Assembly (NCBI RefSeq): GCF_947241125.1
Contig: NZ_OX365700.1
Span: 434,001-498,000 of the forward strand
Direction of reading: 5' to 3'
DNA length: 64,000 bases
Origin: Nitrospira tepida
Lineage (GTDB): Bacteria > Nitrospirota > Nitrospiria > Nitrospirales > Nitrospiraceae
Part shown: positions 1 to 64,000 of the stretch, in pieces
How positions within the stretch are numbered: the stretch's first letter is position 1
Layout of the letters: the number at the start of each line of letters is the position of its first letter
Translations under genes and position numbers: made by a program
The notes under the pieces: generated by a model
Told to the model about the DNA's origin: nothing
The model's input: only the letters and a program-made list of their open reading frames with translations
Database searches by the model: none

Positions 1-135
1 GTCGCCGCGGATGACGGCATGAAACCACACGCTGCACTGCTCGCCCAGGACCACGTCGCCGATCACGACGCCGGTATCCTCGATGAAGCAGGACTTCGGG
101 ATGGTCGGCGTGATGCCTTGAAATGTCCGGATCAT
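1..135 (-). CDS. Gamma-carbonic-anhydrase-like protein, N-terminal fragment
   Basis: The minus strand from 135 down to the window edge is open for 45 codons and begins MIRTFQGITPTIPKSCFIED. It continues with VVIGDVVLGEQCSVWFHAVIRGD, read here in two overlapping pieces. This is the start of a left-handed beta-helix protein of the gamma carbonic anhydrase/YrdA family. These are cytoplasmic trimers; many are metal-binding and some hydrate CO2. The gene continues to the left, so the histidine ligands cannot be judged. It is divergent from rimO, sharing the 136-238 intergenic region. Confidence 0.75.
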   Translation of the reverse strand, partial: MIRTFQGITPTIPKSCFIEDTGVVIGDVVLGEQCSVWFHAVIRGD

Positions 136-178
136 GGACCGCACTGTAAGCGAGCGCTTGGCTACGAATCAAGCGTCG

Positions 179-208
179 TTGACAGGGTTTACAGGTCGCC
201 CGTAGACT
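179..208 (+). promoter_or_regulatory. Putative sigma70 promoter of rimO
   Basis: A perfect -35 TTGACA (179-184) is followed after 18 bases by TAGACT (203-208, four of six matches to TATAAT). Transcription would start near 215, which favours the ATG at 239 over the TTG/ATG at 212/218 as the rimO start. It is the only promoter-like sequence I see in this divergent gap. Confidence 0.4.
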
Positions 209-238
209 GACTTGCTTATGAGCCGCAAGGCGACTTCT

Positions 239-1795
239 ATGAAACACGAACCGCGGACATCCTCCCCTCGCTCATCCCTCTCCCCTATGCCTGGGGAGCG
301 GATCAGAGAGAAGGGAACCAAGATCGGCTTCGTCAATCTGGGGTGCTCCAAGAACCAGGTGGACTCCGAGATCATGCTCGGCCAGCTTGTGGCCGGCGGC
401 TTCGAGCTGACGAGCCGTCCCGAACAGGCCGAGGTGGTGATCATCAACACCTGCGGTTTCATCGAGGAGGCCAAGCAGGAATCCATCAACACGATCCTGG
501 AACATGCGGAGCTGAAAAAGACGGGGGCCTGCCGGGTGCTGATCGCGGCCGGCTGTCTCGCGCAGCGCTACCAGGGCGACCTATTGCAGGAGTTGCCGGA
601 GCTGGACGGGATCGTGGGCACCGGCGAGTTCGGCAAGATCGCGGACATCACCCGCTCGCTGCTTCAGCCCAAACAACCGGCGCAGCGGTCCTGGATCAGC
701 CCGCCCCCGTTTCTTTACGACGCGATGGCCCCGCGCATCCGGCTGGGCCGTGCTCACTCCGCCTACGTGAAGATCGCCGAAGGCTGCAACCGCCACTGCA
801 CGTTTTGCGCGATCCCGATCATGCGCGGCAGGCAGCGCAGCCGGTCCATCGAGTCGATCGTCGCCGAGGCCGAACGGCTGGCCGAAGAAGGAGTCCAGGA
901 GCTGAACCTCATTTCCCAGGACACGATCAACTATGGGGTGGATCTGGGCCTGCGGCAGGGCCTCACGTTGCTGCTGCGCGAGCTCGTCAAGGTGAAAGAC
1001 ATGCGCTGGATTCGGCCTTTTTACCTCTACCCGCAGCAGGTCACCGACGAGCTATTGGATTTATATGCCGGCGAAGAGAAGATCACCAAATACATCGACA
1101 TGCCGCTCCAGCACATCAACGACGCCATGTTGATCCGCATGCGCCGGCTCGGCGACAAGGCCTTCCTGACCAAGCTGGTCGAGCGGATTCGCTCCCGCAT
1201 TCCTGGGGTGACGTTCCGCACGGCCTTCATCGTCGGCTTCCCGGGCGAGACCGAGGCCATGTTTGATGAACTGGCGCAGTTCATGGAAGAGGCGGCCTTC
1301 GACCGGGTGGCCGTGTTCGGCTATTCCGACGAGGAGGAGACGCCTGCGTGTGATTTGCACGGCAAGATCGACCAGTCGGTCATCGAAGAGCGGCGGAGCG
1401 AGTTGCTGAACCGGCAAGAGACGATTGCGCTGCGTCAGAGCCTGGGTAAAGTTGGTTCCACCTTGTCGGTGCTGGTCGATGGCTTGTCAGAGGACAATGA
1501 GTTTCTGCTCGAAGGCCGTCATGAAGGGCAGGCGCCGGAGATCGATGGGGTCGTGTACTTGAGCGAGAGCGATGTCGAGCCCGGCGAGTTCGTGCAGGTG
1601 AAAATCACCGAGGCCACCGCTTACGATCTGGTCGGCCAAGCCATTGAGCCGGTCCGGACAAGATCGAAAGCGGGTCTGCAGACCAGGCCCGGACCGTCCG
1701 CCCCGCAGGCGCGACGGGCGCCCTCCGCTCCACAGATGCGACGAGAGTCCTCCGTCGTGCCCCTCATCATGCCCACGAAGGTCCGGGCACAGTAG
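239..1795 (+). CDS. rimO: Ribosomal protein S12 methylthiotransferase RimO
   Basis: RimO is a radical-SAM enzyme that adds a methylthio group to an aspartate of ribosomal protein S12. The N-terminal MTTase domain shows its three cysteine motifs (NLGCSKNQVD, NTCGFIEEAKQES, AAGCLAQRY). The radical-SAM cluster motif CX3CX2C is in GCNRHCTFCAIP. A TRAM-like C-terminus follows (VLVDG, DVEPGEFVQVKI). About 45 residues of Arg/Pro/Ala-rich tail after the TRAM domain are unusual. The start is uncertain: I chose ATG 239 because it lies downstream of the putative promoter, but ATG 287 is possible and the conserved part begins only at GTKIGFVNLG. No operon partner is visible; purU follows 93 bases later. 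Confidence 0.93.
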   Translation: MKHEPRTSSPRSSLSPMPGERIREKGTKIGFVNLGCSKNQVDSEIMLGQLVAGGFELTSRPEQAEVVIINTCGFIEEAKQESINTILEHAELKKTGACRVLIAAGCLAQRYQGDLLQELPELDGIVGTGEFGKIADITRSLLQPKQPAQRSWISPPPFLYDAMAPRIRLGRAHSAYVKIAEGCNRHCTFCAIPIMRGRQRSRSIESIVAEAERLAEEGVQELNLISQDTINYGVDLGLRQGLTLLLRELVKVKDMRWIRPFYLYPQQVTDELLDLYAGEEKITKYIDMPLQHINDAMLIRMRRLGDKAFLTKLVERIRSRIPGVTFRTAFIVGFPGETEAMFDELAQFMEEAAFDRVAVFGYSDEEETPACDLHGKIDQSVIEERRSELLNRQETIALRQSLGKVGSTLSVLVDGLSEDNEFLLEGRHEGQAPEIDGVVYLSESDVEPGEFVQVKITEATAYDLVGQAIEPVRTRSKAGLQTRPGPSAPQARRAPSAPQMRRESSVVPLIMPTKVRAQ

Positions 1796-1888
1796 ACCCG
1801 CCGTCCTGTTCCATTTGTCGCCGTCTCCCAAGCACTCCCGCAATCCCGCTCGTTGCCAAATCGCCGCGTAACCTGTCAGAGTAGAACT

Positions 1889-2752
1889 ATGACTGAGTCG
1901 CCTTCTGCCGTGGTGTTGCTCATCCACTGTCCGGACCGCAAGGGCATCGTCGCCCGGGTGGCGGGATTCATCAATGAGTTCGGGGGGAATATCCTCGATT
2001 CGGACCACCACACGGACCGCGAGGCGGGCGAATTTCTCATGCGGACGGTGTTTGCGCTGGAAGGGTTTCAGCTTCCCCCGGCTGAGATCGCCGCGGCCTT
2101 CGCGCCGATCGCGAAGGTGTTCGGGATGCGCTACGAGGTTCATTTCATTCCGGCTCATCCGAAGGTGGCCCTCTTGGTCTCCAAGCAGGACCATTGCCTG
2201 GCCGATCTGCTTCAGCGGCAGCGGCGCGGCGAATTGCCCATCGACGTGCCGGTCATCATTTCGAATCACGACACCTGCGCCATGTGGGCCGAGTTGTACA
2301 AGATCCCGTTCCATGTCTTTCCCGTGACGAAAGACAGCAAGCCGGAGCAGGAGCAGCGGGTGATCTCAGTCCTCAAGCAACAGGACGTGCATCTGGTGGT
2401 CTTGGCTCGGTACATGCAGATTCTCAGCGGCGAGTTCTTGCGCGCGGTCGGCTGTCCCGTCATCAATATCCACCATTCGTTCCTGCCGGCCTTCATCGGC
2501 GCCAATCCCTATCGGCAGGCCTACGAGCGGGGCGTGAAGCTGATCGGGGCCACGGCCCACTACGCGACCGAAGAATTGGATGAAGGGCCGATCATCGAGC
2601 AGGACGTCATCCGCGTGGGGCATCGAGACTCGGTGGAGGACCTGGTTCGCAAGGGGAGGGATCTGGAGGAGTTGGTCCTCGCGCGGGCGGTCCGGCTCCA
2701 CGTCGAACGCCGCGTGATCGTCTACGGTAGACGGACCGTGGTGTTCGACTGA
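1889..2752 (+). CDS. purU: Formyltetrahydrofolate deformylase PurU
   Basis: PurU hydrolyses 10-formyl-THF to formate and THF, balancing one-carbon pools and feeding PurT-type purine synthesis. The 287-residue product has the expected two parts. An N-terminal ACT domain starts VVLLIHCPDRKGIVARV. The C-terminal formyltransferase fold has HHSFLPAFIGANPY and GATAHYATEELDEGPII, which carry the family's catalytic His and Asp. ATG 1889 was chosen because the usual family start is a few residues before the ACT strand. Length and motifs are normal. Confidence 0.94.
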   Translation: MTESPSAVVLLIHCPDRKGIVARVAGFINEFGGNILDSDHHTDREAGEFLMRTVFALEGFQLPPAEIAAAFAPIAKVFGMRYEVHFIPAHPKVALLVSKQDHCLADLLQRQRRGELPIDVPVIISNHDTCAMWAELYKIPFHVFPVTKDSKPEQEQRVISVLKQQDVHLVVLARYMQILSGEFLRAVGCPVINIHHSFLPAFIGANPYRQAYERGVKLIGATAHYATEELDEGPIIEQDVIRVGHRDSVEDLVRKGRDLEELVLARAVRLHVERRVIVYGRRTVVFD

Positions 2753-2850
2753 TCACCGGATCATCGAGAAACTGGACGGATCCCGTGAGCGGAAGGCCAG
2801 GGGTTTAGGTCAGGCGCACGTTCGGTCCTGACTGGTGTCGAGGGTCAGAC

Positions 2851-2879
2851 TTGACAAAACCCTACGAGGTTTGCATGAT
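2851..2879 (+). promoter_or_regulatory. Putative sigma70 promoter of the cas locus
   Basis: A perfect -35 TTGACA (2851-2856), a 17-base spacer and CATGAT (2874-2879, four of six -10 matches) lie just before the first cas gene at 2904. The spacer carries an imperfect inverted repeat, CAAAACC/GGTTTG, so the site could be bound by a repressor. It would give an mRNA leader of about 18 bases. Confidence 0.45.
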
Positions 2880-2903
2880 GCGATCCGGCTGAAGCGAGGG
2901 CGC

Positions 2904-4025
2904 ATGCGCGACGTCGTGGTGGCGGTCTGTGGGCTCACGCCACAAGTCGTAACCGAAACGCTCTGGGCGCTGTCTCATCGCACCCCGCCCATCTATCCCG
3001 TTCAGATCTGGATTCTCACTACGCAAGCCGGTCGCGATCAGTGCCTCCGCGCGCTCCTTGGGTCAAAAGGCGCGCTGGCGCGCTACATCCGCGAGTACCG
3101 GCCCAACCCTGTTCCCCGGTGCGGGCCGAACTCCGTCATCCTCTTGGAAACAGCCGACGGCGAGCCGCTGGACGACGTCCGCTCCGAACGGGACAGCCGG
3201 GCGATCGCCGATCAGATCGCCGGGTTCATCCGCAAGCAGACGAGCCGAGCCGATACCCGCCTCCACTGCTCTGTCGCCGGCGGCCGCAAGACGATGGGGG
3301 TGCTCCTGGCCGCGGCATTGCAATTGTACGGGCGGTCGGACGACCGGCTGTATCACGTGCTGGTTCCGCCGGAGTTCGAATCGCATCCCGACTTCTATTA
3401 TCCGCCGAAACGCTCACGGACACTGGTGCTCCGCAATGGACGCCGCTTGAATGCCGGGACGGCCAAGATCGAACTGGCGGAATTGCCTTATGTCCGATTG
3501 CGCGGCTTGCTGGCCGCGGAGCACCTGACTACTGAGGCAACGCTGAGCGGGATTGCAGCAACCGCCGAACGGAGGCTGCAACTCCTCGTCGATCCGGAGC
3601 CGGTTCGGGTTCATCGTGGGGACAATGCCCTACGCATCGGCACGAACCGGATCGAGCTTTCCCCGGCGGGCATGACCATCTACCGGGCATTGGCCAGGAC
3701 CAAGACGTACCACTGCGCCCGCCCCGAACTGGAAACCTGCGGTGACTGCATGGAGTGTTATGTCCGGTTTACCAAAGACACATGGGCGCAGACAAAGGCG
3801 ACCCTCGCAGAGCGCGGCGGGATGCCGGTCCTGACGAATGCGACGGACGACAAGGACGTCGCCAACCAATTCCGGTCGCTGATTCGCAAGGTCAACGGCA
3901 GGCTCGAACGCACGCTCGGGATGGGGTCGGCCGAGAACCCCTATCGCATCCGCTCCGGCGGCACACGTGGCGAGACGGTCTACGGCCTGGCGCTCGATAA
4001 AACCAAGATACGGGAGGAAGGGTGA
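2904..4025 (+). CDS. CRISPR-associated CARF protein, NE0113 family
   Basis: The N-terminus (MRDVVVAVCGLTPQVVTETL) and the later LHCSVAGGRKTM mark the NE0113 family (TIGR02584/PF09623), a CARF-like group found with type III systems. CARF domains bind cyclic oligoadenylate made by Cas10. Members are discussed as ring nucleases or signal-controlled effectors; I cannot tell which from sequence alone. After residue 230 a charged C-terminal region carries a cysteine cluster C271-X7-C279-X2-C282-X2-C285 that could bind zinc. ATG 2904 was chosen over upstream in-frame starts because the conserved beta-strand begins there and a promoter lies at 2851-2879. It is the first gene of the cas locus. Confidence 0.85.
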   Translation: MRDVVVAVCGLTPQVVTETLWALSHRTPPIYPVQIWILTTQAGRDQCLRALLGSKGALARYIREYRPNPVPRCGPNSVILLETADGEPLDDVRSERDSRAIADQIAGFIRKQTSRADTRLHCSVAGGRKTMGVLLAAALQLYGRSDDRLYHVLVPPEFESHPDFYYPPKRSRTLVLRNGRRLNAGTAKIELAELPYVRLRGLLAAEHLTTEATLSGIAATAERRLQLLVDPEPVRVHRGDNALRIGTNRIELSPAGMTIYRALARTKTYHCARPELETCGDCMECYVRFTKDTWAQTKATLAERGGMPVLTNATDDKDVANQFRSLIRKVNGRLERTLGMGSAENPYRIRSGGTRGETVYGLALDKTKIREEG

Positions 4026-4041
4026 TCGGGCGGCAACATTG

Positions 4042-4055
4042 CGGCAACATTTCCA
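4042..4055. promoter_or_regulatory. Dyad element copy 1 (CGGCAACATTTCCA)
   Basis: This resembles the exact 14-mer CGGCAATGTTTCCG found at 4453 and 19153; it differs at three positions. It is preceded by a partial tandem copy, CGGCAACATT, at 4031-4040. It lies 78 bases before the DUF2130 remnant. A regulatory role is inferred from repetition and dyad shape only. Confidence 0.35.
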
Positions 4056-4133
4056 GGCTGGACGCGAGGCCATCCCCTGGTTATGTTGCCGCCAGACATG
4101 AGAAGACACTCAGAGGACGCGAAAGGAGTCGCC

Positions 4134-4445
4134 ATGACGCCGAGCCAAATCGCCTGTCCGAGATGCGGGGAGCCGATCGCGCTCTCGGACGCATTGCTGG
4201 CGCAGGTGCGCGGGACGGTCGAGACCGATCTGAAGCAGCGGCATGCAGCCGAACTTCAAGCCGCCGTGTGGCAGGCGGAGGCGCGTGCGAAGGAGCCAAT
4301 TGAACGAGACCTCCGTCTGGTGCGGGAGCAGCTCGCCGAACAACAACGGAAAACGCAGGAAGCGCAGCAGGCCGAACTCACCTTGCGGAAGGAGAAAACC
4401 GCGCTCGAGCTCGGCGCGCTGCCGGAACCGGAGGAGCCGGCATAA
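4134..4445 (+). pseudogene. DUF2130 protein, truncated N-terminal remnant
   Basis: The 103-residue product starts with a zinc-ribbon half (IACPRCGEPIALSDALLAQV) and a charged coiled-coil-like stretch typical of DUF2130 proteins (PF09903), which are normally about 400 residues. Here it stops right after the coiled coil (LGALPEPEEPA) and the nuclease-like core is absent. It keeps a good ribosome site (AAAGGAG, then ATG). It sits between the NE0113 gene and cmr1, flanked by two copies of the 14-bp dyad element. It is most simply a truncated gene left by rearrangement; a functional short coiled-coil protein is possible but unsupported. Confidence 0.6.
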
Positions 4446-4452
4446 CGGGCAC

Positions 4453-4466
4453 CGGCAATGTTTCCG
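4453..4466. promoter_or_regulatory. Dyad element copy 2, upstream of cmr1
   Basis: CGGCAATGTTTCCG is a near-palindrome (CGGCAA / TTTCCG, five of six pairs). It lies 57 bases before the cmr1 ATG. An exact copy lies 58 bases before the TIGR02710-type gene at 19225. The matching distance suggests a shared operator for cas transcription units. Confidence 0.45.
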
Positions 4467-4523
4467 GACTGGACAAGGCTGAACGAACATCGTTAAAGAG
4501 GATTCCATCGTCAGCGAGGCGGC

Positions 4524-5672
4524 ATGATCATGGCACAGATGACCACGCGTGATTACACGGTTCAATTCCTGACCCCGGCGTTTCTCGGCGACGCCGAGCA
4601 GAACGGCCGGTGGCGGACGCCACCGTTGAAGGCGCTGCTCCGGCAGTGGTGGCGCGTCGTGTACGCCGCCGATCACGGCTTTCGCATAAACGTTGACGCC
4701 ATGCGCCGCGAAGAGGGGCTCTTGTTCGGCAATGCGTGGCTGGAGAACGAGTTCTCGAAAAGCCAAGTCCGGCTCCGCATAGATCGCTGGGAGTCAGGTA
4801 CCTTGAAGAGCTGGAACGGCCTAGAGCAACCCAATGTCACTCATCCTGAAGTGCAACGAACCAATTACAAGGTTGGTCCCCATGCCTATCTCGGCTACGG
4901 GCCACTGGATGGACGAGGTGGGACAAAATTAAACGAAAGGGTCAAGGCCGTTGTGGACGTCGGTGAATCCGCCATCCTCCGGCTTGCCATGCCCAATGAA
5001 GACGCCTCTCGCCTCCACCGTGCCCTGTGGCTCATGGACCGCTATGGCACGGTCGGCGGCCGCAGCCGCAACGGCTGGGGGTCGTTCACGCTGACGCCGA
5101 CCAACGGGACGCCCACGCTCGAAGGACAGCTCCCCCTGCGTGATTGGAAGGCCTGCCTCGCCTGCGACTGGCCGCACGCCATCGGCCTGGACACGACAGG
5201 CCCGCTCATCTGGCAGACGGAGCCGCGCGACGACTGGAAAGCGGTGATGCGAGAATTAGCGATCATCAAGATCGGGCTGCGGACGCAGTTCGTGTTCCCG
5301 AATCACAGACCGCCGCACAACAACCCTCTGCAACGGCACTGGATCAGTTATCCGATCACCACTCACACTGTCGCTGAGTGGAAGCGAAAGAATTTACGTC
5401 TTCCCAACTGCCTGCGTTTTAAGGCGCGTCCGGCGCCCAACGCCTCCAAACAGGTCGTCGGCGTGATTGTTCATGTGCCGTGCACGCCGCCCTCCGAATT
5501 CCAACCGAACAAGGCGGCTCTCCAAAGCACGTGGCAGACGGTGCACAAGCTGCTTGATGAACTCGTCAAACCGACGAGCGCCCGGAGCTACGCGATGATC
5601 GCTGATGCGGATCGGCGATCCAAACTCAAACCCGAGCTTGACAAGGTGACCTTGCAACGCATTCCGGAGTGA
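4524..5672 (+). CDS. cmr1: Type III-B RAMP protein Cmr1
   Basis: Cmr1 is a Cas7-like RAMP subunit that caps the head of the Cmr effector near the crRNA 3' end and helps bind target RNA. The N-terminus (YTVQFLTPAFLGDAEQNG, then WRTPPLKALLRQWWR) is the standard Cmr1 opening. A glycine-rich segment (GTVGGRSRNGWGSF) matches the RAMP G-loop. The product has 382 residues. Three ATG codons (4524, 4530, 4539) are in frame and the first was taken. It lies three bases before cmr2 and is clearly co-transcribed with it. Confidence 0.9.
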   Translation: MIMAQMTTRDYTVQFLTPAFLGDAEQNGRWRTPPLKALLRQWWRVVYAADHGFRINVDAMRREEGLLFGNAWLENEFSKSQVRLRIDRWESGTLKSWNGLEQPNVTHPEVQRTNYKVGPHAYLGYGPLDGRGGTKLNERVKAVVDVGESAILRLAMPNEDASRLHRALWLMDRYGTVGGRSRNGWGSFTLTPTNGTPTLEGQLPLRDWKACLACDWPHAIGLDTTGPLIWQTEPRDDWKAVMRELAIIKIGLRTQFVFPNHRPPHNNPLQRHWISYPITTHTVAEWKRKNLRLPNCLRFKARPAPNASKQVVGVIVHVPCTPPSEFQPNKAALQSTWQTVHKLLDELVKPTSARSYAMIADADRRSKLKPELDKVTLQRIPE

Positions 5673-5675
5673 CGC

Positions 5676-8600
5676 ATGAACGACGATCTCATCTGGCAAA
5701 CCAAACTTGCCGCCCGTCTTCACGACCCGGCGGAAAAGGCGCTCGTCTTGCTCCGGGACCCGGAGGGCCACGAGGGCGGGACGAGCCGTGCGCTGCATCG
5801 AGATTTAGGCTTCCACAATCTGCCGGTGAAAGAGTGGCTCGATCCGGATAATGCCCAGGTGCTCGATACCGTGCTCTTCAAACACGGTATCCCGATCGCG
5901 ATGTACAAAACCGTCAAGCGCGCCGACTGGTGGGCGGCGGGTGCCGATCGGCCCCAGTGGCCGGTGGATACTGTGCCGACAAAATCAGGCGAGACCACAA
6001 CCTCGAGGGTCGTAAATTGGGCGCGCGTGCGCTGGACGGAAGTGCCTGTCTTGATTCATCCGCTGACAGGCACACCATTCGACCTGGGCCATCTTGCTGA
6101 CACCGACATCGGGGATATCAAGGCCCGGAGCTTCGAGCACTTCTCGCGCTTGATTGTCAAAGAGGGGGAGCACGTCGATTGGAAACGGACGCTGCTGGCC
6201 TTCTGGCGCTTTGGGCCGGAACTGCGCGAGGGGAAAGACAGCGGGCAACTCGGCCATCTGTGGCCCCTGCTACCGGCGGAGACGCGCGTGCCGGATCATT
6301 CGATCTGGGATCATCTTGATCTCACTTCAGCATTCGCTGGTGGCTTCGCAAGCGATCCTCAAGGGGAAGTGGCCCTCTTGGCGCTGTCGATCGGGCCGGT
6401 CCAGTCCTTCATTGCGGCGGCCCGCTCGACGTCCGATCTGTGGGCCGGCTCGCATCTGCTGTCGCGGCTGTCGTGGGAAGCGATGAAGGTGGTGTGTGAG
6501 CGGCTGGGGCCGGACGCAATCCTGTTTCCACGGCTACGGGGCATACCCCAAGTGGATGTGTGGTTGCGCGACGAGATGAAACTGCCCGCACAATGGTTCG
6601 CAGGCTGCAACTGGACGGAAAGGACGACGGATGCGAATCCCCTTTTTGCCGCCGCCCTTCCCAACCGTTTTGTTGCGGTGGTGCCGGCCTCGCAGTCGCG
6701 CGAGATCGCACAAGCAGTTGAAGCTCGTGTGCGCACCTGGTTGCAGGACCTCGGAAAGAACATCGTGGATCGATTGCTTGAAGCAGCCGGCTTGGCTGAC
6801 GGGACGGACAAGCACTGCCACAGGCAGATGCGGGAGCAGCTCCAGGGCTTCCCGGAAGTGCATTGGGCGGCTGTGCCCTTTTCGCTGATCCGAGCTCGCG
6901 ACGAATCGAAGCAGACCGATCTCGACGTAACGCAGTTGTCCGAGGCCATGGCGCCTTTCTTTGGCGTGGCGCCGGGGCAAGCCTGTGGCTTTCTAGAAAC
7001 TCCGGCGTGGGAGGTGTTGCAGAAGGAGGCGAAGTTTGCTGATGGAACGACCTTCTTTTCACCAAAGCCGGGCGTCCTCTACCCGGCGGTGTACGACCTA
7101 GCCGAGCGCGTCCTTGCAGCAGCGAAAAGTGTGCGGTCGTTCGAACAGGTCGAACAGAAGGGCTGGCGCGATTCGCTGACCGGCGAGAGCGAATGGCTCA
7201 CGGACGATCCGGTTCTTCTGAACGTGCCGCCGGGCAAGCGGAAGAGCCGGAGAGACGAAGGCTTTAGGGAGGGCGACCATGTCGAGACACTCTGGACGCA
7301 CCTTGCCGACGAGAAGCCGGCATGGGCCAAGAAAGGCGAGCACCTCGGGGCACTGTCGGCCATCAAGCGGTTGTGGCCCTCCCTCTTTGCCGAAGAGGTG
7401 GCTCGGGCAACTGGCCAGCCGGTCGGTCAGGTGCCGCGCTTCGTCGTCTCCACGCACACCATGGCACTGGCGTACCAGCTCGACCAGTGGCTCGATGCCG
7501 GTGCGCCGATGGGTGGTGAGCTTCGCGATCGTCTCGCAGACACCGATTCGGTCCCCCTGCCTCGCAAGCTTGCCCGGAAATACGGCCAGCGTGATGTCTT
7601 GGAATTCGCCAAACGGTTGCCGGGCTTGCTCGATGCGGTACGCGAAGGCGAAAACGAACGAGCGCTGCGTAAGGTGGAGGGCCTGATCAAAGAGGCTTTT
7701 GCCCTGGCGGATGGCGGGCAAAAGGAAGTTCGCCTCGAAACCTACTATGCCCTCCTGCTGATGGATGGTGACCACATGGGCCGCATCCTCTCAGGCGATG
7801 CGCGGTATGCCATTACCTACCAGGAGAGCTTTCACCCGGAGGTGCAACAGAGGTTCAAGGAGCAAGCCCAACACCATGACACGATCAAAGCCTACGGCGA
7901 GCAGAAGCGCGCCTTGTCTCCCAATCGGCATCTCGCCATCTCCGGGGCCCTGAACGATTTCGCCCTTCACGTGGTTCCGGAAGTCATCGAAAGTGAACAC
8001 CTCGGCCGTGTCCTCTACGCGGGTGGTGATGATGTGCTGGCCATGCTGCCCGTGGTGGATGTGTGTTCGGCTATGAGGCGCTTGCGCTGTGGATACAGTG
8101 GGCATGACCCTGAACAGGCTGCGCTCGACTGGAGAGCTGTCCGTCGTGAGACGCGCATGGTCGTCAAGGAGGGATACGCTTTCTTGCGCGGACAGCTCAT
8201 GCGGATGATGGGAGAAAAAGCCACGGCCTCCTGCGGCGCGGTGATCGCCCATCATCAGGCTCCCTTGGCCATGGTGCTGCGGGAACTGCGCGCGGCGGAG
8301 CAGCGGGCGAAAAAAGAGGGCGGGCGCGATGCCTTCTCGATCACGGTCATCAAGCGGTCGGGCGGGGTCTTGTCGCTCACTGCCAAGTGGGGCGAACCGC
8401 TGGATGTGCTGGTGGCGCTGCGCAACTTTCTGGCGGAGCCGGCGGTGTCGCGCCGCGCGGTTTATAACAGCCTCCTGTGGCTTCAGGACCTGCCGCCCGA
8501 TGCGTCGGCTGGGATGCTGGGGAGTCTGCTCGCCTATCAATTTGGGCGACAGACCTCTCGCATTGAAGTGTGGCACAAACACGAGGGGCCTCTGCTCTCC

Positions 8601-8744
8601 AACCGAATTGCGGCGCTCGCATGCAAAGAGAAGGCTCGGCTCGACTGGCTCGCGCGCTTCATGGGTGTGGCGGAGTTCTTGGCCCGGGAAGCACGGGTTA
8701 ACGTGAAGGACGCAGAGCCGGCAACAGCAAAACTTAGCCGATAA
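5676..8744 (+). CDS. cas10: Type III-B Cas10 (Cmr2), cyclic oligoadenylate synthase subunit
   Basis: Cas10 is the large subunit of the Cmr complex. Its Palm domain makes cyclic oligoadenylate on target RNA binding and its HD part can cut DNA in some systems. The 1022-residue product shows an HD dipeptide at 16-17 (LAARLHDPAEKAL), a Cmr2 Palm entry near residue 240 (SIGPVQSFIAAARSTSDLW), and an intact cyclase motif GGDD at 783-786 within RVLYAGGDDVLAML. With GGDD intact, signalling to the three CARF proteins in this locus is expected. The HD region is short, so DNase activity is uncertain. It is followed 17 bases later by cmr3. Confidence 0.95.
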   Translation: MNDDLIWQTKLAARLHDPAEKALVLLRDPEGHEGGTSRALHRDLGFHNLPVKEWLDPDNAQVLDTVLFKHGIPIAMYKTVKRADWWAAGADRPQWPVDTVPTKSGETTTSRVVNWARVRWTEVPVLIHPLTGTPFDLGHLADTDIGDIKARSFEHFSRLIVKEGEHVDWKRTLLAFWRFGPELREGKDSGQLGHLWPLLPAETRVPDHSIWDHLDLTSAFAGGFASDPQGEVALLALSIGPVQSFIAAARSTSDLWAGSHLLSRLSWEAMKVVCERLGPDAILFPRLRGIPQVDVWLRDEMKLPAQWFAGCNWTERTTDANPLFAAALPNRFVAVVPASQSREIAQAVEARVRTWLQDLGKNIVDRLLEAAGLADGTDKHCHRQMREQLQGFPEVHWAAVPFSLIRARDESKQTDLDVTQLSEAMAPFFGVAPGQACGFLETPAWEVLQKEAKFADGTTFFSPKPGVLYPAVYDLAERVLAAAKSVRSFEQVEQKGWRDSLTGESEWLTDDPVLLNVPPGKRKSRRDEGFREGDHVETLWTHLADEKPAWAKKGEHLGALSAIKRLWPSLFAEEVARATGQPVGQVPRFVVSTHTMALAYQLDQWLDAGAPMGGELRDRLADTDSVPLPRKLARKYGQRDVLEFAKRLPGLLDAVREGENERALRKVEGLIKEAFALADGGQKEVRLETYYALLLMDGDHMGRILSGDARYAITYQESFHPEVQQRFKEQAQHHDTIKAYGEQKRALSPNRHLAISGALNDFALHVVPEVIESEHLGRVLYAGGDDVLAMLPVVDVCSAMRRLRCGYSGHDPEQAALDWRAVRRETRMVVKEGYAFLRGQLMRMMGEKATASCGAVIAHHQAPLAMVLRELRAAEQRAKKEGGRDAFSITVIKRSGGVLSLTAKWGEPLDVLVALRNFLAEPAVSRRAVYNSLLWLQDLPPDASAGMLGSLLAYQFGRQTSRIEVWHKHEGPLLSNRIAALACKEKARLDWLARFMGVAEFLAREARVNVKDAEPATAKLSR

Positions 8745-8761
8745 CAGGGTGGACCGAGACC

Positions 8762-9943
8762 ATGGGAATCACCGCGAACCGACAGGCCCTCTTCATCGAA
8801 CCGCTGGATGTCCTGGTCTTGCGGGGCAACAAGCTCTTTGGCGATCCGGGTAGCTACGGTGAGTCGCTGGTGCCGCCCTGGCCGTCGGTCGCGGCGGGCG
8901 CGATCCGGTCAGCGCTGCTTGCCCATAAGGGTGTGGACCTTCAGGAATTTGCCAAGGGGCGAGTGGCTGACCCGGAGTTGGGGACACCTCAGCAACCGGG
9001 TCCGTTCCATCTCATGGATTTCCGCCTCGCCCGCCGGTGCGCTGATGGGCGAGTCCAACCGCTGTATGCTCCTCCGGCTGATCTCGTCATCCGGCGCAAG
9101 GATGACGACAATCTCGAATGTGCATGTATGGAACCCAGGGCCTTGCCGAGCGGCATGCATTCCTCGGCGGCGACCGAGCTTCACGCCGTGCTACCGGAAC
9201 GGGAACGCACCAAGCCGAAGAGCGGCTATTGGCTGATACACGAAGGCTGGCTGACCTATCTCGCGGGCCGTGACGTTGATCCTCAAACGCATCTCGTTGA
9301 AAGCGGCGATCTGTGGAAGCTCGATGCCCGCGTGGGCGTCGGGCTCGATCCGGCGAAGCGCAGCGCGGCCGAGGGCAAGCTCTTCACCGTGCAGGCCGTC
9401 GCGATGTGGAACCGGCATCATGGCCACGCGCGCAACTACGACGTCGGCTTTCTGGCCGAGATCGAAGGGGCGGCCATTCCGCACGAGATGACATTGCGGT
9501 TCGGGGGCGACGGGCGAGCGGCCCGGGCTACACACGTTCACGCGATCGACTCCAAACCTGATCTCTTCAGCGAGATTGTGCAAGCCGGCCGTTGCCGACT
9601 CATCCTCACGAGCCCGGGGATTTTCTCCGGCGGCTGGCTGCCGACGGGCACCCAGCAACAGGAGGAGGCCGTCGTGTTCGACCTGCATGGTGTTCGGGGC
9701 CGCGTCGTCTGTGCGGCGGTGCCTCGCGCGGAAGTCGTGTCGGGGTGGGATCTGGCGAAGTGGAAGCCGAAGGCGGCTCAACGCGCCGCGCCCACCGGCA
9801 GCGTCTATTGGCTGGACGAGCTGGACACCACGCCGGAAGCGCTGCGCCAACTGGTGGACATGGGGCTGTGGAGTGAGCCGTGCGAAAATGCCGCGCGGCG
9901 CGCCGAAGGCTTCAACCGGTTTGCCTGGGGTCTGTGGCCATGA
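8762..9943 (+). CDS. cmr3: Type III-B RAMP protein Cmr3
   Basis: Cmr3 is a Cas5-like subunit that holds the crRNA 5' tag at the base of the Cmr complex beside Cas10. The opening FIEPLDVLVLRGNKLFGDPG and PPWPSVAAGAIRSALL are the family hallmarks. The product has 393 residues, a usual length. The gene ends only five bases before the stop codon of an oppositely oriented PIN toxin, so the cmr reading order is interrupted here by the TA module and resumes with cmr4. Confidence 0.92.
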   Translation: MGITANRQALFIEPLDVLVLRGNKLFGDPGSYGESLVPPWPSVAAGAIRSALLAHKGVDLQEFAKGRVADPELGTPQQPGPFHLMDFRLARRCADGRVQPLYAPPADLVIRRKDDDNLECACMEPRALPSGMHSSAATELHAVLPERERTKPKSGYWLIHEGWLTYLAGRDVDPQTHLVESGDLWKLDARVGVGLDPAKRSAAEGKLFTVQAVAMWNRHHGHARNYDVGFLAEIEGAAIPHEMTLRFGGDGRAARATHVHAIDSKPDLFSEIVQAGRCRLILTSPGIFSGGWLPTGTQQQEEAVVFDLHGVRGRVVCAAVPRAEVVSGWDLAKWKPKAAQRAAPTGSVYWLDELDTTPEALRQLVDMGLWSEPCENAARRAEGFNRFAWGLWP

Positions 9944-9948
9944 GGCGG

Positions 9949-11983
<2,035 letters not shown>

Positions 11984-11984
11984 C

Positions 11985-13358
11985 ATGCCGATCGCGGCTG
12001 TGCCCAAGTATATGCAGGACAACGATCCGGAGTTCTATCTCGCTGCACCGCCCGGACACCGCTTTCTGCTCTATTTCCCTGCTTGGGGCGAAAACAGGGA
12101 AACGCGAAAGCTCGATTGGCGAATGGACGACCGTGTACCGAAGATCGACAAAAAGACGAAGCAGCAAAAGGTTGGGAAATCCGGACCTGAATGGGAGGAC
12201 CTGACCAATGGCCAGTTTGCCTGCACGATTGCGGCATGCAAAACCCCGCCGTACGACGAGGAACGGCCACGGGCGAGGAAACCAAAGGCGGACCCTGGCC
12301 TCAAGTCATGGATGCCGGTGATGGAAGCACTGCTTGCACGTCAGATAGCGGCCGCAAGCCGGATCGCTCATGATGCGGTGCACCGCGTCAGCGCCCAAGC
12401 CATCTCCCCCTTCACCACCGGCCTCGGCAACGAGCATCCCCTGGAGAACGGCTTTGCCTTTTTGAACCCCTATGGCTTGCCGTATCTGCCCGGGAGCGGC
12501 GTGAAGGGCGTGCTGCGGCAGGCGGCGGGTGAACTGGCGAACGGCATGTGGGCCGACAAAAGGGGATGGAGCGATGAGAAGCCATATGCGATCGAGATCG
12601 GCGAACAGACGGTTTCGCTGTCGATGCTCGATGTCCTCTTTGGCCTGGAATCAAAAGACGGCGACACCGCCCACGTCCGCGGCGCCCTCTCCTTCTGGGA
12701 CATGATTCCGCAGATCGTAGCCGACAGCCTCATGGTGGAGATCATGACGCCGCACCAGAGTCACTACTACCAGATTGACAAGAAGAAGAATCCTCAACCT
12801 CCGCACTTCCAATCGCCCCACGACTCCGGCCAGCCCACGCCTCTCAGCTTCCTCACCGTGCCGCCGAAGTCGCGGTTCGTCTTCCACGTCATGTGCGACC
12901 TCGCGTGCCTGAAGCGGCTTGCTCCCGATCTCGCCGAGAACGATCGCTGGAAAACGCTGCTCCAGAGCGCCTTCGAACATGCCTTTGCCTGGCTCGGCTT
13001 CGGGGCCAAAACGGCGGTCGGCTATGGGGCGATGATCCGGGCGGACGAATCAGCTTCTCAAACAGGGGAACGACAGGTCAGTCCTGCGCCCCGCTCCCGC
13101 TGGGTGGACGACAAGCTCAGGGAGTTGTGCAGCAAGCCCGGGATTAAGGAAGACGATGCGCTCCGTGGAAAAACGTTGGCCGAAGCCGTGAAAGCCATCG
13201 ACGACGAGACAACTAGGCGGGAGGCCCTAGCCGACATCGTCCACCGCTGGAAGGAGAAAGGTTGGTGGGCGAGCAAGGTGTCAGGCTCGGCGAAACAAGC
13301 CAAGGCAATCTATGAGGAGTTGCTCGGCAAGGGACCGGCTGCGCAGGGCGTCGATTGA
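11985..13358 (+). CDS. cmr6: Type III-B RAMP protein Cmr6
   Basis: Cmr6 is a Cas7-like subunit next to Cmr1 at the head of the complex. The RAMP signature is clear: SPFTTGLGNEHPLENGF, YLPGSGVKGVLRQAAGE, RGALSFWDMIP and the glycine-rich AKTAVGYG near residue 345. At 457 residues it is longer than most Cmr6 proteins because of a Lys-rich N-terminal insertion and about 90 extra C-terminal residues. ATG follows GGAGG. It is the last cmr gene; a second TA module starts 46 bases downstream. Confidence 0.92.
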   Translation: MPIAAVPKYMQDNDPEFYLAAPPGHRFLLYFPAWGENRETRKLDWRMDDRVPKIDKKTKQQKVGKSGPEWEDLTNGQFACTIAACKTPPYDEERPRARKPKADPGLKSWMPVMEALLARQIAAASRIAHDAVHRVSAQAISPFTTGLGNEHPLENGFAFLNPYGLPYLPGSGVKGVLRQAAGELANGMWADKRGWSDEKPYAIEIGEQTVSLSMLDVLFGLESKDGDTAHVRGALSFWDMIPQIVADSLMVEIMTPHQSHYYQIDKKKNPQPPHFQSPHDSGQPTPLSFLTVPPKSRFVFHVMCDLACLKRLAPDLAENDRWKTLLQSAFEHAFAWLGFGAKTAVGYGAMIRADESASQTGERQVSPAPRSRWVDDKLRELCSKPGIKEDDALRGKTLAEAVKAIDDETTRREALADIVHRWKEKGWWASKVSGSAKQAKAIYEELLGKGPAAQGVD

Positions 13359-13404
13359 CTCGTCGCCACATCACGGTCACAATGACGCCACAACAGGGGG
13401 ACCC

Positions 13405-13674
13405 ATGGCACGAGTCGGTGTGCGGGAATTGCGAAACCACCTCAGCCGGTACTTAAAGAAGGTCAGGGGGGGAGAGGAACTGGAGGTCGCGGACCGAGGG
13501 CGAGTGATCGCCAGAGTGGTGCCGGCTGAACGCCGGGAAATCCCGGCCGAGGTCGGCGCTCTCGTGCGTGAAGGTGCGGCTACCTGGAGCGGCGGCAAGC
13601 CTAAGGGTGCGAAACGGCCGCTCGTGTTGCCCGGTCGTTCGGTGTCGGATCTGGTTATCGCGGATCGCCGATGA
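13405..13674 (+). CDS. Phd-type antitoxin
   Basis: The 89-residue protein (MARVGVRELRNHLSRYLKKV, then RGRVIARVVP) is a prevent-host-death family DNA-binding antitoxin. ATG 13405 follows CAGGGGG and is the natural start. It overlaps its toxin by four bases. It is co-oriented with the cas genes, unlike the first TA module, so it may ride on cas transcripts. Confidence 0.87.
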   Translation: MARVGVRELRNHLSRYLKKVRGGEELEVADRGRVIARVVPAERREIPAEVGALVREGAATWSGGKPKGAKRPLVLPGRSVSDLVIADRR

Positions 13675-14105
13675 TCCTCTACTGCGACACCAGCGCGCTG
13701 GTTAAGCTCTATGTGGAGGAGTCCGGCTCGTCGTGGGTTCGCCAATGGGTGGATGCCTGCCAGGTGGTGGGAATTGCCGCTATCGGGTATGTGGAAACCA
13801 AGGCCGCCTTCGCGCGAGCGGTTCACGGTGGCCGGGTGGTCCGGCGGCGGTATCGAGGAATCGTAGCGGACTTCGAACAGGATTGGAGCCGGTACCTCGT
13901 GCTGGAGATGAGCGAGCAGGTGATCCGGCAAGCCGGCCGGTTAGCCGAAGCGCATCGACTACGAGCCTATGATGAGGTTCACCTGGCTGCGGCACTGCAC
14001 ATTCGGACTCGGACTGCGGCGGAGGTCAACTTCCTGGGATTCGACGAAGAACTCAATCGGGCGGCGGGGGCAGAGGGATTGGCAGTGGTCCCGCCTCCGT
14101 CGTAA
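13671..14105 (+). CDS. PIN-domain toxin (VapC-like)
   Basis: The 144-residue PIN protein begins MILYCDTSALVKLYVEE and contains IGYVETKAAFARA and RAYDEVHLAAALHI, giving the D, E and D positions of a PIN nuclease. It pairs with the Phd antitoxin just upstream (ATGA overlap). Together with the module at 9949-10592 it places two Phd/PIN pairs on the two sides of cmr4-cmr6. Confidence 0.88.
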   Translation: MILYCDTSALVKLYVEESGSSWVRQWVDACQVVGIAAIGYVETKAAFARAVHGGRVVRRRYRGIVADFEQDWSRYLVLEMSEQVIRQAGRLAEAHRLRAYDEVHLAAALHIRTRTAAEVNFLGFDEELNRAAGAEGLAVVPPPS

Positions 14106-14188
14106 ACTGATCGGTTTCGCTCAATGGAGGGACAGATCGCTTCAGCGGCCGGTGAGCGAGAAGTCTCGACTGATGGCCGATCTCCCGC

Positions 14189-14980
14189 ATGCGCCTCCAC
14201 GTCGCCATCATCTCGGACCAGTCGCTTCCGACCGTCATTCCCTGCTTGATGGACCGGCCGGACGTGGTCGTGCTGGTCGCCTCGCGGGCGATGGAGGGCA
14301 AGGCGCGGCGGTTGCAGGCGCTGCTCCACACAGAGGGTCTCGCGGCGGAGATTCGGGACCTGGCGCCCGACGCGGGGCTTGTAGCCATTCGCGCCTCTGC
14401 GAGCGCGTTGTCGCGGGATCTGGCGACCGCCTGGCCCGACGCCGAGTTGGTGTTCAACGCCACCGGGGGCACGAAGCTCATGACGCTCGGATTTGTGGAC
14501 GTGTTTCGGAAGCGGGCCGCGCAGATCATCTACACGGATACGGCGCACGGTCGGATCGAAGTTATCGCCGATCGCCGGCAGGCGGACCCGCAGCCGGTGC
14601 CCATGCGCGACGTGCTGGATGTGCCGCGCTATCTTGCGGTGCAGGGGTTCCGGTACGCGGACGACGCCACGCGTCATGCCCTCAAACTGGAGCGGATCGA
14701 TGCCCGGCGAGAAGCGGCCCGGTTTCTGGCAGATCGGGCCCCCGGATTGAGCGGGCTCATTGCGCTGGTCAACGCCTTGGCGCATCGCGCGTTGGATGAA
14801 ACGGGCAAGGAATTGATTCAACCGGAACAGCGGCTCACGCGGGAACCCAGGGGTGAGGTGCCCAAGGCGCTCGCGCTCTTCGAGCGCGCCAGACTCATGA
14901 CACGGAAGGGCCCCGTGACCGTTCGCTTCGCGGATGTGGAGGCCGCCCGGTTTCTGGGCGGCGGGTGGTTGGAAGAGTAG
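14189..14980 (+). CDS. Card1/Can2-like effector, CARF half (ends at in-frame TAG)
   Basis: This is the N-terminal part of a DUF1887-family protein (Card1/Can2), a cyclic-tetra-adenylate-activated nuclease. The CARF signature ATGGTKLMTLG is at residues 91-101. The coding frame stops at TAG 14978-14980 right after GGGWLEE, a point where I would expect an aromatic residue and continuation into the nuclease domain. The same frame stays open afterwards to 15346 with an intact nuclease, so the two parts were one gene. It may be a recent pseudogene, a split two-chain effector, stop-codon read-through or a sequence error. Confidence 0.85.
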   Translation: MRLHVAIISDQSLPTVIPCLMDRPDVVVLVASRAMEGKARRLQALLHTEGLAAEIRDLAPDAGLVAIRASASALSRDLATAWPDAELVFNATGGTKLMTLGFVDVFRKRAAQIIYTDTAHGRIEVIADRRQADPQPVPMRDVLDVPRYLAVQGFRYADDATRHALKLERIDARREAARFLADRAPGLSGLIALVNALAHRALDETGKELIQPEQRLTREPRGEVPKALALFERARLMTRKGPVTVRFADVEAARFLGGGWLEE

Positions 14981-14989
14981 GCGTTTGCG

Positions 14990-15346
14990 GTGGCGAAGGA
15001 TGCCGGCCTCTACGACGTGCGCCTCGGCGTTACGGGCCTGTGGGAGGGCACGACGGCGGCGCGGAACGAGTTCGACGTGCTGGCCTGCGACCGGAACCGG
15101 CTGTTGTTTATCGAGTGTAAGACCCTCCGTTTCACCGGCGACGAGAACGACAACGACCTCGCGTACAAGGTTAAGAGTCTCGGAGAAGACGTCCGCGGCC
15201 TATTCGGGAACACATGGGTCTTGGCCGCACAGGAGCCGACGCCGGTGTTGAAGGATCGGGCGCAGCAGGCCGGGTTTCAGATCATCGGGCCTCGGTTCTT
15301 AGGGAGCCTGCCGCAATGGGTCCGCCTGTGGAGGGACGGCGGGTAA
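14990..15346 (+). CDS. Card1/Can2-like effector, PD-(D/E)XK nuclease half
   Basis: In the same frame as the CARF half, this part could restart at GTG 14990 (118 codons). It contains NEFDVLACDRNRLLFIECKT. Counting from the GTG, D29, E42 and K44 match the metal-binding and catalytic D, E-X-K of PD-(D/E)XK nucleases in the DUF1887 family. The only ribosome-site candidate is AGG eight bases before the GTG, overlapping the TAG, so re-initiation would be weak. No further stops or frameshifts are visible, so the domain is either still selected or very recently broken. The CRISPR leader follows directly. Confidence 0.75.
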   Translation: MAKDAGLYDVRLGVTGLWEGTTAARNEFDVLACDRNRLLFIECKTLRFTGDENDNDLAYKVKSLGEDVRGLFGNTWVLAAQEPTPVLKDRAQQAGFQIIGPRFLGSLPQWVRLWRDGG

Positions 15347-15453
15347 CAAGTCTGAAAGGGGGTGGGAAAAACTTGTGCCTCAGAACGCTTCACAAACCCT
15401 GCGCATCCGTCCGCACAACATGGCGGAACAGCAGGGAATTGTTAGTGGGGGCA
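15347..15453 (+). promoter_or_regulatory. CRISPR leader region
   Basis: This 107-base gap lies between the nuclease gene and repeat 1. Perfect repeats start here and the degenerate ones are at the far end, so new spacers should enter at this side. It has a purine-rich stretch (GAAAGGGGGTGGGAAAAA) but no convincing -35/-10 pair. Confidence 0.55.
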
Positions 15454-18400
15454 GTGGGAACCTCGACCTGAAGAAGAAGGGATTAAGACGCATAGACATT
15501 GATCGCTTTGCCACGGCGCGTCGTGGGAACCTCGACCTGAAGAAGAAGGGATTAAGACCAATCCAATCCAAACCAAAACTTTGTAGCGGCGTGGGAACCT
15601 CGACCTGAAGAAGAAGGGATTAAGACTATGAGCTGCCGCATGGGTACTTGAGCCATGGTCCGTGGGAACCTCGACCTGAAGAAGAAGGGATTAAGACCAT
15701 CAGAGAGCCACGCAATAAATTTCGCGTTCATGGGTGGGAACCTCGACCTGAAGAAGAAGGGATTAAGACACCCAGCGTCTACAGCAAGTCCTCGCTGTCA
15801 AAGCGTGGGAACCTCGACCTGAAGAAGAAGGGATTAAGACTGCACTTCAGTAGGTAGATGGGACAGCGTAGCTAGGAGTGGGAACCTCGACCTGAAGAAG
15901 AAGGGATTAAGACCAGCCTTGATAGCAGCAGCTTGCTGTTCTTGCGCAGTGGGAACCTCGACCTGAAGAAGAAGGGATTAAGACTGTGGACCTCGGACGC
16001 ATGTTCTTGCTTGTAGGTGGTGGGAACCTCGACCTGAAGAAGAAGGGATTAAGACTGATAGGGCGTCCCGCAATACGGGCACTCCCAGACCGTGGGAACC
16101 TCGACCTGAAGAAGAAGGGATTAAGACCTGTCTCCCGCTACGCAACCGGACGATATAGAGTGGGAACCTCGACCTGAAGAAGAAGGGATTAAGACCTGGG
16201 TGAGACTCATATGAGTGCGGAGTGCCTTGGTGGGAACCTCGACCTGAAGAAGAAGGGATTAAGACCACCCCATGCCATTTATCTTTATGTGAGGCTTCAG
16301 TGGGAACCTCGACCTGAAGAAGAAGGGATTAAGACGAATGAGCGCATTCACGTTCGTGCTGACCTCAATAGTGGGAACCTCGACCTGAAGAAGAAGGGAT
16401 TAAGACCATGAGTCGCTCAAGCATTTTTAGGTGTTGCCCAATGTGGGAACCTCGACCTGAAGAAGAAGGGATTAAGACCGCCCGCATACTTGATGATCCT
16501 AAAATTGACGGTAGTGGGAACCTCGACCTGAAGAAGAAGGGATTAAGACGCCATCAGCGGTCACGAGCTTATACGCGATGAGGGGATGTGGGAACCTCGA
16601 CCTGAAGAAGAAGGGATTAAGACGCAGGTCGCTCCCGCTCAGGTTGCTCCCGCGCAGGTCGGTGGGAACCTCGACCTGAAGAAGAAGGGATTAAGACCGA
16701 TATCCTCCCTCATCATTATTTCCTCGCATTCGTAGTGGGAACCTCGACCTGAAGAAGAAGGGATTAAGACATGCTGTGTGCCCGTCCATTCCTCCCTCCT
16801 TGGTTGTGGGAACCTCGACCTGAAGAAGAAGGGATTAAGACCTATATATGTGCTTCATGGTCTCCTCCTCTCCCGCGTGTGGGAACCTCGACCTGAAGAA
16901 GAAGGGATTAAGACCACTAGCTTGACATGCCTCATAATCGCTCGCTTTTCGGTGGGAACCTCGACCTGAAGAAGAAGGGATTAAGACAAAAAGGCGACCT
17001 CTCGTTTCGCCACTGCAAGAGCGTGGGAACCTCGACCTGAAGAAGAAGGGATTAAGACTCGCTATCGAAACTGACTTCTCCCTGCCCTTCGGCGTGGGAA
17101 CCTCGACCTGAAGAAGAAGGGATTAAGACATAGATCAGCGTACGGAGATGAGTCACGATCCACATAGTGGGAACCTCGACCTGAAGAAGAAGGGATTAAG
17201 ACCGTCTGCAATGATTGGTTTGGATCGGTTGTACGTGGGAACCTCGACCTGAAGAAGAAGGGATTAAGACAATTATGCTGGATGGTCCTCTCCTATTCGA
17301 TCTCCGTGGGAACCTCGACCTGAAGAAGAAGGGATTAAGACAATTATGCTGGATGGTCCTCTCCTATTCGATCTCCGTGGGAACCTCGACCTGAAGAAGA
17401 AGGGATTAAGACGATGCTGTGCAGATGTGGAATCGCATGGTCTCCTCGTGGGAACCTCGACCTGAAGAAGAAGGGATTAAGACGCTTTCAGGCTATCGAT
17501 TGCAGCCATTAGTCTGGTGGGAACCTCGACCTGAAGAAGAAGGGATTAAGACATACCCGTCCGGGTAGCAGTTCTCCCACCCGTCCCCCGTGGGAACCTC
17601 GACCTGAAGAAGAAGGGATTAAGACATCACATTGATGTAGTATACATGTCGTACAGAGCCGTCGTGGGAACCTCGACCTGAAGAAGAAGGGATTAAGACC
17701 TATGCCCTGTATCTTTATGTGAGGCTTCATGGTCCCGTGGGAACCTCGACCTGAAGAAGAAGGGATTAAGACACCACACCGTTGATTTTTTCTCAGTCGT
17801 GTCGCGTGTGGGAACCTCGACCTGAAGAAGAAGGGATTAAGACCACCCCCCTGTCTCGTACCCCCTTAACTGGTAAGCTGTGGGAACCTCGACCTGAAGA
17901 AGAAGGGATTAAGACGCCTGGACGACGAAAGCCTCAAGGTCGTCCTCCGTGGTGGGAACCTCGACCTGAAGAAGAAGGGATTAAGACATCCGTGCGCGCC
18001 GCAATCTGCACAATACGCGTTATCCGTGGGAACCTCGACCTGAAGAAGAAGGGATTAAGACTCCATCTAGCCCATATATCGCATATTGCACGAGTGGGAA
18101 CCTCGACCTGAAGAAGAAGGGATTAAGACACGGATCTCAATATCAATTAGGTAGTTTTCGAGTTCTGTGGGAACCTCGACCTGAAGAAGAAGGGATTAAG
18201 ACGTAGTCGTCGCATTCAAAGACGCTGTGGCCTGGATCGTGGGAACCTCGACCTGAAGAAGAAGGGATTAAGACCTGCTTCGCCGCCGCAATCGCCCGCG
18301 CAATCGCCTTCCGTGGGAACCTCGACCTGAAGAAGAAGGGATTAAGACAATGCTCATCCCACATTACATCCTCGACCGGCCTGTGGGAACCTCGACCTGA

Positions 18401-18929
18401 AGAAGAAGGGATTAAGACCCATTGCCGCGCACCCCAAATGAGACCTCCGGTTCGGTGGGAACCTCGACCTGAAGAAGAAGGGATTAAGACGTCGCATCGC
18501 ACCATTGGATGTGGCTATGGTCGCTCAGTGGGAACCTCGACCTGAAGAAGAAGGGATTAAGACTGCTTTTGCCCATCGCTTTTTGTCTCTGTGATACAGA
18601 GTGGGAACCTCGACCTGAAGAAGAAGGGATTAAGACCCCACGGGCGTGGCGCTTAATTATGCTGGTACTTCCTCGGTGGGAACCTCGACCTGAAGAAGAA
18701 GGGATTAAGACTGATGACTGGCTGGTCCATCTCCCTCTCCTTTCTGTTGTGGGAACCTCGACCTGAAGAAGAAGGGATTAAGACACTTGCTTGCCACTGT
18801 CTGTTCGAGGCGCGTCCAAAGTGGGAATCTCGACCTGAAGAAGAAGGGATTAAGACGCAGACAGCCGCTCCGCCTCTTGAACCGCCTGTTCAAGTGGGAA
18901 TCTCGACCTGAAGCAGAAGGGATTGCACC
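15454..18929 (+). CRISPR. CRISPR array, 49 repeats of 36 bp and 48 spacers
   Basis: The 36-bp repeat begins GTGGGAACCTCGACC and ends GGGATTAAGAC. The last eight bases (ATTAAGAC) would form the crRNA 5' tag. I counted repeat starts from 15454 to 18894 with a mean spacing of 71.7 bases; spacers are about 32-39 bases. The first 47 repeats look identical. Repeat 48 (18821) has CCT changed to TCT, and repeat 49 (18894-18929) is degenerate with an altered 3' end, marking the trailer. Spacers 26 and 27 (17271-17305 and 17342-17376) are identical. Cas6 at 22793 is the likely processing enzyme and the Cmr complex the user. Many spacers read as antisense of genes. Confidence 0.99.
17271..17412 (+). repeat. 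Duplicated spacer-repeat unit in the array
   Basis: Spacers 26 and 27 are identical 35-mers starting AATTATGCTGGATGG, each followed by a perfect repeat. The 71-bp unit was duplicated, most likely by recombination between repeats or replication slippage. Confidence 0.95.
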
Positions 18930-19224
18930 TTGCTCGGCCTTCAGACGTGCCCGCCGAGATCGCGCTAGCACCACGAAACAGTCGGAACGTATGAAGGGTC
19001 CGGCGCCCTGGCCTCTTGCGCGAGGCGCGTCATGCGAATATGGAAGACCTCCATCATCGGCTTCAGAGTCTCGCAGGACTCTGATTCCCGCGGCTCGCCC
19101 CTGAATCCATAGCCCTCTCCGTCGATTGACGCCTGGCCGTGGCGGCGTGTTTCGGCAATGTTTCCGTGCTTGCTCGCGTGGGGCCATTCCAGTAAGAAAG
19201 GAGCCGGTCAGACGGAGGTCAGTC
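18930..19224. other. Intergenic region after the array
   Basis: About 295 bases lie between the degenerate last repeat and the TIGR02710-type gene. I find no gene in either strand. It contains a copy of the 14-bp dyad element (19153-19166) and, near its end, the ribosome site of the next gene. No terminator with a T-run is visible for the array transcript. Confidence 0.5.
19153..19166. promoter_or_regulatory. Dyad element copy 3, upstream of the CARF-HEPN gene
   Basis: CGGCAATGTTTCCG is identical to the copy at 4453-4466 before cmr1 and lies almost the same distance (58 bases) before the start codon. It is a candidate shared operator. Confidence 0.45.
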
Positions 19225-20478
19225 ATGCCGAAAGCATTTGTACAGTCCGTGGGGACCGGGACGCGGCAGGACCAGGACATCACCCGGCCGCTGGTGTGGC
19301 ATTGGAGGCGAAGCGGCGCAGGATTCACCGTGTGGGTCGTGAGCGAACAGAGCCGCGCGCATGCGGAACGGATGGCGCATGCGCTTGAACTGTCACCCGC
19401 GCAGTACCGAATTGAAATGGTCAGCGACACGGACAATGTCGAGGCCGTCTATCGCGACTGTCTGGCGCTGCTCCGCGATCTGGGACAACAGGGATTCGAG
19501 CCCGACATGATCGAAGTGGACTATACCAGCGGCACAAAGGCCATGACGGCGGGTTTGGTCCTGGCAGCGGTCGCGCATCGGTGCGGGACGCTGAGCTATA
19601 TCAGCGGGGAACGGCATGGCGGCGTCGTGGCGAGCGACACCGAACGCGTGGTGTCCATCGAGCCCCGGCGCATCTGGGCGGATGAGCGGCTGAGACTGGC
19701 CGGCGAGTATTGCCGCGCCTTGCGCTTCGATGCGGCGCTCACGCTGCTCGACAGTGTCAAACCCGTCTGGTTGGGCGACTACGAGCGCCGGCTCGCCGCC
19801 GGCCTGCGGTTGATCGGGACTGGCTACGGGGCGTGGGATCGCTTCGAGTATGGGCGCGCCTCCGGCGAGTTGCGCAAGTTACGGGAGTCGGCGGTGCCGG
19901 ATCTCGACCCGTTCCGGCCGGAGCAGTCCGTGTTGACGCGATTGGTGGCGCTCACTCCCGCGAATGGATTTTCGGCCGACCGGCTGGCCGACCTGTACAA
20001 CAATGCCGGCCGGCGCCTGGACGAGGGCCGTTGTGACGACGCGCTGGCCCGGTTGTATCGACTGACGGAGATGCTGGCCCAGTGGATCTTGCACGGACAA
20101 TACGGGATCGATACCGCCGACGTGGACCTAGCCAAGGCTCCGACTCCGCTTCAGGCGCAGCTTGCAGCCCGCCGCTCGGCCGAGGGCAAGATCCTCATCG
20201 GGCTGGACCTGGATTACCAACTTCTGAAGGCGTTGGACCATCCAGTGGGCCGGCACTTCGACGAGGGCGAATGGCGGGGGATCGGGGTACTGCTCAAGAA
20301 GCGCAACGTGTCGCTCTTGGCTCACGGCCTTGAGCCCGTCTCGAAGAAGGATCTTGAGTCGTTGCGGGACAAACTTCAGGCATTGGTGGCGTTGGAAGTG
20401 CCCGATTTCGTCGACCGGCGTCGCGCGCTGGAATTTCCCTGGCGTCGCGGAAGGGAGGTCGCAAGTGGAGCAGGATGA
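19225..20478 (+). CDS. CARF-HEPN ribonuclease, TIGR02710 family (Csm6/Csx1-like)
   Basis: This 417-residue protein belongs to the TIGR02710/Cas02710 group. A CARF core with VDYTSGTKAMTAGLVLAA (residues 98-115) binds cyclic oligoadenylate. The C-terminal helical region carries RNVSLLAH (R360 to H367), an R-X6-H motif of HEPN ribonucleases. On activation it would degrade RNA nonspecifically, causing dormancy. ATG 19225 follows GGAGG. The stop overlaps an in-frame upstream ATG of cas2, so it is co-transcribed with the adaptation genes. The family call is from sequence pattern only. Confidence 0.82.
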   Translation: MPKAFVQSVGTGTRQDQDITRPLVWHWRRSGAGFTVWVVSEQSRAHAERMAHALELSPAQYRIEMVSDTDNVEAVYRDCLALLRDLGQQGFEPDMIEVDYTSGTKAMTAGLVLAAVAHRCGTLSYISGERHGGVVASDTERVVSIEPRRIWADERLRLAGEYCRALRFDAALTLLDSVKPVWLGDYERRLAAGLRLIGTGYGAWDRFEYGRASGELRKLRESAVPDLDPFRPEQSVLTRLVALTPANGFSADRLADLYNNAGRRLDEGRCDDALARLYRLTEMLAQWILHGQYGIDTADVDLAKAPTPLQAQLAARRSAEGKILIGLDLDYQLLKALDHPVGRHFDEGEWRGIGVLLKKRNVSLLAHGLEPVSKKDLESLRDKLQALVALEVPDFVDRRRALEFPWRRGREVASGAG

Positions 20479-20510
20479 ACGGAGGCTGTGGCGTTCCGAG
20501 GAGCGACTGC

Positions 20511-20789
20511 ATGCGGCGGTTATACCTCATCGCGTATGACGTGTGTGATCCGGGACGGCTGAACCGTGTCCGCGAGCTGCTGAAAGCCTATAGCACCGGG
20601 GGACAGAAATCGGTGTACGAGTGCTGGCTCACACCGGCCGAATTGACCGAGGTCACGGAGACGTTGCGGCGATTGATCGACGCGACCGTGGATCGCGCGC
20701 ACGTCGTTACATTGGACGGCCGAAGCCGACCGCACACGTTGGGCATTGCGGTGCCGCCGGCCGACCCGGCGTTCTTTTATTTCGGGTGA
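20511..20789 (+). CDS. cas2: Cas2, first copy
   Basis: Cas2 forms the dimeric core of the Cas1-Cas2 integration complex. The 92-residue product begins MRRLYLIAYDVCDPGRLNRV, the normal Cas2 first strand with its conserved Asp, followed by SVYECWLTPAEL. ATG 20511 was preferred over ATG 20475 (which overlaps the previous stop) because the Cas2 fold begins here and GAGGAG precedes it. cas1 follows eight bases later. Confidence 0.93.
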   Translation: MRRLYLIAYDVCDPGRLNRVRELLKAYSTGGQKSVYECWLTPAELTEVTETLRRLIDATVDRAHVVTLDGRSRPHTLGIAVPPADPAFFYFG

Positions 20790-20797
20790 TTCGAAGG

Positions 20798-21787
20798 ATG
20801 GGCGGAACCGTCTACATAGACCGCAGGGACGCGGAGCTGAGGGTGGATGGCGGGGCGCTCGCCGTGTACGTGAACGGCGAGCGGAACGGAACGGTGCCGC
20901 TGGCGCCGGTGGACCGGGTGGTGTTGGTGGGGAATCACAAGGTCGAAACCGCCGTGCTCCACCGCCTCTCGGAGCAGGGCATCGCCGTGCTCTTTCTGTC
21001 CGGACGGACCCAGGCCTATCGAGGCCGGCTGGTCGGCCGTCTGCACAACCACGCGCGCCTGCGCGTCCGCCAATATGCGGAAAGCCGCGGGCCGCTTGCG
21101 CTTGAGCTGGCGATGGAATGGATCGCGGCCAAGCTCGCCGGGCAGACCGCGTTGCTGCGGGAGGCGGCGGATGCGCGGCCGGAAGCACGAGCGAGTCTGC
21201 TGCGGGCTGCCGAAATCGTCGGCGACGCGCGCGACAAGGTCGCCGGCGCCGACACCCTGGCCCGCTTGCGCGGCTTGGAGGGTGGAGCGGCGTCGGCGTA
21301 CTTCGGCGCGCTTCCGGCGCTCTTTCCGCCGAGCCTCGGATTCGAGGGACGCGAACGCCGTCCCCCGCGTGATCCGGTCAATGCGTTGCTCTCGCTCACC
21401 TATACCCTGGCCCACTGGGAGTGGGTACGGGAGTGCGAGGTCATCGGCCTCGATCCGCTCATCGGTTTTTACCACGAGTTGGAGTATGGCCGGGAGTCGC
21501 TGGCCTGCGATCTCCTCGAACCGTTCCGCCCGACGGTGGATCGGTGGGTGTGGGAACTGTTCAGAACGCGGCAGTTCGAGCAACGCGATTTTACGTCGGA
21601 CGCCGGCCGGCCCGGCTGCGCCCTCAAGAAGGCGGCCAGAGGACGCTACTACGCGGCCTATGACGCGTGGATCGCTCCGCACCGGTCGCATATGCGGGAG
21701 ACGGTTGAGGCTCTGGCGCGAAGAGTCGTGGACCATGGAGAGAACGCTGTATCTGAACGAAGTGCCGGGGTTGCGTGTCAACCGTGA
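20798..21787 (+). CDS. cas1: Cas1 integrase, complete active-site copy
   Basis: Cas1 is the metal-dependent integrase that inserts spacers at the leader-repeat junction. The 329-residue product has the beta-rich N-terminus (TVYIDRRDAELRVDGGAL) and the helical catalytic lobe. The expected metal ligands are present: E161 in LRGLEGGAASAYF, H226 in GFYHELEYG, and D238/E241 in ACDLLEPFRP. GTG 20786 is an alternative in-frame start. Its last 53 bases overlap the second cas1-like gene in another frame, implying translational coupling. There is no fused reverse transcriptase. Confidence 0.96.
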   Translation: MGGTVYIDRRDAELRVDGGALAVYVNGERNGTVPLAPVDRVVLVGNHKVETAVLHRLSEQGIAVLFLSGRTQAYRGRLVGRLHNHARLRVRQYAESRGPLALELAMEWIAAKLAGQTALLREAADARPEARASLLRAAEIVGDARDKVAGADTLARLRGLEGGAASAYFGALPALFPPSLGFEGRERRPPRDPVNALLSLTYTLAHWEWVRECEVIGLDPLIGFYHELEYGRESLACDLLEPFRPTVDRWVWELFRTRQFEQRDFTSDAGRPGCALKKAARGRYYAAYDAWIAPHRSHMRETVEALARRVVDHGENAVSERSAGVACQP

Positions 21788-22514
21788 CGGCCCGTCGCTG
21801 TGGATCGAGCGGCGCGGCTCGGCTGGACGGCGGGTTCCGGTCCGGCTGGTTCGCCGGGTCCTGATCGCGGGCAACGTGGCGCTCGATACGGGAAGTCTGA
21901 CGGCCTTTGCGGAGCGCGGCGTGCCCGTCGCCTTCCTGAATCGGGCCGGCGAACCGGTGGCGATGGTGATCGGATGCGCGGCGGGGCTGTTCGCGCGCCG
22001 CGCCGAGCAAGCGGCGGCCTTGGAGGACCCCGGAACGCGGGAGCGATTGTCGGCGTGGCTCCGGGCATGGGAACGAGGGCGCCGGCTCACCCTCGCCTCC
22101 CGGCTCGATCCCGTGACCGCGGCACGGTGGCGGCGGGAGGGCCTGCGTCCGCTGGACTACGACACCTGGATCGCGCGGCAGGCCCGCCTGCGCGGCGCGT
22201 CCCCGCGGCGGCGCGGCTTCTTTCACGCCGCGCTCCACACGCTGGCCCTCGAGCGGATTTCGGAGGCCGGATGGGATCCTCATCTGGGCGTGCAGCACAG
22301 GGCGCAAGGCTTGGGCTTGGTTCGAGACTGTGTAGTCGCCCTCCAGGCCGACGCCGACCAGGCGTGGCTGGAGAGCGGAGGGGTCGAGGTCGGTCTTTCA
22401 GATGGAACCGTGTCCCCGGCCTTAGCCGCCTATTTTGAAACCCGCCGCCCTCGCTTGGCGGCGTTCATGCGCCGGCTGCTCGATCAATACGAAGCCATTA
22501 TTCGCGGACGTTGA
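21735..22514 (+). CDS. Divergent second Cas1, predicted catalytically inactive
   Basis: The 259-residue product has a recognisable Cas1 N-terminal sheet (TLYLNEVPGLRVNRDGPSLW, then VRRVLIAGNVALDTGSL and FAERGVPVAFLN) and part of the helical lobe (GWDPHLGVQHRAQGLGLVRD). Compared with the neighbouring Cas1 it is about 70 residues shorter and lacks the LEG-AAR-YF segment with the first catalytic Glu. H188 and D198 can be aligned with the metal His and Asp, but the final acidic ligand position is Val. This suggests a structural, not catalytic, Cas1 paralogue. It overlaps cas1 by 53 bases and is followed three bases later by its own cas2. Confidence 0.8.
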   Translation: MERTLYLNEVPGLRVNRDGPSLWIERRGSAGRRVPVRLVRRVLIAGNVALDTGSLTAFAERGVPVAFLNRAGEPVAMVIGCAAGLFARRAEQAAALEDPGTRERLSAWLRAWERGRRLTLASRLDPVTAARWRREGLRPLDYDTWIARQARLRGASPRRRGFFHAALHTLALERISEAGWDPHLGVQHRAQGLGLVRDCVVALQADADQAWLESGGVEVGLSDGTVSPALAAYFETRRPRLAAFMRRLLDQYEAIIRGR

Positions 22515-22517
22515 CGT

Positions 22518-22796
22518 ATGCGGAGCCGTTACCTTGTGTGCTATGACATTGCCGACGAGGGCCGGTTGACCCGCCTGCACCGGTATCTCAAGAGCATCGG
22601 GGTGCCGGTGCAATATTCCGTGTTCCTCTGCTCGCTGACCTGGCCGGAGTTGCAGGAGGGCTTATCCCGCATCCGCGATCTGATCGACGCGACGGCCGAC
22701 GATGTTCGAGTCTACCCCCTCCCGGCCGATGAGCCGATCACGTCGCTGGGGTCCGGAGACCGCACCCCGGAGGGCACAGTGGTGGTGCTGCCGTGA
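22518..22796 (+). CDS. cas2: Cas2, second copy
   Basis: This 92-residue protein begins MRSRYLVCYDIADEGRLTRL and has SVFLCSLTWPEL, a normal Cas2 fold with the conserved Asp. It clearly differs from the first Cas2 and has a different C-terminus. It directly follows the divergent Cas1, so the order cas2-cas1-cas1-like-cas2 suggests two distinct Cas1-Cas2 pairs or a mixed complex. Its stop overlaps the GTG start of cas6. Confidence 0.9.
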   Translation: MRSRYLVCYDIADEGRLTRLHRYLKSIGVPVQYSVFLCSLTWPELQEGLSRIRDLIDATADDVRVYPLPADEPITSLGSGDRTPEGTVVVLP

Positions 22797-23803
22797 GCGA
22801 GCCGCTTCGGGATAGTGAAGGAGCCCGCGCGTCCTTGCCGGTCACCTTCGGCCGGTTCACGATCGCGCTTGCAGCCGACGCGGCGCTGTGGCTCCCTTCT
22901 TACGCCGGTTCCATGTTCCGCGGCGCCTTCGGTCATGCGCTCCAACGGGTCGTCTGCGCGACGCGGACGTACGACTGCGCCCCCTGTCTGCTCAGGGACC
23001 GCTGTGTGTATCCGTACGTGTTCGAGACGCCCCCGCCTGAAGGCACGCGGGTGATGCGCAAGTATCCGGCGGCGCCGCACCCGTTTGTGCTCCAACCGCC
23101 GGCGGGCGGACGCACGCTGGCTCCCGGCGAGGCATTTGAGCTGGGCCTCACGTTGTTCGGCCGGGCGCTGCGGTGGCTCCCGCACTTCATTTTTACCGTT
23201 GAACGGATGGGCCGCGTCGGATTCGGCTCCCGGCGCGTTTCGGCATCGGTCCTCCACGCGGATGGTTGGCTGGACGGGCGCGCTTGCCGGATCTATTCCG
23301 CCGAGGACCGAACGCTCGCCGCGACCGAGGCCTGTACGCAGGCAGCCTACCTGCCACCGCGCCCGCAGATCGGCGGCGCCGATCATCCGCCTGACGGACG
23401 AATCGCGGTCGAAATCGTCACCCCGCTCCGGGTGAAGTACGAGGAGCGACTTGCGACATCGCTCGAGTTTCATATCCTGGTCCGCGCTCTGCTTAGACGG
23501 ATCGCCCATCTGGCCTATTTTCATTGCGACGGCGATCCATCGGGCATGGCGTTTCGTGAATGGATCGACCTCGCGCATGCCGTGCGGGTCGCTTCATCTA
23601 CCCTGACGTGGTACGACTGGACCCGCTACTCGCAACGACAGCAGGAGACCATGCAGCTTGGTGGACTGGTCGGTCGCGTCGTCTTTGAGGGCCCCGTCGG
23701 GCCATTTCTGCCGCTGCTACGCCTGGGCGAGGTGACCCACGTTGGAAAGGCGACAGGTTTCGGATTAGGACGGTATCGGGTGCTTGATCCCCACGCTGAA
23801 TGA
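22793..23803 (+). CDS. cas6: Cas6 pre-crRNA processing endoribonuclease
   Basis: Cas6 cuts within repeats to release crRNAs. The 336-residue product is a tandem-ferredoxin RAMP protein of the type seen with III-B systems: YAGSMFRGAFGHAL at the N-terminus and a closing glycine-rich loop GKATGFGLGRYRV. A cysteine set C55-X6-C62-X2-C65-X5-C71 could bind zinc, as in many relatives. It starts at GTG 22793, overlapping the second cas2 stop by four bases, so it is translationally coupled to the adaptation genes. Confidence 0.9.
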   Translation: MSEPLRDSEGARASLPVTFGRFTIALAADAALWLPSYAGSMFRGAFGHALQRVVCATRTYDCAPCLLRDRCVYPYVFETPPPEGTRVMRKYPAAPHPFVLQPPAGGRTLAPGEAFELGLTLFGRALRWLPHFIFTVERMGRVGFGSRRVSASVLHADGWLDGRACRIYSAEDRTLAATEACTQAAYLPPRPQIGGADHPPDGRIAVEIVTPLRVKYEERLATSLEFHILVRALLRRIAHLAYFHCDGDPSGMAFREWIDLAHAVRVASSTLTWYDWTRYSQRQQETMQLGGLVGRVVFEGPVGPFLPLLRLGEVTHVGKATGFGLGRYRVLDPHAE

Positions 23804-23815
23804 CCAGCTCGCAGA

Positions 23816-23853
23816 GCGGCGCGGCAGGCGGTACTTCCGCCCGCCCGCCGCGC
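23816..23853. terminator. Possible bidirectional hairpin between cas6 and degP
   Basis: In the 54-base gap between convergent genes, GCGGCGCGGCAGGCGG faces CCGCCCGCCCGCCGCGC across a TACTT loop and can form a very GC-rich but imperfect stem. There is no T-run, so intrinsic termination is uncertain. Confidence 0.3.
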
Positions 23854-23857
23854 GACC

Positions 23858-25381
23858 TTAGATCTTGACGCTGAGAAACAACGAGGCGCCCCGGCGGTTG
23901 ATCAGGAAGAGCGCCGGCTCATCCTTCTTCAGCCCGGAGGCCAGCCGCTCAAAATCTTTGACCGACCGCACCGGCTGCCGATTGATCTCCCGGATGACGT
24001 CGCCGCGGGCTATTCCAGCCCGGTCCGCAGGGCTGTCCGGCTCAACGTCCGCCACGACCACCCCCTTGGTGCCTGACTTGAGGCCCAGTTCGCGGATCGC
24101 GTCTCGATCCAGTTCCTGCACCGCCAAGCCGGCCAACCCGGACTCGCCGGATGGCGAATCGGCCCTGGCGGTTTTCACCTCATCCGGCTGCTCCCCGATC
24201 GTGACCGTGAGGGTTCGTTCACGGCCGTCGCGCCAGACCCGGATCGTCGCCTTCTCGCCGGCCGCAGCCCTGGTGACGAGCCGTTGCAGCGCGGCGGAAT
24301 CCTCGATCGGCTGGTTCTGATAGCCGATGATCACATCGCCCTGCTTCAATCCCGCCTTGTCCGCCGGACTGTCCTCCTTGACGTCGCCCACCAACGCGCC
24401 CTTCTGGTCCGTTAACCCAAAGGACTTGGCGAGGTCCTGATTGATGTCTTGGATGCTCACCCCAAGATAACCGCGGACCACCTTGCCGGTCTTGACCAGG
24501 CTTTCGTAGATCGGCTTCGCCATGGCGGTCGAGACCGCAAACCCGACCCCCTGGTAGCCGCCGGTCTGGGAGAAGATCGCCGTGTTGACCCCGACCAGCT
24601 CGCCCTTCGTGTTCACGAGCGCCCCGCCCGAATTGCCCGGGTTGATCGCTGCGTCGGTTTGAATGAAGTCCTCGTACTGCGTGATCCCCATCTTGCCCCG
24701 GCCGACCGCGCTCACGATGCCGAGCGTGACGGTGGAGTTCAGACCGAAGGGGTTGCCGACCGCCAGCACATAGTCGCCGACCTGGAGCTTGGACGAGTCG
24801 CCCCATGAGACCGTGGGCAGGTTCTTCCCGTCGATCTTGATGACGGCGAGGTCGGACTTCGGATCGGTCCCGACCACCGTGGCCTTGAACTCGCGCTTAT
24901 CCGGCAACGTGACCGTCAACTCGCGGGCCCCCTCCACCACATGGTTATTGGTGAGGATGTACCCGTCCGGCGAGACGATCACCCCGGAGCCCATCCCATC
25001 ACCGTGGGGTCCACGGTCAAAGGGGTTGCGGGGCATGCGGGGGCCGTTCGGACCGCCGAAGGGCCACCCGAACTCCTCCATGCGATCTTTCCATTCCTGC
25101 CGTTGGTCTTTCTTGCCGGAAATGCGTTCTCCGCGGCTGCTGACGGTGATATTGACCACGGCGGGCGTCACCGATTTGGCGATCGGCGCGAAGCCGGTCG
25201 CGGGAAGCGACGCTCCGCTGTCAGCGGCAGGCGCCGTCGATTCCATCGGGGCTTGTGCCTGCTGGAAGCCGGCAGGCGCGGCATGGCTGTCTGCGAACCA
25301 CATACCGCCCCATACCAGCATGACGCCGAGGCCGACGGCGGCGGCGCCGGCCACGACACGCGAACCCATCGATCGATTCAT
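23858..25381 (-). CDS. Periplasmic serine protease, DegP/HtrA (Do) family
   Basis: HtrA proteases degrade or refold damaged envelope proteins. The 507-residue product has an N-terminal membrane anchor or signal sequence (residues 8-30), then a trypsin-like domain with H147 (TNNHVVEG), D177 (KSDLAVIKI) and S251 (NPGNSGGALVN). Two PDZ domains follow (YLGVSIQDINQ onward; GLAVQELDRDAIRELG onward). Length and triad are standard. ATG follows AAGGGAGG. Three TTAA boxes upstream and the nearby two-component system suggest stress control resembling CpxAR-DegP (inference). Confidence 0.95.
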   Translation of the reverse strand: MNRSMGSRVVAGAAAVGLGVMLVWGGMWFADSHAAPAGFQQAQAPMESTAPAADSGASLPATGFAPIAKSVTPAVVNITVSSRGERISGKKDQRQEWKDRMEEFGWPFGGPNGPRMPRNPFDRGPHGDGMGSGVIVSPDGYILTNNHVVEGARELTVTLPDKREFKATVVGTDPKSDLAVIKIDGKNLPTVSWGDSSKLQVGDYVLAVGNPFGLNSTVTLGIVSAVGRGKMGITQYEDFIQTDAAINPGNSGGALVNTKGELVGVNTAIFSQTGGYQGVGFAVSTAMAKPIYESLVKTGKVVRGYLGVSIQDINQDLAKSFGLTDQKGALVGDVKEDSPADKAGLKQGDVIIGYQNQPIEDSAALQRLVTRAAAGEKATIRVWRDGRERTLTVTIGEQPDEVKTARADSPSGESGLAGLAVQELDRDAIRELGLKSGTKGVVVADVEPDSPADRAGIARGDVIREINRQPVRSVKDFERLASGLKKDEPALFLINRRGASLFLSVKI

Positions 25382-25497
25382 TGTGCATCCTCCCTTCGTT
25401 GTGCAGGATTGTGATCCATGCGGCCGGCGAGGATCTCTGCATCAGAGTCCGCCGGCCCGACCTGCTCAGAGGCTAGCAACGGAGGATGAGACCGTAA

Positions 25498-25522
25498 TTA
25501 AGCGGGGATTAAAAGTGGTTAA
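25498..25522. promoter_or_regulatory. Three phased TTAA boxes upstream of degP
   Basis: TTAA occurs at 25498, 25509 and 25519, 10-11 bp apart, about 120-140 bases upstream of the degP start. Helically phased direct repeats are typical binding sites of OmpR-family regulators, and such a regulator is encoded at 27647-28318. The link is inferred. Confidence 0.35.
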
Positions 25523-25524
25523 GT

Positions 25525-25576
25525 TTTCGATCCGGCGAGCGGCAGCACGATCGTGAAGGTCGAGCCGGCGCCGGGG
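25525..25576 (-). repeat. 52-bp duplicate of the sensor kinase gene 3' end (left copy)
   Basis: These 52 bases are identical to 26253-26304. Read on the minus strand the copy encodes GSTFTIVLPLAGSK and then a T and a TAA stop, so it looks like a complete kinase C-terminus. The intact kinase uses the right-hand copy. The two copies bracket the ParE TA cassette. Confidence 0.9.
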
Positions 25577-25590
25577 ATACCGTCGGTATC
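25576..25590. repeat. Small perfect inverted repeat at the duplication junction
   Basis: GATACC-GTC-GGTATC begins at the last base of the 52-bp duplication. Its position at the junction suggests involvement in the insertion event, but it is short enough to be chance. Confidence 0.4.
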
Positions 25591-25627
25591 TCGTCGAACG
25601 TGGAGGTGCTGCCCTCGGGGCTTGGGA

Positions 25628-25914
25628 CTAGATTTCCAGGTGAAGTAGGCGGGCTGCGTGATGTACGGTCAGAATGTGGACTTCTTCGCGGATGAGCCGA
25701 TACACAATCCGGTAGAACCATGGATCACTTCGCGTATCACCGGATCGGCCATTTCTGGAACGATGCGTCCTGACTGAGGGAACACGGCCAAACGCTCCAC
25801 CGCCGCCACGATTCGTTCGGCCACCAGTTGAGCGGCATGCGGCGAATCTCGTGCAATAAACTGTTTGATGGCTTGAACGTCAGCAACCGCCCGCCGGGTC
25901 CAGACGATGGTCAT
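25628..25914 (-). pseudogene. ParE/RelE-type toxin, frameshifted
   Basis: The frame from 25914 reads MTIVWTRRAVADVQAIKQFI and on to PVIREVIHG, a standard ParE/RelE start, then runs out of frame into GSTGLCIGSS and stops at 25669. A different frame picks up exactly there with YRIVYRLIREEVHILTVHHA and ends with LLHLEI and a TAG at 25628-25630, the normal family C-terminus. One base has been lost after the codons for VIHG. The toxin should be inactive. It overlaps its antitoxin by four bases. Confidence 0.85.
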
Positions 25915-26093
25915 CCGAGAAGCTGGCGAACCGCGTCGGCATGTGGAACAGTTTCACCTGCCTCCGATTGCCGTAACCCTTCTTCGACTTTGGCGAGAAA
26001 GCACAGCCGTTCGATCGCGTCGTCGAGCGTCGCATTGTCCGGCAATCCCTCGACAGCCTGAAGGATCTTCTGCTTGGCGGTCTGAACGCTCAT
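25911..26093 (-). CDS. Small antitoxin of the ParE cassette
   Basis: The 60-residue protein (MSVQTAKQKILQAVEGLPDN, then TLDDAIERLCFLAKVEEGL) has the short helical pattern of antitoxins paired with ParE-like toxins. Its stop overlaps the toxin start (ATGA). With the toxin broken it may persist only as a remnant or as an antidote to related toxins. Confidence 0.75.
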   Translation of the reverse strand: MSVQTAKQKILQAVEGLPDNATLDDAIERLCFLAKVEEGLRQSEAGETVPHADAVRQLLG

Positions 26094-26120
26094 GGTCGTG
26101 ACTCCGTGGTTGCGGGTCTT

Positions 26121-26149
26121 ACTCTAAGAGACCGGAGGGTTGGCGTCAA
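26121..26149 (-). promoter_or_regulatory. Promoter of the ParE cassette
   Basis: On the minus strand TTGACG (26144-26149), a 17-base spacer and TAGAGT (26121-26126) form a sigma70-like promoter 28 bases before the antitoxin start. Confidence 0.45.
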
Positions 26150-26246
26150 CTTTCGCCAGGTTTAACGAGAGGAGGGTGCATATGCGAGTTAACCTGGCTT
26201 GAAAGGGATCGCGACGATCTTGCTGGACCAGAATTTCTGATTTGGG

Positions 26247-27647
26247 TCAAGCTTTCGATCCGGCGAGCGGCAGCACGATCGTGAAGGTCGAGCCGGCGCC
26301 GGGGGCGCTCTCGACCTCGATGCGGCCACGGTGCATCTCGGCGATCCAGGCGCAGATGGCCAGGCCGAGCCCCGTGCCCTTGTTCGTGTGGGTGCGGGCT
26401 TCCTCGGTGCGGTAAAACCGGTCGAAGATTCTGCCCAACGCCTCTTGCCGGATGCCGATGCCTTGATCGCGGACCGAGAGACGAGCCATGCCTTGATCCG
26501 TCCGGAGCGCAATCTCCACCAGGCCGCCGGGCTTGGAGTACTTCACGGCATTATCGACGATGTTGAGCAGCAACTCCCGCAGGCGCAGCTCGTCGCCCAG
26601 GACCGTGGCTGGGTCGAGCGATCCCAGCGACACCTTCACATCCTGCTCCTGTCCCAACAGCGAGGCCTGTCCGTGGATGTCCTCGATCAGCTCTTCCAGG
26701 CGGACGGGCGCGGAGGCCATTTTCACTTCGCCCATGTCCGCCCGCGAGAGAAAGAGCAGCTCGTCCACGATGCGCGTCATCCGGTCGATCTCTTCGAGGT
26801 TGCTTTCAAGCACGCTCTTGTAATCCTCGCAGTCGCGGTCGCGTCGGAGGACGAGTTCGGTTTCGCCTTTCATGACCGTCAGCGGCGTGCGGAGTTCGTG
26901 CGAGGCGTCGCTGCTGAACTGGCGGACCTGCCGGAACGAGGCGTCCAGCCTCGCGATCATGTCGTTGAAGGTCGCGGCCAGCCGTCCGATTTCGTCGCCG
27001 GTGGATTCGACCGTCAACCGCTGCGCCAAGTCACCGGCCGCAATTTTCTGCGCCGCTTCCGTGATGGCATGCACGGGGCGCAACGCCCGGCCGGCCAGGA
27101 ACCAGCCTCCCGCGAGCGAGGCCAGCAGGGCCACGGGAAGCGACACCAGCAGGACGACCAGCAATCGATGCAGCGCCTCTTCCAGCGGCTTCAACGAGGT
27201 GCCGACCTGGACGATGTTCAGCAGGTTGCCCTGGTACATGATCGGCACGGAGATCAGGCGCAGCGTCTCGCCGGGGAAACGGGCCGATTCGTAGGTGGCA
27301 TGGCCCCGGAAGGCGGTTTCCAACGCGGTTTGGCTCAAGGGCACGTCGTGGCTCTTGACGTTGGGGGATTGGATCGTGATCCGGCCGGTCGGGCTGAAGA
27401 TCTGAAAGAATTTATCCAGCACGGCCAGTTCGGGGAAATGGGAAGACAGGTCGTCGAACTGGATGAAGGGGCCGAACCCGTGTTGTTCAAGCGATCGGAT
27501 CGCGGTGGTGGCGGCTTCTTCGAGCGACTGGTCCACCTGATCCTTCAGCTCGCGGGCGAGGACGGCGTAGAGGGTCGTGCCGAGCAGAATCAGGATCAGA
27601 GCCAGGACGGACCCGTACCACAGCGTCAGTTTGACGCGAAGAGGCAT
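26247..27647 (-). CDS. Membrane sensor histidine kinase
   Basis: The 466-residue protein has a first membrane helix at 10-30 (VLALILILLGTTLYAVLA), a periplasmic sensor of about 130 residues, and a second helix near 165-190 (LLVVLLVSLPVALLASLAGG). Then come HAMP (ALRPVHAITEAAQKIAAG), HisKA with the phospho-His in SSDASHELRTPLTV, and HATPase with DNAVKYS, DQGIGI and GTGLGLAI. It resembles CusS/heavy-metal sensor kinases. Its start overlaps the response-regulator stop by one base (TAATG). Its last 52 bases before the stop region are duplicated at 25525-25576. Confidence 0.93.
   Translation of the reverse strand: MPLRVKLTLWYGSVLALILILLGTTLYAVLARELKDQVDQSLEEAATTAIRSLEQHGFGPFIQFDDLSSHFPELAVLDKFFQIFSPTGRITIQSPNVKSHDVPLSQTALETAFRGHATYESARFPGETLRLISVPIMYQGNLLNIVQVGTSLKPLEEALHRLLVVLLVSLPVALLASLAGGWFLAGRALRPVHAITEAAQKIAAGDLAQRLTVESTGDEIGRLAATFNDMIARLDASFRQVRQFSSDASHELRTPLTVMKGETELVLRRDRDCEDYKSVLESNLEEIDRMTRIVDELLFLSRADMGEVKMASAPVRLEELIEDIHGQASLLGQEQDVKVSLGSLDPATVLGDELRLRELLLNIVDNAVKYSKPGGLVEIALRTDQGMARLSVRDQGIGIRQEALGRIFDRFYRTEEARTHTNKGTGLGLAICAWIAEMHRGRIEVESAPGAGSTFTIVLPLAGSKA
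26253..26304 (-). repeat. 52-bp duplication, right copy within the kinase gene
   Basis: Identical to 25525-25576. This copy supplies the C-terminus of the intact kinase (GSTFTIVLPLAGSKA). The unit from copy to copy is 728 bp and contains the ParE-type TA pair. Confidence 0.9.
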
Positions 27648-28318
27648 TACTCCGCCTTCAACACGTACCCGCTCCCGCGGACCGTGTGGATCAGTTTGCG
27701 AGGCCGCCCTTTATCGACCTTGTTGCGCAGATAGTTGACGTAGACGTCGATCACGTTGGTGAAGGTGTCGAAGTCCAGATTCCACACGTGTTCGGCGATC
27801 ATCGGGCGCGTCAGGACGCGGCCGGCGTTGCGCATGAGGTATTCCAGCAGGGCATATTCCTTGGCGGTGAGATCGAGCCGCTGCTCGCCTCGCGTGACTT
27901 CGCGGGTCGCCGGGTTCAGGATGAGGTCGTCCACCTGCAAGATGCCGACGGCGTCCGTGGGGCCGCGGCGCAACAGGGCGCGGACCCGCGCCAGCAGCTC
28001 GTCGATCGCAAAGGGCTTGGTGAGATAATCGTCGGCGCCCGCATCCAATCCCTTGACCTTTTGATCGACCTGGGACAGGGCCGTGAGGATCAGAACGGGT
28101 GAGGTGATTTTCTCCTTCCGCAGCCGCTTCACGATCTCCAGACCCGGCAGGCTGGGGACCATCAGGTCCACGATCACCAGGTCGTAGCTGCCGCTGAGGG
28201 CGAGGTCGAGCCCTTGGGCCCCGTCGGTACAAAGGTCCACGGCATAGCTCTCTTCCTCAAGCGCGCGCTTGATGAAGGAGCCCACCTTTGCCTCGTCTTC
28301 AATGACCAGAATCCGCAT
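27647..28318 (-). CDS. OmpR-family response regulator
   Basis: The 223-residue product has a receiver domain (MRILVIEDEAKVGSFIKRAL, phospho-Asp in DLVIVDLMVP, conserved Lys in DYLTKPF) and an OmpR/PhoB winged helix (LTAKEYALLEYL, then VDVYVNYLRNKVDK and VRGSGYVL). It is transcribed ahead of and overlapping the kinase. ATG 28318 matches the normal start of receiver domains. Candidate targets are the TTAA boxes before degP. Confidence 0.95.
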   Translation of the reverse strand: MRILVIEDEAKVGSFIKRALEEESYAVDLCTDGAQGLDLALSGSYDLVIVDLMVPSLPGLEIVKRLRKEKITSPVLILTALSQVDQKVKGLDAGADDYLTKPFAIDELLARVRALLRRGPTDAVGILQVDDLILNPATREVTRGEQRLDLTAKEYALLEYLMRNAGRVLTRPMIAEHVWNLDFDTFTNVIDVYVNYLRNKVDKGRPRKLIHTVRGSGYVLKAE

Positions 28319-28382
28319 GACGCAATGGCTGATCCGGACCGATGAGATCGAGGGATTATACCAAAGGTCAGGGTGGGACTCG

Positions 28383-29504
28383 CTAGCGAGGTGGATGCGC
28401 GATCGCGGCGGCGCGACAGCGCGTCTTGATCCTGTCCCAACCTGCGGACGGCAGAAGGGGCGCGGCGGCCGAGTCCGCCGGCTGAAGCGCCTGTTGCAGT
28501 CTCTGAATCCGCGACTCGGTGCTGGGATGCGACGACAAGTAAGCAAGCAGGTCGTCGTCGGGACGCTCCCTCTGAAGCGTTTCAAAGAAGCGGATCATGC
28601 CGGCCGGGTTGATGCCGGCCTTCCGCAGGCTCTGCAAGCCTTCCCAATCGGCGTCGGTTTCGAACGCGCGGCTGTACCGCAAGAGCCCCAACGTGCCGGC
28701 CGCCTCGAGCCCATAGGCCAGGCCGCCCGCCATGTCGCCGGATAGGGCCGCGAGCAGCAGGCTCGACGCCATCTGTTCGATCAGCAGCGTCGTGACATGG
28801 CGTCCGGCAATGTGCCGGATCTCATGGGCCAAGACTCCAGCCAGCTCATCCGCCGAGCCGGTCTTCTCCAGCAAGCCGCGAAACAGGACGATCGAGCCGC
28901 CGGGAGCGGCGAAGGCATTCACGATCGGCCGATCCGCCAGATAGACCTGAATTCGGTAGGGCAAGGGCGCCTGCACGGCAGTCAGCCGTTCCGTAATCAA
29001 GCTCAGGGCATCGAGGGTCTGTTGGTCGGTGCAGCGGGCCTCCGGCGGCGCCAACGCTGCCACGGCCGCGCGGCCGAGCTGTTCTTCCCAGGACAGAGGC
29101 ACGTGCGGGGCCAGCGTTTGGGCCAGCAGGGGAAGGCCCCAGCGATACAGACCGGCAGCCGCGCCAATTGCGACCAGGGCCGCCACGACCGTCCACCGGA
29201 GTCGTGACGATCGCATGGAAGGACGGTGAAGGTGGCGGACGCGGGAACTGGCGACGCCATGGAGCGCCTCCAGCACGGTCTGGTCACGGATCACGAGGGT
29301 TTCGACCTGATGGTCTCCGAATTCGAGCCGGACGTGCTCGCCATCGTAGGAGCCCTGTGTCTGGCGGATCTGCCCGTGAGGCCAGCAGTGAACCGCGCCG
29401 GACTCGGTGGCGATGTGGATGTGTCCGGCCGTGATCTGCACGGTCGCCTGGTGCCGGACGGCGGATTTCCCGTCCAGGTAGACGGCTTGCCAGCTCTTTG
29501 TCAT
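28383..29504 (-). CDS. M48-family metallopeptidase, membrane-anchored
   Basis: The 373-residue protein has an N-terminal beta-rich cytoplasmic domain of about 100 residues (MTKSWQAVYLDGKSAVRHQA) and one membrane helix (WTVVAALVAIGAAAGLYRWG). A periplasmic M48 zinc peptidase domain with HEIRH (DELAGVLAHEIRHIAGRH) follows, and later the third ligand region (FETDADWEG). M48 enzymes such as BepA and LoiP act in outer-membrane quality control. It lies seven bases after the DUF898 gene, so these form an operon. Confidence 0.88.
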   Translation of the reverse strand: MTKSWQAVYLDGKSAVRHQATVQITAGHIHIATESGAVHCWPHGQIRQTQGSYDGEHVRLEFGDHQVETLVIRDQTVLEALHGVASSRVRHLHRPSMRSSRLRWTVVAALVAIGAAAGLYRWGLPLLAQTLAPHVPLSWEEQLGRAAVAALAPPEARCTDQQTLDALSLITERLTAVQAPLPYRIQVYLADRPIVNAFAAPGGSIVLFRGLLEKTGSADELAGVLAHEIRHIAGRHVTTLLIEQMASSLLLAALSGDMAGGLAYGLEAAGTLGLLRYSRAFETDADWEGLQSLRKAGINPAGMIRFFETLQRERPDDDLLAYLSSHPSTESRIQRLQQALQPADSAAAPLLPSAGWDRIKTRCRAAAIAHPPR

Positions 29505-29511
29505 GGAAGGA

Positions 29512-30708
29512 TCAGCCCAGGTCGAACCCTGTGTCCAGAAAACTCGACAGCCCTTCGCCGGTCGCGGTGACCGCCCGTTCGTCCTGCGCGATCCGCTCCA
29601 CCGCCATTGCGCCGTTGAGACGAAGGTTGCTGAAGAGAAAACGGGCGTTCCGCACCGTCGTCCAGGGCCAGGCCAGGCCAAGGGAGCCGATCAGCAGCAG
29701 GAAGTTCCCCAGCTTGAGCTTCAACAGCGGCCAGCCCTGCACCGTGCAGACGAACCGCCCGCCGCACAAGGTCGAATGGTTCCAGAAGTAGCGCTGGCGC
29801 GCCGCCATATACCAGAACCAGGAGCAGCCGAATGTGAACGGCAGCAGGAGCACGGACCCAACGAAGGATCGGGCGAGGCCGTAACGGTCCCCATCGAACG
29901 AGAACCGCTCAGACCCGAGATACGAATGGTCGATGAGATAGGCCTGCCGCCTGACCTCGAAGAGCGGATAGTAGGCCCCCAAGGTTATGGTCGTGAGCAG
30001 CGAGCCCTTGAGAAAGAGCGTCATGAACTCGATGGCTTTCCCGCGAAACGAAAAGCGGATGCCTCGCCAGGAACTGCGGCTGAGACGATAGCGGCGGGCT
30101 CCTGTCACGGCCACCGGCAGAAACAGCATGAGGAGGATCGTGGAGAGGAGTTGTCCGGTGACCAGGGTCGCGGCGCCCATTTCAAAATATCGCGGCGCCA
30201 GGGACAGAGTGAGATAGGGAAGGCCGAACAGGAGCGTGGCCCTGCCGGCTCCATTGAGCAGTTCTCGCGGCGCGCCATGGTAGGCGAACCGGTCGCCGGC
30301 GCACTGAGTCTGACTATAGAGGTACGAGCGAACCTTGACCTTGGCCCAGAAGGAATAGAGGCCCAGGGTCAGGATGGTCAGACAGAGGTTGACCAGGTGC
30401 ATGCCGAACAGCGATCCACCGACGCCGAAAAAGCTCAGGCGGTAGGTCTTCGGGCCTTGGCTCGGAATCTGCTCGCCGGACGGCACCGAGGCCGGTTCCG
30501 CATCGACGTCGGCGGAGCTGGGAGCCGTAATCCGTTGGGGAGGCGCAGCGGGCGGGAACGGTCCGGCCACCACGAAAAATTTCGTTCCGCAGGAAGCGCA
30601 GGCGCTCTTGGTGCCGGGCTTGAGGCTGGCTCGCGATCGGACGCGAAAACGGCTGCGGCAGTGGGTACAGGTGAGCTGAATCGAGTCGTCGGTGGAGAGG
30701 CTGGCCAT
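29512..30708 (-). CDS. DUF898 (YjgN-like) multispanning membrane protein with zinc ribbon
   Basis: The 398-residue product starts with a two-CXXC zinc-ribbon-like segment (CTHCRSRF and CASCGTKF). A linker follows, then a DUF898 membrane domain with several hydrophobic segments (LVNLCLTILTLGLYSFWAKV, ATLLFGLPYLTLSLAP, LLSTILLMLFLPVAV, SVLLLPFTFGCSWFWYMAA). The function of DUF898/YjgN is unknown. It is followed by the M48 peptidase and preceded by another zinc-ribbon membrane protein, so the three probably form an envelope-related operon. Confidence 0.82.
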   Translation of the reverse strand: MASLSTDDSIQLTCTHCRSRFRVRSRASLKPGTKSACASCGTKFFVVAGPFPPAAPPQRITAPSSADVDAEPASVPSGEQIPSQGPKTYRLSFFGVGGSLFGMHLVNLCLTILTLGLYSFWAKVKVRSYLYSQTQCAGDRFAYHGAPRELLNGAGRATLLFGLPYLTLSLAPRYFEMGAATLVTGQLLSTILLMLFLPVAVTGARRYRLSRSSWRGIRFSFRGKAIEFMTLFLKGSLLTTITLGAYYPLFEVRRQAYLIDHSYLGSERFSFDGDRYGLARSFVGSVLLLPFTFGCSWFWYMAARQRYFWNHSTLCGGRFVCTVQGWPLLKLKLGNFLLLIGSLGLAWPWTTVRNARFLFSNLRLNGAMAVERIAQDERAVTATGEGLSSFLDTGFDLG

Positions 30709-30717
30709 CGCCGATAT

Positions 30718-31731
30718 CTATTCTCGCGCCATGGTCTCGAACGCCTTCATCGAGACAATCAGCGGTTGCGGGCCCTTGAGCGAAACGGTCAATTCTTTCT
30801 CCAAGGCGAACATCAGCCGCCGGCCGTCGGTCATGATCGACTCGGTTCCCCGGAGTCGCGCGACCGCAGTCCTGCCGTCCGGGGCGAGCCGCACGTGCGT
30901 GTCCATCCGCGTCCACTGATACTCCTGCGCCATCGCGAAGGATTGCCGGAGGCTCGTCCGGTATTGCTCGCGAGTCATCGTCAGTTCCTGCTCGGTGCCG
31001 GAAAACTGGACGACGACGGTCAGGCGGGCATCCGGCGCCACCTGTCGCACCAGGCGGTCCACGTCCCGGCTGTTTGCCGCCTGATCAAGTTCCGCCAGCA
31101 GCGAGGTGACCTGCGCCTCCGCCAGATCGTCGCCGGGGAAAAGGGTCCATAGGGGGCGGATCGTCCCGGCCTCGTCTCGGTATTGGGCCTTGCGGACATG
31201 CCAGGCTTCTCCGTCCTCCTGGATCAACGACAGGAGGACGGAACCGGATGCGCGGGGTCCAGAGACCGGAATGTCGAATTGGGCTGTGCCCTGACGTCCG
31301 TCAGACCTCATGTGCCAAGTGGGGAACCACCCGAATTCGAGCGGGGTGCCGAAATGGTCCCTGAGCACCTCATGGTCTTGAATGAAGGCGACGGAGGTTT
31401 GATAGGCCGTGGATCGCTTGATGCCTTGCGTCAGGGCGAACAGGGCCGTGCCGAAAACCCCGTAGCCGAGCAGGCAGAGGGCCGTGAGGGAGAGGATGGC
31501 CATCCGTCTGGCCCCAGCATCGGCCGGAACAGCCATCAGAATCGATCTGGTGCTGGTGGAGTGGCCGGATGAGGTCACGGAACCGGCCGCATGAGCCGGC
31601 GCCAGAACGAGGTTGACGTCACAGGTGGCGCACGCCACCACAGCCATGTCCGTACCGTCGCCATCCGGGATGACCTGCGAGCTCAGGCAGGAGGGGCAGG
31701 TGACGGACTGAGGACAAACCACCGCGTCCAT
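30718..31731 (-). CDS. Zinc-ribbon protein with one membrane helix, unknown function
   Basis: This 337-residue protein starts with a CXXC...CXXC ribbon (VTCPSCLSSQVIPDGDG, then CATCDVNLVL). A single hydrophobic helix follows near residues 78-95 (AILSLTALCLLGYGVFGTAL), then an extracytoplasmic region. The last 130 residues (LLAELDQAANSRDVDRLVRQ onward) resemble a SnoaL/NTF2-like small fold, which is a weak suggestion. It is the first gene of the three-gene minus-strand group leading to the M48 peptidase; the gap to the DUF898 gene is nine bases. Confidence 0.7.
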   Translation of the reverse strand: MDAVVCPQSVTCPSCLSSQVIPDGDGTDMAVVACATCDVNLVLAPAHAAGSVTSSGHSTSTRSILMAVPADAGARRMAILSLTALCLLGYGVFGTALFALTQGIKRSTAYQTSVAFIQDHEVLRDHFGTPLEFGWFPTWHMRSDGRQGTAQFDIPVSGPRASGSVLLSLIQEDGEAWHVRKAQYRDEAGTIRPLWTLFPGDDLAEAQVTSLLAELDQAANSRDVDRLVRQVAPDARLTVVVQFSGTEQELTMTREQYRTSLRQSFAMAQEYQWTRMDTHVRLAPDGRTAVARLRGTESIMTDGRRLMFALEKELTVSLKGPQPLIVSMKAFETMARE

Positions 31732-31879
31732 CTCCCAAAGATAGCCGATTCCCCCCGACGCGCAAGGATCGGTAGGGCGAAGTCGGACCTGTGGTGATGG
31801 CCGGCGTGCGGTGGAGAAGCGGCAAGGGGTGTTTGACGCGGTTGGATGGCGTGGTTTCGGAACGAGGATCGTTATCCGA

Positions 31880-33535
31880 TTATTTGGGCGGAAAGCGGGT
31901 GATCGTGACGGGCCTATAGGAAAGCCGTGGTCCCTCGGGAGTCGAGGTCGTCAGGGTATGTGTGAGCCAGGTCGTGTCGTCCCGCTTGGGAAAATCCGCA
32001 CGGTAATGGGCGCCGCGGCTTTCCTCTCTCGCCATGCCCCCCGCGACGATCGTCTCCGCGATATCGACCAAGGATTGAAGCTCGAGCGCCTGGATCAAAT
32101 CCGTATTGAAGACCTGGCCGTGGTCGTGCAGGCGGACGTGCCGGGCCTGCTCTCGCAACCGGCGCACCTGTTCCAGCGCGAGCGCCATCGATTCCTTCGT
32201 GCGAAAGATGCCCAGGTTGGTGCTCATCACCCGCCCCAACTCATCGCGGAGCTGCCAGGCCCGTTGCGAGCCTTGGCTGGCATGGAGGCGGGCAATGCGA
32301 TCCCGGTCTGCTTGGTAGGTCCTGTCGGAGGGAGTGCGCGGGGCCTTGCCGCGGACATACTCCGAGGCCCGGACACCGGCCCGCCTGCCGAACACGATCG
32401 TCTCCAGCAGGGAGTTGCCGCCCAGCCTGTTGGCGCCATGGACGCTCACGCAGGCGCATTCGCCCGCGGCGAACAGCCCGGGCAGGGCAGTCTCCCCCCA
32501 TCCGTTGGCCTGCACCCCGCCCATTTGATAGTGCGCGCCCGGTTGGACCGGGATCGGGCTCTCGATCGGGTCGATGCCGGCGAACTCCAGCGACAGTTGC
32601 CGGATCTGCGGCAGCCGTTCCAGGATCCGTTGGCGTCCCAGATGGCGAAGGTCCAGCAGCACGCAGCCGTCGACGCCGCGCCCTTCCAGGATCTCCTGCC
32701 CGATCGCGAGGGAAACCGTGGACCGGGTGGCCAATTCCATCTGATCCGGCGCATATCGTTGCATGAACCGTTCGCCCAGCGTGTTCAACAGGTACCCTCC
32801 CTCGCCGCGCGCCCCTTCAGTGATGAGGATGCCGGTGCTCTTGAGCGTGGTCGGATGGAACTGGACGAACTCCATGTCCATGAGCGGCACGCCGGCGCGA
32901 TAGGCCAAGGCCATGCCGTCGCCGGTGTTGATGACCGCGTTGGTGCTGGTGTAGAAGATGCGGCCGCTCCCGCCCGTGGCCAGGATGACGGCCTTGGCCC
33001 CGATCACGTGCAGGCCGCCGTGAAGCAGATCCCAGGCGACGACGCCGCGGCATTCGCCCTCGTCGGTCACCAACGAGGTGACGTACCATTCCTCATAGAC
33101 GGACACCTGCCGGCGGAGGAGCTGCTCGTACAGGACATGCAGGAGCGCATGGCCGGTCCGGTCCGCGGCGTAGCAGGTGCGGGGGAAGCCGGCGCCGCCG
33201 AACGGCCGTTGGGCGATGAGCCCCTGCTCGGTGCGGCTGAAGATGACGCCGAGCCGTTCCAGCTCCAGGATGTCGTCCGGCGCCTCCCGGCACATGACCT
33301 CGATCGCGTCCTGGTCTCCCAGGTAGACGCCGCCCTTCGCCGTGTCGAAGGCATGGGCCTCCCAGGAATCGGCCGCTCCCAACGCGGCGTTGATCCCGCC
33401 CTGCGCCGCCACCGAATGGCTGCGGACCGGATGGACCTTGGAAATGATGGCGACATCGAGATCGGGAGGAACAGCGAGCGCGGCCCTCATGCCCGCAAGG
33501 CCCGCGCCCACGATCAGCACGTCATGGATTTTCAT
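31880..33535 (-). CDS. Succinate dehydrogenase/fumarate reductase flavoprotein-type subunit
   Basis: The 551-residue product is an FAD-dependent oxidoreductase. It has a dinucleotide-binding start ([16 protein letters not shown]), the FAD-attachment region [18 protein letters not shown] with a His at the position of the covalent ligand, and the catalytic-region motifs RGEGGYLLN and [13 protein letters not shown]. These match SdhA/FrdA more than aspartate oxidase. It would interconvert succinate and fumarate with an iron-sulfur subunit, but no sdhB/sdhC lies next to it. ATG 33535 starts the FAD-binding strand. Confidence 0.87.
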
Positions 33536-33802
33536 CGCCTGGCGCTGCTCGAACCCACTTCGAAACCCTTTCCTGAAACGACGGAGCCGCCGGGGCACGG
33601 TCTTGCTGACAGGCCCGTCTGAATCTTATCGCGGATTACTATGGTGGGTGCAAGCCTTGTTGTGGGGGTGCTTCCCTGACTCAGTCCGTTACCGGGTGTG
33701 CTCCGAGCAGGGAATTCTGCTTCTCCCTTCTCCTGTGAACAGACTCTATGGTAAACAAATATGACAGCCCGCAACCGCCATCACGCTAGAGGAGCGCTCT
33801 CC

Positions 33803-36718
33803 ATGTCCACATTGTCCGATCAGGCCTCGCCCGAACCACAGTGGCTCGACCCGTCCGATCGATTTGCCCAGCGGCACATCGCCCCCAGCGAGGCCGACGT
33901 TCAAGAGATGCTGGCCACACTGGGATTGCGGTCCCTCGATGAGCTGGCCGATGCCGCGATGCCTGCCAATATCCGCCATCGCCGGCCGCTGAGCCTGCCG
34001 CCGGCAAAGAGCGAACATGAAGCCTTGGCTGAGCTTCAGCAACTGGCCAAACGGAATCAGGTCCGGCGCTCGCTGATCGGCATGGGCTATTACGACTGTC
34101 TCACGCCGACGGTGATCCTGCGGAACATCCTGGAGAACCCGGGCTGGTATACCCAGTACACGCCCTACCAAGCGGAAATTGCCCAAGGGCGCATGGAGGC
34201 GCTGGTTAATTTTCAAACGATGGTGGCGGACCTGACCGGCCTGCCGCTGGCCAATGCCTCATTGCTGGACGAAGCCACCGCCGCCGCCGAAGCGATGGCA
34301 ATGTGCGTGAACATCGCCAGACAAAAGGGCGAAGAGCGAACGACCTTTCTGGTGTCCGACGGCTGTCACCCCCAGACCATTGCCGTGGTGCAGACCAGGG
34401 CGACGCCGCTTGGGGTGACGGTGCGGGTCGTGCATGGGGATGAGGTTCCTGCCGGGGCGACCGATCTGCTCGGCCTGTTGCTCCAGTATCCGGCCACGGA
34501 CGGCTCCGTGGTCGATCATGCGGCGCTGATTCAGCGGGTGCACCACGCAGGCGGATTGGTTGCTATGGCGACCGATCTCCTGGCGCTGACCCTCTTGAAG
34601 GCTCCGGGGGAGTTGGGAGCCGACATTGCCGTCGGCTCCAGCCAGCGATTCGGAGTACCCATGGGATTCGGCGGCCCGCATGCCGCGTTTCTCGCCACGC
34701 GCGAGGAGCACCGTCGGCAGATCCCGGGCCGGATTGTCGGGGTTTCCAAGGACCACGCCGGGAAGCCCGCCTATCGACTCGCGCTCCAAACGAGGGAACA
34801 ACACATCCGCCGCGAGAAGGCCACGAGCAACATCTGCACGGCCCAGGTGCTGCTGGCGGTCATGGCCGGCATGTACGCGGTGTATCACGGACCGGAGGGA
34901 TTGCGCCGGATTGCGTCGCGTGTTCATGGGTTGGCGTGCCTGCTGGCCGAGGGGTTGCGGCGCCTGAGCCTGCCTCCCGCCTCCGAGCTGTTCTTCGACA
35001 CGCTCTCCGTGCCCTGCGGGGTTGATCTGGTCCCGTCGATCATCGCCCGGGCCGGCGCGCGCGGGTACAACCTGCGCGTGATCGACGAGTCGTCGGTCGG
35101 CATTTCGCTGGATGAGCTGAGCACCATTGAGGAAGTGCGCCAGGTCCTGTCGATCTTCGCCGGCCAGGATCCTCTCCCCTTCAACCTGGATCAGATGGCC
35201 TGCGGGCTGAATGTCTCGTATCCTGGCTCCTTTGCCAGGACCAGCGCCTACCTCACGCATGAGGTCTTCCACCGGTTCCACGCGGAGCACGAGATGCTGC
35301 GCTACCTCAACCGGCTGCAGGCCAAGGACCTGTCGCTGACCACCTCGATGATTCCGCTCGGTTCCTGCACGATGAAGCTCAACGCGACGACGGAGATGGT
35401 GCCAGTCACCTGGCCGGAGTTTGCGCGCCTCCATCCCTTCGCCCCGGTGGAGCAGACCGCCGGCTATCAGGAGCTCTGCGCCAGGCTGGCCGACTGGCTG
35501 GCCGAGATCACGGGGTTCGATGCGGTGTCGTTGCAGCCCAATGCCGGCTCTCAAGGGGAGTATGCCGGCCTGATGGTGATTCGCGCGTATCACCAGCATC
35601 AGGGGGAAGGGCATCGCAAGGTCTGCTTGATCCCCGTGTCGGCACATGGGACGAACCCCGCGAGCGCCGCGATGGTGGGCATGACGGTCGTGCCTGTCGC
35701 CTGTGATACGCAGGGCAATGTCGACCTGAAGGATCTGGAGGAAAAGGCCGCCCGGCACCGCGGCGATCTGGCCGCCTTGATGATCACCTACCCCTCCACC
35801 CATGGGGTATTTGAAGCCGAGATCCGGCGAATCTGCCAGATCGTTCACACGCACGGCGGGCAGGTGTATCTCGACGGTGCCAACATGAACGCGATGGTCG
35901 GCCTCACCAGGCCGGGCGACATCGGGGCCGATGTCTGCCATCTGAACCTGCACAAGACTTTCTGCATTCCACACGGAGGCGGCGGGCCTGGAATGGGTCC
36001 GATCGCGGTCGGGCGGCACCTTGCGCCGTTCCTACCGGGGCATCCGGTCGTCAAGACGGGCGGGGCGCAGGCGATCGGCTCTATAGCAGCAGCTCCCTAC
36101 GGCAGCCCGAGCATTCTCCCGATCTCCTATGCCTACATCGCGATGATGGGCAACGAGGGATTGACGCGGGCGACCCAGGTGGCCATCCTCAACGCGAACT
36201 ACATGGCGAAGAAGCTCGACAAGCACTACCGGGTGCTCTACACGGGCGCCAAAGGATTGGTGGCGCACGAGTTCATCCTGGATCTGCGCCCGTTCAAGGA
36301 CAGCGCGGGTATTGAGGCCATGGATGTGGCCAAGCGCCTGATGGACTACGGCTTCCACGCCCCGACGGTTTCGTTTCCGGTCGCCGGGACCTTGATGATC
36401 GAGCCGACGGAGAGCGAGGCCAAGGCCGAGCTTGATCGTTTCTGCGCGGCGCTGATCGCCATTCGCGGCGAGATTCAGGACATCATCGAGCGGCGGATGC
36501 CGAAGACCGACAATCCCTTGAAGAATGCGCCGCACACGGCCCGGATGGTGACGGCGGCCGACTGGTCCCATCCCTACTCCCGCGAGCAGGCGGCGTTTCC
36601 AGCGCCGTGGGTGCGCGAGCACAAGTTCTGGCCGAGCGTGGGGCGTATCGACGAAGCCTACGGAGATCGCAATCTGGTCTGCACCTGCCCGCCGATGGAA
36701 AGTTACGCGACGTCGTGA
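33803..36718 (+). CDS. gcvP: Glycine dehydrogenase (decarboxylating), GcvP
   Basis: GcvP is the PLP-dependent P-protein of the glycine cleavage system: it decarboxylates glycine and passes the aminomethyl group to lipoyl-GcvH. The 971-residue chain contains both halves of the protein (not split into GcvPA/GcvPB). The PLP lysine is in [20 protein letters not shown] 33803 follows AGAGGAG and gives a normal N-terminus ([17 protein letters not shown]). gcvT lies 19 kb away on the other strand and gcvH is not in the window. Confidence 0.96.
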
Positions 36719-37320
36719 AGATCCAAAGTCCGGTGAGCGCGCGAATAGGGAGCGGGCAGGCCAACGGCTCGTTCCTGCGTAAACGCGTGACGCGGCACTG
36801 CCGGGCGTTCGTGCTCTTGTTGATTCCCGTCCTGCCCGCCCTGGGTCTGGCCGAAGAAACCGTCGCCGAATGGGAGCCGGGCAAACTGTACCGGGCCGGG
36901 GTGCGCGTGAGCGATCCGGCCACTGGTGGGTCGTTCGTGATTCCATCGGAGTGGGAAGGACGGGTGCCGCCCGGATCCGACGCCTTGCTCCTGGGCTCCG
37001 AGCGCCATGCCGGGGTGGGAGTGGTCGCGCTGATGGCCCGCACCGACCGTGCGGAGCTGAAGCAAAAGCTGTCGGAGCCACAGGACTTCGGGGGAGAGGT
37101 CATTCTGCAACTGTCCAGTCCGCTCGAAGAAGACGACCGGACCATCCGCGCCTCCTATCTCCATGGCAACGTGGTCGGCCGCGCCTGCGCGGTCATGGGA
37201 CCGGAAGGCCGCGCGATCGTCTTTTTTCTAGCCGGTCCCGCCAGCGATGCGGATCTCTATGAACGTCTGTTGAGCGAACTGGCCTCCTCCACAACCTTCG
37301 AGCCGGTCGCGACCACGTAA
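36715..37320 (+). CDS. Predicted exported protein, unknown
   Basis: This 201-residue protein starts at GTG 36715, overlapping the gcvP stop by four bases, which implies translational coupling. A signal-like stretch ([19 protein letters not shown]) precedes a soluble domain ([20 protein letters not shown], then [20 protein letters not shown]). I do not recognise the domain. The GTG overlap gives a long charged pre-signal region; an internal start closer to the hydrophobic segment is possible. Confidence 0.65.
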
Positions 37321-37491
37321 TCCACACCGACAGTCTCTGCCGTCGTTCGAGTTGATATGTGCTCTCAGGCCATGGTGCCTCCAGAGTCTCCCCATGGCCC
37401 GGTCGAAAGGGTAGAATCGGCGAATGAGCCGGTTCGCCGAACAAGTCGAATCGGCCGGGATTGCGAACCATTCAGCGGGGAGGAGAGTGAA

Positions 37492-38802
37492 ATGGATCGT
37501 CGCAGCTTTCTGATTCGGACCGGATTGCTGATCGGCGCGGCGGTGATGGAGGCGGCCGTGAGCGGCTGCGAAACGCCGCAGGTCAGGCGCCGGCGGGAGG
37601 GCTATAAAAACTGGACGGCCGTGCGCAACGAGTTCTTGCTGGATCGCAGCAAGATCCATATGACCGGCTTCTTGCTGGCCTCGCATCCCGCGCCGGTGCG
37701 TGAAGCCATCGAGCGCCACCGGCAGGGGCTGGATGAGGACCCGGCCACCTACTGGTCAGAGCGTGAGGAAACCGGGGAAGCGGCGGTGCTGGCGGCGGCG
37801 GCCGGCTACTTAGGCGTCAGCGCGACCGATATCGCCTTGACCGACAGCACCACGATGGGCTTGGGGCTTCTCTATGGGGGGCTCAAGCTGTCCCAGGGAC
37901 AGGAAATCCTCTCCACGATCCACGACCATTACTCGACGGACACGTCGCTTCGCTTGAGAGCTGAGCGGACCGGCGCCTCGTTCCGGCAGATTCCGCTGTA
38001 CAAGGATCTCAAGACAGTCACGCAGGAGGAAATCGTTCAGACACTCGTGAAAGAGGTACGGCCCGAGACCCGCTATGTCGCCGTGACCTGGGTCCATTCC
38101 AGTACTGGACTTAAACTGCCCATTCGCGCGATCGCCGATGCGTTGGCGACGATCAACCGTTCGCGGGCGGAACAAGACCGAATCCTGCTGTGCGTGGACG
38201 GCGTGCATGGGTTGGGCGTGGAGAACGTGAAGTTGCCTGACCTGGGCTGCGATTTCTTCGTGGCGGGCACGCACAAGTGGATGTTCGGACCGCGCGGGAC
38301 CGGCTTGGTCTGGGGGAAACCGCAGGCCTGGCCCCTCGCGCAGGCGACGATCCCCACGTTCGATTCGACCGCCTATCGCATGTGGATGAAGGAGACTGCC
38401 GAACATGCGATCCATCAGGCCGCGTTGATGACGCCGGGCGGCTTCCATTCCTTCGAACATCGGTGGGCGTTGAATGAAGCCTTCACGTTCCATCAGATCA
38501 TCGGCAAGGCGCAGGTGACGGAACGGATCTACGAGCTGAATCAGCAATTGAAGCAGGGCTTGGCCACAATGCCGCGCGTGACCCTGCATACGCCGATGTC
38601 TCAAGATCTCTCCGCGGGGATCGTGTGTTTCGAGATCGAAGGGATGAAGCCGGGGAAGGTGGTCGAAAAGCTCAAGGAGGACAAGATCATCGCGAGCGTG
38701 AGCCCCTATGCGGTGCAATATGTCCGGCTCGCGCCGAGCCTGCTGAACACGCCGGGTGAGGTGGAGGTGGTGCTGCGGGCGATCCGTGACCTTACTGTAT
38801 GA
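37492..38802 (+). CDS. Class V aminotransferase-fold protein with Tat-like signal
   Basis: The 436-residue product starts MDRRSFLIRTGLLIGAAVME, a twin-arginine signal, followed by a lipobox-like VSGCETP. The rest is a PLP fold-type I enzyme of the class V/isopenicillin N epimerase-like group. Asp in LLCVDGVHGLG and the PLP lysine in VAGTHKWMFGPRGTGLVWG are present. Substrate is unknown. Export of a PLP enzyme by Tat makes sense because cofactor is inserted before transport. ATG follows GGGGAGGAG. It has no operon partner. Confidence 0.85.
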   Translation: MDRRSFLIRTGLLIGAAVMEAAVSGCETPQVRRRREGYKNWTAVRNEFLLDRSKIHMTGFLLASHPAPVREAIERHRQGLDEDPATYWSEREETGEAAVLAAAAGYLGVSATDIALTDSTTMGLGLLYGGLKLSQGQEILSTIHDHYSTDTSLRLRAERTGASFRQIPLYKDLKTVTQEEIVQTLVKEVRPETRYVAVTWVHSSTGLKLPIRAIADALATINRSRAEQDRILLCVDGVHGLGVENVKLPDLGCDFFVAGTHKWMFGPRGTGLVWGKPQAWPLAQATIPTFDSTAYRMWMKETAEHAIHQAALMTPGGFHSFEHRWALNEAFTFHQIIGKAQVTERIYELNQQLKQGLATMPRVTLHTPMSQDLSAGIVCFEIEGMKPGKVVEKLKEDKIIASVSPYAVQYVRLAPSLLNTPGEVEVVLRAIRDLTV

Positions 38803-38881
38803 ATGAGAGTGGAGTCGTATTGGTCCGGAGGCCCTTAAGCGTGGCCGAGGTCTATAGGTTCGCGGCGGCTATAGGAGAAGT

Positions 38882-38977
38882 GGAAGGACACCCATACTGG
38901 TCCTGTGCTCCCGGAACGCGCGCCCTCAGAAGGGCCTCGTTCCACGGCCGCAATCGGACCAGCATGGGTGCCCTTCC
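38882..38977. repeat. 96-bp imperfect palindrome, long multi-stem hairpin
   Basis: Arms 38882-38903 and 38956-38977 pair over 22 bases with two A-C mismatches on the plus strand, which become G-U pairs in RNA from the minus strand. The 52-base loop contains a nested stem, GGAACG/CGTTCC, and inside it GCCCT/AGGGC. No T-run follows, so it is not an intrinsic terminator. It may be a REP/MITE-like element or a structured RNA. Confidence 0.6.
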
Positions 38978-39039
38978 AGAAAAAGGGACAATGGTCCTGA
39001 GAGTTTGAATCCATTGGGTGCTGAGGCATACTGCCACCT

Positions 39040-39258
39040 ATGCCATTTAATCTTCCTCTGAAAGACATGACGCTTCAGGAGAAGCTCGCGGCGATGGAGT
39101 CGATTTGGGAAGACCTCGCGCGAACTCCTGATGCGATCGAATCGCCTGACTGGCACCAAGATATTCTCGATGAACGCCGCCGGCAGGTTGCTGAGGGGCG
39201 GGCTCACTTCATCGACTGGGAAACTGCCAAGACAGACATCCGCAAGAAGCTGTTCTGA
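39040..39258 (+). CDS. Orphan antitoxin, addiction-module component family
   Basis: The 72-residue protein (LPLKDMTLQEKLAAMESIWE, then WHQDILDERRRQV) matches the short helical addiction-module component family (TIGR02574/PF09720) that normally precedes a ParE/RelE toxin. No toxin follows: the next 60 bases are non-coding and then an opposite-strand TA pair begins. It is a solitary antitoxin or the rest of a degraded pair. Confidence 0.72.
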   Translation: MPFNLPLKDMTLQEKLAAMESIWEDLARTPDAIESPDWHQDILDERRRQVAEGRAHFIDWETAKTDIRKKLF

Positions 39259-39324
39259 AATCGAAAACCCGGCCACTCTGGTCCTATTTGAGCGATCAGA
39301 TCCCTCCAATCCAACAATAGCGAA

Positions 39325-39660
39325 TTAGGCCGCAGCGCCGCTCTTCTGCCCAAGGGCTCTGGCGATGTCTCGCGGTCTTGCGCCGAGCACCACCAACCCG
39401 CGTACCAGCAAGTCAATGGAAACGGTCCGATCTGCCGCTTCCATCTTGGCAATACGCGATTGACTCGATTGGAGCCGCTTGGCCAAGGCCAGTTGCGAGA
39501 GCCCGTGAGCCTCGCGACGCGCACGGAGAGCCTGGCTTAGATTCACCTTCATCTCGACCAATGCGGCTTCCTCTGGACTGAGCCCGAGGAAATTTTCGGC
39601 TGTTCCCACCCGCCACCCTCGCGCCTCAAGTCGTTTCTGTTTGGCCTTGTCCATGGTCAC
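39325..39660 (-). CDS. XRE-family antitoxin (HigA-like)
   Basis: The 111-residue protein carries a helix-turn-helix (SQALRARREAHGLSQLALAK, then SQSRIAKMEAADRTVS) with an N-terminal extension. It follows a HigB-type toxin gene with a four-base overlap; this toxin-first order is characteristic of HigBA modules. It probably autoregulates the promoter at 40013-40041. Confidence 0.85.
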   Translation of the reverse strand: MTMDKAKQKRLEARGWRVGTAENFLGLSPEEAALVEMKVNLSQALRARREAHGLSQLALAKRLQSSQSRIAKMEAADRTVSIDLLVRGLVVLGARPRDIARALGQKSGAAA

Positions 39661-40004
39661 TCCTCCTTGTTCGCAGCCTCATCATAGGCACGCAACCGAC
39701 GCCGACATGTCTCAATGACCTGATGAGGAGTCGCTTGTGTCTTCTTGGAGAAGACTTCTGCGATCACAATGGCATCGGAATCTACGCGGTACATAATGCG
39801 CCACGTCGCTGTCTCGTCGGGTATTCGCAGTTCATGACAACGCAGGCCGACGATGGGCATCGGCCGTGAGTGGGGCATGCTCGGTGCCTCTCCTCATTGC
39901 AGGCGGCGCAGCAAGATACCGGCTTCGAGCCTGGCTGCTGCCGACAACGGTGGGCTCTTCACCTCCCCGTGCAACCAAACCAGGGGCTTGTCGGTCGGGC
40001 TCAT
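39657..40004 (-). pseudogene. HigB/RelE-type toxin with an in-frame TGA
   Basis: Read through, the frame gives MSPTDKPLVWLHGEVKSPPL, then AARLEAGILLRRLQ-stop-GEAPSMPHSRPMPIVGLR and ends AYDEAANKEE. This is a complete HigB/phage Gp49-like toxin (PF05973-type) except for a TGA at 39894-39896. Both sides of the stop are in the same frame and match the family. The downstream part could be translated alone from ATG 39878 (73 residues) but would lack the N-terminal strands. It overlaps the XRE antitoxin. Confidence 0.8.
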
Positions 40005-40012
40005 CGAGGCAG

Positions 40013-40041
40013 AATATATGTCAATAATGACATGGATGCAA
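40013..40041 (-). promoter_or_regulatory. HigBA promoter with internal operator dyad
   Basis: On the minus strand TTGCAT (40036-40041), 17 bases, then TATATT (40013-40018, five of six). The spacer contains the dyad TGTCA-ATAA-TGACA (plus-strand 40019-40032), ideally placed for repression by the HTH antitoxin. Confidence 0.5.
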
Positions 40042-40254
40042 GGCGTGAAGCCGAACTGAGGCGCTCCCCTATTATAGAAAGATCGCGCTTGACATTCAGT
40101 TAACGCGAAGCTGTCCCGGTGGGCGATGCGCGGACAAAATCTTGAATACGTGTTGGATATGCAAGTAGACTTGCCTTCCAATTGAGTGCTGAGGCTGTTG
40201 TACTATGTTGCACGGGGAGGCCGCAGCAGATTCAAATGGTTAACTGGCAACAAA

Positions 40255-40815
40255 ATGGATACTGTACAGAAGCAATTTGAGAGAGCAAACGGGGACACGT
40301 TTATCGAATGGCTGAATGCGCAGTTGGACGCGTATTATGCCTTTTCTCGGCGCGCCGGAGAGGCCCCTGACTTGGTCTATTCATTCAGTGATTCTGAACT
40401 ATTTATCGAAGTGACGGCGGGTTACTACGACAGTGCGCATGCAACTTTCCTTTGGGAGAACGCTCGGGCGGCCGAAGGGGCACCCTCGGGTTGGACCGGG
40501 GTGAATCCCGACAAATGTCTTGCGGAGGCTATTCATCGACGTGTCACCGACAAATCGAAAAATCGCTACGGCTCAAATTGCATACTCCTGGTGGTCGTTC
40601 CTCCTGGCGTTACTTCGGCAGAGGACCTTGCTCGTCTGCTCGCTGAAAAGGCTCCCCCGGTCTACACGCCTTTTGCCGGGATATATGTCGCTGGGCGCTT
40701 CCCAATCACAAGTAGAAGCTCGGGGGGTTATCGGGTGATACCAATAAAGGAGTTGCGAGCTAACTCCGCAATCGAGAGGGAGGCGCGCAAGAGAGGCGCG
40801 CGCTTCACATTGTGA
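40255..40815 (+). CDS. Unknown protein in AT-richer island
   Basis: The 186-residue product (MDTVQKQFERANGDTFIEWL onward) is not recognised. It contains PDLVYSFSDSELFIEVTAGYYD and a later NCILLVVVPPG strand, which vaguely recall a restriction-endonuclease-like core (D...E-X-T), but the lysine is missing and this is speculative. Base composition is lower in GC than the flanking genes, suggesting transfer. ATG 40255 was chosen as the first good start after an unstructured upstream extension. Confidence 0.55.
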   Translation: MDTVQKQFERANGDTFIEWLNAQLDAYYAFSRRAGEAPDLVYSFSDSELFIEVTAGYYDSAHATFLWENARAAEGAPSGWTGVNPDKCLAEAIHRRVTDKSKNRYGSNCILLVVVPPGVTSAEDLARLLAEKAPPVYTPFAGIYVAGRFPITSRSSGGYRVIPIKELRANSAIEREARKRGARFTL

Positions 40816-40838
40816 ACCTTAATTTTTAGTGAGCAACA

Positions 40839-41291
40839 ATGGGTCTTCTGAACAAGTTGTTTGGTTATCGATGGAGTCTCTACATCGTCATGGGAAACCA
40901 GTTAGCATATGCCATGCACGAAAACTCAGCGCTCCGAATCGTTGGTTACGTTATGGCATATTTTGCGGATGGTGGAAAGCCCGTCGAACCTTGGAGCCTT
41001 TACCTCAATTTCAACCATAAACACCAGACCATCAAGCTCGGTCCAGAGCATTTCATGTCTGACGGAGAAAATGTCACCCCTGCCCTCATTCGCGAGATCG
41101 AATCTATTGACCCTGGCTGGAAAGTGAAGGGCGGAGAGCCCGTGTTTGAAGAGGCTGCGACGAGGAAACGCCTCAAGATCAGCGAATACATGCCCGGGGA
41201 TATTGACATACAAGCCATGATAGATAATCTCAACAAGCCTCGTGACGTCACCTTCTTCTCGGTGATGGATGAGGTCTTTGGAAAACGCTAA
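40839..41291 (+). CDS. Unknown protein in AT-richer island
   Basis: The 150-residue product (MGLLNKLFGYRWSLYIVMGN, then HKHQTIKLGPEHFMSDGENV and SVMDEVFGKR) is not recognised and has no signal peptide. It follows the previous unknown gene by 23 bases on the same strand, so they are probably a pair. Two hairpins overlap its stop codon. Codon use and base composition match the preceding gene and not the surrounding core genes. Confidence 0.55.
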   Translation: MGLLNKLFGYRWSLYIVMGNQLAYAMHENSALRIVGYVMAYFADGGKPVEPWSLYLNFNHKHQTIKLGPEHFMSDGENVTPALIREIESIDPGWKVKGGEPVFEEAATRKRLKISEYMPGDIDIQAMIDNLNKPRDVTFFSVMDEVFGKR

Positions 41292-41332
41292 CTATTCGGT
41301 TAGCCGGACAGCCAGCAAGCTGCGCTTGCTGG
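41287..41332. repeat. Two adjacent perfect hairpins after the unknown gene pair
   Basis: GCTAAC-TATTCG-GTTAGC (41287-41304) overlaps the stop codon and CCAGCAAG-CTGCG-CTTGCTGG (41312-41332) follows. No T-run is present. They could slow transcription, protect the 3' end, or be recombination folds. Confidence 0.5.
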
Positions 41333-41413
41333 TGCCCGCGCTCCGGCGGTCGGTTACGTCGATCGTTATCTGGCTCTGGATTATGACAGCTCAGCGCGAT
41401 CTATATAGTCTCA

Positions 41414-41524
41414 ATGCTGAACATCTCCTCCCACGTCGCCATTCCTGATCACGAGATCGAGATCCATGCCGTTCAGTCGCAGGGGAAGGGCGCCAGCACG
41501 TCAACAAGGTGGCGACGGCGATTT
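41414..41524 (+). pseudogene. Diverged 5' fragment of an arfB gene
   Basis: About 110 bases starting ATGCTGAACATCTCCTCCCA closely match the first part of the intact arfB at 42176, with scattered substitutions. A small deletion destroys the GGQ region (GAGGQHVNK becomes GKGAST-like). After GCGATTTGG similarity ends. The fragment and the intact gene bracket a TA pair, a unit of 762 bp. Confidence 0.8.
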
Positions 41525-41609
41525 GGACGACTCCGTTCCCAGCACTGTACAAATTGCTCGTGGGTGCTGAAGATGTCTTTCTGATCCCTCTTGGGGTAAG
41601 ATTTGCGTT

Positions 41610-41834
41610 ATGAGCCTGGAAAAACTTGAGGCGGAAGCCCTCAAATTAGACCCAAAGGAACGGGCGCGGTTAGCCGGCAAGCTGCTGGAAAGTCTGGAGC
41701 AGCTCTCCGAAGACGAAAACGCCAAGCTATGGGCCGAAGAAGCCCAACGGCGGGATGAGGAGATGGATACACATCCCGGCGGCAGTTCTTCCGCCGAGGA
41801 GGCCCTCCGGGACGCGAGAGCCAAGCTGCGGTGA
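41610..41834 (+). CDS. Antitoxin, addiction-module component family
   Basis: The 74-residue protein (MSLEKLEAEALKLDPKERAR, then LAGKLLESLEQLSEDENAKL) belongs to the same helical family as the orphan at 39040. Its stop codon abuts the toxin ATG. The family interacts with ParE/RelE toxins. Confidence 0.85.
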   Translation: MSLEKLEAEALKLDPKERARLAGKLLESLEQLSEDENAKLWAEEAQRRDEEMDTHPGGSSSAEEALRDARAKLR

Positions 41835-42128
41835 ATGGAGCAAATCTCCTTTCATCGCCTTGCCCGACGCGAACTGATCGATGCTGCGCTCTTCTACGAC
41901 GTGGAAAGCCCAGGACTAGGCGCTGCGTTTCTTGACGAGGTTGAAGACTGCACGAGAAACCTTCTCGCATTTCCTGAATCAGGCCAAGTTGTTCGTGGGG
42001 GAGTTCGACGCCGGCTCCTTCGTCGGTTTCCCTACGCGCTCTTGTACTCCCTGAAAAAAGACACCATACGCGTGCTGGCGGTGATGAATCTGAAACGGCG
42101 CCCCCTGTACTGGGTTGGCCGGGAGTGA
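41835..42128 (+). CDS. ParE/RelE-type toxin
   Basis: The 97-residue protein (ISFHRLARRELIDAALFYDV, then RRLLRRFPYALLYSLKKDTI and LAVMNLKRRPLYW) is a full-length ParE/RelE-fold toxin. ParE members poison gyrase and RelE members cut mRNA; sequence alone does not decide. It is the only RelE/ParE-type toxin in this island that is not visibly broken. Confidence 0.87.
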   Translation: MEQISFHRLARRELIDAALFYDVESPGLGAAFLDEVEDCTRNLLAFPESGQVVRGGVRRRLLRRFPYALLYSLKKDTIRVLAVMNLKRRPLYWVGRE

Positions 42129-42175
42129 TCCGTCTGAGAGAATCGCCGATTCGTGTTGAGACTTCGTGAGATCCC

Positions 42176-42589
42176 ATGCTCTACATCTCCTCCCACGTCG
42201 CCATTCCTGATCACGAGATCGAGATCCATGCCGTGCGGTCGCAGGGGGCGGGCGGGCAGCACGTCAACAAGGTCTCGACGGCGATTCATCTGCGGTTCGA
42301 CATCGCCGCCTCCTCGCTCCCTCCCTTCTATAAGGAGGAACTCCTGAAGCTGCGGGACCATCGCATAACGCAGGGTGGCGTGATCACCATCAAGGCCCAG
42401 CAGTCGCGGAGCCAGGAGCAGAATCGAGCCGATGCGCTCGATCGGCTCCGTGAGCTGATTCAGCTCGTCGCGGTCCCGCGCAAGAAGCGCAAGGCGACGA
42501 AACCGACCAAGGCCTCGAAACAACGGCGGTTGGAAAGCAAGACCAAGCGGGGGCGGCTGAAGGCGCTCAGGGGACGGATTGACGACTAG
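42176..42589 (+). CDS. arfB: Peptidyl-tRNA hydrolase ArfB (YaeJ)
   Basis: ArfB rescues stalled ribosomes by hydrolysing peptidyl-tRNA. The 137-residue product has the GGQ motif in [20 protein letters not shown] and the basic C-terminal tail ([20 protein letters not shown]) that enters the empty mRNA channel. Length is normal. A diverged copy of its first 110 bases lies upstream at 41414, separated by a TA pair. Confidence 0.93.
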
Positions 42590-42683
42590 GGGGACGACAA
42601 TCGTCATCCGTCAGTGGTCAAGCGTGAGAAGGGCATGAAGTTCGGGTGGCAGTTGTTTGACGAGTGAGGTTTGACGAATGACG

Positions 42684-43466
42684 CTACTCCGAAGACACCA
42701 GCGATCCCAGGATATGGTACCCGCCGTCCACGTAGATCACTTCGCCGGTGATGCCTCGGCCGAGTGGGCTGATCAGGAACAGCGCGGTGTCGCCCACCTC
42801 GCCCTGTTCGGTCGCGCGGCGCAGCGGAGCAAAGTCTTTGTGGTGATCGACCATCTTGCTGATGCCGGAGACGCCGCGGGCGGCTAGGGTTTTGATCGGA
42901 CCGGCTGAAACGGCGTTGACGCGGATGTTCTTCGGCCCGAGATCGTGCGCGAGATAGCGGACGGTCGCCTCCAGCGCGGCCTTGGCGACGCCCATGACGT
43001 TATAGTGCGGGACCACCCGTTCGGCGCCGAGATAGGTGAGCGTGACCACCGAGCCCCCTTCCGTCATCAGCGGCACAGCCGCCCTGGTGACGGCGACGAG
43101 CGAATAGGCGCTCACGTCGAGCGCGGTGGCGAACCCCTTCCTGGTCGTATTGACGAACTGCCCCGTCAGCTCTTCGCGCGGGGCAAAGGCGACCGAGTGG
43201 ACCAGGAAGTCGAGCCGGCCGAACTCCTTCTGCACCTGCTGCATCAGCGCCTCGATCTGGGCATCGTCTCCGACGTCGCAGGGGAAGGCCTTCGCGCCCG
43301 GCATGGATGCGGCGAGTTCCTCGACATTCTCCTTGAGCCGGTCGTTCTGGTAGTTGAACAGCAGGTGCGCGCCCTGCCCGGCCGCCGATTGGGCGATGGC
43401 CCAGGCGATGCTGTGTTTGTTCGCCACGCCGATGATCAAGCCCTTCTTTCCGTCCAGCAAACCCAT
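42684..43466 (-). CDS. fabI: Enoyl-ACP reductase (NADH) FabI
   Basis: FabI carries out the last reductive step of fatty-acid elongation. The 260-residue product starts MGLLDGKKGLIIGVANKHSI, the NADH-binding strand. It has the catalytic pair Tyr-X6-Lys in HYNVMGVAKAALEA and ends with GEVIYVDGGYHILG. Length and motifs are canonical. It is a single gene, convergent with arfB. Confidence 0.96.
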   Translation of the reverse strand: MGLLDGKKGLIIGVANKHSIAWAIAQSAAGQGAHLLFNYQNDRLKENVEELAASMPGAKAFPCDVGDDAQIEALMQQVQKEFGRLDFLVHSVAFAPREELTGQFVNTTRKGFATALDVSAYSLVAVTRAAVPLMTEGGSVVTLTYLGAERVVPHYNVMGVAKAALEATVRYLAHDLGPKNIRVNAVSAGPIKTLAARGVSGISKMVDHHKDFAPLRRATEQGEVGDTALFLISPLGRGITGEVIYVDGGYHILGSLVSSE

Positions 43467-43629
43467 CCGTCATCTCCTTGTTCAGCCCAGGTATAAACCG
43501 TCAGGAACATAGCATAGAACCGGTAGCGTGGGAAATCAGGGAAGTCGAGGTCCTGTGCTAGGACTGCACTCGCCCCAGCCTGAGCGTGGCTCTTTCTGAA
43601 CCGTCGCAGTATAGTGGCAGGCTCCCACC

Positions 43630-44625
43630 ATGCCGACTGCTCGACGAAGAAAGGTGATACTGGATACGGACCCGGGCGTGGATGACGCACTGGCGATCCT
43701 CTTGGCGCTTCGGTCGCCGGAACTTGATGTGGTCGGGATCACGACGATCTGCGGCAACGTGCCGGTCGGACAGGCGACCGAGAACCTCTTCCGTATCCTG
43801 AGCCTGGTCGATCCACCGCGCGGTCTGTTGATCGGCCAAGGAGCGGCCGCTCCGCTACGCCGTCCGCTGGAGACTGCGACGCACGTGCACGGCGCTGATG
43901 GATTGGGGGATCTGGACCAGTTCACGAATCAGAGCGGGCAGCCCCGCTACCCGCGCCCAGTCGTGCCTGGCAGGCTCCCTTCCGCCGTTGAGACCTGGGA
44001 ACGGTGCATGCGGACGCATGGACCAAACCTCACGCTCATAACCCTGGGACCGCTCACCAATCTGGCGCAGGCGCTCCAACGGCCTGCGATCGTCGCGAAG
44101 GGATTTCGATCCATCATTGCTATGGCCGGCGCCATCGCCGTCCCCGGCAACGTGACGCGCGCGGCGGAGTTCAATGTGTACGTCGATCCTCATGCGGCTG
44201 AGCAGGTGTTGCAAGCCGATCTGCCGCTGACATTGATTCCTCTGGATGTGACCACGAAGGTGACGGTGTCGCGCGAGGCCATCACGAAACTGACCGCCCG
44301 CGCCCGTGATCCGGTCGGACAATTTTTCGCCGATGCCACGGGGGCCGCGTTGGATTTTGCCGATCGCGTCGAGGGGGCGGCGGTATTTCCGTTTCATGAT
44401 CCCCTGGCTGTGGCGGTCGCGATCGACCCGGCGCTGGTTCAGCTTGTCCCGTTGCACGTGGCCGTGGAAACTGAGGGGCCTGTCGCTCTGGGAGCCACGC
44501 TCGCCGATCGGCGCAGGTTGCGGCGCGAACACCAGAACCGTCCGAACGTTCAGGTGGCCCTGCGCGTGCAGGCCGATCGGGCCCGCCGCCTCATCACGGA
44601 ACGACTATGCCGAACGTCCTCGTGA
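43630..44625 (+). CDS. Inosine/uridine-preferring nucleoside hydrolase
   Basis: The enzyme hydrolyses the N-glycosidic bond of nucleosides to base and ribose. The 331-residue product has the calcium-binding aspartate cluster in VILDTDPGVDDALAILLAL, then THVHGADGLGD and FNVYVDPHAAEQVL, and ends with a HDPLAVAVAIDP motif. It overlaps the ribokinase gene by 19 bases, so released ribose can be phosphorylated by the partner: a nucleoside salvage pair. Confidence 0.93.
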   Translation: MPTARRRKVILDTDPGVDDALAILLALRSPELDVVGITTICGNVPVGQATENLFRILSLVDPPRGLLIGQGAAAPLRRPLETATHVHGADGLGDLDQFTNQSGQPRYPRPVVPGRLPSAVETWERCMRTHGPNLTLITLGPLTNLAQALQRPAIVAKGFRSIIAMAGAIAVPGNVTRAAEFNVYVDPHAAEQVLQADLPLTLIPLDVTTKVTVSREAITKLTARARDPVGQFFADATGAALDFADRVEGAAVFPFHDPLAVAVAIDPALVQLVPLHVAVETEGPVALGATLADRRRLRREHQNRPNVQVALRVQADRARRLITERLCRTSS

Positions 44626-45512
44626 TCGGGTCATCCAATCTCGACTTGACCGTCAGGCTCGACCGTTTGCCGGTCGTCGGAGAAACGGTGTCGGGCGGCG
44701 AGTTCTATCAATCGTTCGGCGGCAAGGGGGCTAACCAGGCCGTCGCGGCGCGCCGGGCTGGCGCGGATGTGCTGTTCGTGACCAAAGTTGGCGCGGACGC
44801 CAACGGGGAGGTGATCGCACGGCATCTCGTCGAACAGGGAATTCCCGCGGTTGGCCTGCGTCAGGACCGGCGCGCGCCGACCGGCGTGGCGTTGATCGTG
44901 GTCGATACCCACGGGCGCAACATGATCGCCGTGGCGCCCGGCAGCAATCGGCTGCTGACCGCCGAGGAGATTCGCGAGCACGCCTTGGCGTTCGAGGAGG
45001 CGAAGGTCCTGTTGGTTCAATTGGAGGTCCCGTTGGCCGCTGTGACGCAGGCGCTGACCCTCGCCAAGGCCAAGGGCATGACCACGATCCTGAATCCCGC
45101 CCCTGCCCAATCGCTGCCGGACCGGCTCCTCAAACTGGTTGATATCGTGACTCCCAATGAAACGGAAGCGACTGTACTGACCGGTCAGGCTGTTAGAGAA
45201 GCGGCGGCGCGCGATCTGCTGGCGCGAGGGGTGCGCGAGGTCGTGGTGACGCTGGGCGAGCAGGGCGCCCTCTGGACAAACGCGGCAGGAATGAAGGCGA
45301 TCCTTCCGTTCAAGGCCACGCCTGTGGATTCCACCGCGGCCGGCGATGCGTTCAACGGTGCACTCGCCGCTGCATTGGCGGAAGGCCGGTCCCTCGACCG
45401 TGCCTTGCGGTTTGCCTCGGCGGCCGGCGCCCTGGCGGTGACGAAGCGCGGCGCCCAGGAATCGATGCCAGGCCGGCGCGAGATCGAAGCGGTGCTGGAT
45501 CGAGTCATTTAG
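44607..45512 (+). CDS. rbsK: Ribokinase
   Basis: RbsK phosphorylates ribose to ribose-5-phosphate. The 301-residue PfkB-family product has GSSNLDLTVRLDRLPVVGET, GGKGANQAVAARRAGADV and the catalytic/anion-hole motif DSTAAGDAFNGALAAAL. It is translationally coupled to the nucleoside hydrolase upstream. A 14-bp palindrome lies 46 bases after its stop. Confidence 0.93.
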   Translation: MPNVLVIGSSNLDLTVRLDRLPVVGETVSGGEFYQSFGGKGANQAVAARRAGADVLFVTKVGADANGEVIARHLVEQGIPAVGLRQDRRAPTGVALIVVDTHGRNMIAVAPGSNRLLTAEEIREHALAFEEAKVLLVQLEVPLAAVTQALTLAKAKGMTTILNPAPAQSLPDRLLKLVDIVTPNETEATVLTGQAVREAAARDLLARGVREVVVTLGEQGALWTNAAGMKAILPFKATPVDSTAAGDAFNGALAAALAEGRSLDRALRFASAAGALAVTKRGAQESMPGRREIEAVLDRVI

Positions 45513-45558
45513 CCGGCCCATTTCGAGACCCTCGGTTTGATCAGGGAAAGCCTATTAA

Positions 45559-45572
45559 ATCAACCGGTTGAT
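45559..45572. promoter_or_regulatory. 14-bp perfect palindrome
   Basis: ATCAACCGGTTGAT lies between ribokinase and a small unknown gene; CCTAT and ATAGG flank it roughly symmetrically. It may be an operator for the downstream gene. No -35/-10 pair is evident. Confidence 0.35.
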
Positions 45573-45695
45573 AGGAAGGTCATCCCACTGGCTCCTTCTT
45601 CCGAAGGACAGCTACCCCCGTTTGGGGCATTGCGGCTGTTCCGCCCGCTCAGCGATAACAAGGCTCCTCGCGGGGGGATGATCGACGGGAGCCAC

Positions 45696-45938
45696 ATGCG
45701 AAAAATCCTGAGTTTCAGCGACGATCTCACGCAAGAAGAAGTGGAACACCTCACCACGCTCTTGATCTACCATTTGGTCGAGCGTTGCGGCGGTCGGGTG
45801 AGTTTCACGACAGAAGACGCCTCCCAAACGCTCGAAGGACTTGAGACCAAAATGGTCCACATGCAGATCGGCAATGCCATCACGCTTCGTATCGTCACGC
45901 GCCCGCCCGAATTGCAAGACCCCGCAGTGATCCGATAG
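45696..45938 (+). CDS. Small conserved-looking protein, unknown
   Basis: The 80-residue product (MRKILSFSDDLTQEEVEHLT, then YHLVERCGGRVSFTTEDASQ) is not recognised. It has no signal peptide and a mixed alpha/beta pattern. ATG 45696 follows GGGAG with good spacing; ATG 45678 is an alternative. Confidence 0.55.
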   Translation: MRKILSFSDDLTQEEVEHLTTLLIYHLVERCGGRVSFTTEDASQTLEGLETKMVHMQIGNAITLRIVTRPPELQDPAVIR

Positions 45939-46002
45939 CTTCCCTGTAAGGCACTGCCGTTTCGTGAGACAATGCAGCAGGCAATGTCAGGGAGAGGTGT
46001 TG

Positions 46003-46626
46003 ATGACGACGGCGCGGGTGAGTCCGTTGATGTCGGTGGTGTTGGCTGGACTGTTGGCGATCGCGGCCGGCTTGGATCGTCCCGCTGGAGCGGCGAACCT
46101 CGAGAAGGCCGTCTTTGCGGGCGGCTGTTTCTGGTGCATGGAAGAGGCCTTTGAAGGGGTCGAAGGCGTCGTCTCGGTGGCGTCCGGCTACATCGGAGGG
46201 ATGAAAGCCAATCCGAGCTACGAGGAAGTGTCTTCCGGTTCAACGGGTCACGCCGAAGCCGTTGAGGTCCTGTTCGATCCGGCCAGGACCAACTATCCGA
46301 AGTTGCTGGAGGTCTTTTGGCGGAACATCGACCCGACCACGCCGGACCGGCAATTCTGCGATCGCGGGAGCCAGTATCGATCGGCGATCTTTACGTTGAC
46401 GGAGCTGCAACAGCGTCAGGCGGAGGAGTCGAAACGAGCCGTTGAACAAACCAAACCCTTCCGAGAACCGATCGTGACACAGATCGTTCCCGCCACGACG
46501 TTTTATCCCGCCGAGGACTACCATCAGGATTTTTACAAACGCAACCCGATCCGCTACAAGTTCTACAAGTACAACTGCGGGCGGGTGCAGCGGCTTGAGG
46601 AAGTCTGGGGGAAGTCGCGAGGCTAG
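46003..46626 (+). CDS. msrA: Peptide methionine sulfoxide reductase MsrA, exported
   Basis: MsrA repairs oxidised methionine. The 207-residue product has a signal peptide (MSVVLAGLLAIAAGLDRPAGA), then the catalytic GGCFWCMEEAFEGVEGV, GSTGHAEAVEV, and a C-terminal YNCGRVQ cysteine for thiol exchange. Its export points to repair in the periplasm. No msrB is adjacent. ATG 46003 was chosen to give a normal signal peptide. Confidence 0.92.
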   Translation: MTTARVSPLMSVVLAGLLAIAAGLDRPAGAANLEKAVFAGGCFWCMEEAFEGVEGVVSVASGYIGGMKANPSYEEVSSGSTGHAEAVEVLFDPARTNYPKLLEVFWRNIDPTTPDRQFCDRGSQYRSAIFTLTELQQRQAEESKRAVEQTKPFREPIVTQIVPATTFYPAEDYHQDFYKRNPIRYKFYKYNCGRVQRLEEVWGKSRG

Positions 46627-46785
46627 CCCACCGCTCGCCTTTGCTCCTCCGATCGGCCGTTGAACCACTCCGGACAACGCAGAGCGAGCTTCTCCTGGCC
46701 TTGCTCATGCCAGACGGGAAATGTTTTCCGGAGACTGTGCAGGGAAGGCGGATCGGCGTAAAGACCTATCAGGGGAGGATGACCG

Positions 46786-47427
46786 TCAGTGGGCTTGCCG
46801 GGCCCTCATCTGCGCCAACGCCGCCTGCGCCTCGAGGATGAAATCGGTGCGTTGATCCGCTTGCGCCAGTTGGAGCGCTTCGCTGGCGAGCACGATCGCC
46901 GGCTGATGGTTGCCGCGGGAGCAGTAACTTTTGGCGAGGCTCAGCCTGGCGTTGACTGATTTGGGATCACGGCGGATGATCATCTCCAGGAGACGCTCGC
47001 CTTGTTCCTGGTCCCCGCCCAATAGGCTTGGCAGTCTCACGAGAAAGGTGGCCTTGGCCGATAAGGCGTCGAGATTACCCGGCTCCAGTTCGAGCGCCCG
47101 GTCGAGTTCTTTCATCATGCGGCGGAAGCCGAAGAGGGAGGTGAGATTCTCGCCGTCCACGCGGAGCTGTTCCCCGAGCGTGCAGAAAAGCGCAAAGTGC
47201 GCGCGGGCAGACCGTTCGTTCAACTCGATCGCCCGTTCCGCCAGCGCCTGGCTGCGCTCGAAATGGGCAACCCGGGCGGCTCGTTGCTGAGCGGCCCGGC
47301 CCAACTCGCATTCCCGGATCGACTCAGCCGTCAACTGCGGAACCGAATCCGAGGCTGACGCAGCATGGGGCAGATTGAGGGAGGCGAGGACAAGCGCAAA
47401 AATCAGGACAAGCGGCATTCCGTTCAT
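46786..47427 (-). CDS. Exported TPR-repeat protein
   Basis: The 213-residue protein has a signal peptide (MPLVLIFALVLASLNLPHAASA) followed by several tetratricopeptide repeats (AERAIELNERSARAHFALFC, ELDRALELEPGNLDALSAKA, LLEMIIRRDPKSVNARLSLA). Such proteins are periplasmic scaffolds; the partner is unknown. ATG 47427 is taken; ATG 47418 is equally possible. Confidence 0.75.
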   Translation of the reverse strand: MNGMPLVLIFALVLASLNLPHAASASDSVPQLTAESIRECELGRAAQQRAARVAHFERSQALAERAIELNERSARAHFALFCTLGEQLRVDGENLTSLFGFRRMMKELDRALELEPGNLDALSAKATFLVRLPSLLGGDQEQGERLLEMIIRRDPKSVNARLSLAKSYCSRGNHQPAIVLASEALQLAQADQRTDFILEAQAALAQMRARQAH

Positions 47428-47596
47428 CAGAACTTTTCTCCGAGTCACGTTCCCCGAAGCCTTCAAAGTATAAAGCAACTCCACTGGCTTGGCCAGTTGA
47501 TTTTTCGGGTTTTGGGATCTCCGCACCGGCACCGGCTCGACCGATCGTTGTAGCCAAGGTCACCCGAACGTTAGCGTTCGTCGCCCAATGACGGCT

Positions 47597-48178
47597 TCAG
47601 TTCCGGCTGGCGCGTTCGCCAGCAGTGGCTCCTCGCAAGACCGCGAAGAGAGCCAACATGGCCTCATACGAGTAATGGGCATTCCGCCCGCTTGGGTTCG
47701 GTAACAAGAATACGCGCGTGTTGGCGAAGCGCTTGGGCTGCCAGCCCGGCGAGGGCCGCGGCGGAATCGAAGCGGCGGTGGATGGTCCCGGACGAGGTGG
47801 AAAGATTGCAGGCAACAGCGTCATGCCGAGCAGGGCGATGATTCGGGGGCGATGCCGGAGGACGAGAGAATGCAGCCGTTTCCGGCCTGCCATATATTCC
47901 TCGGCCTTGAGGCTGCCGACGCCGGCGGTCGGGCGACGAATGAGATTCGTGATGCCGATCCCCCATTGAGGCAACCGCCTATCGTCCTCCGGGCCGAGGG
48001 GCTCAGGGACGAGGCGGGCTCCATAGAGCAGTTTCCAAAAGCGATTCGAATAGCCGGCGAAGTGATGCCCGACCGCCATGGAACGGAGGCCGGGATTGAT
48101 GCCCACGAACAGAATCTCGAGGCCTGGCCCGACATAGTCAGGGAGGGAGGTACGAGAGGTCGCCCGCTTGGCGCGCAT
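47597..48178 (-). CDS. Mismatch-specific uracil/thymine-DNA glycosylase (Mug/TDG family)
   Basis: The enzyme removes U or T from G mismatches. The 193-residue product has the family-2 UDG motifs: GINPGLRSMAVGHHFAG with the catalytic Asn, and NPSGRNAHYS near the C-terminus. Length fits a Mug with a short N-terminal basic tail. It is a single gene, divergent from the methyltransferase at 48299. Confidence 0.9.
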   Translation of the reverse strand: MRAKRATSRTSLPDYVGPGLEILFVGINPGLRSMAVGHHFAGYSNRFWKLLYGARLVPEPLGPEDDRRLPQWGIGITNLIRRPTAGVGSLKAEEYMAGRKRLHSLVLRHRPRIIALLGMTLLPAIFPPRPGPSTAASIPPRPSPGWQPKRFANTRVFLLPNPSGRNAHYSYEAMLALFAVLRGATAGERASRN

Positions 48179-48298
48179 GGGATGAGGCCTTGCACTTGAA
48201 ACGGGTTCGTGCGCGCATTAGAGTTCAGTGGGATCGTCGAACACAAGGGGTGTCGCCTGTTCCGTTGGAGGAGGTCTTCAAGCAAGCCGGAGACCAAG

Positions 48299-48931
48299 AT
48301 GAGGATCGTATCGGGGCTCATAGGAGGCGCAGCTTGCGCCGCATTGTTGTCCATGCCGCTGACTGTTTCTGCCGATCCCCGGGACCAGGACCGCTGGGAC
48401 AAGAAATATCAGGAGGATCAGTATCTCTTCGGGAAAGAGGCCATTCCCTTTCTCGCCACATATGTACATCTTCTTCCCAAAGGTCGGGCGCTGGATCTGG
48501 CGATGGGCGAAGGCCGTAACGGCGTCTTTCTGGCGACGCGCGGCTTTCGCGTGACGGGACTCGATATTTCCGCCCGTGGGCTTGAGAAGGCGCAGCGCTT
48601 GGCGAGGGAACAAGGGGTGACCATCGAGACGCGGGTGGTCGATCTTGAGAAAACGGAATTGGAGCGGGATTCCTACGACGTGATTCTCTGCACCTATTAC
48701 CTCCAACGCAGCCTGTTCCCTCAGATCAAGAACGCGCTGAAGCATGGGGGAATGGCTGTGGTGGAGACCTATACGGTGGACCATCTGAGATACCGTCCCG
48801 ATTTCAACCGGACCTATCTCATCGAGCAGAACGAACTGCTTGAACTGTTTCGGGATTTCAAGATCATTCGCTATCAATTCGAAGATACCGGCCAGGCGGC
48901 GTATGCGAGTATCATCGCGCAAAAGCCCTGA
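48299..48931 (+). CDS. SAM-dependent methyltransferase-like protein with signal peptide
   Basis: The 210-residue protein has a class I methyltransferase core of the TehB-like kind (GRALDLAMGEGRNGVFLATR, FRVTGLDISARGLEKAQRLA, DVILCTYYLQRSLFPQIKNA). It begins with an apparent cleavable signal (MRIVSGLIGGAACAALLSMP, ending TVSADPRD). SAM is not expected in the periplasm, so either the start is wrong (no later start precedes the core closely) or the domain has another role outside. There is a plausible earlier start at 48209 that would bury the hydrophobic segment. Confidence 0.75.
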   Translation: MRIVSGLIGGAACAALLSMPLTVSADPRDQDRWDKKYQEDQYLFGKEAIPFLATYVHLLPKGRALDLAMGEGRNGVFLATRGFRVTGLDISARGLEKAQRLAREQGVTIETRVVDLEKTELERDSYDVILCTYYLQRSLFPQIKNALKHGGMAVVETYTVDHLRYRPDFNRTYLIEQNELLELFRDFKIIRYQFEDTGQAAYASIIAQKP

Positions 48932-49256
48932 TCTGATCTGGGATGGCCGCAGTGATGCGTGGGGCGCTCGCAGCGATGGTATCCGCCACCGCCCAATACC
49001 AAAGCCTGTATCCAAATCCCGATGAGACAGTGGGGCAGTCTAGTTTTATGAACTTCGCCATTCCGCCACAGGGTTACTGTAGGAGAACCCCTGCTATCTG
49101 ACCGAGACATGTTTATAAGTGATTGAAATGTCTAGCATTGACATTCTCTGTCCGCATGGCACTACCCTTGCTCACCCCCAAGCCCGCCATAACGGGAAGC
49201 TCAGCGCCGGCAGGCGCTCGAAGCAAATCATAAGCGTGGAAGGGGGTGAATCGAGT
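48932..49256. other. Intergenic region, no gene seen
   Basis: The 325 bases between the methyltransferase and the small exported protein hold no convincing gene. An inverted repeat AGCGCC-GGCA-GGCGCT lies near the right end and a TTGACA is present without a matching -10. The start of the next gene is preceded by GGGGGTGA. Confidence 0.4.
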
Positions 49257-49445
49257 ATGAAGCGTATCCTGATGTCATTGTTGGCGGCGGCGGTCCTCGT
49301 GACCTTCTCGGCTCCGGCTTTCGCGGGTGAGCAGAAGAAGGAAGAGAAGAAGGGTGGTCACGTGACCATGTTCGGCGAGAAGAAGGATGAGAAGAAGGGC
49401 GGCAAGCTCTTCGGCGAGGAAAAGAAGGAAAAGAAGGGCAAGTAA
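49257..49445 (+). CDS. Small exported Lys/Glu/Gly-rich protein
   Basis: The 62-residue product has a clear signal peptide (MKRILMSLLAAAVLVTFSAP, cut after AFA) and leaves a mature peptide of about 38 residues made of imperfect repeats (EKKGGHVTMFGEKKDEKKGG, then KLFGEEKKEKKGK). It is very basic and probably disordered. Function unknown; it could bind polyanions, metal or the cell surface. It has its own strong terminator, so it is likely highly expressed. Confidence 0.75.
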   Translation: MKRILMSLLAAAVLVTFSAPAFAGEQKKEEKKGGHVTMFGEKKDEKKGGKLFGEEKKEKKGK

Positions 49446-49467
49446 TTTCAGCTCGTGCCGAGCAGAA

Positions 49468-49498
49468 AGCCCCCCGTTCAACGGGGGGCTTTTTTTTG
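49468..49498 (+). terminator. Strong Rho-independent terminator
   Basis: AGCCCCCCG-TTCAA-CGGGGGGCT followed by eight T residues lies 22 bases after the small exported gene. It is the clearest intrinsic terminator in the window. Confidence 0.93.
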
Positions 49499-50265
49499 CC
49501 TTGTTGGGCCCCAACAGGAGGGCCGAGTTTTCTCTCTCCACTCCCTGTGATCGAAAGTCGAACGTTGGGTGCGAATGCGCCTGCTTCGGTGGACCTCGAT
49601 TCCCACTCACGATTGGGAGGAGACCGATGGAGATGTCTTCACCAGCGTCATCTCGTTGTCTTGCTGCCCTCTCCTTCATCCGTTCCCCTTCTGATCAAAC
49701 TCAGCTCATCTCCCAGGAGCCGTGACAGTCGCATTCCTTGAACCGGTAGAGAAACTGTTCAAGGCGTGAGATGGCGACCCTGATGCATCATGTGGGCGTG
49801 AGGTCCATCAGCTTAGCCCAAGAGGCTCAGCCCAGACCTCGGGGCTTTGTACCTGGGGCCCGTGACTCACGTACCTGGATTCCCTCAGTGCAGAATCTTG
49901 TACTGAAAAAACCCCACAGATGGCCCTATTGTGGTTGAGTAGCCTCCGCTAATAGTGGTATATTTCGGCCGCCACAGAAGTTGACGCGGCCTCCGTCGAG
50001 TTTGATTCTCCCCACACATCGTTGGCGAGGCACGCGACCATCCGGTGCGCCGGTGAGGAGAGCAGTCTATCTGCGTCATTCGTGGCGACGGGGAAGCAGG
50101 AACCGGTCTTTGGCGGGTCGGCTCTGTCGGGACCGATCAACGGTGTCGGTGCCGGTCGGAGCTTGGCGGCGACAGGAAAGACCCTGCAGGCGGTGTGACG
50201 GAGAGCGGCTCCGGTCGAACCGCAATCCCACGAGGTGATTGGCAGAGAAGAGAGAGTGAGGTGTT
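49499..50265. other. Long intergenic region, no gene seen
   Basis: About 770 bases between the terminator and the hybrid kinase. I find no convincing protein gene, tRNA or known riboswitch on either strand. It contains an AT-rich patch (49895-49970) and then a GC-rich segment leading to the kinase start, where the mRNA leader presumably lies. Confidence 0.4.
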
Positions 50266-53200
50266 GTGAGGGAGTACCCGCCCAGTGACCCGCCTTCGGT
50301 CGGCCTCTCCGGACTGTACCAGGAAATAGTCGCACGCTCGCCTGACGCGATCGCGATTCTCGATGGTGCGGGCCGGTATCTCGAGCAGAATCATGCGCAC
50401 GTGCTGCTGTTCGGGTTCCCGGACCGTGAACTGCTGGGCCAGACTCCTCTGCTCCACATGGAGCCCGACCTCTTTTCCCGAATTGCCGGCCAGCTTCAAA
50501 CGGCAGGCCTCTATCGGGGCGAGATTCTCTCCCGGACTAAAGGGAGGCAGACCCTGTCCATCGAACTCACGGCGTTTGTACTGACGCCGTCTACAGGAGA
50601 ATCGGCCCGTTGGATTTGGATCAGCCGTGACGTGACGAAAGATCGACGTCTCGGCGAGGCGCTTCGGGTGTCCAGCCTCGTGGTGGAAGCTTCGCCCTTT
50701 CCGATCGCGGTCGTGGACCCGCAATACCGGTATCGGTACGGCAATCCGAGGTTTCGGCGGATGCAGGGCCTGGCGGAAGGAGAGGTTGCCGGAAAGTCGG
50801 TTGCCGACATCTGGGGCCGCGAGACCTTCCACCGGACGATCAAGCCCTCATTGGACCGTTGCTTGCAGGGCGAAGAATCCGCCTATGAAGGCTGGTTCGA
50901 GTTGCCGGACGGCGGTCGGACATTCCTGGTGACGACCTGTACCCCCTTGCGTTCCCCGGACGGGAGGGTGGACGGAGCCGCAGTGATCGGGCGGGATGTC
51001 ACCGGATTGAAGCTGGCCGCCGAAGCCCAGCATCGGCGGGCCGAACGGATACGGGCTCACCAGGCGACGCTCATGGCGCTGGCCAGGGATGAAGCCGTCC
51101 AGAACGGGTATCTGGGCGAGGCCTTTCGCGCCGTGACCTTGAGCGCCGCGCGGGCGCTTGAGGTGGCTCGAACGAGCATCTGGCTGTTCAGCGAGGACCG
51201 GAGGATCTTGGAAGGCAAGGATTGGTACGAGCGCGACGCCGATCGCCATACCGCCGGGTTACGGCTGGCCGTTCATGACTGTGCGCCCTACGTGGAGGCG
51301 TTGGAAGCGGCGGAGTCTGTATTGAGCGTCCGGGAACCGAATGTCGATCCCCGCACACGCGACCTGTTGGCGCGATATCCCTCCGGCGCCGGTGTCAGCG
51401 CCCTTTTGCACGTGCCGATTCGCGTGAAAGGCCGGTTGCTGGGCCTGTTGTGCCTGGAGCAGGTCGGCCGGGCGCGCGACTGGTCGGCCGAGGACGAACA
51501 CTTCGCCGGGTCCGTCGCGACGTTGGTGACCTTGGCCTTGGAGGCCCGCCAGTTGCGCCAGAGCGAAGCGCGGTTTCGCTGTCTGTTCGAAGAAGCCCCG
51601 CTCGGGATGTGCATGTACGGCGACCTGAACCGGATCATCCGGGTCAATCAGGCCTTTTGCGCGCTCCTGGGCTATGACGAGGAAGAATTGCTGGGCAACA
51701 CGATCCAGTTGTGCGCGCATCCCGACGAGCTGGCCAGAAATGTCGCCTTGATCGAGCTGCTCGGTCATGGGGAGCGGACCCACGATGTCCTCGACACGCG
51801 CTATCTCCGAAAGGACCGCACCGTCGTCTGGGTGACGGTGTCGGCTCGCAGGTTGACGACGCCCGGCACCAGCCAGCCGGCCGTGCTCACGACCATTCAG
51901 GACGTGACAGCACAAAAGCAGGCCGAGGAGATTCTCCGGCGCGACAATGAAGCGTTGGAACAGCGCGTGCTCGAACGAACGGCGGACCTGGATCGGCTCA
52001 ACCAGCAACTGCAGGAGCGCATGGCGGAGACGAGAAGGGCCGAGCAGGCGGCGAGGGCCAGCGAAGAGCGGTTTCGACAGTTGGCCGACAATATTCAGGA
52101 CGTCTTCTGGATGAGGGATCTCATCACGCAGCAAATCCTCTATGTGAGCCCCGCCTACGAAAAGATTTGGGGACGGACCTGCGAGAGCCTGTATGAATCT
52201 TCTCAGGACTGGCTGCGGGGGGTGCACCCGCTGGATCGAGCCCGGGTGCGGAAGGCGGCGCAGACCAAGCAGGCCACGGGCGAATACGACGAGAAGTTCC
52301 GCATCGTCCGGCCAGACGGCAAGGTGCGATGGGTGCGGGATCGCGCCTTTCCTATTCAGGACGCGTCCGGCGCGGTGGTGCGGGTGGCCGGACTGGCGGA
52401 AGACATCACCGAGTATCAGCAACTGGAACAGCAGGTCCGGCAGGCGGCCAAGATGGAGGCGCTGGGGCGGCTGGCCGGCGGCGTGGCGCACGACTTCAAC
52501 AATCTGCTTACCGTGATCCGCGGCTATTGCAGCTTCCTGCTTCAGTCGATTCCGGACGGCGATGCGCGCCATGCGCAGCTCGTGGAAATTCGCAAGGCCG
52601 CGGACCGGGGCGCCGGTCTGACGCAGCAATTGCTGCTCTTCAGCCGCGGCCAGGCGGTCCAGCCGAAAGTTGTGGACCTGAATGCCGTGCTAGAACGCAT
52701 GCTCGAAATGGTGCAGCGGCTGGTCGGGGAAGACGTGCAGATCACGACGACGCTTGCCGAGCAGCTCTGGCCGGTGAAGCTCGACATGGGGCAGCTTGAG
52801 CAGGTCATCGTCAATCTGGCCGTCAACGCCCGCGACGCCATGCCGCAGGGGGGGCACCTCTACATTGAAACCATGAACGTGTTGAACGAGGCAGCCACGA
52901 CGGCCCCGGCCGTGCGGCTGATCGTGCGCGACACCGGATGCGGGATGGATGAGCAGACGAAGGCGCAGGTGTTCGAGCCGTTCTTCACTACCAAGAAACC
53001 GGGGAAAGGCACCGGGCTTGGGCTGGCGACCGTGCACGGCATCATCACCAAGAGCGACGGGACGATCCAGGTGCAGAGCGCGCCGGGCCAAGGCAGCACC
53101 TTCATCATTGAATTTCCTCGTCACGAGATGCAGCCGCCCGCCGAGCGGGAGGTGCGGCGCCCGTCCACCCCTTCCGGCACGGAGACGATCCTGTTGGTGG

Positions 53201-53577
53201 AAGATGCGGCCACGGTCCGCCAGTTGTTGCGGGAAGTGCTTCGCTCCGCGGGCTATTACCTGCTGGAGGCGTCGGACGGGGTCGAGGCGCTGGAGCAGAG
53301 CCGGCACCATGAAGGTCCGATCCATCTGGTGATCACCGATGCGGTGATGCCACGCATGGGAGGACGCCAGTTGATGGACGAGATCCGAGTTGCCCGGCCG
53401 GACATTCAATTCCTGCTGATGTCCGGCTATATGAACGAACGGGCGGGGCGCCAAGGCAACATGCAGATCGACGTGCCGTTTATCCAGAAGCCCTTTTTGC
53501 CGTCGGACCTGCTCCGGACGGTCCGTCAAGTGTTGGATCGATCCGGCGAGTCGAAGCCAGCCCCGAATCGGCTGTAA
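50266..53577 (+). CDS. Hybrid histidine kinase with PAS/GAF sensors and receiver
   Basis: The 1103-residue protein has no membrane helix. In order: PAS (about 17-120), PAS (140-255), GAF (280-430), PAS (435-560), a coiled coil (EALEQRVLERTADLDRLNQQ), PAS with PAC (605-735), and a HisKA-like domain with the phospho-His near 743 (GGVAHDFNNLLTV). HATPase follows (NLAVNARDAMPQGG, DTGCGM, GTGLGLATV), then a C-terminal receiver with Asp near 1024 (LVITDAVMPRMGG). The HDFNN motif is typical of kinases that pass phosphate internally to their own receiver. Start is GTG 50266. No separate regulator or output gene is next to it, so the signal and target are unknown. Confidence 0.94.
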   Translation: MREYPPSDPPSVGLSGLYQEIVARSPDAIAILDGAGRYLEQNHAHVLLFGFPDRELLGQTPLLHMEPDLFSRIAGQLQTAGLYRGEILSRTKGRQTLSIELTAFVLTPSTGESARWIWISRDVTKDRRLGEALRVSSLVVEASPFPIAVVDPQYRYRYGNPRFRRMQGLAEGEVAGKSVADIWGRETFHRTIKPSLDRCLQGEESAYEGWFELPDGGRTFLVTTCTPLRSPDGRVDGAAVIGRDVTGLKLAAEAQHRRAERIRAHQATLMALARDEAVQNGYLGEAFRAVTLSAARALEVARTSIWLFSEDRRILEGKDWYERDADRHTAGLRLAVHDCAPYVEALEAAESVLSVREPNVDPRTRDLLARYPSGAGVSALLHVPIRVKGRLLGLLCLEQVGRARDWSAEDEHFAGSVATLVTLALEARQLRQSEARFRCLFEEAPLGMCMYGDLNRIIRVNQAFCALLGYDEEELLGNTIQLCAHPDELARNVALIELLGHGERTHDVLDTRYLRKDRTVVWVTVSARRLTTPGTSQPAVLTTIQDVTAQKQAEEILRRDNEALEQRVLERTADLDRLNQQLQERMAETRRAEQAARASEERFRQLADNIQDVFWMRDLITQQILYVSPAYEKIWGRTCESLYESSQDWLRGVHPLDRARVRKAAQTKQATGEYDEKFRIVRPDGKVRWVRDRAFPIQDASGAVVRVAGLAEDITEYQQLEQQVRQAAKMEALGRLAGGVAHDFNNLLTVIRGYCSFLLQSIPDGDARHAQLVEIRKAADRGAGLTQQLLLFSRGQAVQPKVVDLNAVLERMLEMVQRLVGEDVQITTTLAEQLWPVKLDMGQLEQVIVNLAVNARDAMPQGGHLYIETMNVLNEAATTAPAVRLIVRDTGCGMDEQTKAQVFEPFFTTKKPGKGTGLGLATVHGIITKSDGTIQVQSAPGQGSTFIIEFPRHEMQPPAEREVRRPSTPSGTETILLVEDAATVRQLLREVLRSAGYYLLEASDGVEALEQSRHHEGPIHLVITDAVMPRMGGRQLMDEIRVARPDIQFLLMSGYMNERAGRQGNMQIDVPFIQKPFLPSDLLRTVRQVLDRSGESKPAPNRL

Positions 53578-53655
53578 ACGGAGGCTGGCGCCATGGATCG
53601 GAGAGTCCGGCGGCGATCGCTGCGAGAACAATCCTAGACGAGCCAGGGAGGGTGC

Positions 53656-54711
53656 ATGGGGTGCCGAACAGTTCTCGCCATGGTCATGTCGATGGTCTTG
53701 TGGGCGACCGGCGCCGCGGTTGCGGCAGACGGATTGGATGTCGTGACGATGAAAGACGGTAGCGTCATCTATGGCGAGATCGTCGATCTCAACGCCGGTA
53801 CCCTTCGCATCAAAACGGGGTTCGGCGGCGGAGACGGCATGGTGGCCGTCAAGTGGGCGGATGTGACGCAACTGACGTTGGGCAAGGGCGGCTCATTCAC
53901 GACCAAAGAAGGGACCATTATTCAGGGACAGGCCCTGCCGGGCAAGCCGGGAACCTTGATGCTCAAGGCGCAGCCCCTCTCGGTGCCGGTGGAAGTGCCG
54001 ATCGAGTCGGTGTCCGCCATCAACATTCCCCCGGTGCAGTTCACGGGGAATGCGACGGTCGGCATCTCCGGCACCAGCGGGAATGCGGAGTTCAAGAACA
54101 TCAGCGCCTTGTTCGACTTCGTGGCCAGGGGCGACAAGCTCCGGCTCAGCCTGATGGGACGGTACATCTACGGCGAAACCTCCGGCCAGGTCGTGGCTCG
54201 GAACGCGCTGGGAACGATCAAGCTCGACTTCTTCATCACCAAGCGATTCTATTGGTTCGCCAACGCCTATTTCGAGCAGGATACCTTCCAGGACCTGAAA
54301 CTCCGCACGGCGCTCGGCACCGGCCCCGGCTATCAATTCATCGACAAAGGCGATTTCGGCGGGATCTTTTCTGAGCTGACGTTCTATGCGGAAGGCGGCG
54401 TCGCCTACTTCAACGAAGACTTCCGAACGCCGGCGCGCGAGGACAAGAGTTCGGTCCGAGGCCGCTGGGCCGTGAATCTGAACTGGCCGATCGTGAAGGA
54501 CCGGATCGCGATCTATCACAATCATGAGGGCTACCCGTCGTTGGAAAACTCGAAGGATTTCTATATCCTCACGAACACGGGCGCCGCCTTGAACGTCAAC
54601 GCGCACTTCATCATCAAGCCCCAGGTGACTTGGCGGTACAACAATGCGCCGGCACCCGGAACGACCAAGTCGGACACCATTTATCTCATCACCTTCGGAT
54701 ACGCGCTGTGA
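53656..54711 (+). CDS. DUF481 outer-membrane beta-barrel protein
   Basis: The 351-residue product has a signal peptide (MVLWATGAAVAA). An N-terminal beta-rich part (VVTMKDGSVIYGEIVDLNAG, and KEGTIIQGQALPGKPGTLML) may be periplasmic. A DUF481 (YdiY-like) barrel follows, with alternating strands such as KLRLSLMGRYIYGETSG and FYWFANAYFEQDTFQDLKLR, ending in YLITFGYAL with a hydrophobic C-terminus. Function is unknown; some relatives respond to salt or acid stress. It lies just upstream of mscL, which would be consistent with osmotic stress but is not proof. Confidence 0.83.
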   Translation: MGCRTVLAMVMSMVLWATGAAVAADGLDVVTMKDGSVIYGEIVDLNAGTLRIKTGFGGGDGMVAVKWADVTQLTLGKGGSFTTKEGTIIQGQALPGKPGTLMLKAQPLSVPVEVPIESVSAINIPPVQFTGNATVGISGTSGNAEFKNISALFDFVARGDKLRLSLMGRYIYGETSGQVVARNALGTIKLDFFITKRFYWFANAYFEQDTFQDLKLRTALGTGPGYQFIDKGDFGGIFSELTFYAEGGVAYFNEDFRTPAREDKSSVRGRWAVNLNWPIVKDRIAIYHNHEGYPSLENSKDFYILTNTGAALNVNAHFIIKPQVTWRYNNAPAPGTTKSDTIYLITFGYAL

Positions 54712-54788
54712 AGCAGGAGGAAAATCCCGTCGGCTTCGGCCCGGATGACCGCGCAGCCCTCGCACCCTCACCCTCAAGGAGGTAGGTC

Positions 54789-55208
54789 ATGCTGAAAGAA
54801 TTCAAGGAGTTTGCCATGAAGGGCAACGTGCTCGACATGGCGATCGGCGTCATCATCGGCGGGGCGTTCGGGAAGATCGTGTCCTCACTGGTCGGCGACG
54901 TGCTGATGCCGCCGATCGGGCTGGTGCTGGGCAAGGTGGATTTCTCCAGCCTCTTTCTCAACCTCTCCGGCCAAGACTATCCGTCGCTGGCCGCCGCGAA
55001 GGCGGCCGGAGCGCCAACCTTGAACTACGGGGTGTTTCTCCAGACGGTGTTCGATTTTGTGATCATCGCCTTTGTGATTTTTCTGCTGGTCAAGCAGGTC
55101 AATCGGCTCAAGAGCGCGCCTCCGCCGGCTCCGGCCGCCCCGCCGGAACCGTCGAACGAAGAGAAGTTGCTGACCCAGATTCGAGATCTCTTGAAGGAGC
55201 GGCGCTAG
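54789..55208 (+). CDS. mscL: Large-conductance mechanosensitive channel MscL
   Basis: MscL opens under membrane tension to release solutes during osmotic downshock. The 139-residue product has the N-terminal amphipathic helix ([20 protein letters not shown]), TM1 with the gate region ([20 protein letters not shown]), a periplasmic loop, TM2 ([20 protein letters not shown]) and the charged cytoplasmic helix bundle ([17 protein letters not shown]). ATG follows AAGGAGGTAGG, a near-perfect ribosome site. Confidence 0.97.
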
Positions 55209-55286
55209 CGGGAAGCCGGCTCCGGCTCACGCGCATGCCCCGTGGCCAGTTCGAGTTCTGGCGTCACGTCGGCGGGAAGGTCGATC

Positions 55287-55844
55287 TCAGAACGCCTCTT
55301 TATCCAGGCCTTCTTCGCGGGCGCCCGCGCGCGACGTGGTGATCAGAATGTACGTGGATTGGAGGCCGACAATGGTCTTGGCGTCGCGGATCTCGCCCGA
55401 GTGAATCATCTCGACCGCTTTCGTGATCGGCATCTCCACGACTTCCAAGACCTCATCACGGTCGAGTTGCTGCCGCCCCGCCGTCAAGCCGGTGCCTAAA
55501 TAGACATGGATGACCTCGTCGGTAAAGCCCGGCGCGGTGAAGATGCTGGAGAGCAGTTGGAATCGCCCGGCGCGATAGCCGATTTCTTCTTCCAGTTCCC
55601 GCTCTGCGCAATGGAGCGGGTCTTCGCCTTGGTTGAGTTTGCCCGCCGGGATTTCGTAGATGAAGCCGCCGGCGGCGTGGCGAAACTGTCGAATCAGGAC
55701 CACGGTGCCGTCATCCTTCAGCGGCACGACGGCCGAGGCTCCGGGATGCCGGATCACCTCCAGATCGACTGTCACCCCGTTGGGGAGCGCGACGGTATCG
55801 ACGTTCAACGTTACAACCCGCCCCGTATAAATGTTCTTAACCAA
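55287..55844 (-). CDS. NUDIX hydrolase (ADP-ribose pyrophosphatase-like)
   Basis: The 185-residue protein has a complete Nudix box G-X5-E-X7-R-E-X2-E-E-X-G, with HCAERELEEEIGY, following EIPAGKLNQGEDP. An N-terminal domain (VVTLNVDTVALPNGVTVDLE) resembles the dimer arm of NudF/ADPRase. It probably hydrolyses ADP-ribose to AMP and ribose-5-phosphate. Convergent with mscL. Confidence 0.9.
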   Translation of the reverse strand: MVKNIYTGRVVTLNVDTVALPNGVTVDLEVIRHPGASAVVPLKDDGTVVLIRQFRHAAGGFIYEIPAGKLNQGEDPLHCAERELEEEIGYRAGRFQLLSSIFTAPGFTDEVIHVYLGTGLTAGRQQLDRDEVLEVVEMPITKAVEMIHSGEIRDAKTIVGLQSTYILITTSRAGAREEGLDKEAF

Positions 55845-55858
55845 GGAATACTAATCTC

Positions 55859-56089
55859 CTACCGGAAACACTGGTGAAATGTGCGACCCACCTGCATAAT
55901 GATCCACGCATATTCATCGCGCTGCTTCTTAGTTAGCGGTATTCTCGTGTCATATTTGATCCTGGTGACTATTCGATGACTTACACCTTCAATCAGATCT
56001 TTGCGTTTCTTGTCAGAGAGGCCTTTCTGAGAAGCAATCCGTTGAAGCCTCTGGTAAAGCTCTTTGATTGATTCGGGTGGCTTTCTCAT
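55859..56089 (-). CDS. Small basic protein, unknown
   Basis: The 76-residue product (MRKPPESIKELYQRLQRIAS, then LSDKKRKDLIEGVSHRIVTR) is basic and mostly helical with no known motif. ATG 56089 follows GGGAAGG; GTG 56116 is an alternative. It is AT-richer than its neighbours, suggesting recent arrival. It lies between gcvT and the NUDIX gene. Confidence 0.5.
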   Translation of the reverse strand: MRKPPESIKELYQRLQRIASQKGLSDKKRKDLIEGVSHRIVTRIKYDTRIPLTKKQRDEYAWIIMQVGRTFHQCFR

Positions 56090-56140
56090 TTTGAGCCTTC
56101 CCTCTTTTTGGCTCACCGCATACGCCTAGCGTTTCATGCC

Positions 56141-57244
56141 TCACGACTTCTTGTGTTTGTAGAAGGGCGGCTTGACGACGATGGCGGGGAGCGCCCTTCC
56201 GCGAATGTCGATGACCAGAGAAGTGCCTTGCGTCGCATGGGACGGCGAAACATAGCCCATCCCGATGCCCTTCTGGAGGAGGGGTGAGAGGTTTCCGCTC
56301 GTCACCTCTCCGATTTGGGAGCCGTCCGTGTGAGCTGAGCGGATGGCACAACCATGGCGTGGGACGCCCTTTTCCAGCAATTCGAAGGAAACCAGCCGGC
56401 GAGTCGTGCCCTGCTGCTGTTGTTGGTGGAGGACGGAGCGACCAATGAATTCCCCCTTCGCCATCGCCACGGCCCATCCGGCTCCCGCTTCCAGCGGCGT
56501 CGTGTCCTCGGAGATGTCGTTCCCGTACAGGAGATAGGCCATCTCGAGGCGGAGCAGGTCCCGTGCGCCGAGTCCGGCCGGCTTGAGGCCCGAGGCCGCG
56601 CCCTTTGCCAGCAGGGCTTCCCACAGTCGAAGCGCATGGGCGGCCGAGACGTACAATTCATAGCCGAACTCTCCCGTGTAGCCGGTCCGGGCGATGAGGC
56701 AACGGGCATCGAGCAGGGTGGTTTCAAGACAGTGGCGAAGCTTCAACGATTCCAATCCTGCGATGCCGAAGGCCGACATGATGTCGCGGGAAGCGGGGCC
56801 TTGAATCGCCAGTTGCGCCAGCTCATTCGAACGGTCCTCAATGCGACAGCCGGCTGCTGCCCGTCCCTGCTCCTCTAACCACGAGACGATTTTCTCCCGG
56901 TTGGAGGCATTGACGCAGAGCAGGAACTCGTCCGCCGACAGCCGGTAGACGAAAATGTCGTCCTTGATGCCCCCGCGCTCGTTGCACACCATGGAGTAGT
57001 GGGCCTGCATCGGGGAGAGCGCCGCGACATCGTTGGTCGTCACCCGTTGCAGAAAGGGGACTGCGCCGCTCCCCTGCACCCCCACGCGGCCCATATGGCT
57101 CACGTCGAAGAGGCCGGCTCGCGACCGGACGGCCTGGTATTCGTCCACGACGCCGGAATATTGGATCGGCATCTCCCATCCGGCGAAGCCGACCATCCGG
57201 CCTCCGGCGGAGACATGGGCGGTATGGAGGGGGGTCCGTTTCAT
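56141..57244 (-). CDS. gcvT: Aminomethyltransferase GcvT
   Basis: GcvT is the T-protein of the glycine cleavage system; it moves the aminomethyl carbon from GcvH to THF. The 367-residue product has HTAHVSAGGRMVGFAGWEMP, GLFDVSHMGRVGVQG, TGYTGEFGYELYV and the C-terminal barrel (FIGRSVL onward). ATG 57244 is the family start. It is the last gene of a minus-strand run (FIST, FKBP, GcvT); gcvP is elsewhere in the window. Confidence 0.94.
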   Translation of the reverse strand: MKRTPLHTAHVSAGGRMVGFAGWEMPIQYSGVVDEYQAVRSRAGLFDVSHMGRVGVQGSGAVPFLQRVTTNDVAALSPMQAHYSMVCNERGGIKDDIFVYRLSADEFLLCVNASNREKIVSWLEEQGRAAAGCRIEDRSNELAQLAIQGPASRDIMSAFGIAGLESLKLRHCLETTLLDARCLIARTGYTGEFGYELYVSAAHALRLWEALLAKGAASGLKPAGLGARDLLRLEMAYLLYGNDISEDTTPLEAGAGWAVAMAKGEFIGRSVLHQQQQQGTTRRLVSFELLEKGVPRHGCAIRSAHTDGSQIGEVTSGNLSPLLQKGIGMGYVSPSHATQGTSLVIDIRGRALPAIVVKPPFYKHKKS

Positions 57245-57297
57245 CGCCTGGTGAAGGGACGGGGCCGACCCGGAAATCGCGGTCGGCGTCGGTCCGT

Positions 57298-57756
57298 CTA
57301 GCGGACTTCGAGCAGCTCCACGTCGAAGAGCAGGGTGGCATTGGGCGGAATGACGCCCCCGGCCCCGCGGGCCCCGTACCCCAGGTCCGGCGGGATCGTC
57401 AGCTTGCGTTTGCCGCCGACCTTCATCCCGGCCACTCCTTCGTCCCACCCCTTGATGACCCGGCCGGCCCCCAACGGAAAGGAAAAGGGTTGGCGCCGGT
57501 CAACTGAGCTGTCGAACTTCGTCCCGTCGGCGAGCCAGCCGGTGTAGTGGACGGTCACGAGACTGCCAGTGACGGCGAGGTCGCCGGACCCCACTTGAAG
57601 GTCCACGTACTTGAGCCCGGACGGGGTCGTAATCTCCTGTGTGGAGGTCATGGGTGTCTCGCCTTTCTTGTCTTCTGCGTTCGCGGGACCGGTGCCGGAG
57701 ATGAGGGCGCCCAGCAGTCCGATTGCACCAACAATAATAAGAGATACGGTTTTCAT
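57298..57756 (-). CDS. Exported FKBP-type peptidyl-prolyl isomerase
   Basis: The 152-residue protein has a signal peptide ([20 protein letters not shown]) and one FKBP domain: [56 protein letters not shown] and [20 protein letters not shown]. The main active-site aromatics are present. It would fold proteins in the periplasm. ATG follows AAGGAG. Between gcvT and the FIST gene. Confidence 0.93.
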
Positions 57757-57857
57757 CACGCTTGCTCCTTGTTCGCGTGGCGTCGCTATCCGATCGTTCA
57801 GGCTGGGGAGCAGATTACGGGGGAATCCTTCGGCTGTGGGGACGGACACCAGGGGGA

Positions 57858-59093
57858 TTACGGGTCCGGCTCGGAGAACAACGCAATGCTGGCCGTATAT
57901 CCATGGAGGAAATTATGCGCCCCGACCGGCCCGATCTCGCCCTGGCAAAAGAATCCGCTGACCGGGATGGCTCCAAACCGATTGTGCACGGTCTCGGCGT
58001 CGTGGTGCAAGTGCCCAAAGAGATGGTGGCCGCGGCCGCAGCAACTGAAGATCAGGCCGCCCTTCGGCGCCAGCGTCGATCGGTTCTGCTCGGCGGCCAG
58101 CATCAGGTTCAAATCTTCGCTCGCCGATTCGGCATCCCGGAGATGAAACTGCACCGTTTGACCCTCTTGGACCGTGTCGCCCACGGCGATCGAGCCGGAA
58201 TTGCGGTCGGCTCCCAGGATATTGCGCACGAGAAAGTCGCCCCTGTCGAACCGCTCGCGATGCTCGTCCATCGCAATGCCCAGGTGCAAGGCTCGCTGCG
58301 CATGCTGCTTTTCATTCTCCGTCAACGAGTCGAAGGCCTGCTGAAGTTGGTCCAGCGCCGGCGCGCCGCCCAACTCGTAGATCACGTTGTGGTCGGCCCT
58401 CGTCACGATATACCGCTCGCCGATCGGCCGGCAGCCCTGCGAAATCACGGTATGGACGCTGACGGGTCCTGAGAGGAGGACGCCCACCAGGCCCCGGTCG
58501 AACACCCGGTCGTCCAGGATCAGCCGATGCTCGCCCGGTTCCCGCCCGCCGCCGGCCAGGCCGCCGATCGCCCGTATGGTCGGATAGAGATCGTGCAGGG
58601 AGTCCAGCGAGTCCTTCACCGGCGTCGTAAAGGGGTCCGCGAGCATCAAGAGCAGAGGCGAGTCCCGGTCCAGGTTTTCGCTGAACGGTTCGGCCTCGAA
58701 GGGCCAGTCCGGGACGCCGGACTCGGCGTCGTCGCCGTCGAACGGCAGATGGACCGGGTTCATGCGCACGCCGGGCAACCGGGCGGCCCAAAGGGTGACG
58801 GCCGGTGCCTCTTCGAATTCCTGTCCCTGCGCGATGATGCCTTCTCCCGTGCATCCGATCAGGACCGCCGATTTCACCACGGAACGGACCGCGGAGATCA
58901 ACCGGTCCGCCGTCGCCGCATAATGCCCCGAGAAAAAGAGACAGGCCAGGTCCGGCTGGTCCGTGCCCAAGGAATCCCGCACCGCGCGGGCGACTTCTTC
59001 CCCGGCATCCTCCGCGGACATCCGGTGGGACAGGGCCGAGGCGAATCGCAAGGTCGTCTTTTGAGCCGTCGTCATGGACAGGGATCGAGCCAT
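57858..59093 (-). CDS. FIST-domain sensory protein
   Basis: The 411-residue soluble protein has FIST N ([40 protein letters not shown]) and FIST C ([35 protein letters not shown]) domains. FIST domains are thought to bind small ligands such as amino acids and often feed signalling proteins. No kinase or cyclase is attached here. A small helical protein is encoded 11 bases upstream and may be its partner. Confidence 0.9.
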
Positions 59094-59103
59094 GGGTCGT
59101 GGG

Positions 59104-59334
59104 TTACAGATCGGGATTCACGCGCGCGGGCCGCTCCTCGCGGAGCTTTTTGTAATAGCGCCACATGTAGGAATGGTAGTCGTCGAGTTGAGCCAGTAGG
59201 TAATGCAGCTCCGTCGGGTCTTCCGATTCGATGGCTCGAATCAGGCGGGTCTGAAGAAAACCGGCGAACGCCTGGGTTTTCTCCAGGGCGGTGAGTAACC
59301 GGAGGCCGCCGCCGATCTGATAGTCTCCCATCAT
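59104..59334 (-). CDS. Small helical protein upstream of FIST gene, unknown
   Basis: The 76-residue product (MMGDYQIGGGLRLLTALEKT, then AIESEDPTELHYLLAQLDDY) is predicted mostly helical with aromatic-rich C-terminus (HSYMWRYYKKLREERP). It is in the same operon as the FIST gene. Not recognised. Confidence 0.6.
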   Translation of the reverse strand: MMGDYQIGGGLRLLTALEKTQAFAGFLQTRLIRAIESEDPTELHYLLAQLDDYHSYMWRYYKKLREERPARVNPDL

Positions 59335-59441
59335 CGTTGCTGCAGGACGAGCCGAATGGTCCTGAGCTTAGCCCTGCATCAGGAACAATTGCAAGTCTGG
59401 TCGCCCTTTGTGCAGGATCGTTCGGGCTGGGCGGCGTCCGG

Positions 59442-60668
59442 CTATGGCGACAGTCGCAGCAATGTGCGCAGGCGCGCCAGCGAGATGGCCTCGACCCGGT
59501 GGCGGTCGCGTCCTTCGACGGAGGTAGCCGTCGTCAGGGCGTTGAGGATCGCTTCTTCCGTCGCCTCAACCGTCGCGAACAGGATGGGATTGAGATGGGT
59601 ATCGGCCAGATGCGTCATCGAATAGGTCGGCACGTTCGGATAATGCGGAATGACGTTGCCGGTCGAGAACGCCAACATGAAATCGCCGCTCCCGTGGCGA
59701 GCCGTGGAGCCGGTGCGGGCCAGCCCCAGCGCCGCGCGTTTCGCCAGGCGCGTGAGTTGGCGGCCGTCAAGCGGCGCATCCGTCGCGATGATCACCATGA
59801 TGGACCCCTCGTGCTCGGAACCGGGGACGGCCGCTGATCCGGCAGGAGCAGGGACTGATTCACGCGGTGAGCCGCTGTGTTGATCGTAGAGCCGGCCCAC
59901 CGGCACGCCGCCGATGATCAGCTCGGGCCGCCGGCCATGGTTGGCATTGACCAGGACCCCGACCGTGTAGCCTCCCTCAGCCTCAGGCAGCCGGCGCGAG
60001 GCGGTCCCGATGCCGCCTTTGAATCCATAGGAGACCATGCCGGTTCCGGCTCCGACGGTCCCTTCCGCCACCGGACCTCCTTGGGCCGAATCCAGCGCCC
60101 GGATCACGTCCTCTTCCGACACGTGGCGGCCCTGACTGTCGTTGAGTCGGCTGTCGTCGCATTCGCCCACGACCGGGGTCAACGTGTCGTCGGCGATGCC
60201 GATGTCGGGATATTGTCGGATCATCCAGGTCATGACGCCGTTGGCCACGCGGGGCACGTTCAAGGTGCTGGTCAAGGCGATGGGATATTCCAGGAATCCG
60301 GACTCGGCCACCCAGGCGAGTCCCGTCAGTTCTCCGGTGCCGTTCAGCACGAACGAGCCGGCCGGGACCTTCCGCCGCCACACGTCCTCGCGCGGGATGA
60401 TGACGGTGACGCCGGTGCGAATGGGGCCCTGTCCCGGCGTGAGCGCACCCTCGCCGCGGATCAACGTGACGTGCCCGACCTTCACGCCGGTGACATCGGT
60501 GATGGCGTTCAGCGGGCCAGGCTGGTACTGCCCGATCGAGATGCCCAATTCACGCGCACGGACCCTCGTCTCCTCGCCCCAAGCCGGCGAGGCCTGCCAC
60601 ACGATCCCCGCCAGCCAGCAACCGAGGACGAGCATATGGATTGTCCAGACGGGCTTGTTAGAGGTCAT
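59442..60668 (-). CDS. Exported S58-family (DmpA/P1) aminopeptidase
   Basis: S58 peptidases are self-processing N-terminal-nucleophile enzymes that release N-terminal amino acids. The 408-residue product has a signal peptide (HMLVLGCWLAGIVWQASPAW) and then DmpA motifs: NAITDVTGVKVGHVTLI, GFLEYPIALTSTLNV, GAGTGMVSYGFKGGIGTAS. The autocleavage site is Gly-Ser in HEGSIMVIIATDAPL, whose Ser becomes the nucleophile. It overlaps the end of the nuclease gene by 11 bases. Both chains' regions are intact. Confidence 0.9.
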   Translation of the reverse strand: MTSNKPVWTIHMLVLGCWLAGIVWQASPAWGEETRVRARELGISIGQYQPGPLNAITDVTGVKVGHVTLIRGEGALTPGQGPIRTGVTVIIPREDVWRRKVPAGSFVLNGTGELTGLAWVAESGFLEYPIALTSTLNVPRVANGVMTWMIRQYPDIGIADDTLTPVVGECDDSRLNDSQGRHVSEEDVIRALDSAQGGPVAEGTVGAGTGMVSYGFKGGIGTASRRLPEAEGGYTVGVLVNANHGRRPELIIGGVPVGRLYDQHSGSPRESVPAPAGSAAVPGSEHEGSIMVIIATDAPLDGRQLTRLAKRAALGLARTGSTARHGSGDFMLAFSTGNVIPHYPNVPTYSMTHLADTHLNPILFATVEATEEAILNALTTATSVEGRDRHRVEAISLARLRTLLRLSP

Positions 60669-62055
60669 AGGTGGCTCCCTGCCTGGGAACCGTGACGTCC
60701 ACCTTCGCGTGCTCGGCTTGAATGGCTGCGGCCAGCGACAGGGACTGTTTTTCTTCCCCGTGCACGACGAAAATGTGCCCGGGCAGCGGAGTGATCGCTC
60801 GGACATAGGCCAGCAGATCGTTCCGGTCCGCATGGGCGGAAAAACCGTTGAAGACGACGACCCGGGCGCGCAGCGGCGTGGAAATGCCGAAGATGGGCAC
60901 TGTGTCCCAGCGTTCGACGAGCTTGCGTCCCAGGGTATGTTCCGCCTGGAAGCCGACAATGGCGATCACGTTCGCCGGGTCGGCGACGGCATGTTTCAGA
61001 TGATGGAGCACGCGCCCGCCCTCGCACATGCCGGAGGAGGCGATGATGACACAAGGCCCCTTGGCGTCATTCAGCTTCTTGCTTTCTTCGGGAGTCGAGA
61101 CGTACCGGATATAACGAGCCCCGAACGGATCGCCCTCCTGGAGGAAGGTGCGGAAGGTCTCCTCGTCGAACAGATCGGGATGGGCGCGGAAGATGTCTGT
61201 GGCCTTGGAGGCCAACGGAGAATCGATATAGATCGGGATCGGTGGGACGGTGCCGGCGCGGACCAGTTCCTTGATGCGCATGACCAGATCCTGCGTGCGG
61301 CCGATGGCGAATGCCGGCACGATGATCTTGCTCCGATAGGCGATCGCATGCGCAAAGAGGTCTTGGGCCATACGGGTCCGTTCTTCCGCGTCCTGTTCGT
61401 GCAACCGGTCCCCGTAGGTCGATTCGAGAATGAGCACGTCGCAGGGGGGCGGAGGATCCGGATCGCGAAGAATCGGCATGCCGCGGCGTCCCAAGTCGCC
61501 CGAAAACAGAAGGCTGGTGCGCAGGCCCTTGTGGTGGATATTGATATGGACGGCGCCGGATCCCAGGATGTGCCCGGCATCGTGAAAAGAGGCGGAGAGG
61601 TGCCGGCCGATCTTCACGTCCTCCCGGTAACGCAGGCTGGAGAACCGCCGGACGATGTCGCGCACGTCGTCCGTATCGTAATAGGGCGCTCGGCAGTGCC
61701 GCCCGCGGCGTCGTTCCTTGCGGTTGATGTAGCCACAATCCTGCTCCTGCACCTTGGCCGAATCCTGCAACATCAAATTTGCCAGGTCACAGGTAGCGTC
61801 GGTGGCGTATACGCGGCCCTTGAACCCCTGTTTGCTCAAGACCGGCAACGCGCCGGAATGGTCGATATGGGCGTGGGAAAGGAGCACCGCGTCGAGTGAT
61901 CTCGGATCGAAGCCGAGATCGTGATTCCGAACGTCGGCGTCGTGCCTATGGCCCTGGAACAGGCCGCAATCGAGCAACAGCCTGACGCCGCCCGCCTCCA
62001 GGAGGTGGCGGCTCCCGGTGACGGATCGTGCGGCTCCGAAAAAAGAGAGTTTCAT
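60658..62055 (-). CDS. Metallo-beta-lactamase/beta-CASP ribonuclease
   Basis: The 465-residue protein has the MBL metal motif HAHIDHSGALP, a downstream His in FHDAGHILGSGAV and an Asp in FSGDLGRRGMP. The beta-CASP part has ILESTYGDRLHE, PAFAIGRTQDL, SSGMCEGGRVLHHLK and FNGFSAHADRNDLL. This matches the YSH1/CPSF-73-like bacterial group (COG1236), probable RNA endo/exonucleases. It overlaps the LOG gene upstream and the S58 gene downstream, so all three are co-transcribed. Confidence 0.92.
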   Translation of the reverse strand: MKLSFFGAARSVTGSRHLLEAGGVRLLLDCGLFQGHRHDADVRNHDLGFDPRSLDAVLLSHAHIDHSGALPVLSKQGFKGRVYATDATCDLANLMLQDSAKVQEQDCGYINRKERRRGRHCRAPYYDTDDVRDIVRRFSSLRYREDVKIGRHLSASFHDAGHILGSGAVHINIHHKGLRTSLLFSGDLGRRGMPILRDPDPPPPCDVLILESTYGDRLHEQDAEERTRMAQDLFAHAIAYRSKIIVPAFAIGRTQDLVMRIKELVRAGTVPPIPIYIDSPLASKATDIFRAHPDLFDEETFRTFLQEGDPFGARYIRYVSTPEESKKLNDAKGPCVIIASSGMCEGGRVLHHLKHAVADPANVIAIVGFQAEHTLGRKLVERWDTVPIFGISTPLRARVVVFNGFSAHADRNDLLAYVRAITPLPGHIFVVHGEEKQSLSLAAAIQAEHAKVDVTVPRQGATYDL

Positions 62056-62963
62056 CTGGCAGAGCCCCGGGGTTGCTGTTGGGTGAGAATCATGTCCCAC
62101 GCTTCTTGCGCGGTCTCGGCATAACGGATCAACGACAGGTCCTGCGGGCCGATCAGGCCGCAATCGACCAACAGGTTCCAGTTGATGAGCTGTTCCCAAA
62201 AGGCACGGCCGAACAGGACGACCGCGGCGCCCTGCGCCTTCCCCGTTTGCAGGAGCGTGAGGACCTCGAACAATTCATCCAACGTGCCGAAACCGCCAGG
62301 AAAGGCCACCAGGGCGCGTGCCCGCAACATGAAGTGCATTTTGCGCAAGGCGAAGTAGCGAAACTGAAAGCAGAGTTCCGGCGTGATGTAGGAGTTGGGG
62401 GTTTGTTCATGGGGCAGAACGATGTTGAACCCGATCGACTTGGCCCCTACGTCGGTGGCGCCTCGGTTGGCCGCCTCCATCACGCCAGGTCCTCCGCCCG
62501 TGACGATGACATATTCGCACCGCCCGTCCACCTGACAGGTGGAGGACACCAGACGGGCGAAGTCCCGGGCGTGATCGTAGAAGGGCGACAGCGCCAATTG
62601 TTTCCTGGCCGTCTCGACATTGGATCTAAGCACCGGGTCGTCCGGTCGGCGGGCCAGGGTTGCTTCCGCTTCGGCAAGACGCTGGCGCGCGACGGCCGGC
62701 TCGGGCAGCCGCGCGCTCCCGAACACGACAATCGTCGACTGGATGCCCTGTTCGCGCTGAATGAACTCGGGCTTCAGATATTCAAGCTGCAACCGCAGGG
62801 CCCGGAGATCGTCCCGGTTCAGGAACTCGGTATCCCGGTCAGCTCGGCGATAGGATGGCGATTGCAGAATGGCTGCTAAGTCCCTGGAAGAGTCGGTGTC
62901 GGAGGATGTCGAGGTCAATTCAGCCGATCGTTCGGTGGGAGGGTCGGGCGGCCGGTCGGTCAT
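62052..62963 (-). CDS. LOG family protein (TIGR00730-like), possible nucleotide phosphoribohydrolase
   Basis: The 303-residue product has a Rossmann-like core with STIVVFGSARLPEP, VTGGGPGVMEAANRGA and the LOG signature PGGFGTLDELFEVLTL. Family members hydrolyse nucleotide monophosphates (LOG makes free cytokinin in plants); bacterial roles vary. An N-terminal 80-residue extension is poorly conserved. It overlaps the beta-CASP nuclease gene by four bases. Confidence 0.88.
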   Translation of the reverse strand: MTDRPPDPPTERSAELTSTSSDTDSSRDLAAILQSPSYRRADRDTEFLNRDDLRALRLQLEYLKPEFIQREQGIQSTIVVFGSARLPEPAVARQRLAEAEATLARRPDDPVLRSNVETARKQLALSPFYDHARDFARLVSSTCQVDGRCEYVIVTGGGPGVMEAANRGATDVGAKSIGFNIVLPHEQTPNSYITPELCFQFRYFALRKMHFMLRARALVAFPGGFGTLDELFEVLTLLQTGKAQGAAVVLFGRAFWEQLINWNLLVDCGLIGPQDLSLIRYAETAQEAWDMILTQQQPRGSAR

Positions 62964-63506
62964 GGAGCGTCATTATAGAGAGGGGATCGCACGGCGGCAA
63001 TGTTGGAGCGCCATCCTGTTCCCGATCCCGCTCTCCACCGTCTCCGACCAGCCTCTTTGTACCCCAAGGCGGTTGACATTTGCTCCAAGGAACTTGGTGA
63101 AACCTAGCTTGATCTGCGGTCACGCGAGTGATCCGGCGCTACAGAACCTACTATTCCTGTCACCCCTTCACGGCCTTCTGATTGGCAAGGGGTTAGGCAT
63201 CCGTCCGTCCTCAGTCGGATCAGGGGGCCCCGGATGACGCAGGGCGAGCACTCCGGCTGCGCCATCATGCGATGCAATGGGGATCGCTGCTGGTGTCGCC
63301 GGTGTTGCCGCTGCTCCCTCTCAAGCTCGACCAGAGTCGAATGCCGGTCGCAGCGGCGGCCTCACGGCTAGCGGCATGATACAAGCGCAATGGCTACACC
63401 CTCTGTGCTCATCCCTGCCATCCCAGGCCAACGGAACGGCACGCCGGTTGTTCGGGCTTCCTTTCTGTGTTGGAGTCAATGAGGCTGAGTGATGAACGGC
63501 AACCGT
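62964..63506. other. Intergenic region, no gene seen
   Basis: The 540 bases between the LOG gene start and the TonB-like gene end hold no convincing gene. TTGACA occurs at about 63073 without a good -10. TGAACGG-CAA-CCGTTCA (63493-63509) forms a short hairpin at the stop codon of the TonB-like gene, without a T-run. Confidence 0.4.
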
Positions 63507-64000
63507 TCACTGACCGGTTGAATCAGATGACCCGGGAATAGAGTGGTCGAACCGATATGCAATGGGAATGACAAGGTAAGCAGGGGTCTCGTGGACCACC
63601 CGTTGAATGGGAAAGGGAACTGATCCCTCCAATAGGTCTCGTGCAGCCTGATCGAGGAGTTCCGATCCTGAGGAGTCGTATAACTCTACATTCTGTAGGC
63701 TACCATCATCCTGTAACACGGCACTGAGAACGACGTTCCCTTCAAGCTTTGAGGCAATGGCAGCGGCGGGGTAATGCATGTTTATAAGGAGTCGATCCCT
63801 CACTATGTTGATTAACGTTTGTTGATCAGGCGATAGAAAGATGAGGTTATATGCAATTGGGATGAGAAAACGTGTCTGTGCCGAAGACAGGGCATGGTCG
63901 AGTTTAATGCTGCCCACCGAACGTATGAGACCTACACTTTCATTATCTAGGAAGGCATTGCCCGAACTCGACGCAACTGCCACGTGGACGATCTTCCCGT
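63507..64000 (-). CDS. TonB C-terminal-domain-like protein, 5' end outside window
   Basis: The frame is open to the window edge and reads GKIVHVAVASSSGNAFLDNE, which already looks like the middle of a TonB-type domain. A second such unit follows (YPAAAIASKLEGNVVLSAVL, NVELYDSSGSELLDQAARDL, FPIQRV, YLVIPIAYRFD). So it appears to contain two TonB C-terminal-like modules. A GTG at 63983 could start it, but conserved-looking residues continue upstream, so the gene more likely continues beyond 64000. Role: energy transduction to outer-membrane transporters or a non-canonical periplasmic protein. Confidence 0.6.
   Translation of the reverse strand, partial: GKIVHVAVASSSGNAFLDNESVGLIRSVGSIKLDHALSSAQTRFLIPIAYNLIFLSPDQQTLINIVRDRLLINMHYPAAAIASKLEGNVVLSAVLQDDGSLQNVELYDSSGSELLDQAARDLLEGSVPFPIQRVVHETPAYLVIPIAYRFDHSIPGSSDSTGQ

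Follow-up and report, generated by a model that had tools for sequence, protein, structure and literature searches.

Which strand do the guides of the CRISPR array in this locus read, and do they fall on translation start sites more often than chance allows? The earlier note on this window, the whole stretch of 64,000 nucleotides of the Nitrospira tepida genome (4.73 Mb, one contig) analysed here, had claimed that the spacers run antisense to genes and are rich in start sites. We asked which genes surround the array, which strand its spacers take, and how their start-site content compares with other arrays and with random windows of phage and prophage genes.

The array and its type III-B genes

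Profile searches and repeat analysis of the window gave the following features, all on the + strand:

2835-4025, +: CARF ring nuclease / Csm6, NE0113 family (TIGR02584, 203.5 bits, cut-off 80.65)
4524-5672, +: RAMP protein in the Cmr1 position (PF03787 RAMPs; no NCBIfam Cmr1 match)
5676-8744, +: Cas10/Cmr2 (TIGR02577, 219.7 bits, cut-off 79.4)
8762-9943, +: Cmr3 (TIGR01888, 88.9 bits, below cut-off 100.4)
10640-11596, +: Cmr4 (TIGR02580, 207 bits, cut-off 87)
11597-11983, +: Cmr5 (TIGR01881, 36.2 bits, cut-off 27.9)
11985-13358, +: Cmr6 (TIGR01898, 102.6 bits, cut-off 51.1)
14189-15346, +: Card1-like gene with a CARF part and a nuclease part (PF23400, PF09002)
15347-15453, +: leader side of the array; stretches adjoining the first repeat align with the loci L030 and L029
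15454-18929, + (crRNA strand): CRISPR array, repeat GTGGGAACCTCGACCTGAAGAAGAAGGGATTAAGAC, 49 repeats and 48 spacers
19222-20478, +: Csm6-like CARF-HEPN protein (TIGR02710, PF09670)
20475-20789, +: Cas2 (PF09827 over 20511-20786)
20798-21787, +: Cas1, no reverse transcriptase domain found (PF01867, 261.9 bits, the sole Pfam family matched)
21768-22514, +: second, partial Cas1-like protein (PF01867, 45.7 bits, residues 3-91 only)
22793-23803, +: Cas6 (PF10040)

From these profile matches we assign the locus to the type III-B (Cmr) CRISPR-Cas systems. Cas10/Cmr2 stands together with Cmr3 to Cmr6, where Cmr2, Cmr4, Cmr5 and Cmr6 score above their NCBIfam cut-offs and Cmr3 below, and a leader, Cas6, Cas1 and Cas2 all accompany the array. 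The CARF effector proteins of the locus are those matching TIGR02584 and TIGR02710 and the Card1 CARF and nuclease parts. An in-frame TAG (14978-14980) interrupts the Card1-like gene between these two parts. Since the copies in L030 (genome G008) and L029 (genome G102), the corresponding loci of two relatives, are single open frames, the Card1-like effector of the window is probably broken or produced in two pieces.

Two PIN-toxin/Phd-type antitoxin pairs lie inside the Cmr cluster, one between cmr3 and cmr4 on the opposite strand (9949-10640) and the other between cmr6 and the Card1-like gene (13399-14105). Directly behind Cas1 follows the second Cas1-like protein, which is also found in L030 (16124-16900). 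It aligns with the N-terminal part of Cas1, keeps the DPxxG..H stretch and has a gap at the position of the EG...YF stretch, and a PDB search with it returned one weak match only; it may be a degenerate partner subunit.

An RNA-acquiring type III system with an RT-Cas1 fusion was considered and rejected: no reverse transcriptase accompanies cas1, and Cas1 matches no other Pfam family. The sole PF00078 reverse transcriptase match in the genome (C1:1807083-1807721) is about 1.35 Mb from the locus and apart from all three cas loci observed in the genome, and a search of the region around it (L123) for CRISPR arrays found none.

The array repeats are 36 nt long; 47 of the 49 are perfect, one has 1 mismatch and the last has 6, and these degenerate copies form the right end of the array. 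The repeat has no further occurrence with up to 3 mismatches in the genome outside the array. Spacers measure 32-39 nt and 47 of the 48 are distinct, spacers 26 and 27 being an exact duplicated repeat-spacer unit (17235-17376). On the left, a TTGCGCA region and a GGGGGGC-like run before the repeat make up the stretches that align with L030 and L029, whereas the far side of the array aligns with neither. A consensus search for a sigma-70-like promoter on the leader side (15347-15453) found none. The conservation of the left leader, together with the decay of the right-end repeats, indicates that guides correspond to the + strand, so that their targets are the reverse complements of the spacers.

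Strand of the spacers relative to genes

We scored each spacer on both strands with a codon-frequency model trained on host, phage or joint sets, whose accuracy per 36-nt window is 59-70% (66.5% on held-out host windows, 70.2% for the host model on phages and 59.3% for the phage model on the host). The reverse complement was called coding in 37, 32 and 34 of the 47 distinct spacers with host, phage and joint training, respectively. At an accuracy of about two-thirds, this is the result that nearly complete antisense orientation would be expected to give. In the same order of training sets, the reverse complement was called coding in 49, 41 and 48 of 67 spacers of the related G102 array, in 12, 13 and 14 of 21 of the small G008 array (not significant), and in 362, 377 and 380 of 571 spacers from further arrays that share the repeat type.

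Two further arrays of the same genome served as controls, their orientation being taken from repeat form and gene order only, and neither displays a strand bias: array B, with type I-B neighbours, had 25, 28 and 29 of 55 reverse complements called coding, and array C, with type I-G neighbours, 45, 50 and 48 of 89. Array B (L120:6328-10454; 57 repeats, 55 distinct spacers) adjoins Cas3, Cas5b, Cas7 and Cas1, with a second Cmr4 at a distance of about 20 kb. Array C (L131:504-7057; 90 repeats, 89 distinct spacers) adjoins the type I-G genes Cas3g, Cas8g2, Csb1, Csb2 and Cas4g/Cas1g.

Overlapping but non-identical spacers, which indicate that a pair derives from related viral sites, point the same way. 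Arrays of this repeat type hold 29 such pairs, of which 28 lie on the same strand and one on opposite strands. All 19 pairs in G102 agree in strand, although they group into nine clusters whose member pairs are not independent of each other. Each of the nine clusters in L029 keeps one orientation throughout, as would follow from repeated sampling of the same viral loci. Leader conservation, the codon model, the same-genome control arrays and the orientation of overlapping spacers thus all uphold the earlier claim that the spacers are antisense to genes. This is the coding-strand bias already described for type III systems, and type III interference predicts it. The genome provides a clean internal control, in which the one RNA-targeting array is biased and both the I-G array and the I-B-adjacent array are unbiased.

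The comparison with viruses that the earlier note had proposed was carried out and returned no matching virus in the collections searched. In blastn searches of the array, phages yielded 6 records, all at the pentapeptide-repeat spacer 17 (E 4), and plasmids yielded 9 (four match weakly at spacer 17, four have matches shorter than 32 nt, and the remaining hit is to the repeats of a different array, in Methylocaldum); none is a true protospacer. The arrays L086 and L097 had no matches in phages. Pattern scans of IMG/VR gave zero for TGAAGCCTCACATAAAGATA, for the FIAWLSDG reading and for one G102 gene; two contigs carry an analogous VYRLGWDD gene with no convincing protospacer, and none of 39 contigs with MKPHIKI continues like spacer 12 or 32. 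Against 175 family genomes the array found related repeats and short weak matches and no protospacer, and all spacers against prophage stretches and viral contigs gave two matches (17 and 19 nt), neither from the window array. Strand and start-site calls are therefore made from composition, the codon model and motifs, and each start site was recognised by its motif and reading frame.

Translation start sites among the spacers

Two rules were used to count a Shine-Dalgarno (SD) word followed by a start codon: a strict one, R1 (AGGAG or GGAGG, 3-9 nt, ATG), and a looser one, R2 (AGGA, GGAG or GAGG, 4-9 nt, ATG). R1 matched the reverse complement of 4/47 spacers and the sense strand of 0/47; R2 matched 7/47 and 1/47, respectively. 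The earlier statement that no SD-ATG occurs in the sense orientation stands under R1 and gives way under R2, where spacer 32 provides one. The ten spacers that had been named as start sites are as follows, together with the duplicated pair:

Spacer 3, 15627-15661, -: reverse complement GGACCATGGCTCAAG; possible start with the SD cut off, missed by R1 and R2
Spacer 4, 15698-15733, -: reverse complement from ATG reads MNAKFIAWLSD
Spacer 12, 16266-16299, -: reverse complement reads (M)KPHIKINGMG
Spacer 18, 16698-16734, -: reverse complement GAGGAAATAATGATG, SD and ATG
Spacer 19, 16771-16805, -: reverse complement AAGGAGGGAGGAATGGACGGG, SD and ATG
Spacer 20, 16842-16878, -: reverse complement GAGGAGGAGACCATGAAGCAC, SD and ATG
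Spacer 21, 16915-16951, -: reverse complement from ATG reads MRHVKLV; possible start, missed by R1 and R2
Spacer 28, 17413-17447, -: reverse complement GAGGAGACCATGCGATTCCAC, SD and ATG
Spacer 32, 17700-17736, -: reverse complement GGGACCATGAAGCCTCACATAAAG, reads MKPHIKIQGI
Spacer 46, 18712-18748, -: reverse complement AAAGGAGAGGGAGATGGACCAG, SD and ATG
Spacers 26 and 27, 17271-17376, -: identical; reverse complement AGGAGAGGACCATC, SD-like without ATG

All ten (nos. 18, 19, 20, 28 and 46; 3, 4, 12, 21 and 32) match spacer coordinates exactly, and inspection by eye found SD and ATG in the reverse complements as claimed, for example GAGGAGACCATG, AGGAGGGAGGAATG and GGAGAGGGAGATG. Also present are the protein-motif readings WECPYCGTPY (no. 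9), YCADCGAHG (no. 36) and the pentapeptide repeat DLRGSNLSGSDL (no. 17). R2 catches all five spacers that had been named for SD and ATG, and it adds nos. 15 and 41, whose matches look accidental.

Upon comparison with dinucleotide shuffles of the same spacers, only 3/1000 (R1) and 2/1000 (R2) reached the observed counts. ATG by itself occurs in 26/47 reverse complements versus 24/47 in sense, and 866/1000 shuffles had at least as many, so an ATG excess as such was rejected; the SD word alone (8/47) was not significant (144/1000 shuffles). A lax rule that admits GTG and TTG starts gave 10/47, which is marginal (47/1000 shuffles).

Windows of spacer length were also drawn at random from the coding strand in six phages whose genes lie almost entirely on a single strand. 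Their mean rates were 1.6% (R1) and 3.4% (R2), with the maximum in T7 (2.7% and 5.4%). Six hand-chosen small-gene phage regions gave a mean R2 of 4.7% and a maximum of 7.2% (gh-1), and this richest region would predict 3.4/47 R2 matches against the 7 observed. A prophage null from nine of eleven stretches of family relatives (the short L182 and L191 omitted; genes called by a simple script) gave 1.6% (R1) and 3.9% (R2) over 147,332 windows. With R2, the window array, which is the discovery set for the start excess, has 7 matches where 1.6-2.5 of 47 are expected across four nulls taken from surrogate phages and prophages rather than from the spacers' own target viruses (P 0.001-0.013). For the phage mean, the T7 maximum, the small-gene mean and the prophages, the individual values are P 0.0011, 0.013, 0.0064 and 0.0022 under R2 and 0.0068, 0.039, 0.013 and 0.0071 under R1.

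The G102 and G008 arrays together gave 9/88 under R2 (P 0.0074) and 4/88 under R1 (P 0.055); when three G102 spacers of the same site are counted once, R2 falls to 7/86 (P 0.051). Arrays B and C of the same genome had 5/144 R2 matches versus 7/47 (Fisher one-sided P 0.0105) and 3/144 R1 matches versus 4/47 (P 0.063). The 571 spacers from the remaining arrays of this repeat type, a type assigned from the repeat alone for 42 other loci and L031, show no excess (R2 18/571, or 3.2%; R1 6), and a general start preference across arrays of this repeat type was rejected. Four arrays within this set labelled Nitrospirae or Nitrospirales (L048, L053, L064 and L070) gave R2 2/34. These counts come from 43 of 70 loci plus L029-L031, with L097 repeating L029; spacers of 24-55 nt were kept, and arrays with fewer than 3 repeats, duplicates and the window's own array were removed. 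Orientation is shared more widely: in 659 further distinct spacers, SD-ATG matches in the reverse complement versus sense numbered 10:0 (R1) and 27:4 (R2).

Some individual cases carry weight of their own. Spacers 12 and 32 share 20/20 nt on the same strand, both reading MKPHIKI before continuing as NGMG (12) or QGI (32); by this shared reading they target the start of the same predicted viral gene. Spacer 4 overlaps two spacers of array B, both in the same orientation: B20 (FIAWLSDGSDC) at 92% across 24 nt, and B12 (MNETPKFIV) over 12 nt (readings by eye). Two start-site cases thus have independent support, spacer 4 from B20 and B12, and spacers 12 and 32 from each other. Three G102 spacers carry GGAGTGAGCCATGA, one site hit repeatedly. 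Spacer 45 has AATTATGCTGG in common with spacers 26 and 27, which suggests that related sites may have been re-encountered.

Taken together, the earlier claim that start sites in this array are denser than chance is moderately supported: the R2 count against the nulls and the two relatives speak for it, and the 571 other spacers against it. The strand bias is thus general, whereas the start excess is a feature of the Nitrospira-family arrays. This contrast suggests that the excess stems from the viruses or the adaptation module of these arrays and not from the III-B mechanism as such.

Explanations and known systems

The account we consider probable is that of a III-B array with antisense guides, in which the start excess is a by-product of compact, repeatedly hit viral genes, possibly helped by 5'-proximal acquisition. 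Nearly all of the 47 distinct guides would be complementary to viral mRNA. Cas1-Cas2 would take spacers from both DNA strands, and only those matching transcripts would protect and persist, as reported for an RT-less type III system in Thermus. The start excess would then reflect where protective spacers lie, namely in compact early genes, where a start recurs at intervals of a few hundred bases, and viral loci hit over and over, such as those behind spacers 12 and 32, spacer 4 with B20 and B12, and the three G102 spacers with GGAGTGAGCCATGA, would add to it. The acquisition preference reported for S. thermophilus type III may contribute.

It seems rather unlikely, by comparison, that the Cas1-Cas2 of this lineage itself favours gene 5' ends, drawing for instance on single-stranded DNA of the coding strand or its hairpins behind the promoter, so that start regions are oversampled before selection. 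For S. thermophilus, in the absence of an RT, type III spacers are described as concentrated 10-50 bp downstream of starts (PMC9048733), the window locus encodes a Cas1-Cas2 pair of its own together with the odd second Cas1-like protein, and the start excess is common to two relatives with related repeats, of which L030 also encodes the second Cas1-like protein. However, other arrays of the same repeat type lack the excess (18/571), the S. thermophilus enrichment falls downstream of the start but SD and ATG are here inside the spacer, and unselected Thermus spacers are described as coming from both strands (PMC7515739). Selection for ribosome-binding-site guides, either because that segment is accessible or because pairing also blocks translation, is possible but in our estimate very unlikely. 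The reverse-complement counts (4/47 and 7/47 versus 1/47 in sense), their excess over coding-strand nulls (R2 P 0.0011 for the six-phage mean and 0.0022 for prophages) and the recurrence in two relatives (9/88, P 0.0074) fit it; yet the effect is not general to the repeat type (18/571), weakens once the repeated G102 site is collapsed (7/86, P 0.051) and is partly approached by small-gene phage regions (R2 up to 7.2%, gh-1).

A chance fluctuation spotted post hoc, with the strand bias alone being real, would account for the small numbers (4-7 of 47), the lack of an ATG excess, the SD word that alone does not differ significantly from shuffles, the two accidental-looking matches among the seven under R2, and the modest P of 0.013 (R2) and 0.039 (R1) at T7-like rates. 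Two independent relatives' arrays that agree under R2 (9/88, P 0.0074) and the difference from the same-genome arrays (R2 5/144 vs 7/47, P 0.0105; R1 3/144 vs 4/47, P 0.063) argue against it, and we regard it as somewhat improbable. In our reading, selected guides combined with compact genes come out most likely, 5'-biased acquisition next, and ribosome-site selection as a possibility. A bolder proposal, that Nitrospira-family III-B systems actively favour initiation-region guides through 5'-directed acquisition or better protection, the complex both blocking translation and signalling, strikes us as distinctly unlikely. Should the start excess hold on mapped targets, it would follow that adaptation in the wild favours 5' ends or that ribosome-site guides protect better, and the result would help in choosing guides for RNA-targeting CRISPR tools.

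A preference of type III spacers for the coding strand is described by Vink et al. 2021 (PMC8482600). The window array shares with those systems its spacers complementary to mRNA; unlike there, the bias emerges here from a codon model and same-genome control arrays rather than from mapped protospacers. For the RT-less type III system of Thermus thermophilus, strand bias is ascribed to selection on acquisitions from both strands, and protective spacers are described as crowding in the early region or early genes (PMC7515739); the words 'start codon' and 'translation' are absent from the main text of that paper. Like the Thermus system, ours combines a type III locus lacking RT-Cas1 with a strong strand bias, but the Thermus targets are known phages, whereas the target viruses of the window array are known only through its spacers. 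Searches of open-access papers that link type III spacers to start codons, Shine-Dalgarno sequences or ribosome-binding sites turned up none describing an excess over the initiation site itself. The closest case is the type III-A system of S. thermophilus, for which a review (PMC9048733, citing Zhang et al. 2021) describes spacers enriched on the coding strand 10-50 bp downstream of starts. Coding-strand enrichment near starts and the lack of an RT are common to both, but that enrichment concerns host genes and fresh acquisitions, and ours concerns SD and ATG within old spacers.

Among the relatives, the G008 locus (L030) differs in having only 22 repeats and a Card1-like gene in one open frame, and no spacer overlaps between its array and that of the window. 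With gene names given by likeness to the window genes, it nevertheless keeps the same order throughout: Cmr genes, Card1-like gene, array with a related repeat, CARF-HEPN protein, Cas1, second Cas1-like protein and Cas6.

Follow-up and report, generated by a model that had tools for sequence, protein, structure and literature searches.

Why should a CRISPR adaptation operon carry a second Cas1 that seems to have lost its active site, and with it a second Cas2? We addressed this question in a window of 64,000 nt (G000:C1:434001-498000), the whole stretch of DNA analysed here, which belongs to a single-contig genome of 4.73 Mb; positions given alone refer to the window. The first-pass annotation had read positions 20511-22796 as cas2, cas1, a divergent cas1 and cas2, followed by cas6, all overlapping or nearly so. 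Gene coordinates and a Pfam scan of the module proteins agree with that order and confirm two Cas2, two Cas1 and one Cas6. We call the first four genes cas2a, cas1a, cas1b and cas2b:

5676..8744, plus strand: cas10/cmr2 of the adjacent type III-B effector operon (TIGR02577 match at G000:C1:440375-442315, window 6375-8315)
15454..18929, plus strand: CRISPR array of 49 repeats with the 36-nt unit GTGGGAACCTCGACCTGAAGAAGAAGGGATTAAGAC and spacers of 32-39 nt
19126..20478, plus strand: csx1/csm6-type CARF-HEPN gene directly upstream of cas2a (TIGR02710, 174 bits; Pfam Csm6 HEPN, 109 bits)
20511..20789, plus strand: cas2a, 92 aa, the upstream Cas2, of a clade distinct from cas2b (Pfam Cas2, 53 bits)
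20798..21787, plus strand: cas1a, 329 aa, canonical catalytic Cas1 (Pfam Cas1, 262 bits; AF2 pLDDT 83)
21735..22514, plus strand: cas1b, 259 aa, predicted pseudo-enzyme Cas1 (Pfam, 47 bits, N-terminus only; PADLOC PDLC01185)
22518..22796, plus strand: cas2b, 92 aa, the downstream Cas2, of the second clade (Pfam Cas2, 61 bits)
22793..23803, plus strand: cas6, 336 aa (Pfam Cas6, 69 bits; PADLOC, 336 bits)

All genes from csx1 to cas6 share the plus strand and overlap or nearly so: cas1a and cas1b overlap by 53 nt, cas1b and cas2b are separated by 3 nt, and the start of cas6 overlaps the stop of cas2b. The cmr operon and the array lie upstream, and CARF genes also accompany the cmr operon in the window. 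Scanning the module proteins and their immediate neighbours with Pfam, NCBIfam and PADLOC revealed no reverse transcriptase domain, either fused or adjacent, and the module does not belong to the RNA-acquiring RT-Cas1 type. No cas4 was seen in the locus, and there is no Rfam family within 9000-30000 of the window.

Several features of the surroundings are recorded here in their own right. A Card1-type CARF nuclease at 14189-15346 is split by an in-frame TAG (14978-14980) into a CARF piece (14189-14980) and a nuclease piece (14990-15346) in the same frame; a relative at L075 1132-2262 is intact. The region of the cmr operon also holds two antitoxin/PIN-type toxin-like pairs (9949-10640 and 13417-14105, one of them on the minus strand), VapBC-like as judged by eye. 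The same genome encodes another cmr2 and two more cas1 genes that belong to other CRISPR systems (G000:C1:1610039, 1898999 and 1591994); arrays, which outside the window were read in the vicinity of known cas1 and cmr2 genes only, lie near both of these cas1 genes.

Cas1a carries a complete catalytic set. The residues that had been singled out in the first Cas1, E161, H226, D238 and E241, are correct and invariant in 40 of 40 homologues, judged against E. coli E141, H208, D218 and D221. The best PDB sequence match of Cas1a is the Cas4/Cas1 fusion 7mi4.

Cas1b is different. It had been described as a 259-residue protein that keeps H188 and D198, has Val at the last acidic position and lacks the segment with the first Glu. 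The letters are right: profile-profile alignment with hhalign (probability 98) places D198 on Cas1a D238 and V201 on E241. D198 is the sole position of the catalytic set kept throughout the 61 Cas1b sequences gathered (D in 56, E in 5). H188, in contrast, is present in the window but does not stand as a conserved feature, being histidine in 34 of 61, and position 201 is elsewhere mostly Y, H, M or R. As to the first Glu, AF2 models place Cas1a helices at 128-150 and 154-175, the latter carrying E161, and Cas1b helices at 126-135 and 139-153. The helix at 139-153 matches the E161 helix with a shorter N-terminus, in agreement with the missing segment. Cas1b E135-G136 can be aligned to Cas1a E161-G162 without gaps, and E135 of the window protein could lie near the first-Glu position; position 135 is not conserved among homologues.

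The full catalytic set that marks an active Cas1 integrase is kept in none of the 61 sequences. Only L014 combines the histidine with acids at both 198 and 201, and its residues 135, 138 and 139 are all non-acidic. Because replacing any single one of the four canonical residues by alanine leaves E. coli Cas1 without nuclease activity (PMC4046053), Cas1b is very probably catalytically inactive, a prediction made from sequence. The initial call of a dead second Cas1 is thus supported, and a complete metal site, which we looked for, did not turn up in any homologue.

Is Cas1b then merely a broken gene? Its AF2 model (pLDDT 90.5, pTM 0.87) predicts a complete Cas1 fold with both the N-terminal beta domain and the helical domain, matching Cas1 structures with Z of about 19-23 over 224-257 residues and rmsd of 2.7-3.7 (VIA-align), and the Pfam match is above cut-off. 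Length is conserved at about 250-300 aa. The dN/dS of cas1b is 0.11-0.17 in nine of ten close-relative pairs and 0.38 in one very close pair, and cas1a gives similar values; cas1b encodes a real protein under purifying selection. A truncated gene with no conservation of length and fold, the other outcome named at the outset, was therefore not what we found. In the tree, Cas1b diverges about 2.2 times faster than Cas1a, and at the same loci its conservation is higher in the N-terminal domain (2.36 bits) than in the helical catalytic domain (1.71 bits), whereas the two domains of Cas1a stand at 2.57 and 2.55 bits with an active-site peak of 3.42. In Cas1, the N-terminal beta domain contributes to the contacts of the dimer and to those with Cas2. 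The 7kfu chain that best fits the Cas1b model is the one with the Cas6-RT lobe ordered, assigned to the non-catalytic protomer (PMC8102632). This modelled conformer match is suggestive only, a hint toward the place of Cas1b, because the Cas1a control model settles into neither known protomer conformation. A phage or plasmid origin of Cas1b was also considered and rejected, as no Cas1b was found in plasmids or viral contigs.

To see how cas1b travels, we gathered loci with the window Cas1b (P0003), the PADLOC profile and alignments. The four-gene order recurs in about 60 loci of Nitrospirota and Deltaproteobacteria-type genomes: it is cas2a-cas1a-cas1b-cas2b wherever the contig allows, loci with a displaced cas2a aside, with cas6 before or after. 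In L120 and L121 about 3 kb separate cas1a from cas1b. For an unbiased survey we searched 396 Nitrospirota genomes with a Cas1a alignment; the scores fell into two groups, and 47 genomes passed the Cas1a-clade cut-off of at least 297 bits. Downstream cas1b and cas2b accompany cas1a in 46 of these 47 loci. The exception is the complete genome G077 (L203/L246), which carries cas2a-cas1a-cas2b without cas1b and has the same repeat family. It represents either natural loss or the ancestral state, and since this module lacks cas1b the gene has been dispensable at least once. Conversely, we saw no cas1b without cas1a among the gathered loci, except at contig ends.

A tree of 111 Cas1 sequences resolves Cas1a (support 97) and Cas1b (94) as one clade each, with matched branching. 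Their distance matrices correlate with a Mantel r of 0.915, a value reached by none of 5000 shuffles and partly reflecting the shared ancestry of one operon. The suggested search asked whether a cas1-like/cas2 pair always neighbours a normal cas1-cas2 in type III loci: the pair does stand beside a normal cas1-cas2, and the locus is of type III wherever the neighbouring effector could be typed. Beyond the window, csm/cas10 or cmr genes are found in L025, L120, L123 and L061 and CARF genes in L016, L028, L075 and L139, as expected of a type III adaptation module with cas10 effector genes and CARF effectors; some loci have no effector in the fetched flank.

Two loci of this collection may be noted separately. 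In L120 (7001-10296), cas1a and cas1b are separated by a CARF-adenosine-deaminase gene and a CARF gene of the same strand. L083/L247 (G157) is a single cas1-cas2-cas6 locus with a related repeat, whose Cas1 scores between the Cas1a clade and ordinary Cas1s; it is possibly a sister to the module.

The two Cas2s are likewise distinct. They form separate clades, and profiles assign 32 of 32 Cas2a and 41 of 41 Cas2b proteins to their own position. One Nitrospira clade has no cas2 preceding cas1a. We rejected loss of cas2a as the explanation: in two genomes the second Cas2 lies about 13.7 kb off and in three it sits on another contig, displaced by inserted genes, and all five displaced proteins score as Cas2a (155-162 versus 58-66 bits). 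In G272, csx1 still flanks the displaced cas2a, and SCO1- and cytochrome c-like genes intervene. A sixth genome, G378 (87% complete), yielded a single Cas2. Since the split operons keep a displaced Cas2a orthologue in five genomes, both Cas2s appear to be needed. The insert in G272 (L139 2638-13975) places about 11-12 kb of non-CRISPR genes between cas2a and cas1a, including a 2249-aa ORF without a Pfam hit.

Does Cas1b leave a mark on the spacers? The repeats of module arrays belong to one family, whose members end in AAGGGATTGMGAC or a near variant; G077 has this family too. The proposal of a length ruler fails on spacer lengths, which are no tighter in module arrays (standard deviation 1.5-2.9) than in single-Cas1 arrays (0.8-2.3). 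The 461 module spacers are strongly antisense to genes, with a purine fraction of 0.564 on the reverse complement and the SD+ATG motif occurring 44 times on the reverse complement versus 7 times forward; this bias is absent from other CRISPR arrays in these genomes or in related ones. It is no evidence for Cas1b, because L196, a type III array that has no cas1b, shows it to an equal or greater degree, and such bias has been published as general in type III (PMC8482600) and ascribed to selection in T. thermophilus (PMC7515739). On these grounds we rejected RNA- or strand-aware capture by Cas1b, and the suggested role as a prespacer selector is left without specific support. In the window array, several spacers read on the reverse complement as a ribosome site and start codon, for example AACCAAGGAGGGAGGAATGGACGGG; the adjacent spacers at 17271-17305 and 17342-17376 have the same sequence, and a further two have part of one apparent gene start in common. 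Comparison of the window spacers with phage records gave no match.

Cas1b has been noticed before, since the PADLOC profile PDLC01185, labelled 'Cas1, diverged variant, second in the loci', refers to the same gene. The window protein sits second behind a canonical cas1 and matches the profile over residues 5-227 of 259 with a weak score (24.6 bits, E 4e-6). Among the 396 Nitrospirota genomes the profile hits 38, finding cas1b in most of them, and it also matches a few ordinary or fused Cas1s (L083, L085, L091 and L095). PDLC01185 is a label only, and the active site, the second Cas2 family, the obligate pairing, the taxonomic spread and the mechanism are not in it. Our search of the open-access literature, with subscription papers outside its scope, found no description of the four-gene module, the loss of the Cas1b active site or the second Cas2 family.

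How does the module relate to known integrases? The 4:2 Cas1-Cas2 heterohexamers of E. coli I-E, P. aeruginosa I-F and Cas6-RT-Cas1 share with it the Cas1 fold, the Cas2 partner and the array beside the module. However, in those complexes both protomers are one polypeptide and there is one Cas2, while here there are two Cas1 genes, one of them predicted dead, and two Cas2 families. Cas4-Cas1-Cas2 systems (types I-C and I-G) offer an analogy in that integrase asymmetry comes from an extra protein; here no cas4 was seen, and the proposed asymmetry would be supplied by Cas1b, predicted dead, together with the additional Cas2. Inactive Cas1-solo group 1 comprises Cas1 homologues in which the active-site set is incomplete (PMC4046053). 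They are found on their own, away from CRISPR loci, whereas Cas1b is locked in an operon for CRISPR adaptation and accompanied by a Cas2 of its own.

As first suggested, Cas1b is naturally read as a partner, structural or regulatory, in the capture of spacers, because the protein is predicted to be dead, is conserved in length and fold, always stands beside a normal cas1-cas2 and has its own Cas2. Of the versions of that suggestion, the heteromeric integrase is the one we favour; the ruler is not supported, and nothing specific speaks for the selector. In one Cas1-Cas2 integrase structure, catalytic and non-catalytic Cas1 protomers coexist within the dimer as the same polypeptide (PMC8102632). 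The simplest reading is that this lineage gave the non-catalytic place a gene of its own, and likewise two Cas2 genes, which would yield a true heteromer. We thus regard as probable an obligately hetero-oligomeric type III integrase with Cas1b as its non-catalytic protomer, where both the physical complex and the position of Cas1b are what we infer. Cas1a would be the catalytic Cas1; Cas1b, a paralogue with catalysis lost and fold kept, would most likely fill the non-catalytic protomer of each Cas1 dimer; and Cas2a and Cas2b, two specialised Cas2s, would probably link these dimers to each other, either paired as a heterodimer or forming two alternative dimers. A non-catalytic subunit fixed in a gene of its own would have a surface released from the demands of catalysis, and the resulting built-in asymmetry might benefit leader-repeat docking or the holding of one prespacer end. 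A more specific version is offered tentatively, as a possibility we hold rather doubtful: a fixed-asymmetry heterohexamer of Cas1a, Cas1b and a Cas2a/Cas2b heterodimer, whose dead half would read the leader-repeat or one prespacer end and so give polar spacer entry into type III arrays without a PAM or Cas4.

Alternatively, Cas1b and Cas2b may form a separate complex that captures, measures or hands over prespacers, or acts as a leader-repeat docking or regulatory factor. Each Cas1 does adjoin its own Cas2 of a distinct family, and Cas1b has a full predicted fold in which residues at the former active-site loop have become conserved anew, among them H183 (H in 53 of 61; T, L, V or F in Cas1a). 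However, cas1b overlaps cas1a and, contig ends aside, never occurs without it, cas1a lacks cas1b once in 47, and neither the strand bias nor the length of the spacers bears a Cas1b-specific signature; we consider the separate complex unlikely, if credible. A negative regulator of adaptation, which would occupy a Cas1 place and lower integration activity, is very unlikely. Translating an inactive paralogue together with its active enzyme is a classic dominant-negative design, and the conservation of cas1b fits; yet such a role leaves unexplained both the conserved, distinct second Cas2 and near-universal retention over deep divergence.

Retained or regained nuclease or integrase activity at a remodelled site (for example H183, H188 and D198) is highly improbable. 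The acid at 198 and the histidine at 183 are well conserved, but the last acidic ligand is gone in nearly all sequences, H188 varies, and in the most distant group, L120-L123, H188 has become D and D198 has become E. E235 (60 of 61) is a conserved acid of ordinary Cas1 and no new ligand, and the single-alanine results in E. coli Cas1 (PMC4046053) argue against activity as well. A decaying duplicate or annotation artefact without function would fit the faster divergence of Cas1b, but with length, fold and order conserved across phyla, mostly low dN/dS and 46 of 47 loci retaining the gene, it is almost certainly wrong.

Because known integrases use one Cas1 and one Cas2, the jobs of the catalytic and non-catalytic protomers are genetically inseparable in them. 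If a hetero-oligomeric integrase with Cas1b as the non-catalytic protomer is indeed what the module encodes, separate genes would hold the two Cas1 roles and the two Cas2s, and each would be mutable on its own. This would bear on how a near-symmetric integrase chooses orientation and on how type III systems acquire spacers without a PAM, and Cas1b would be an example of a pseudo-enzyme turned into a lasting part of an immune-memory machine.
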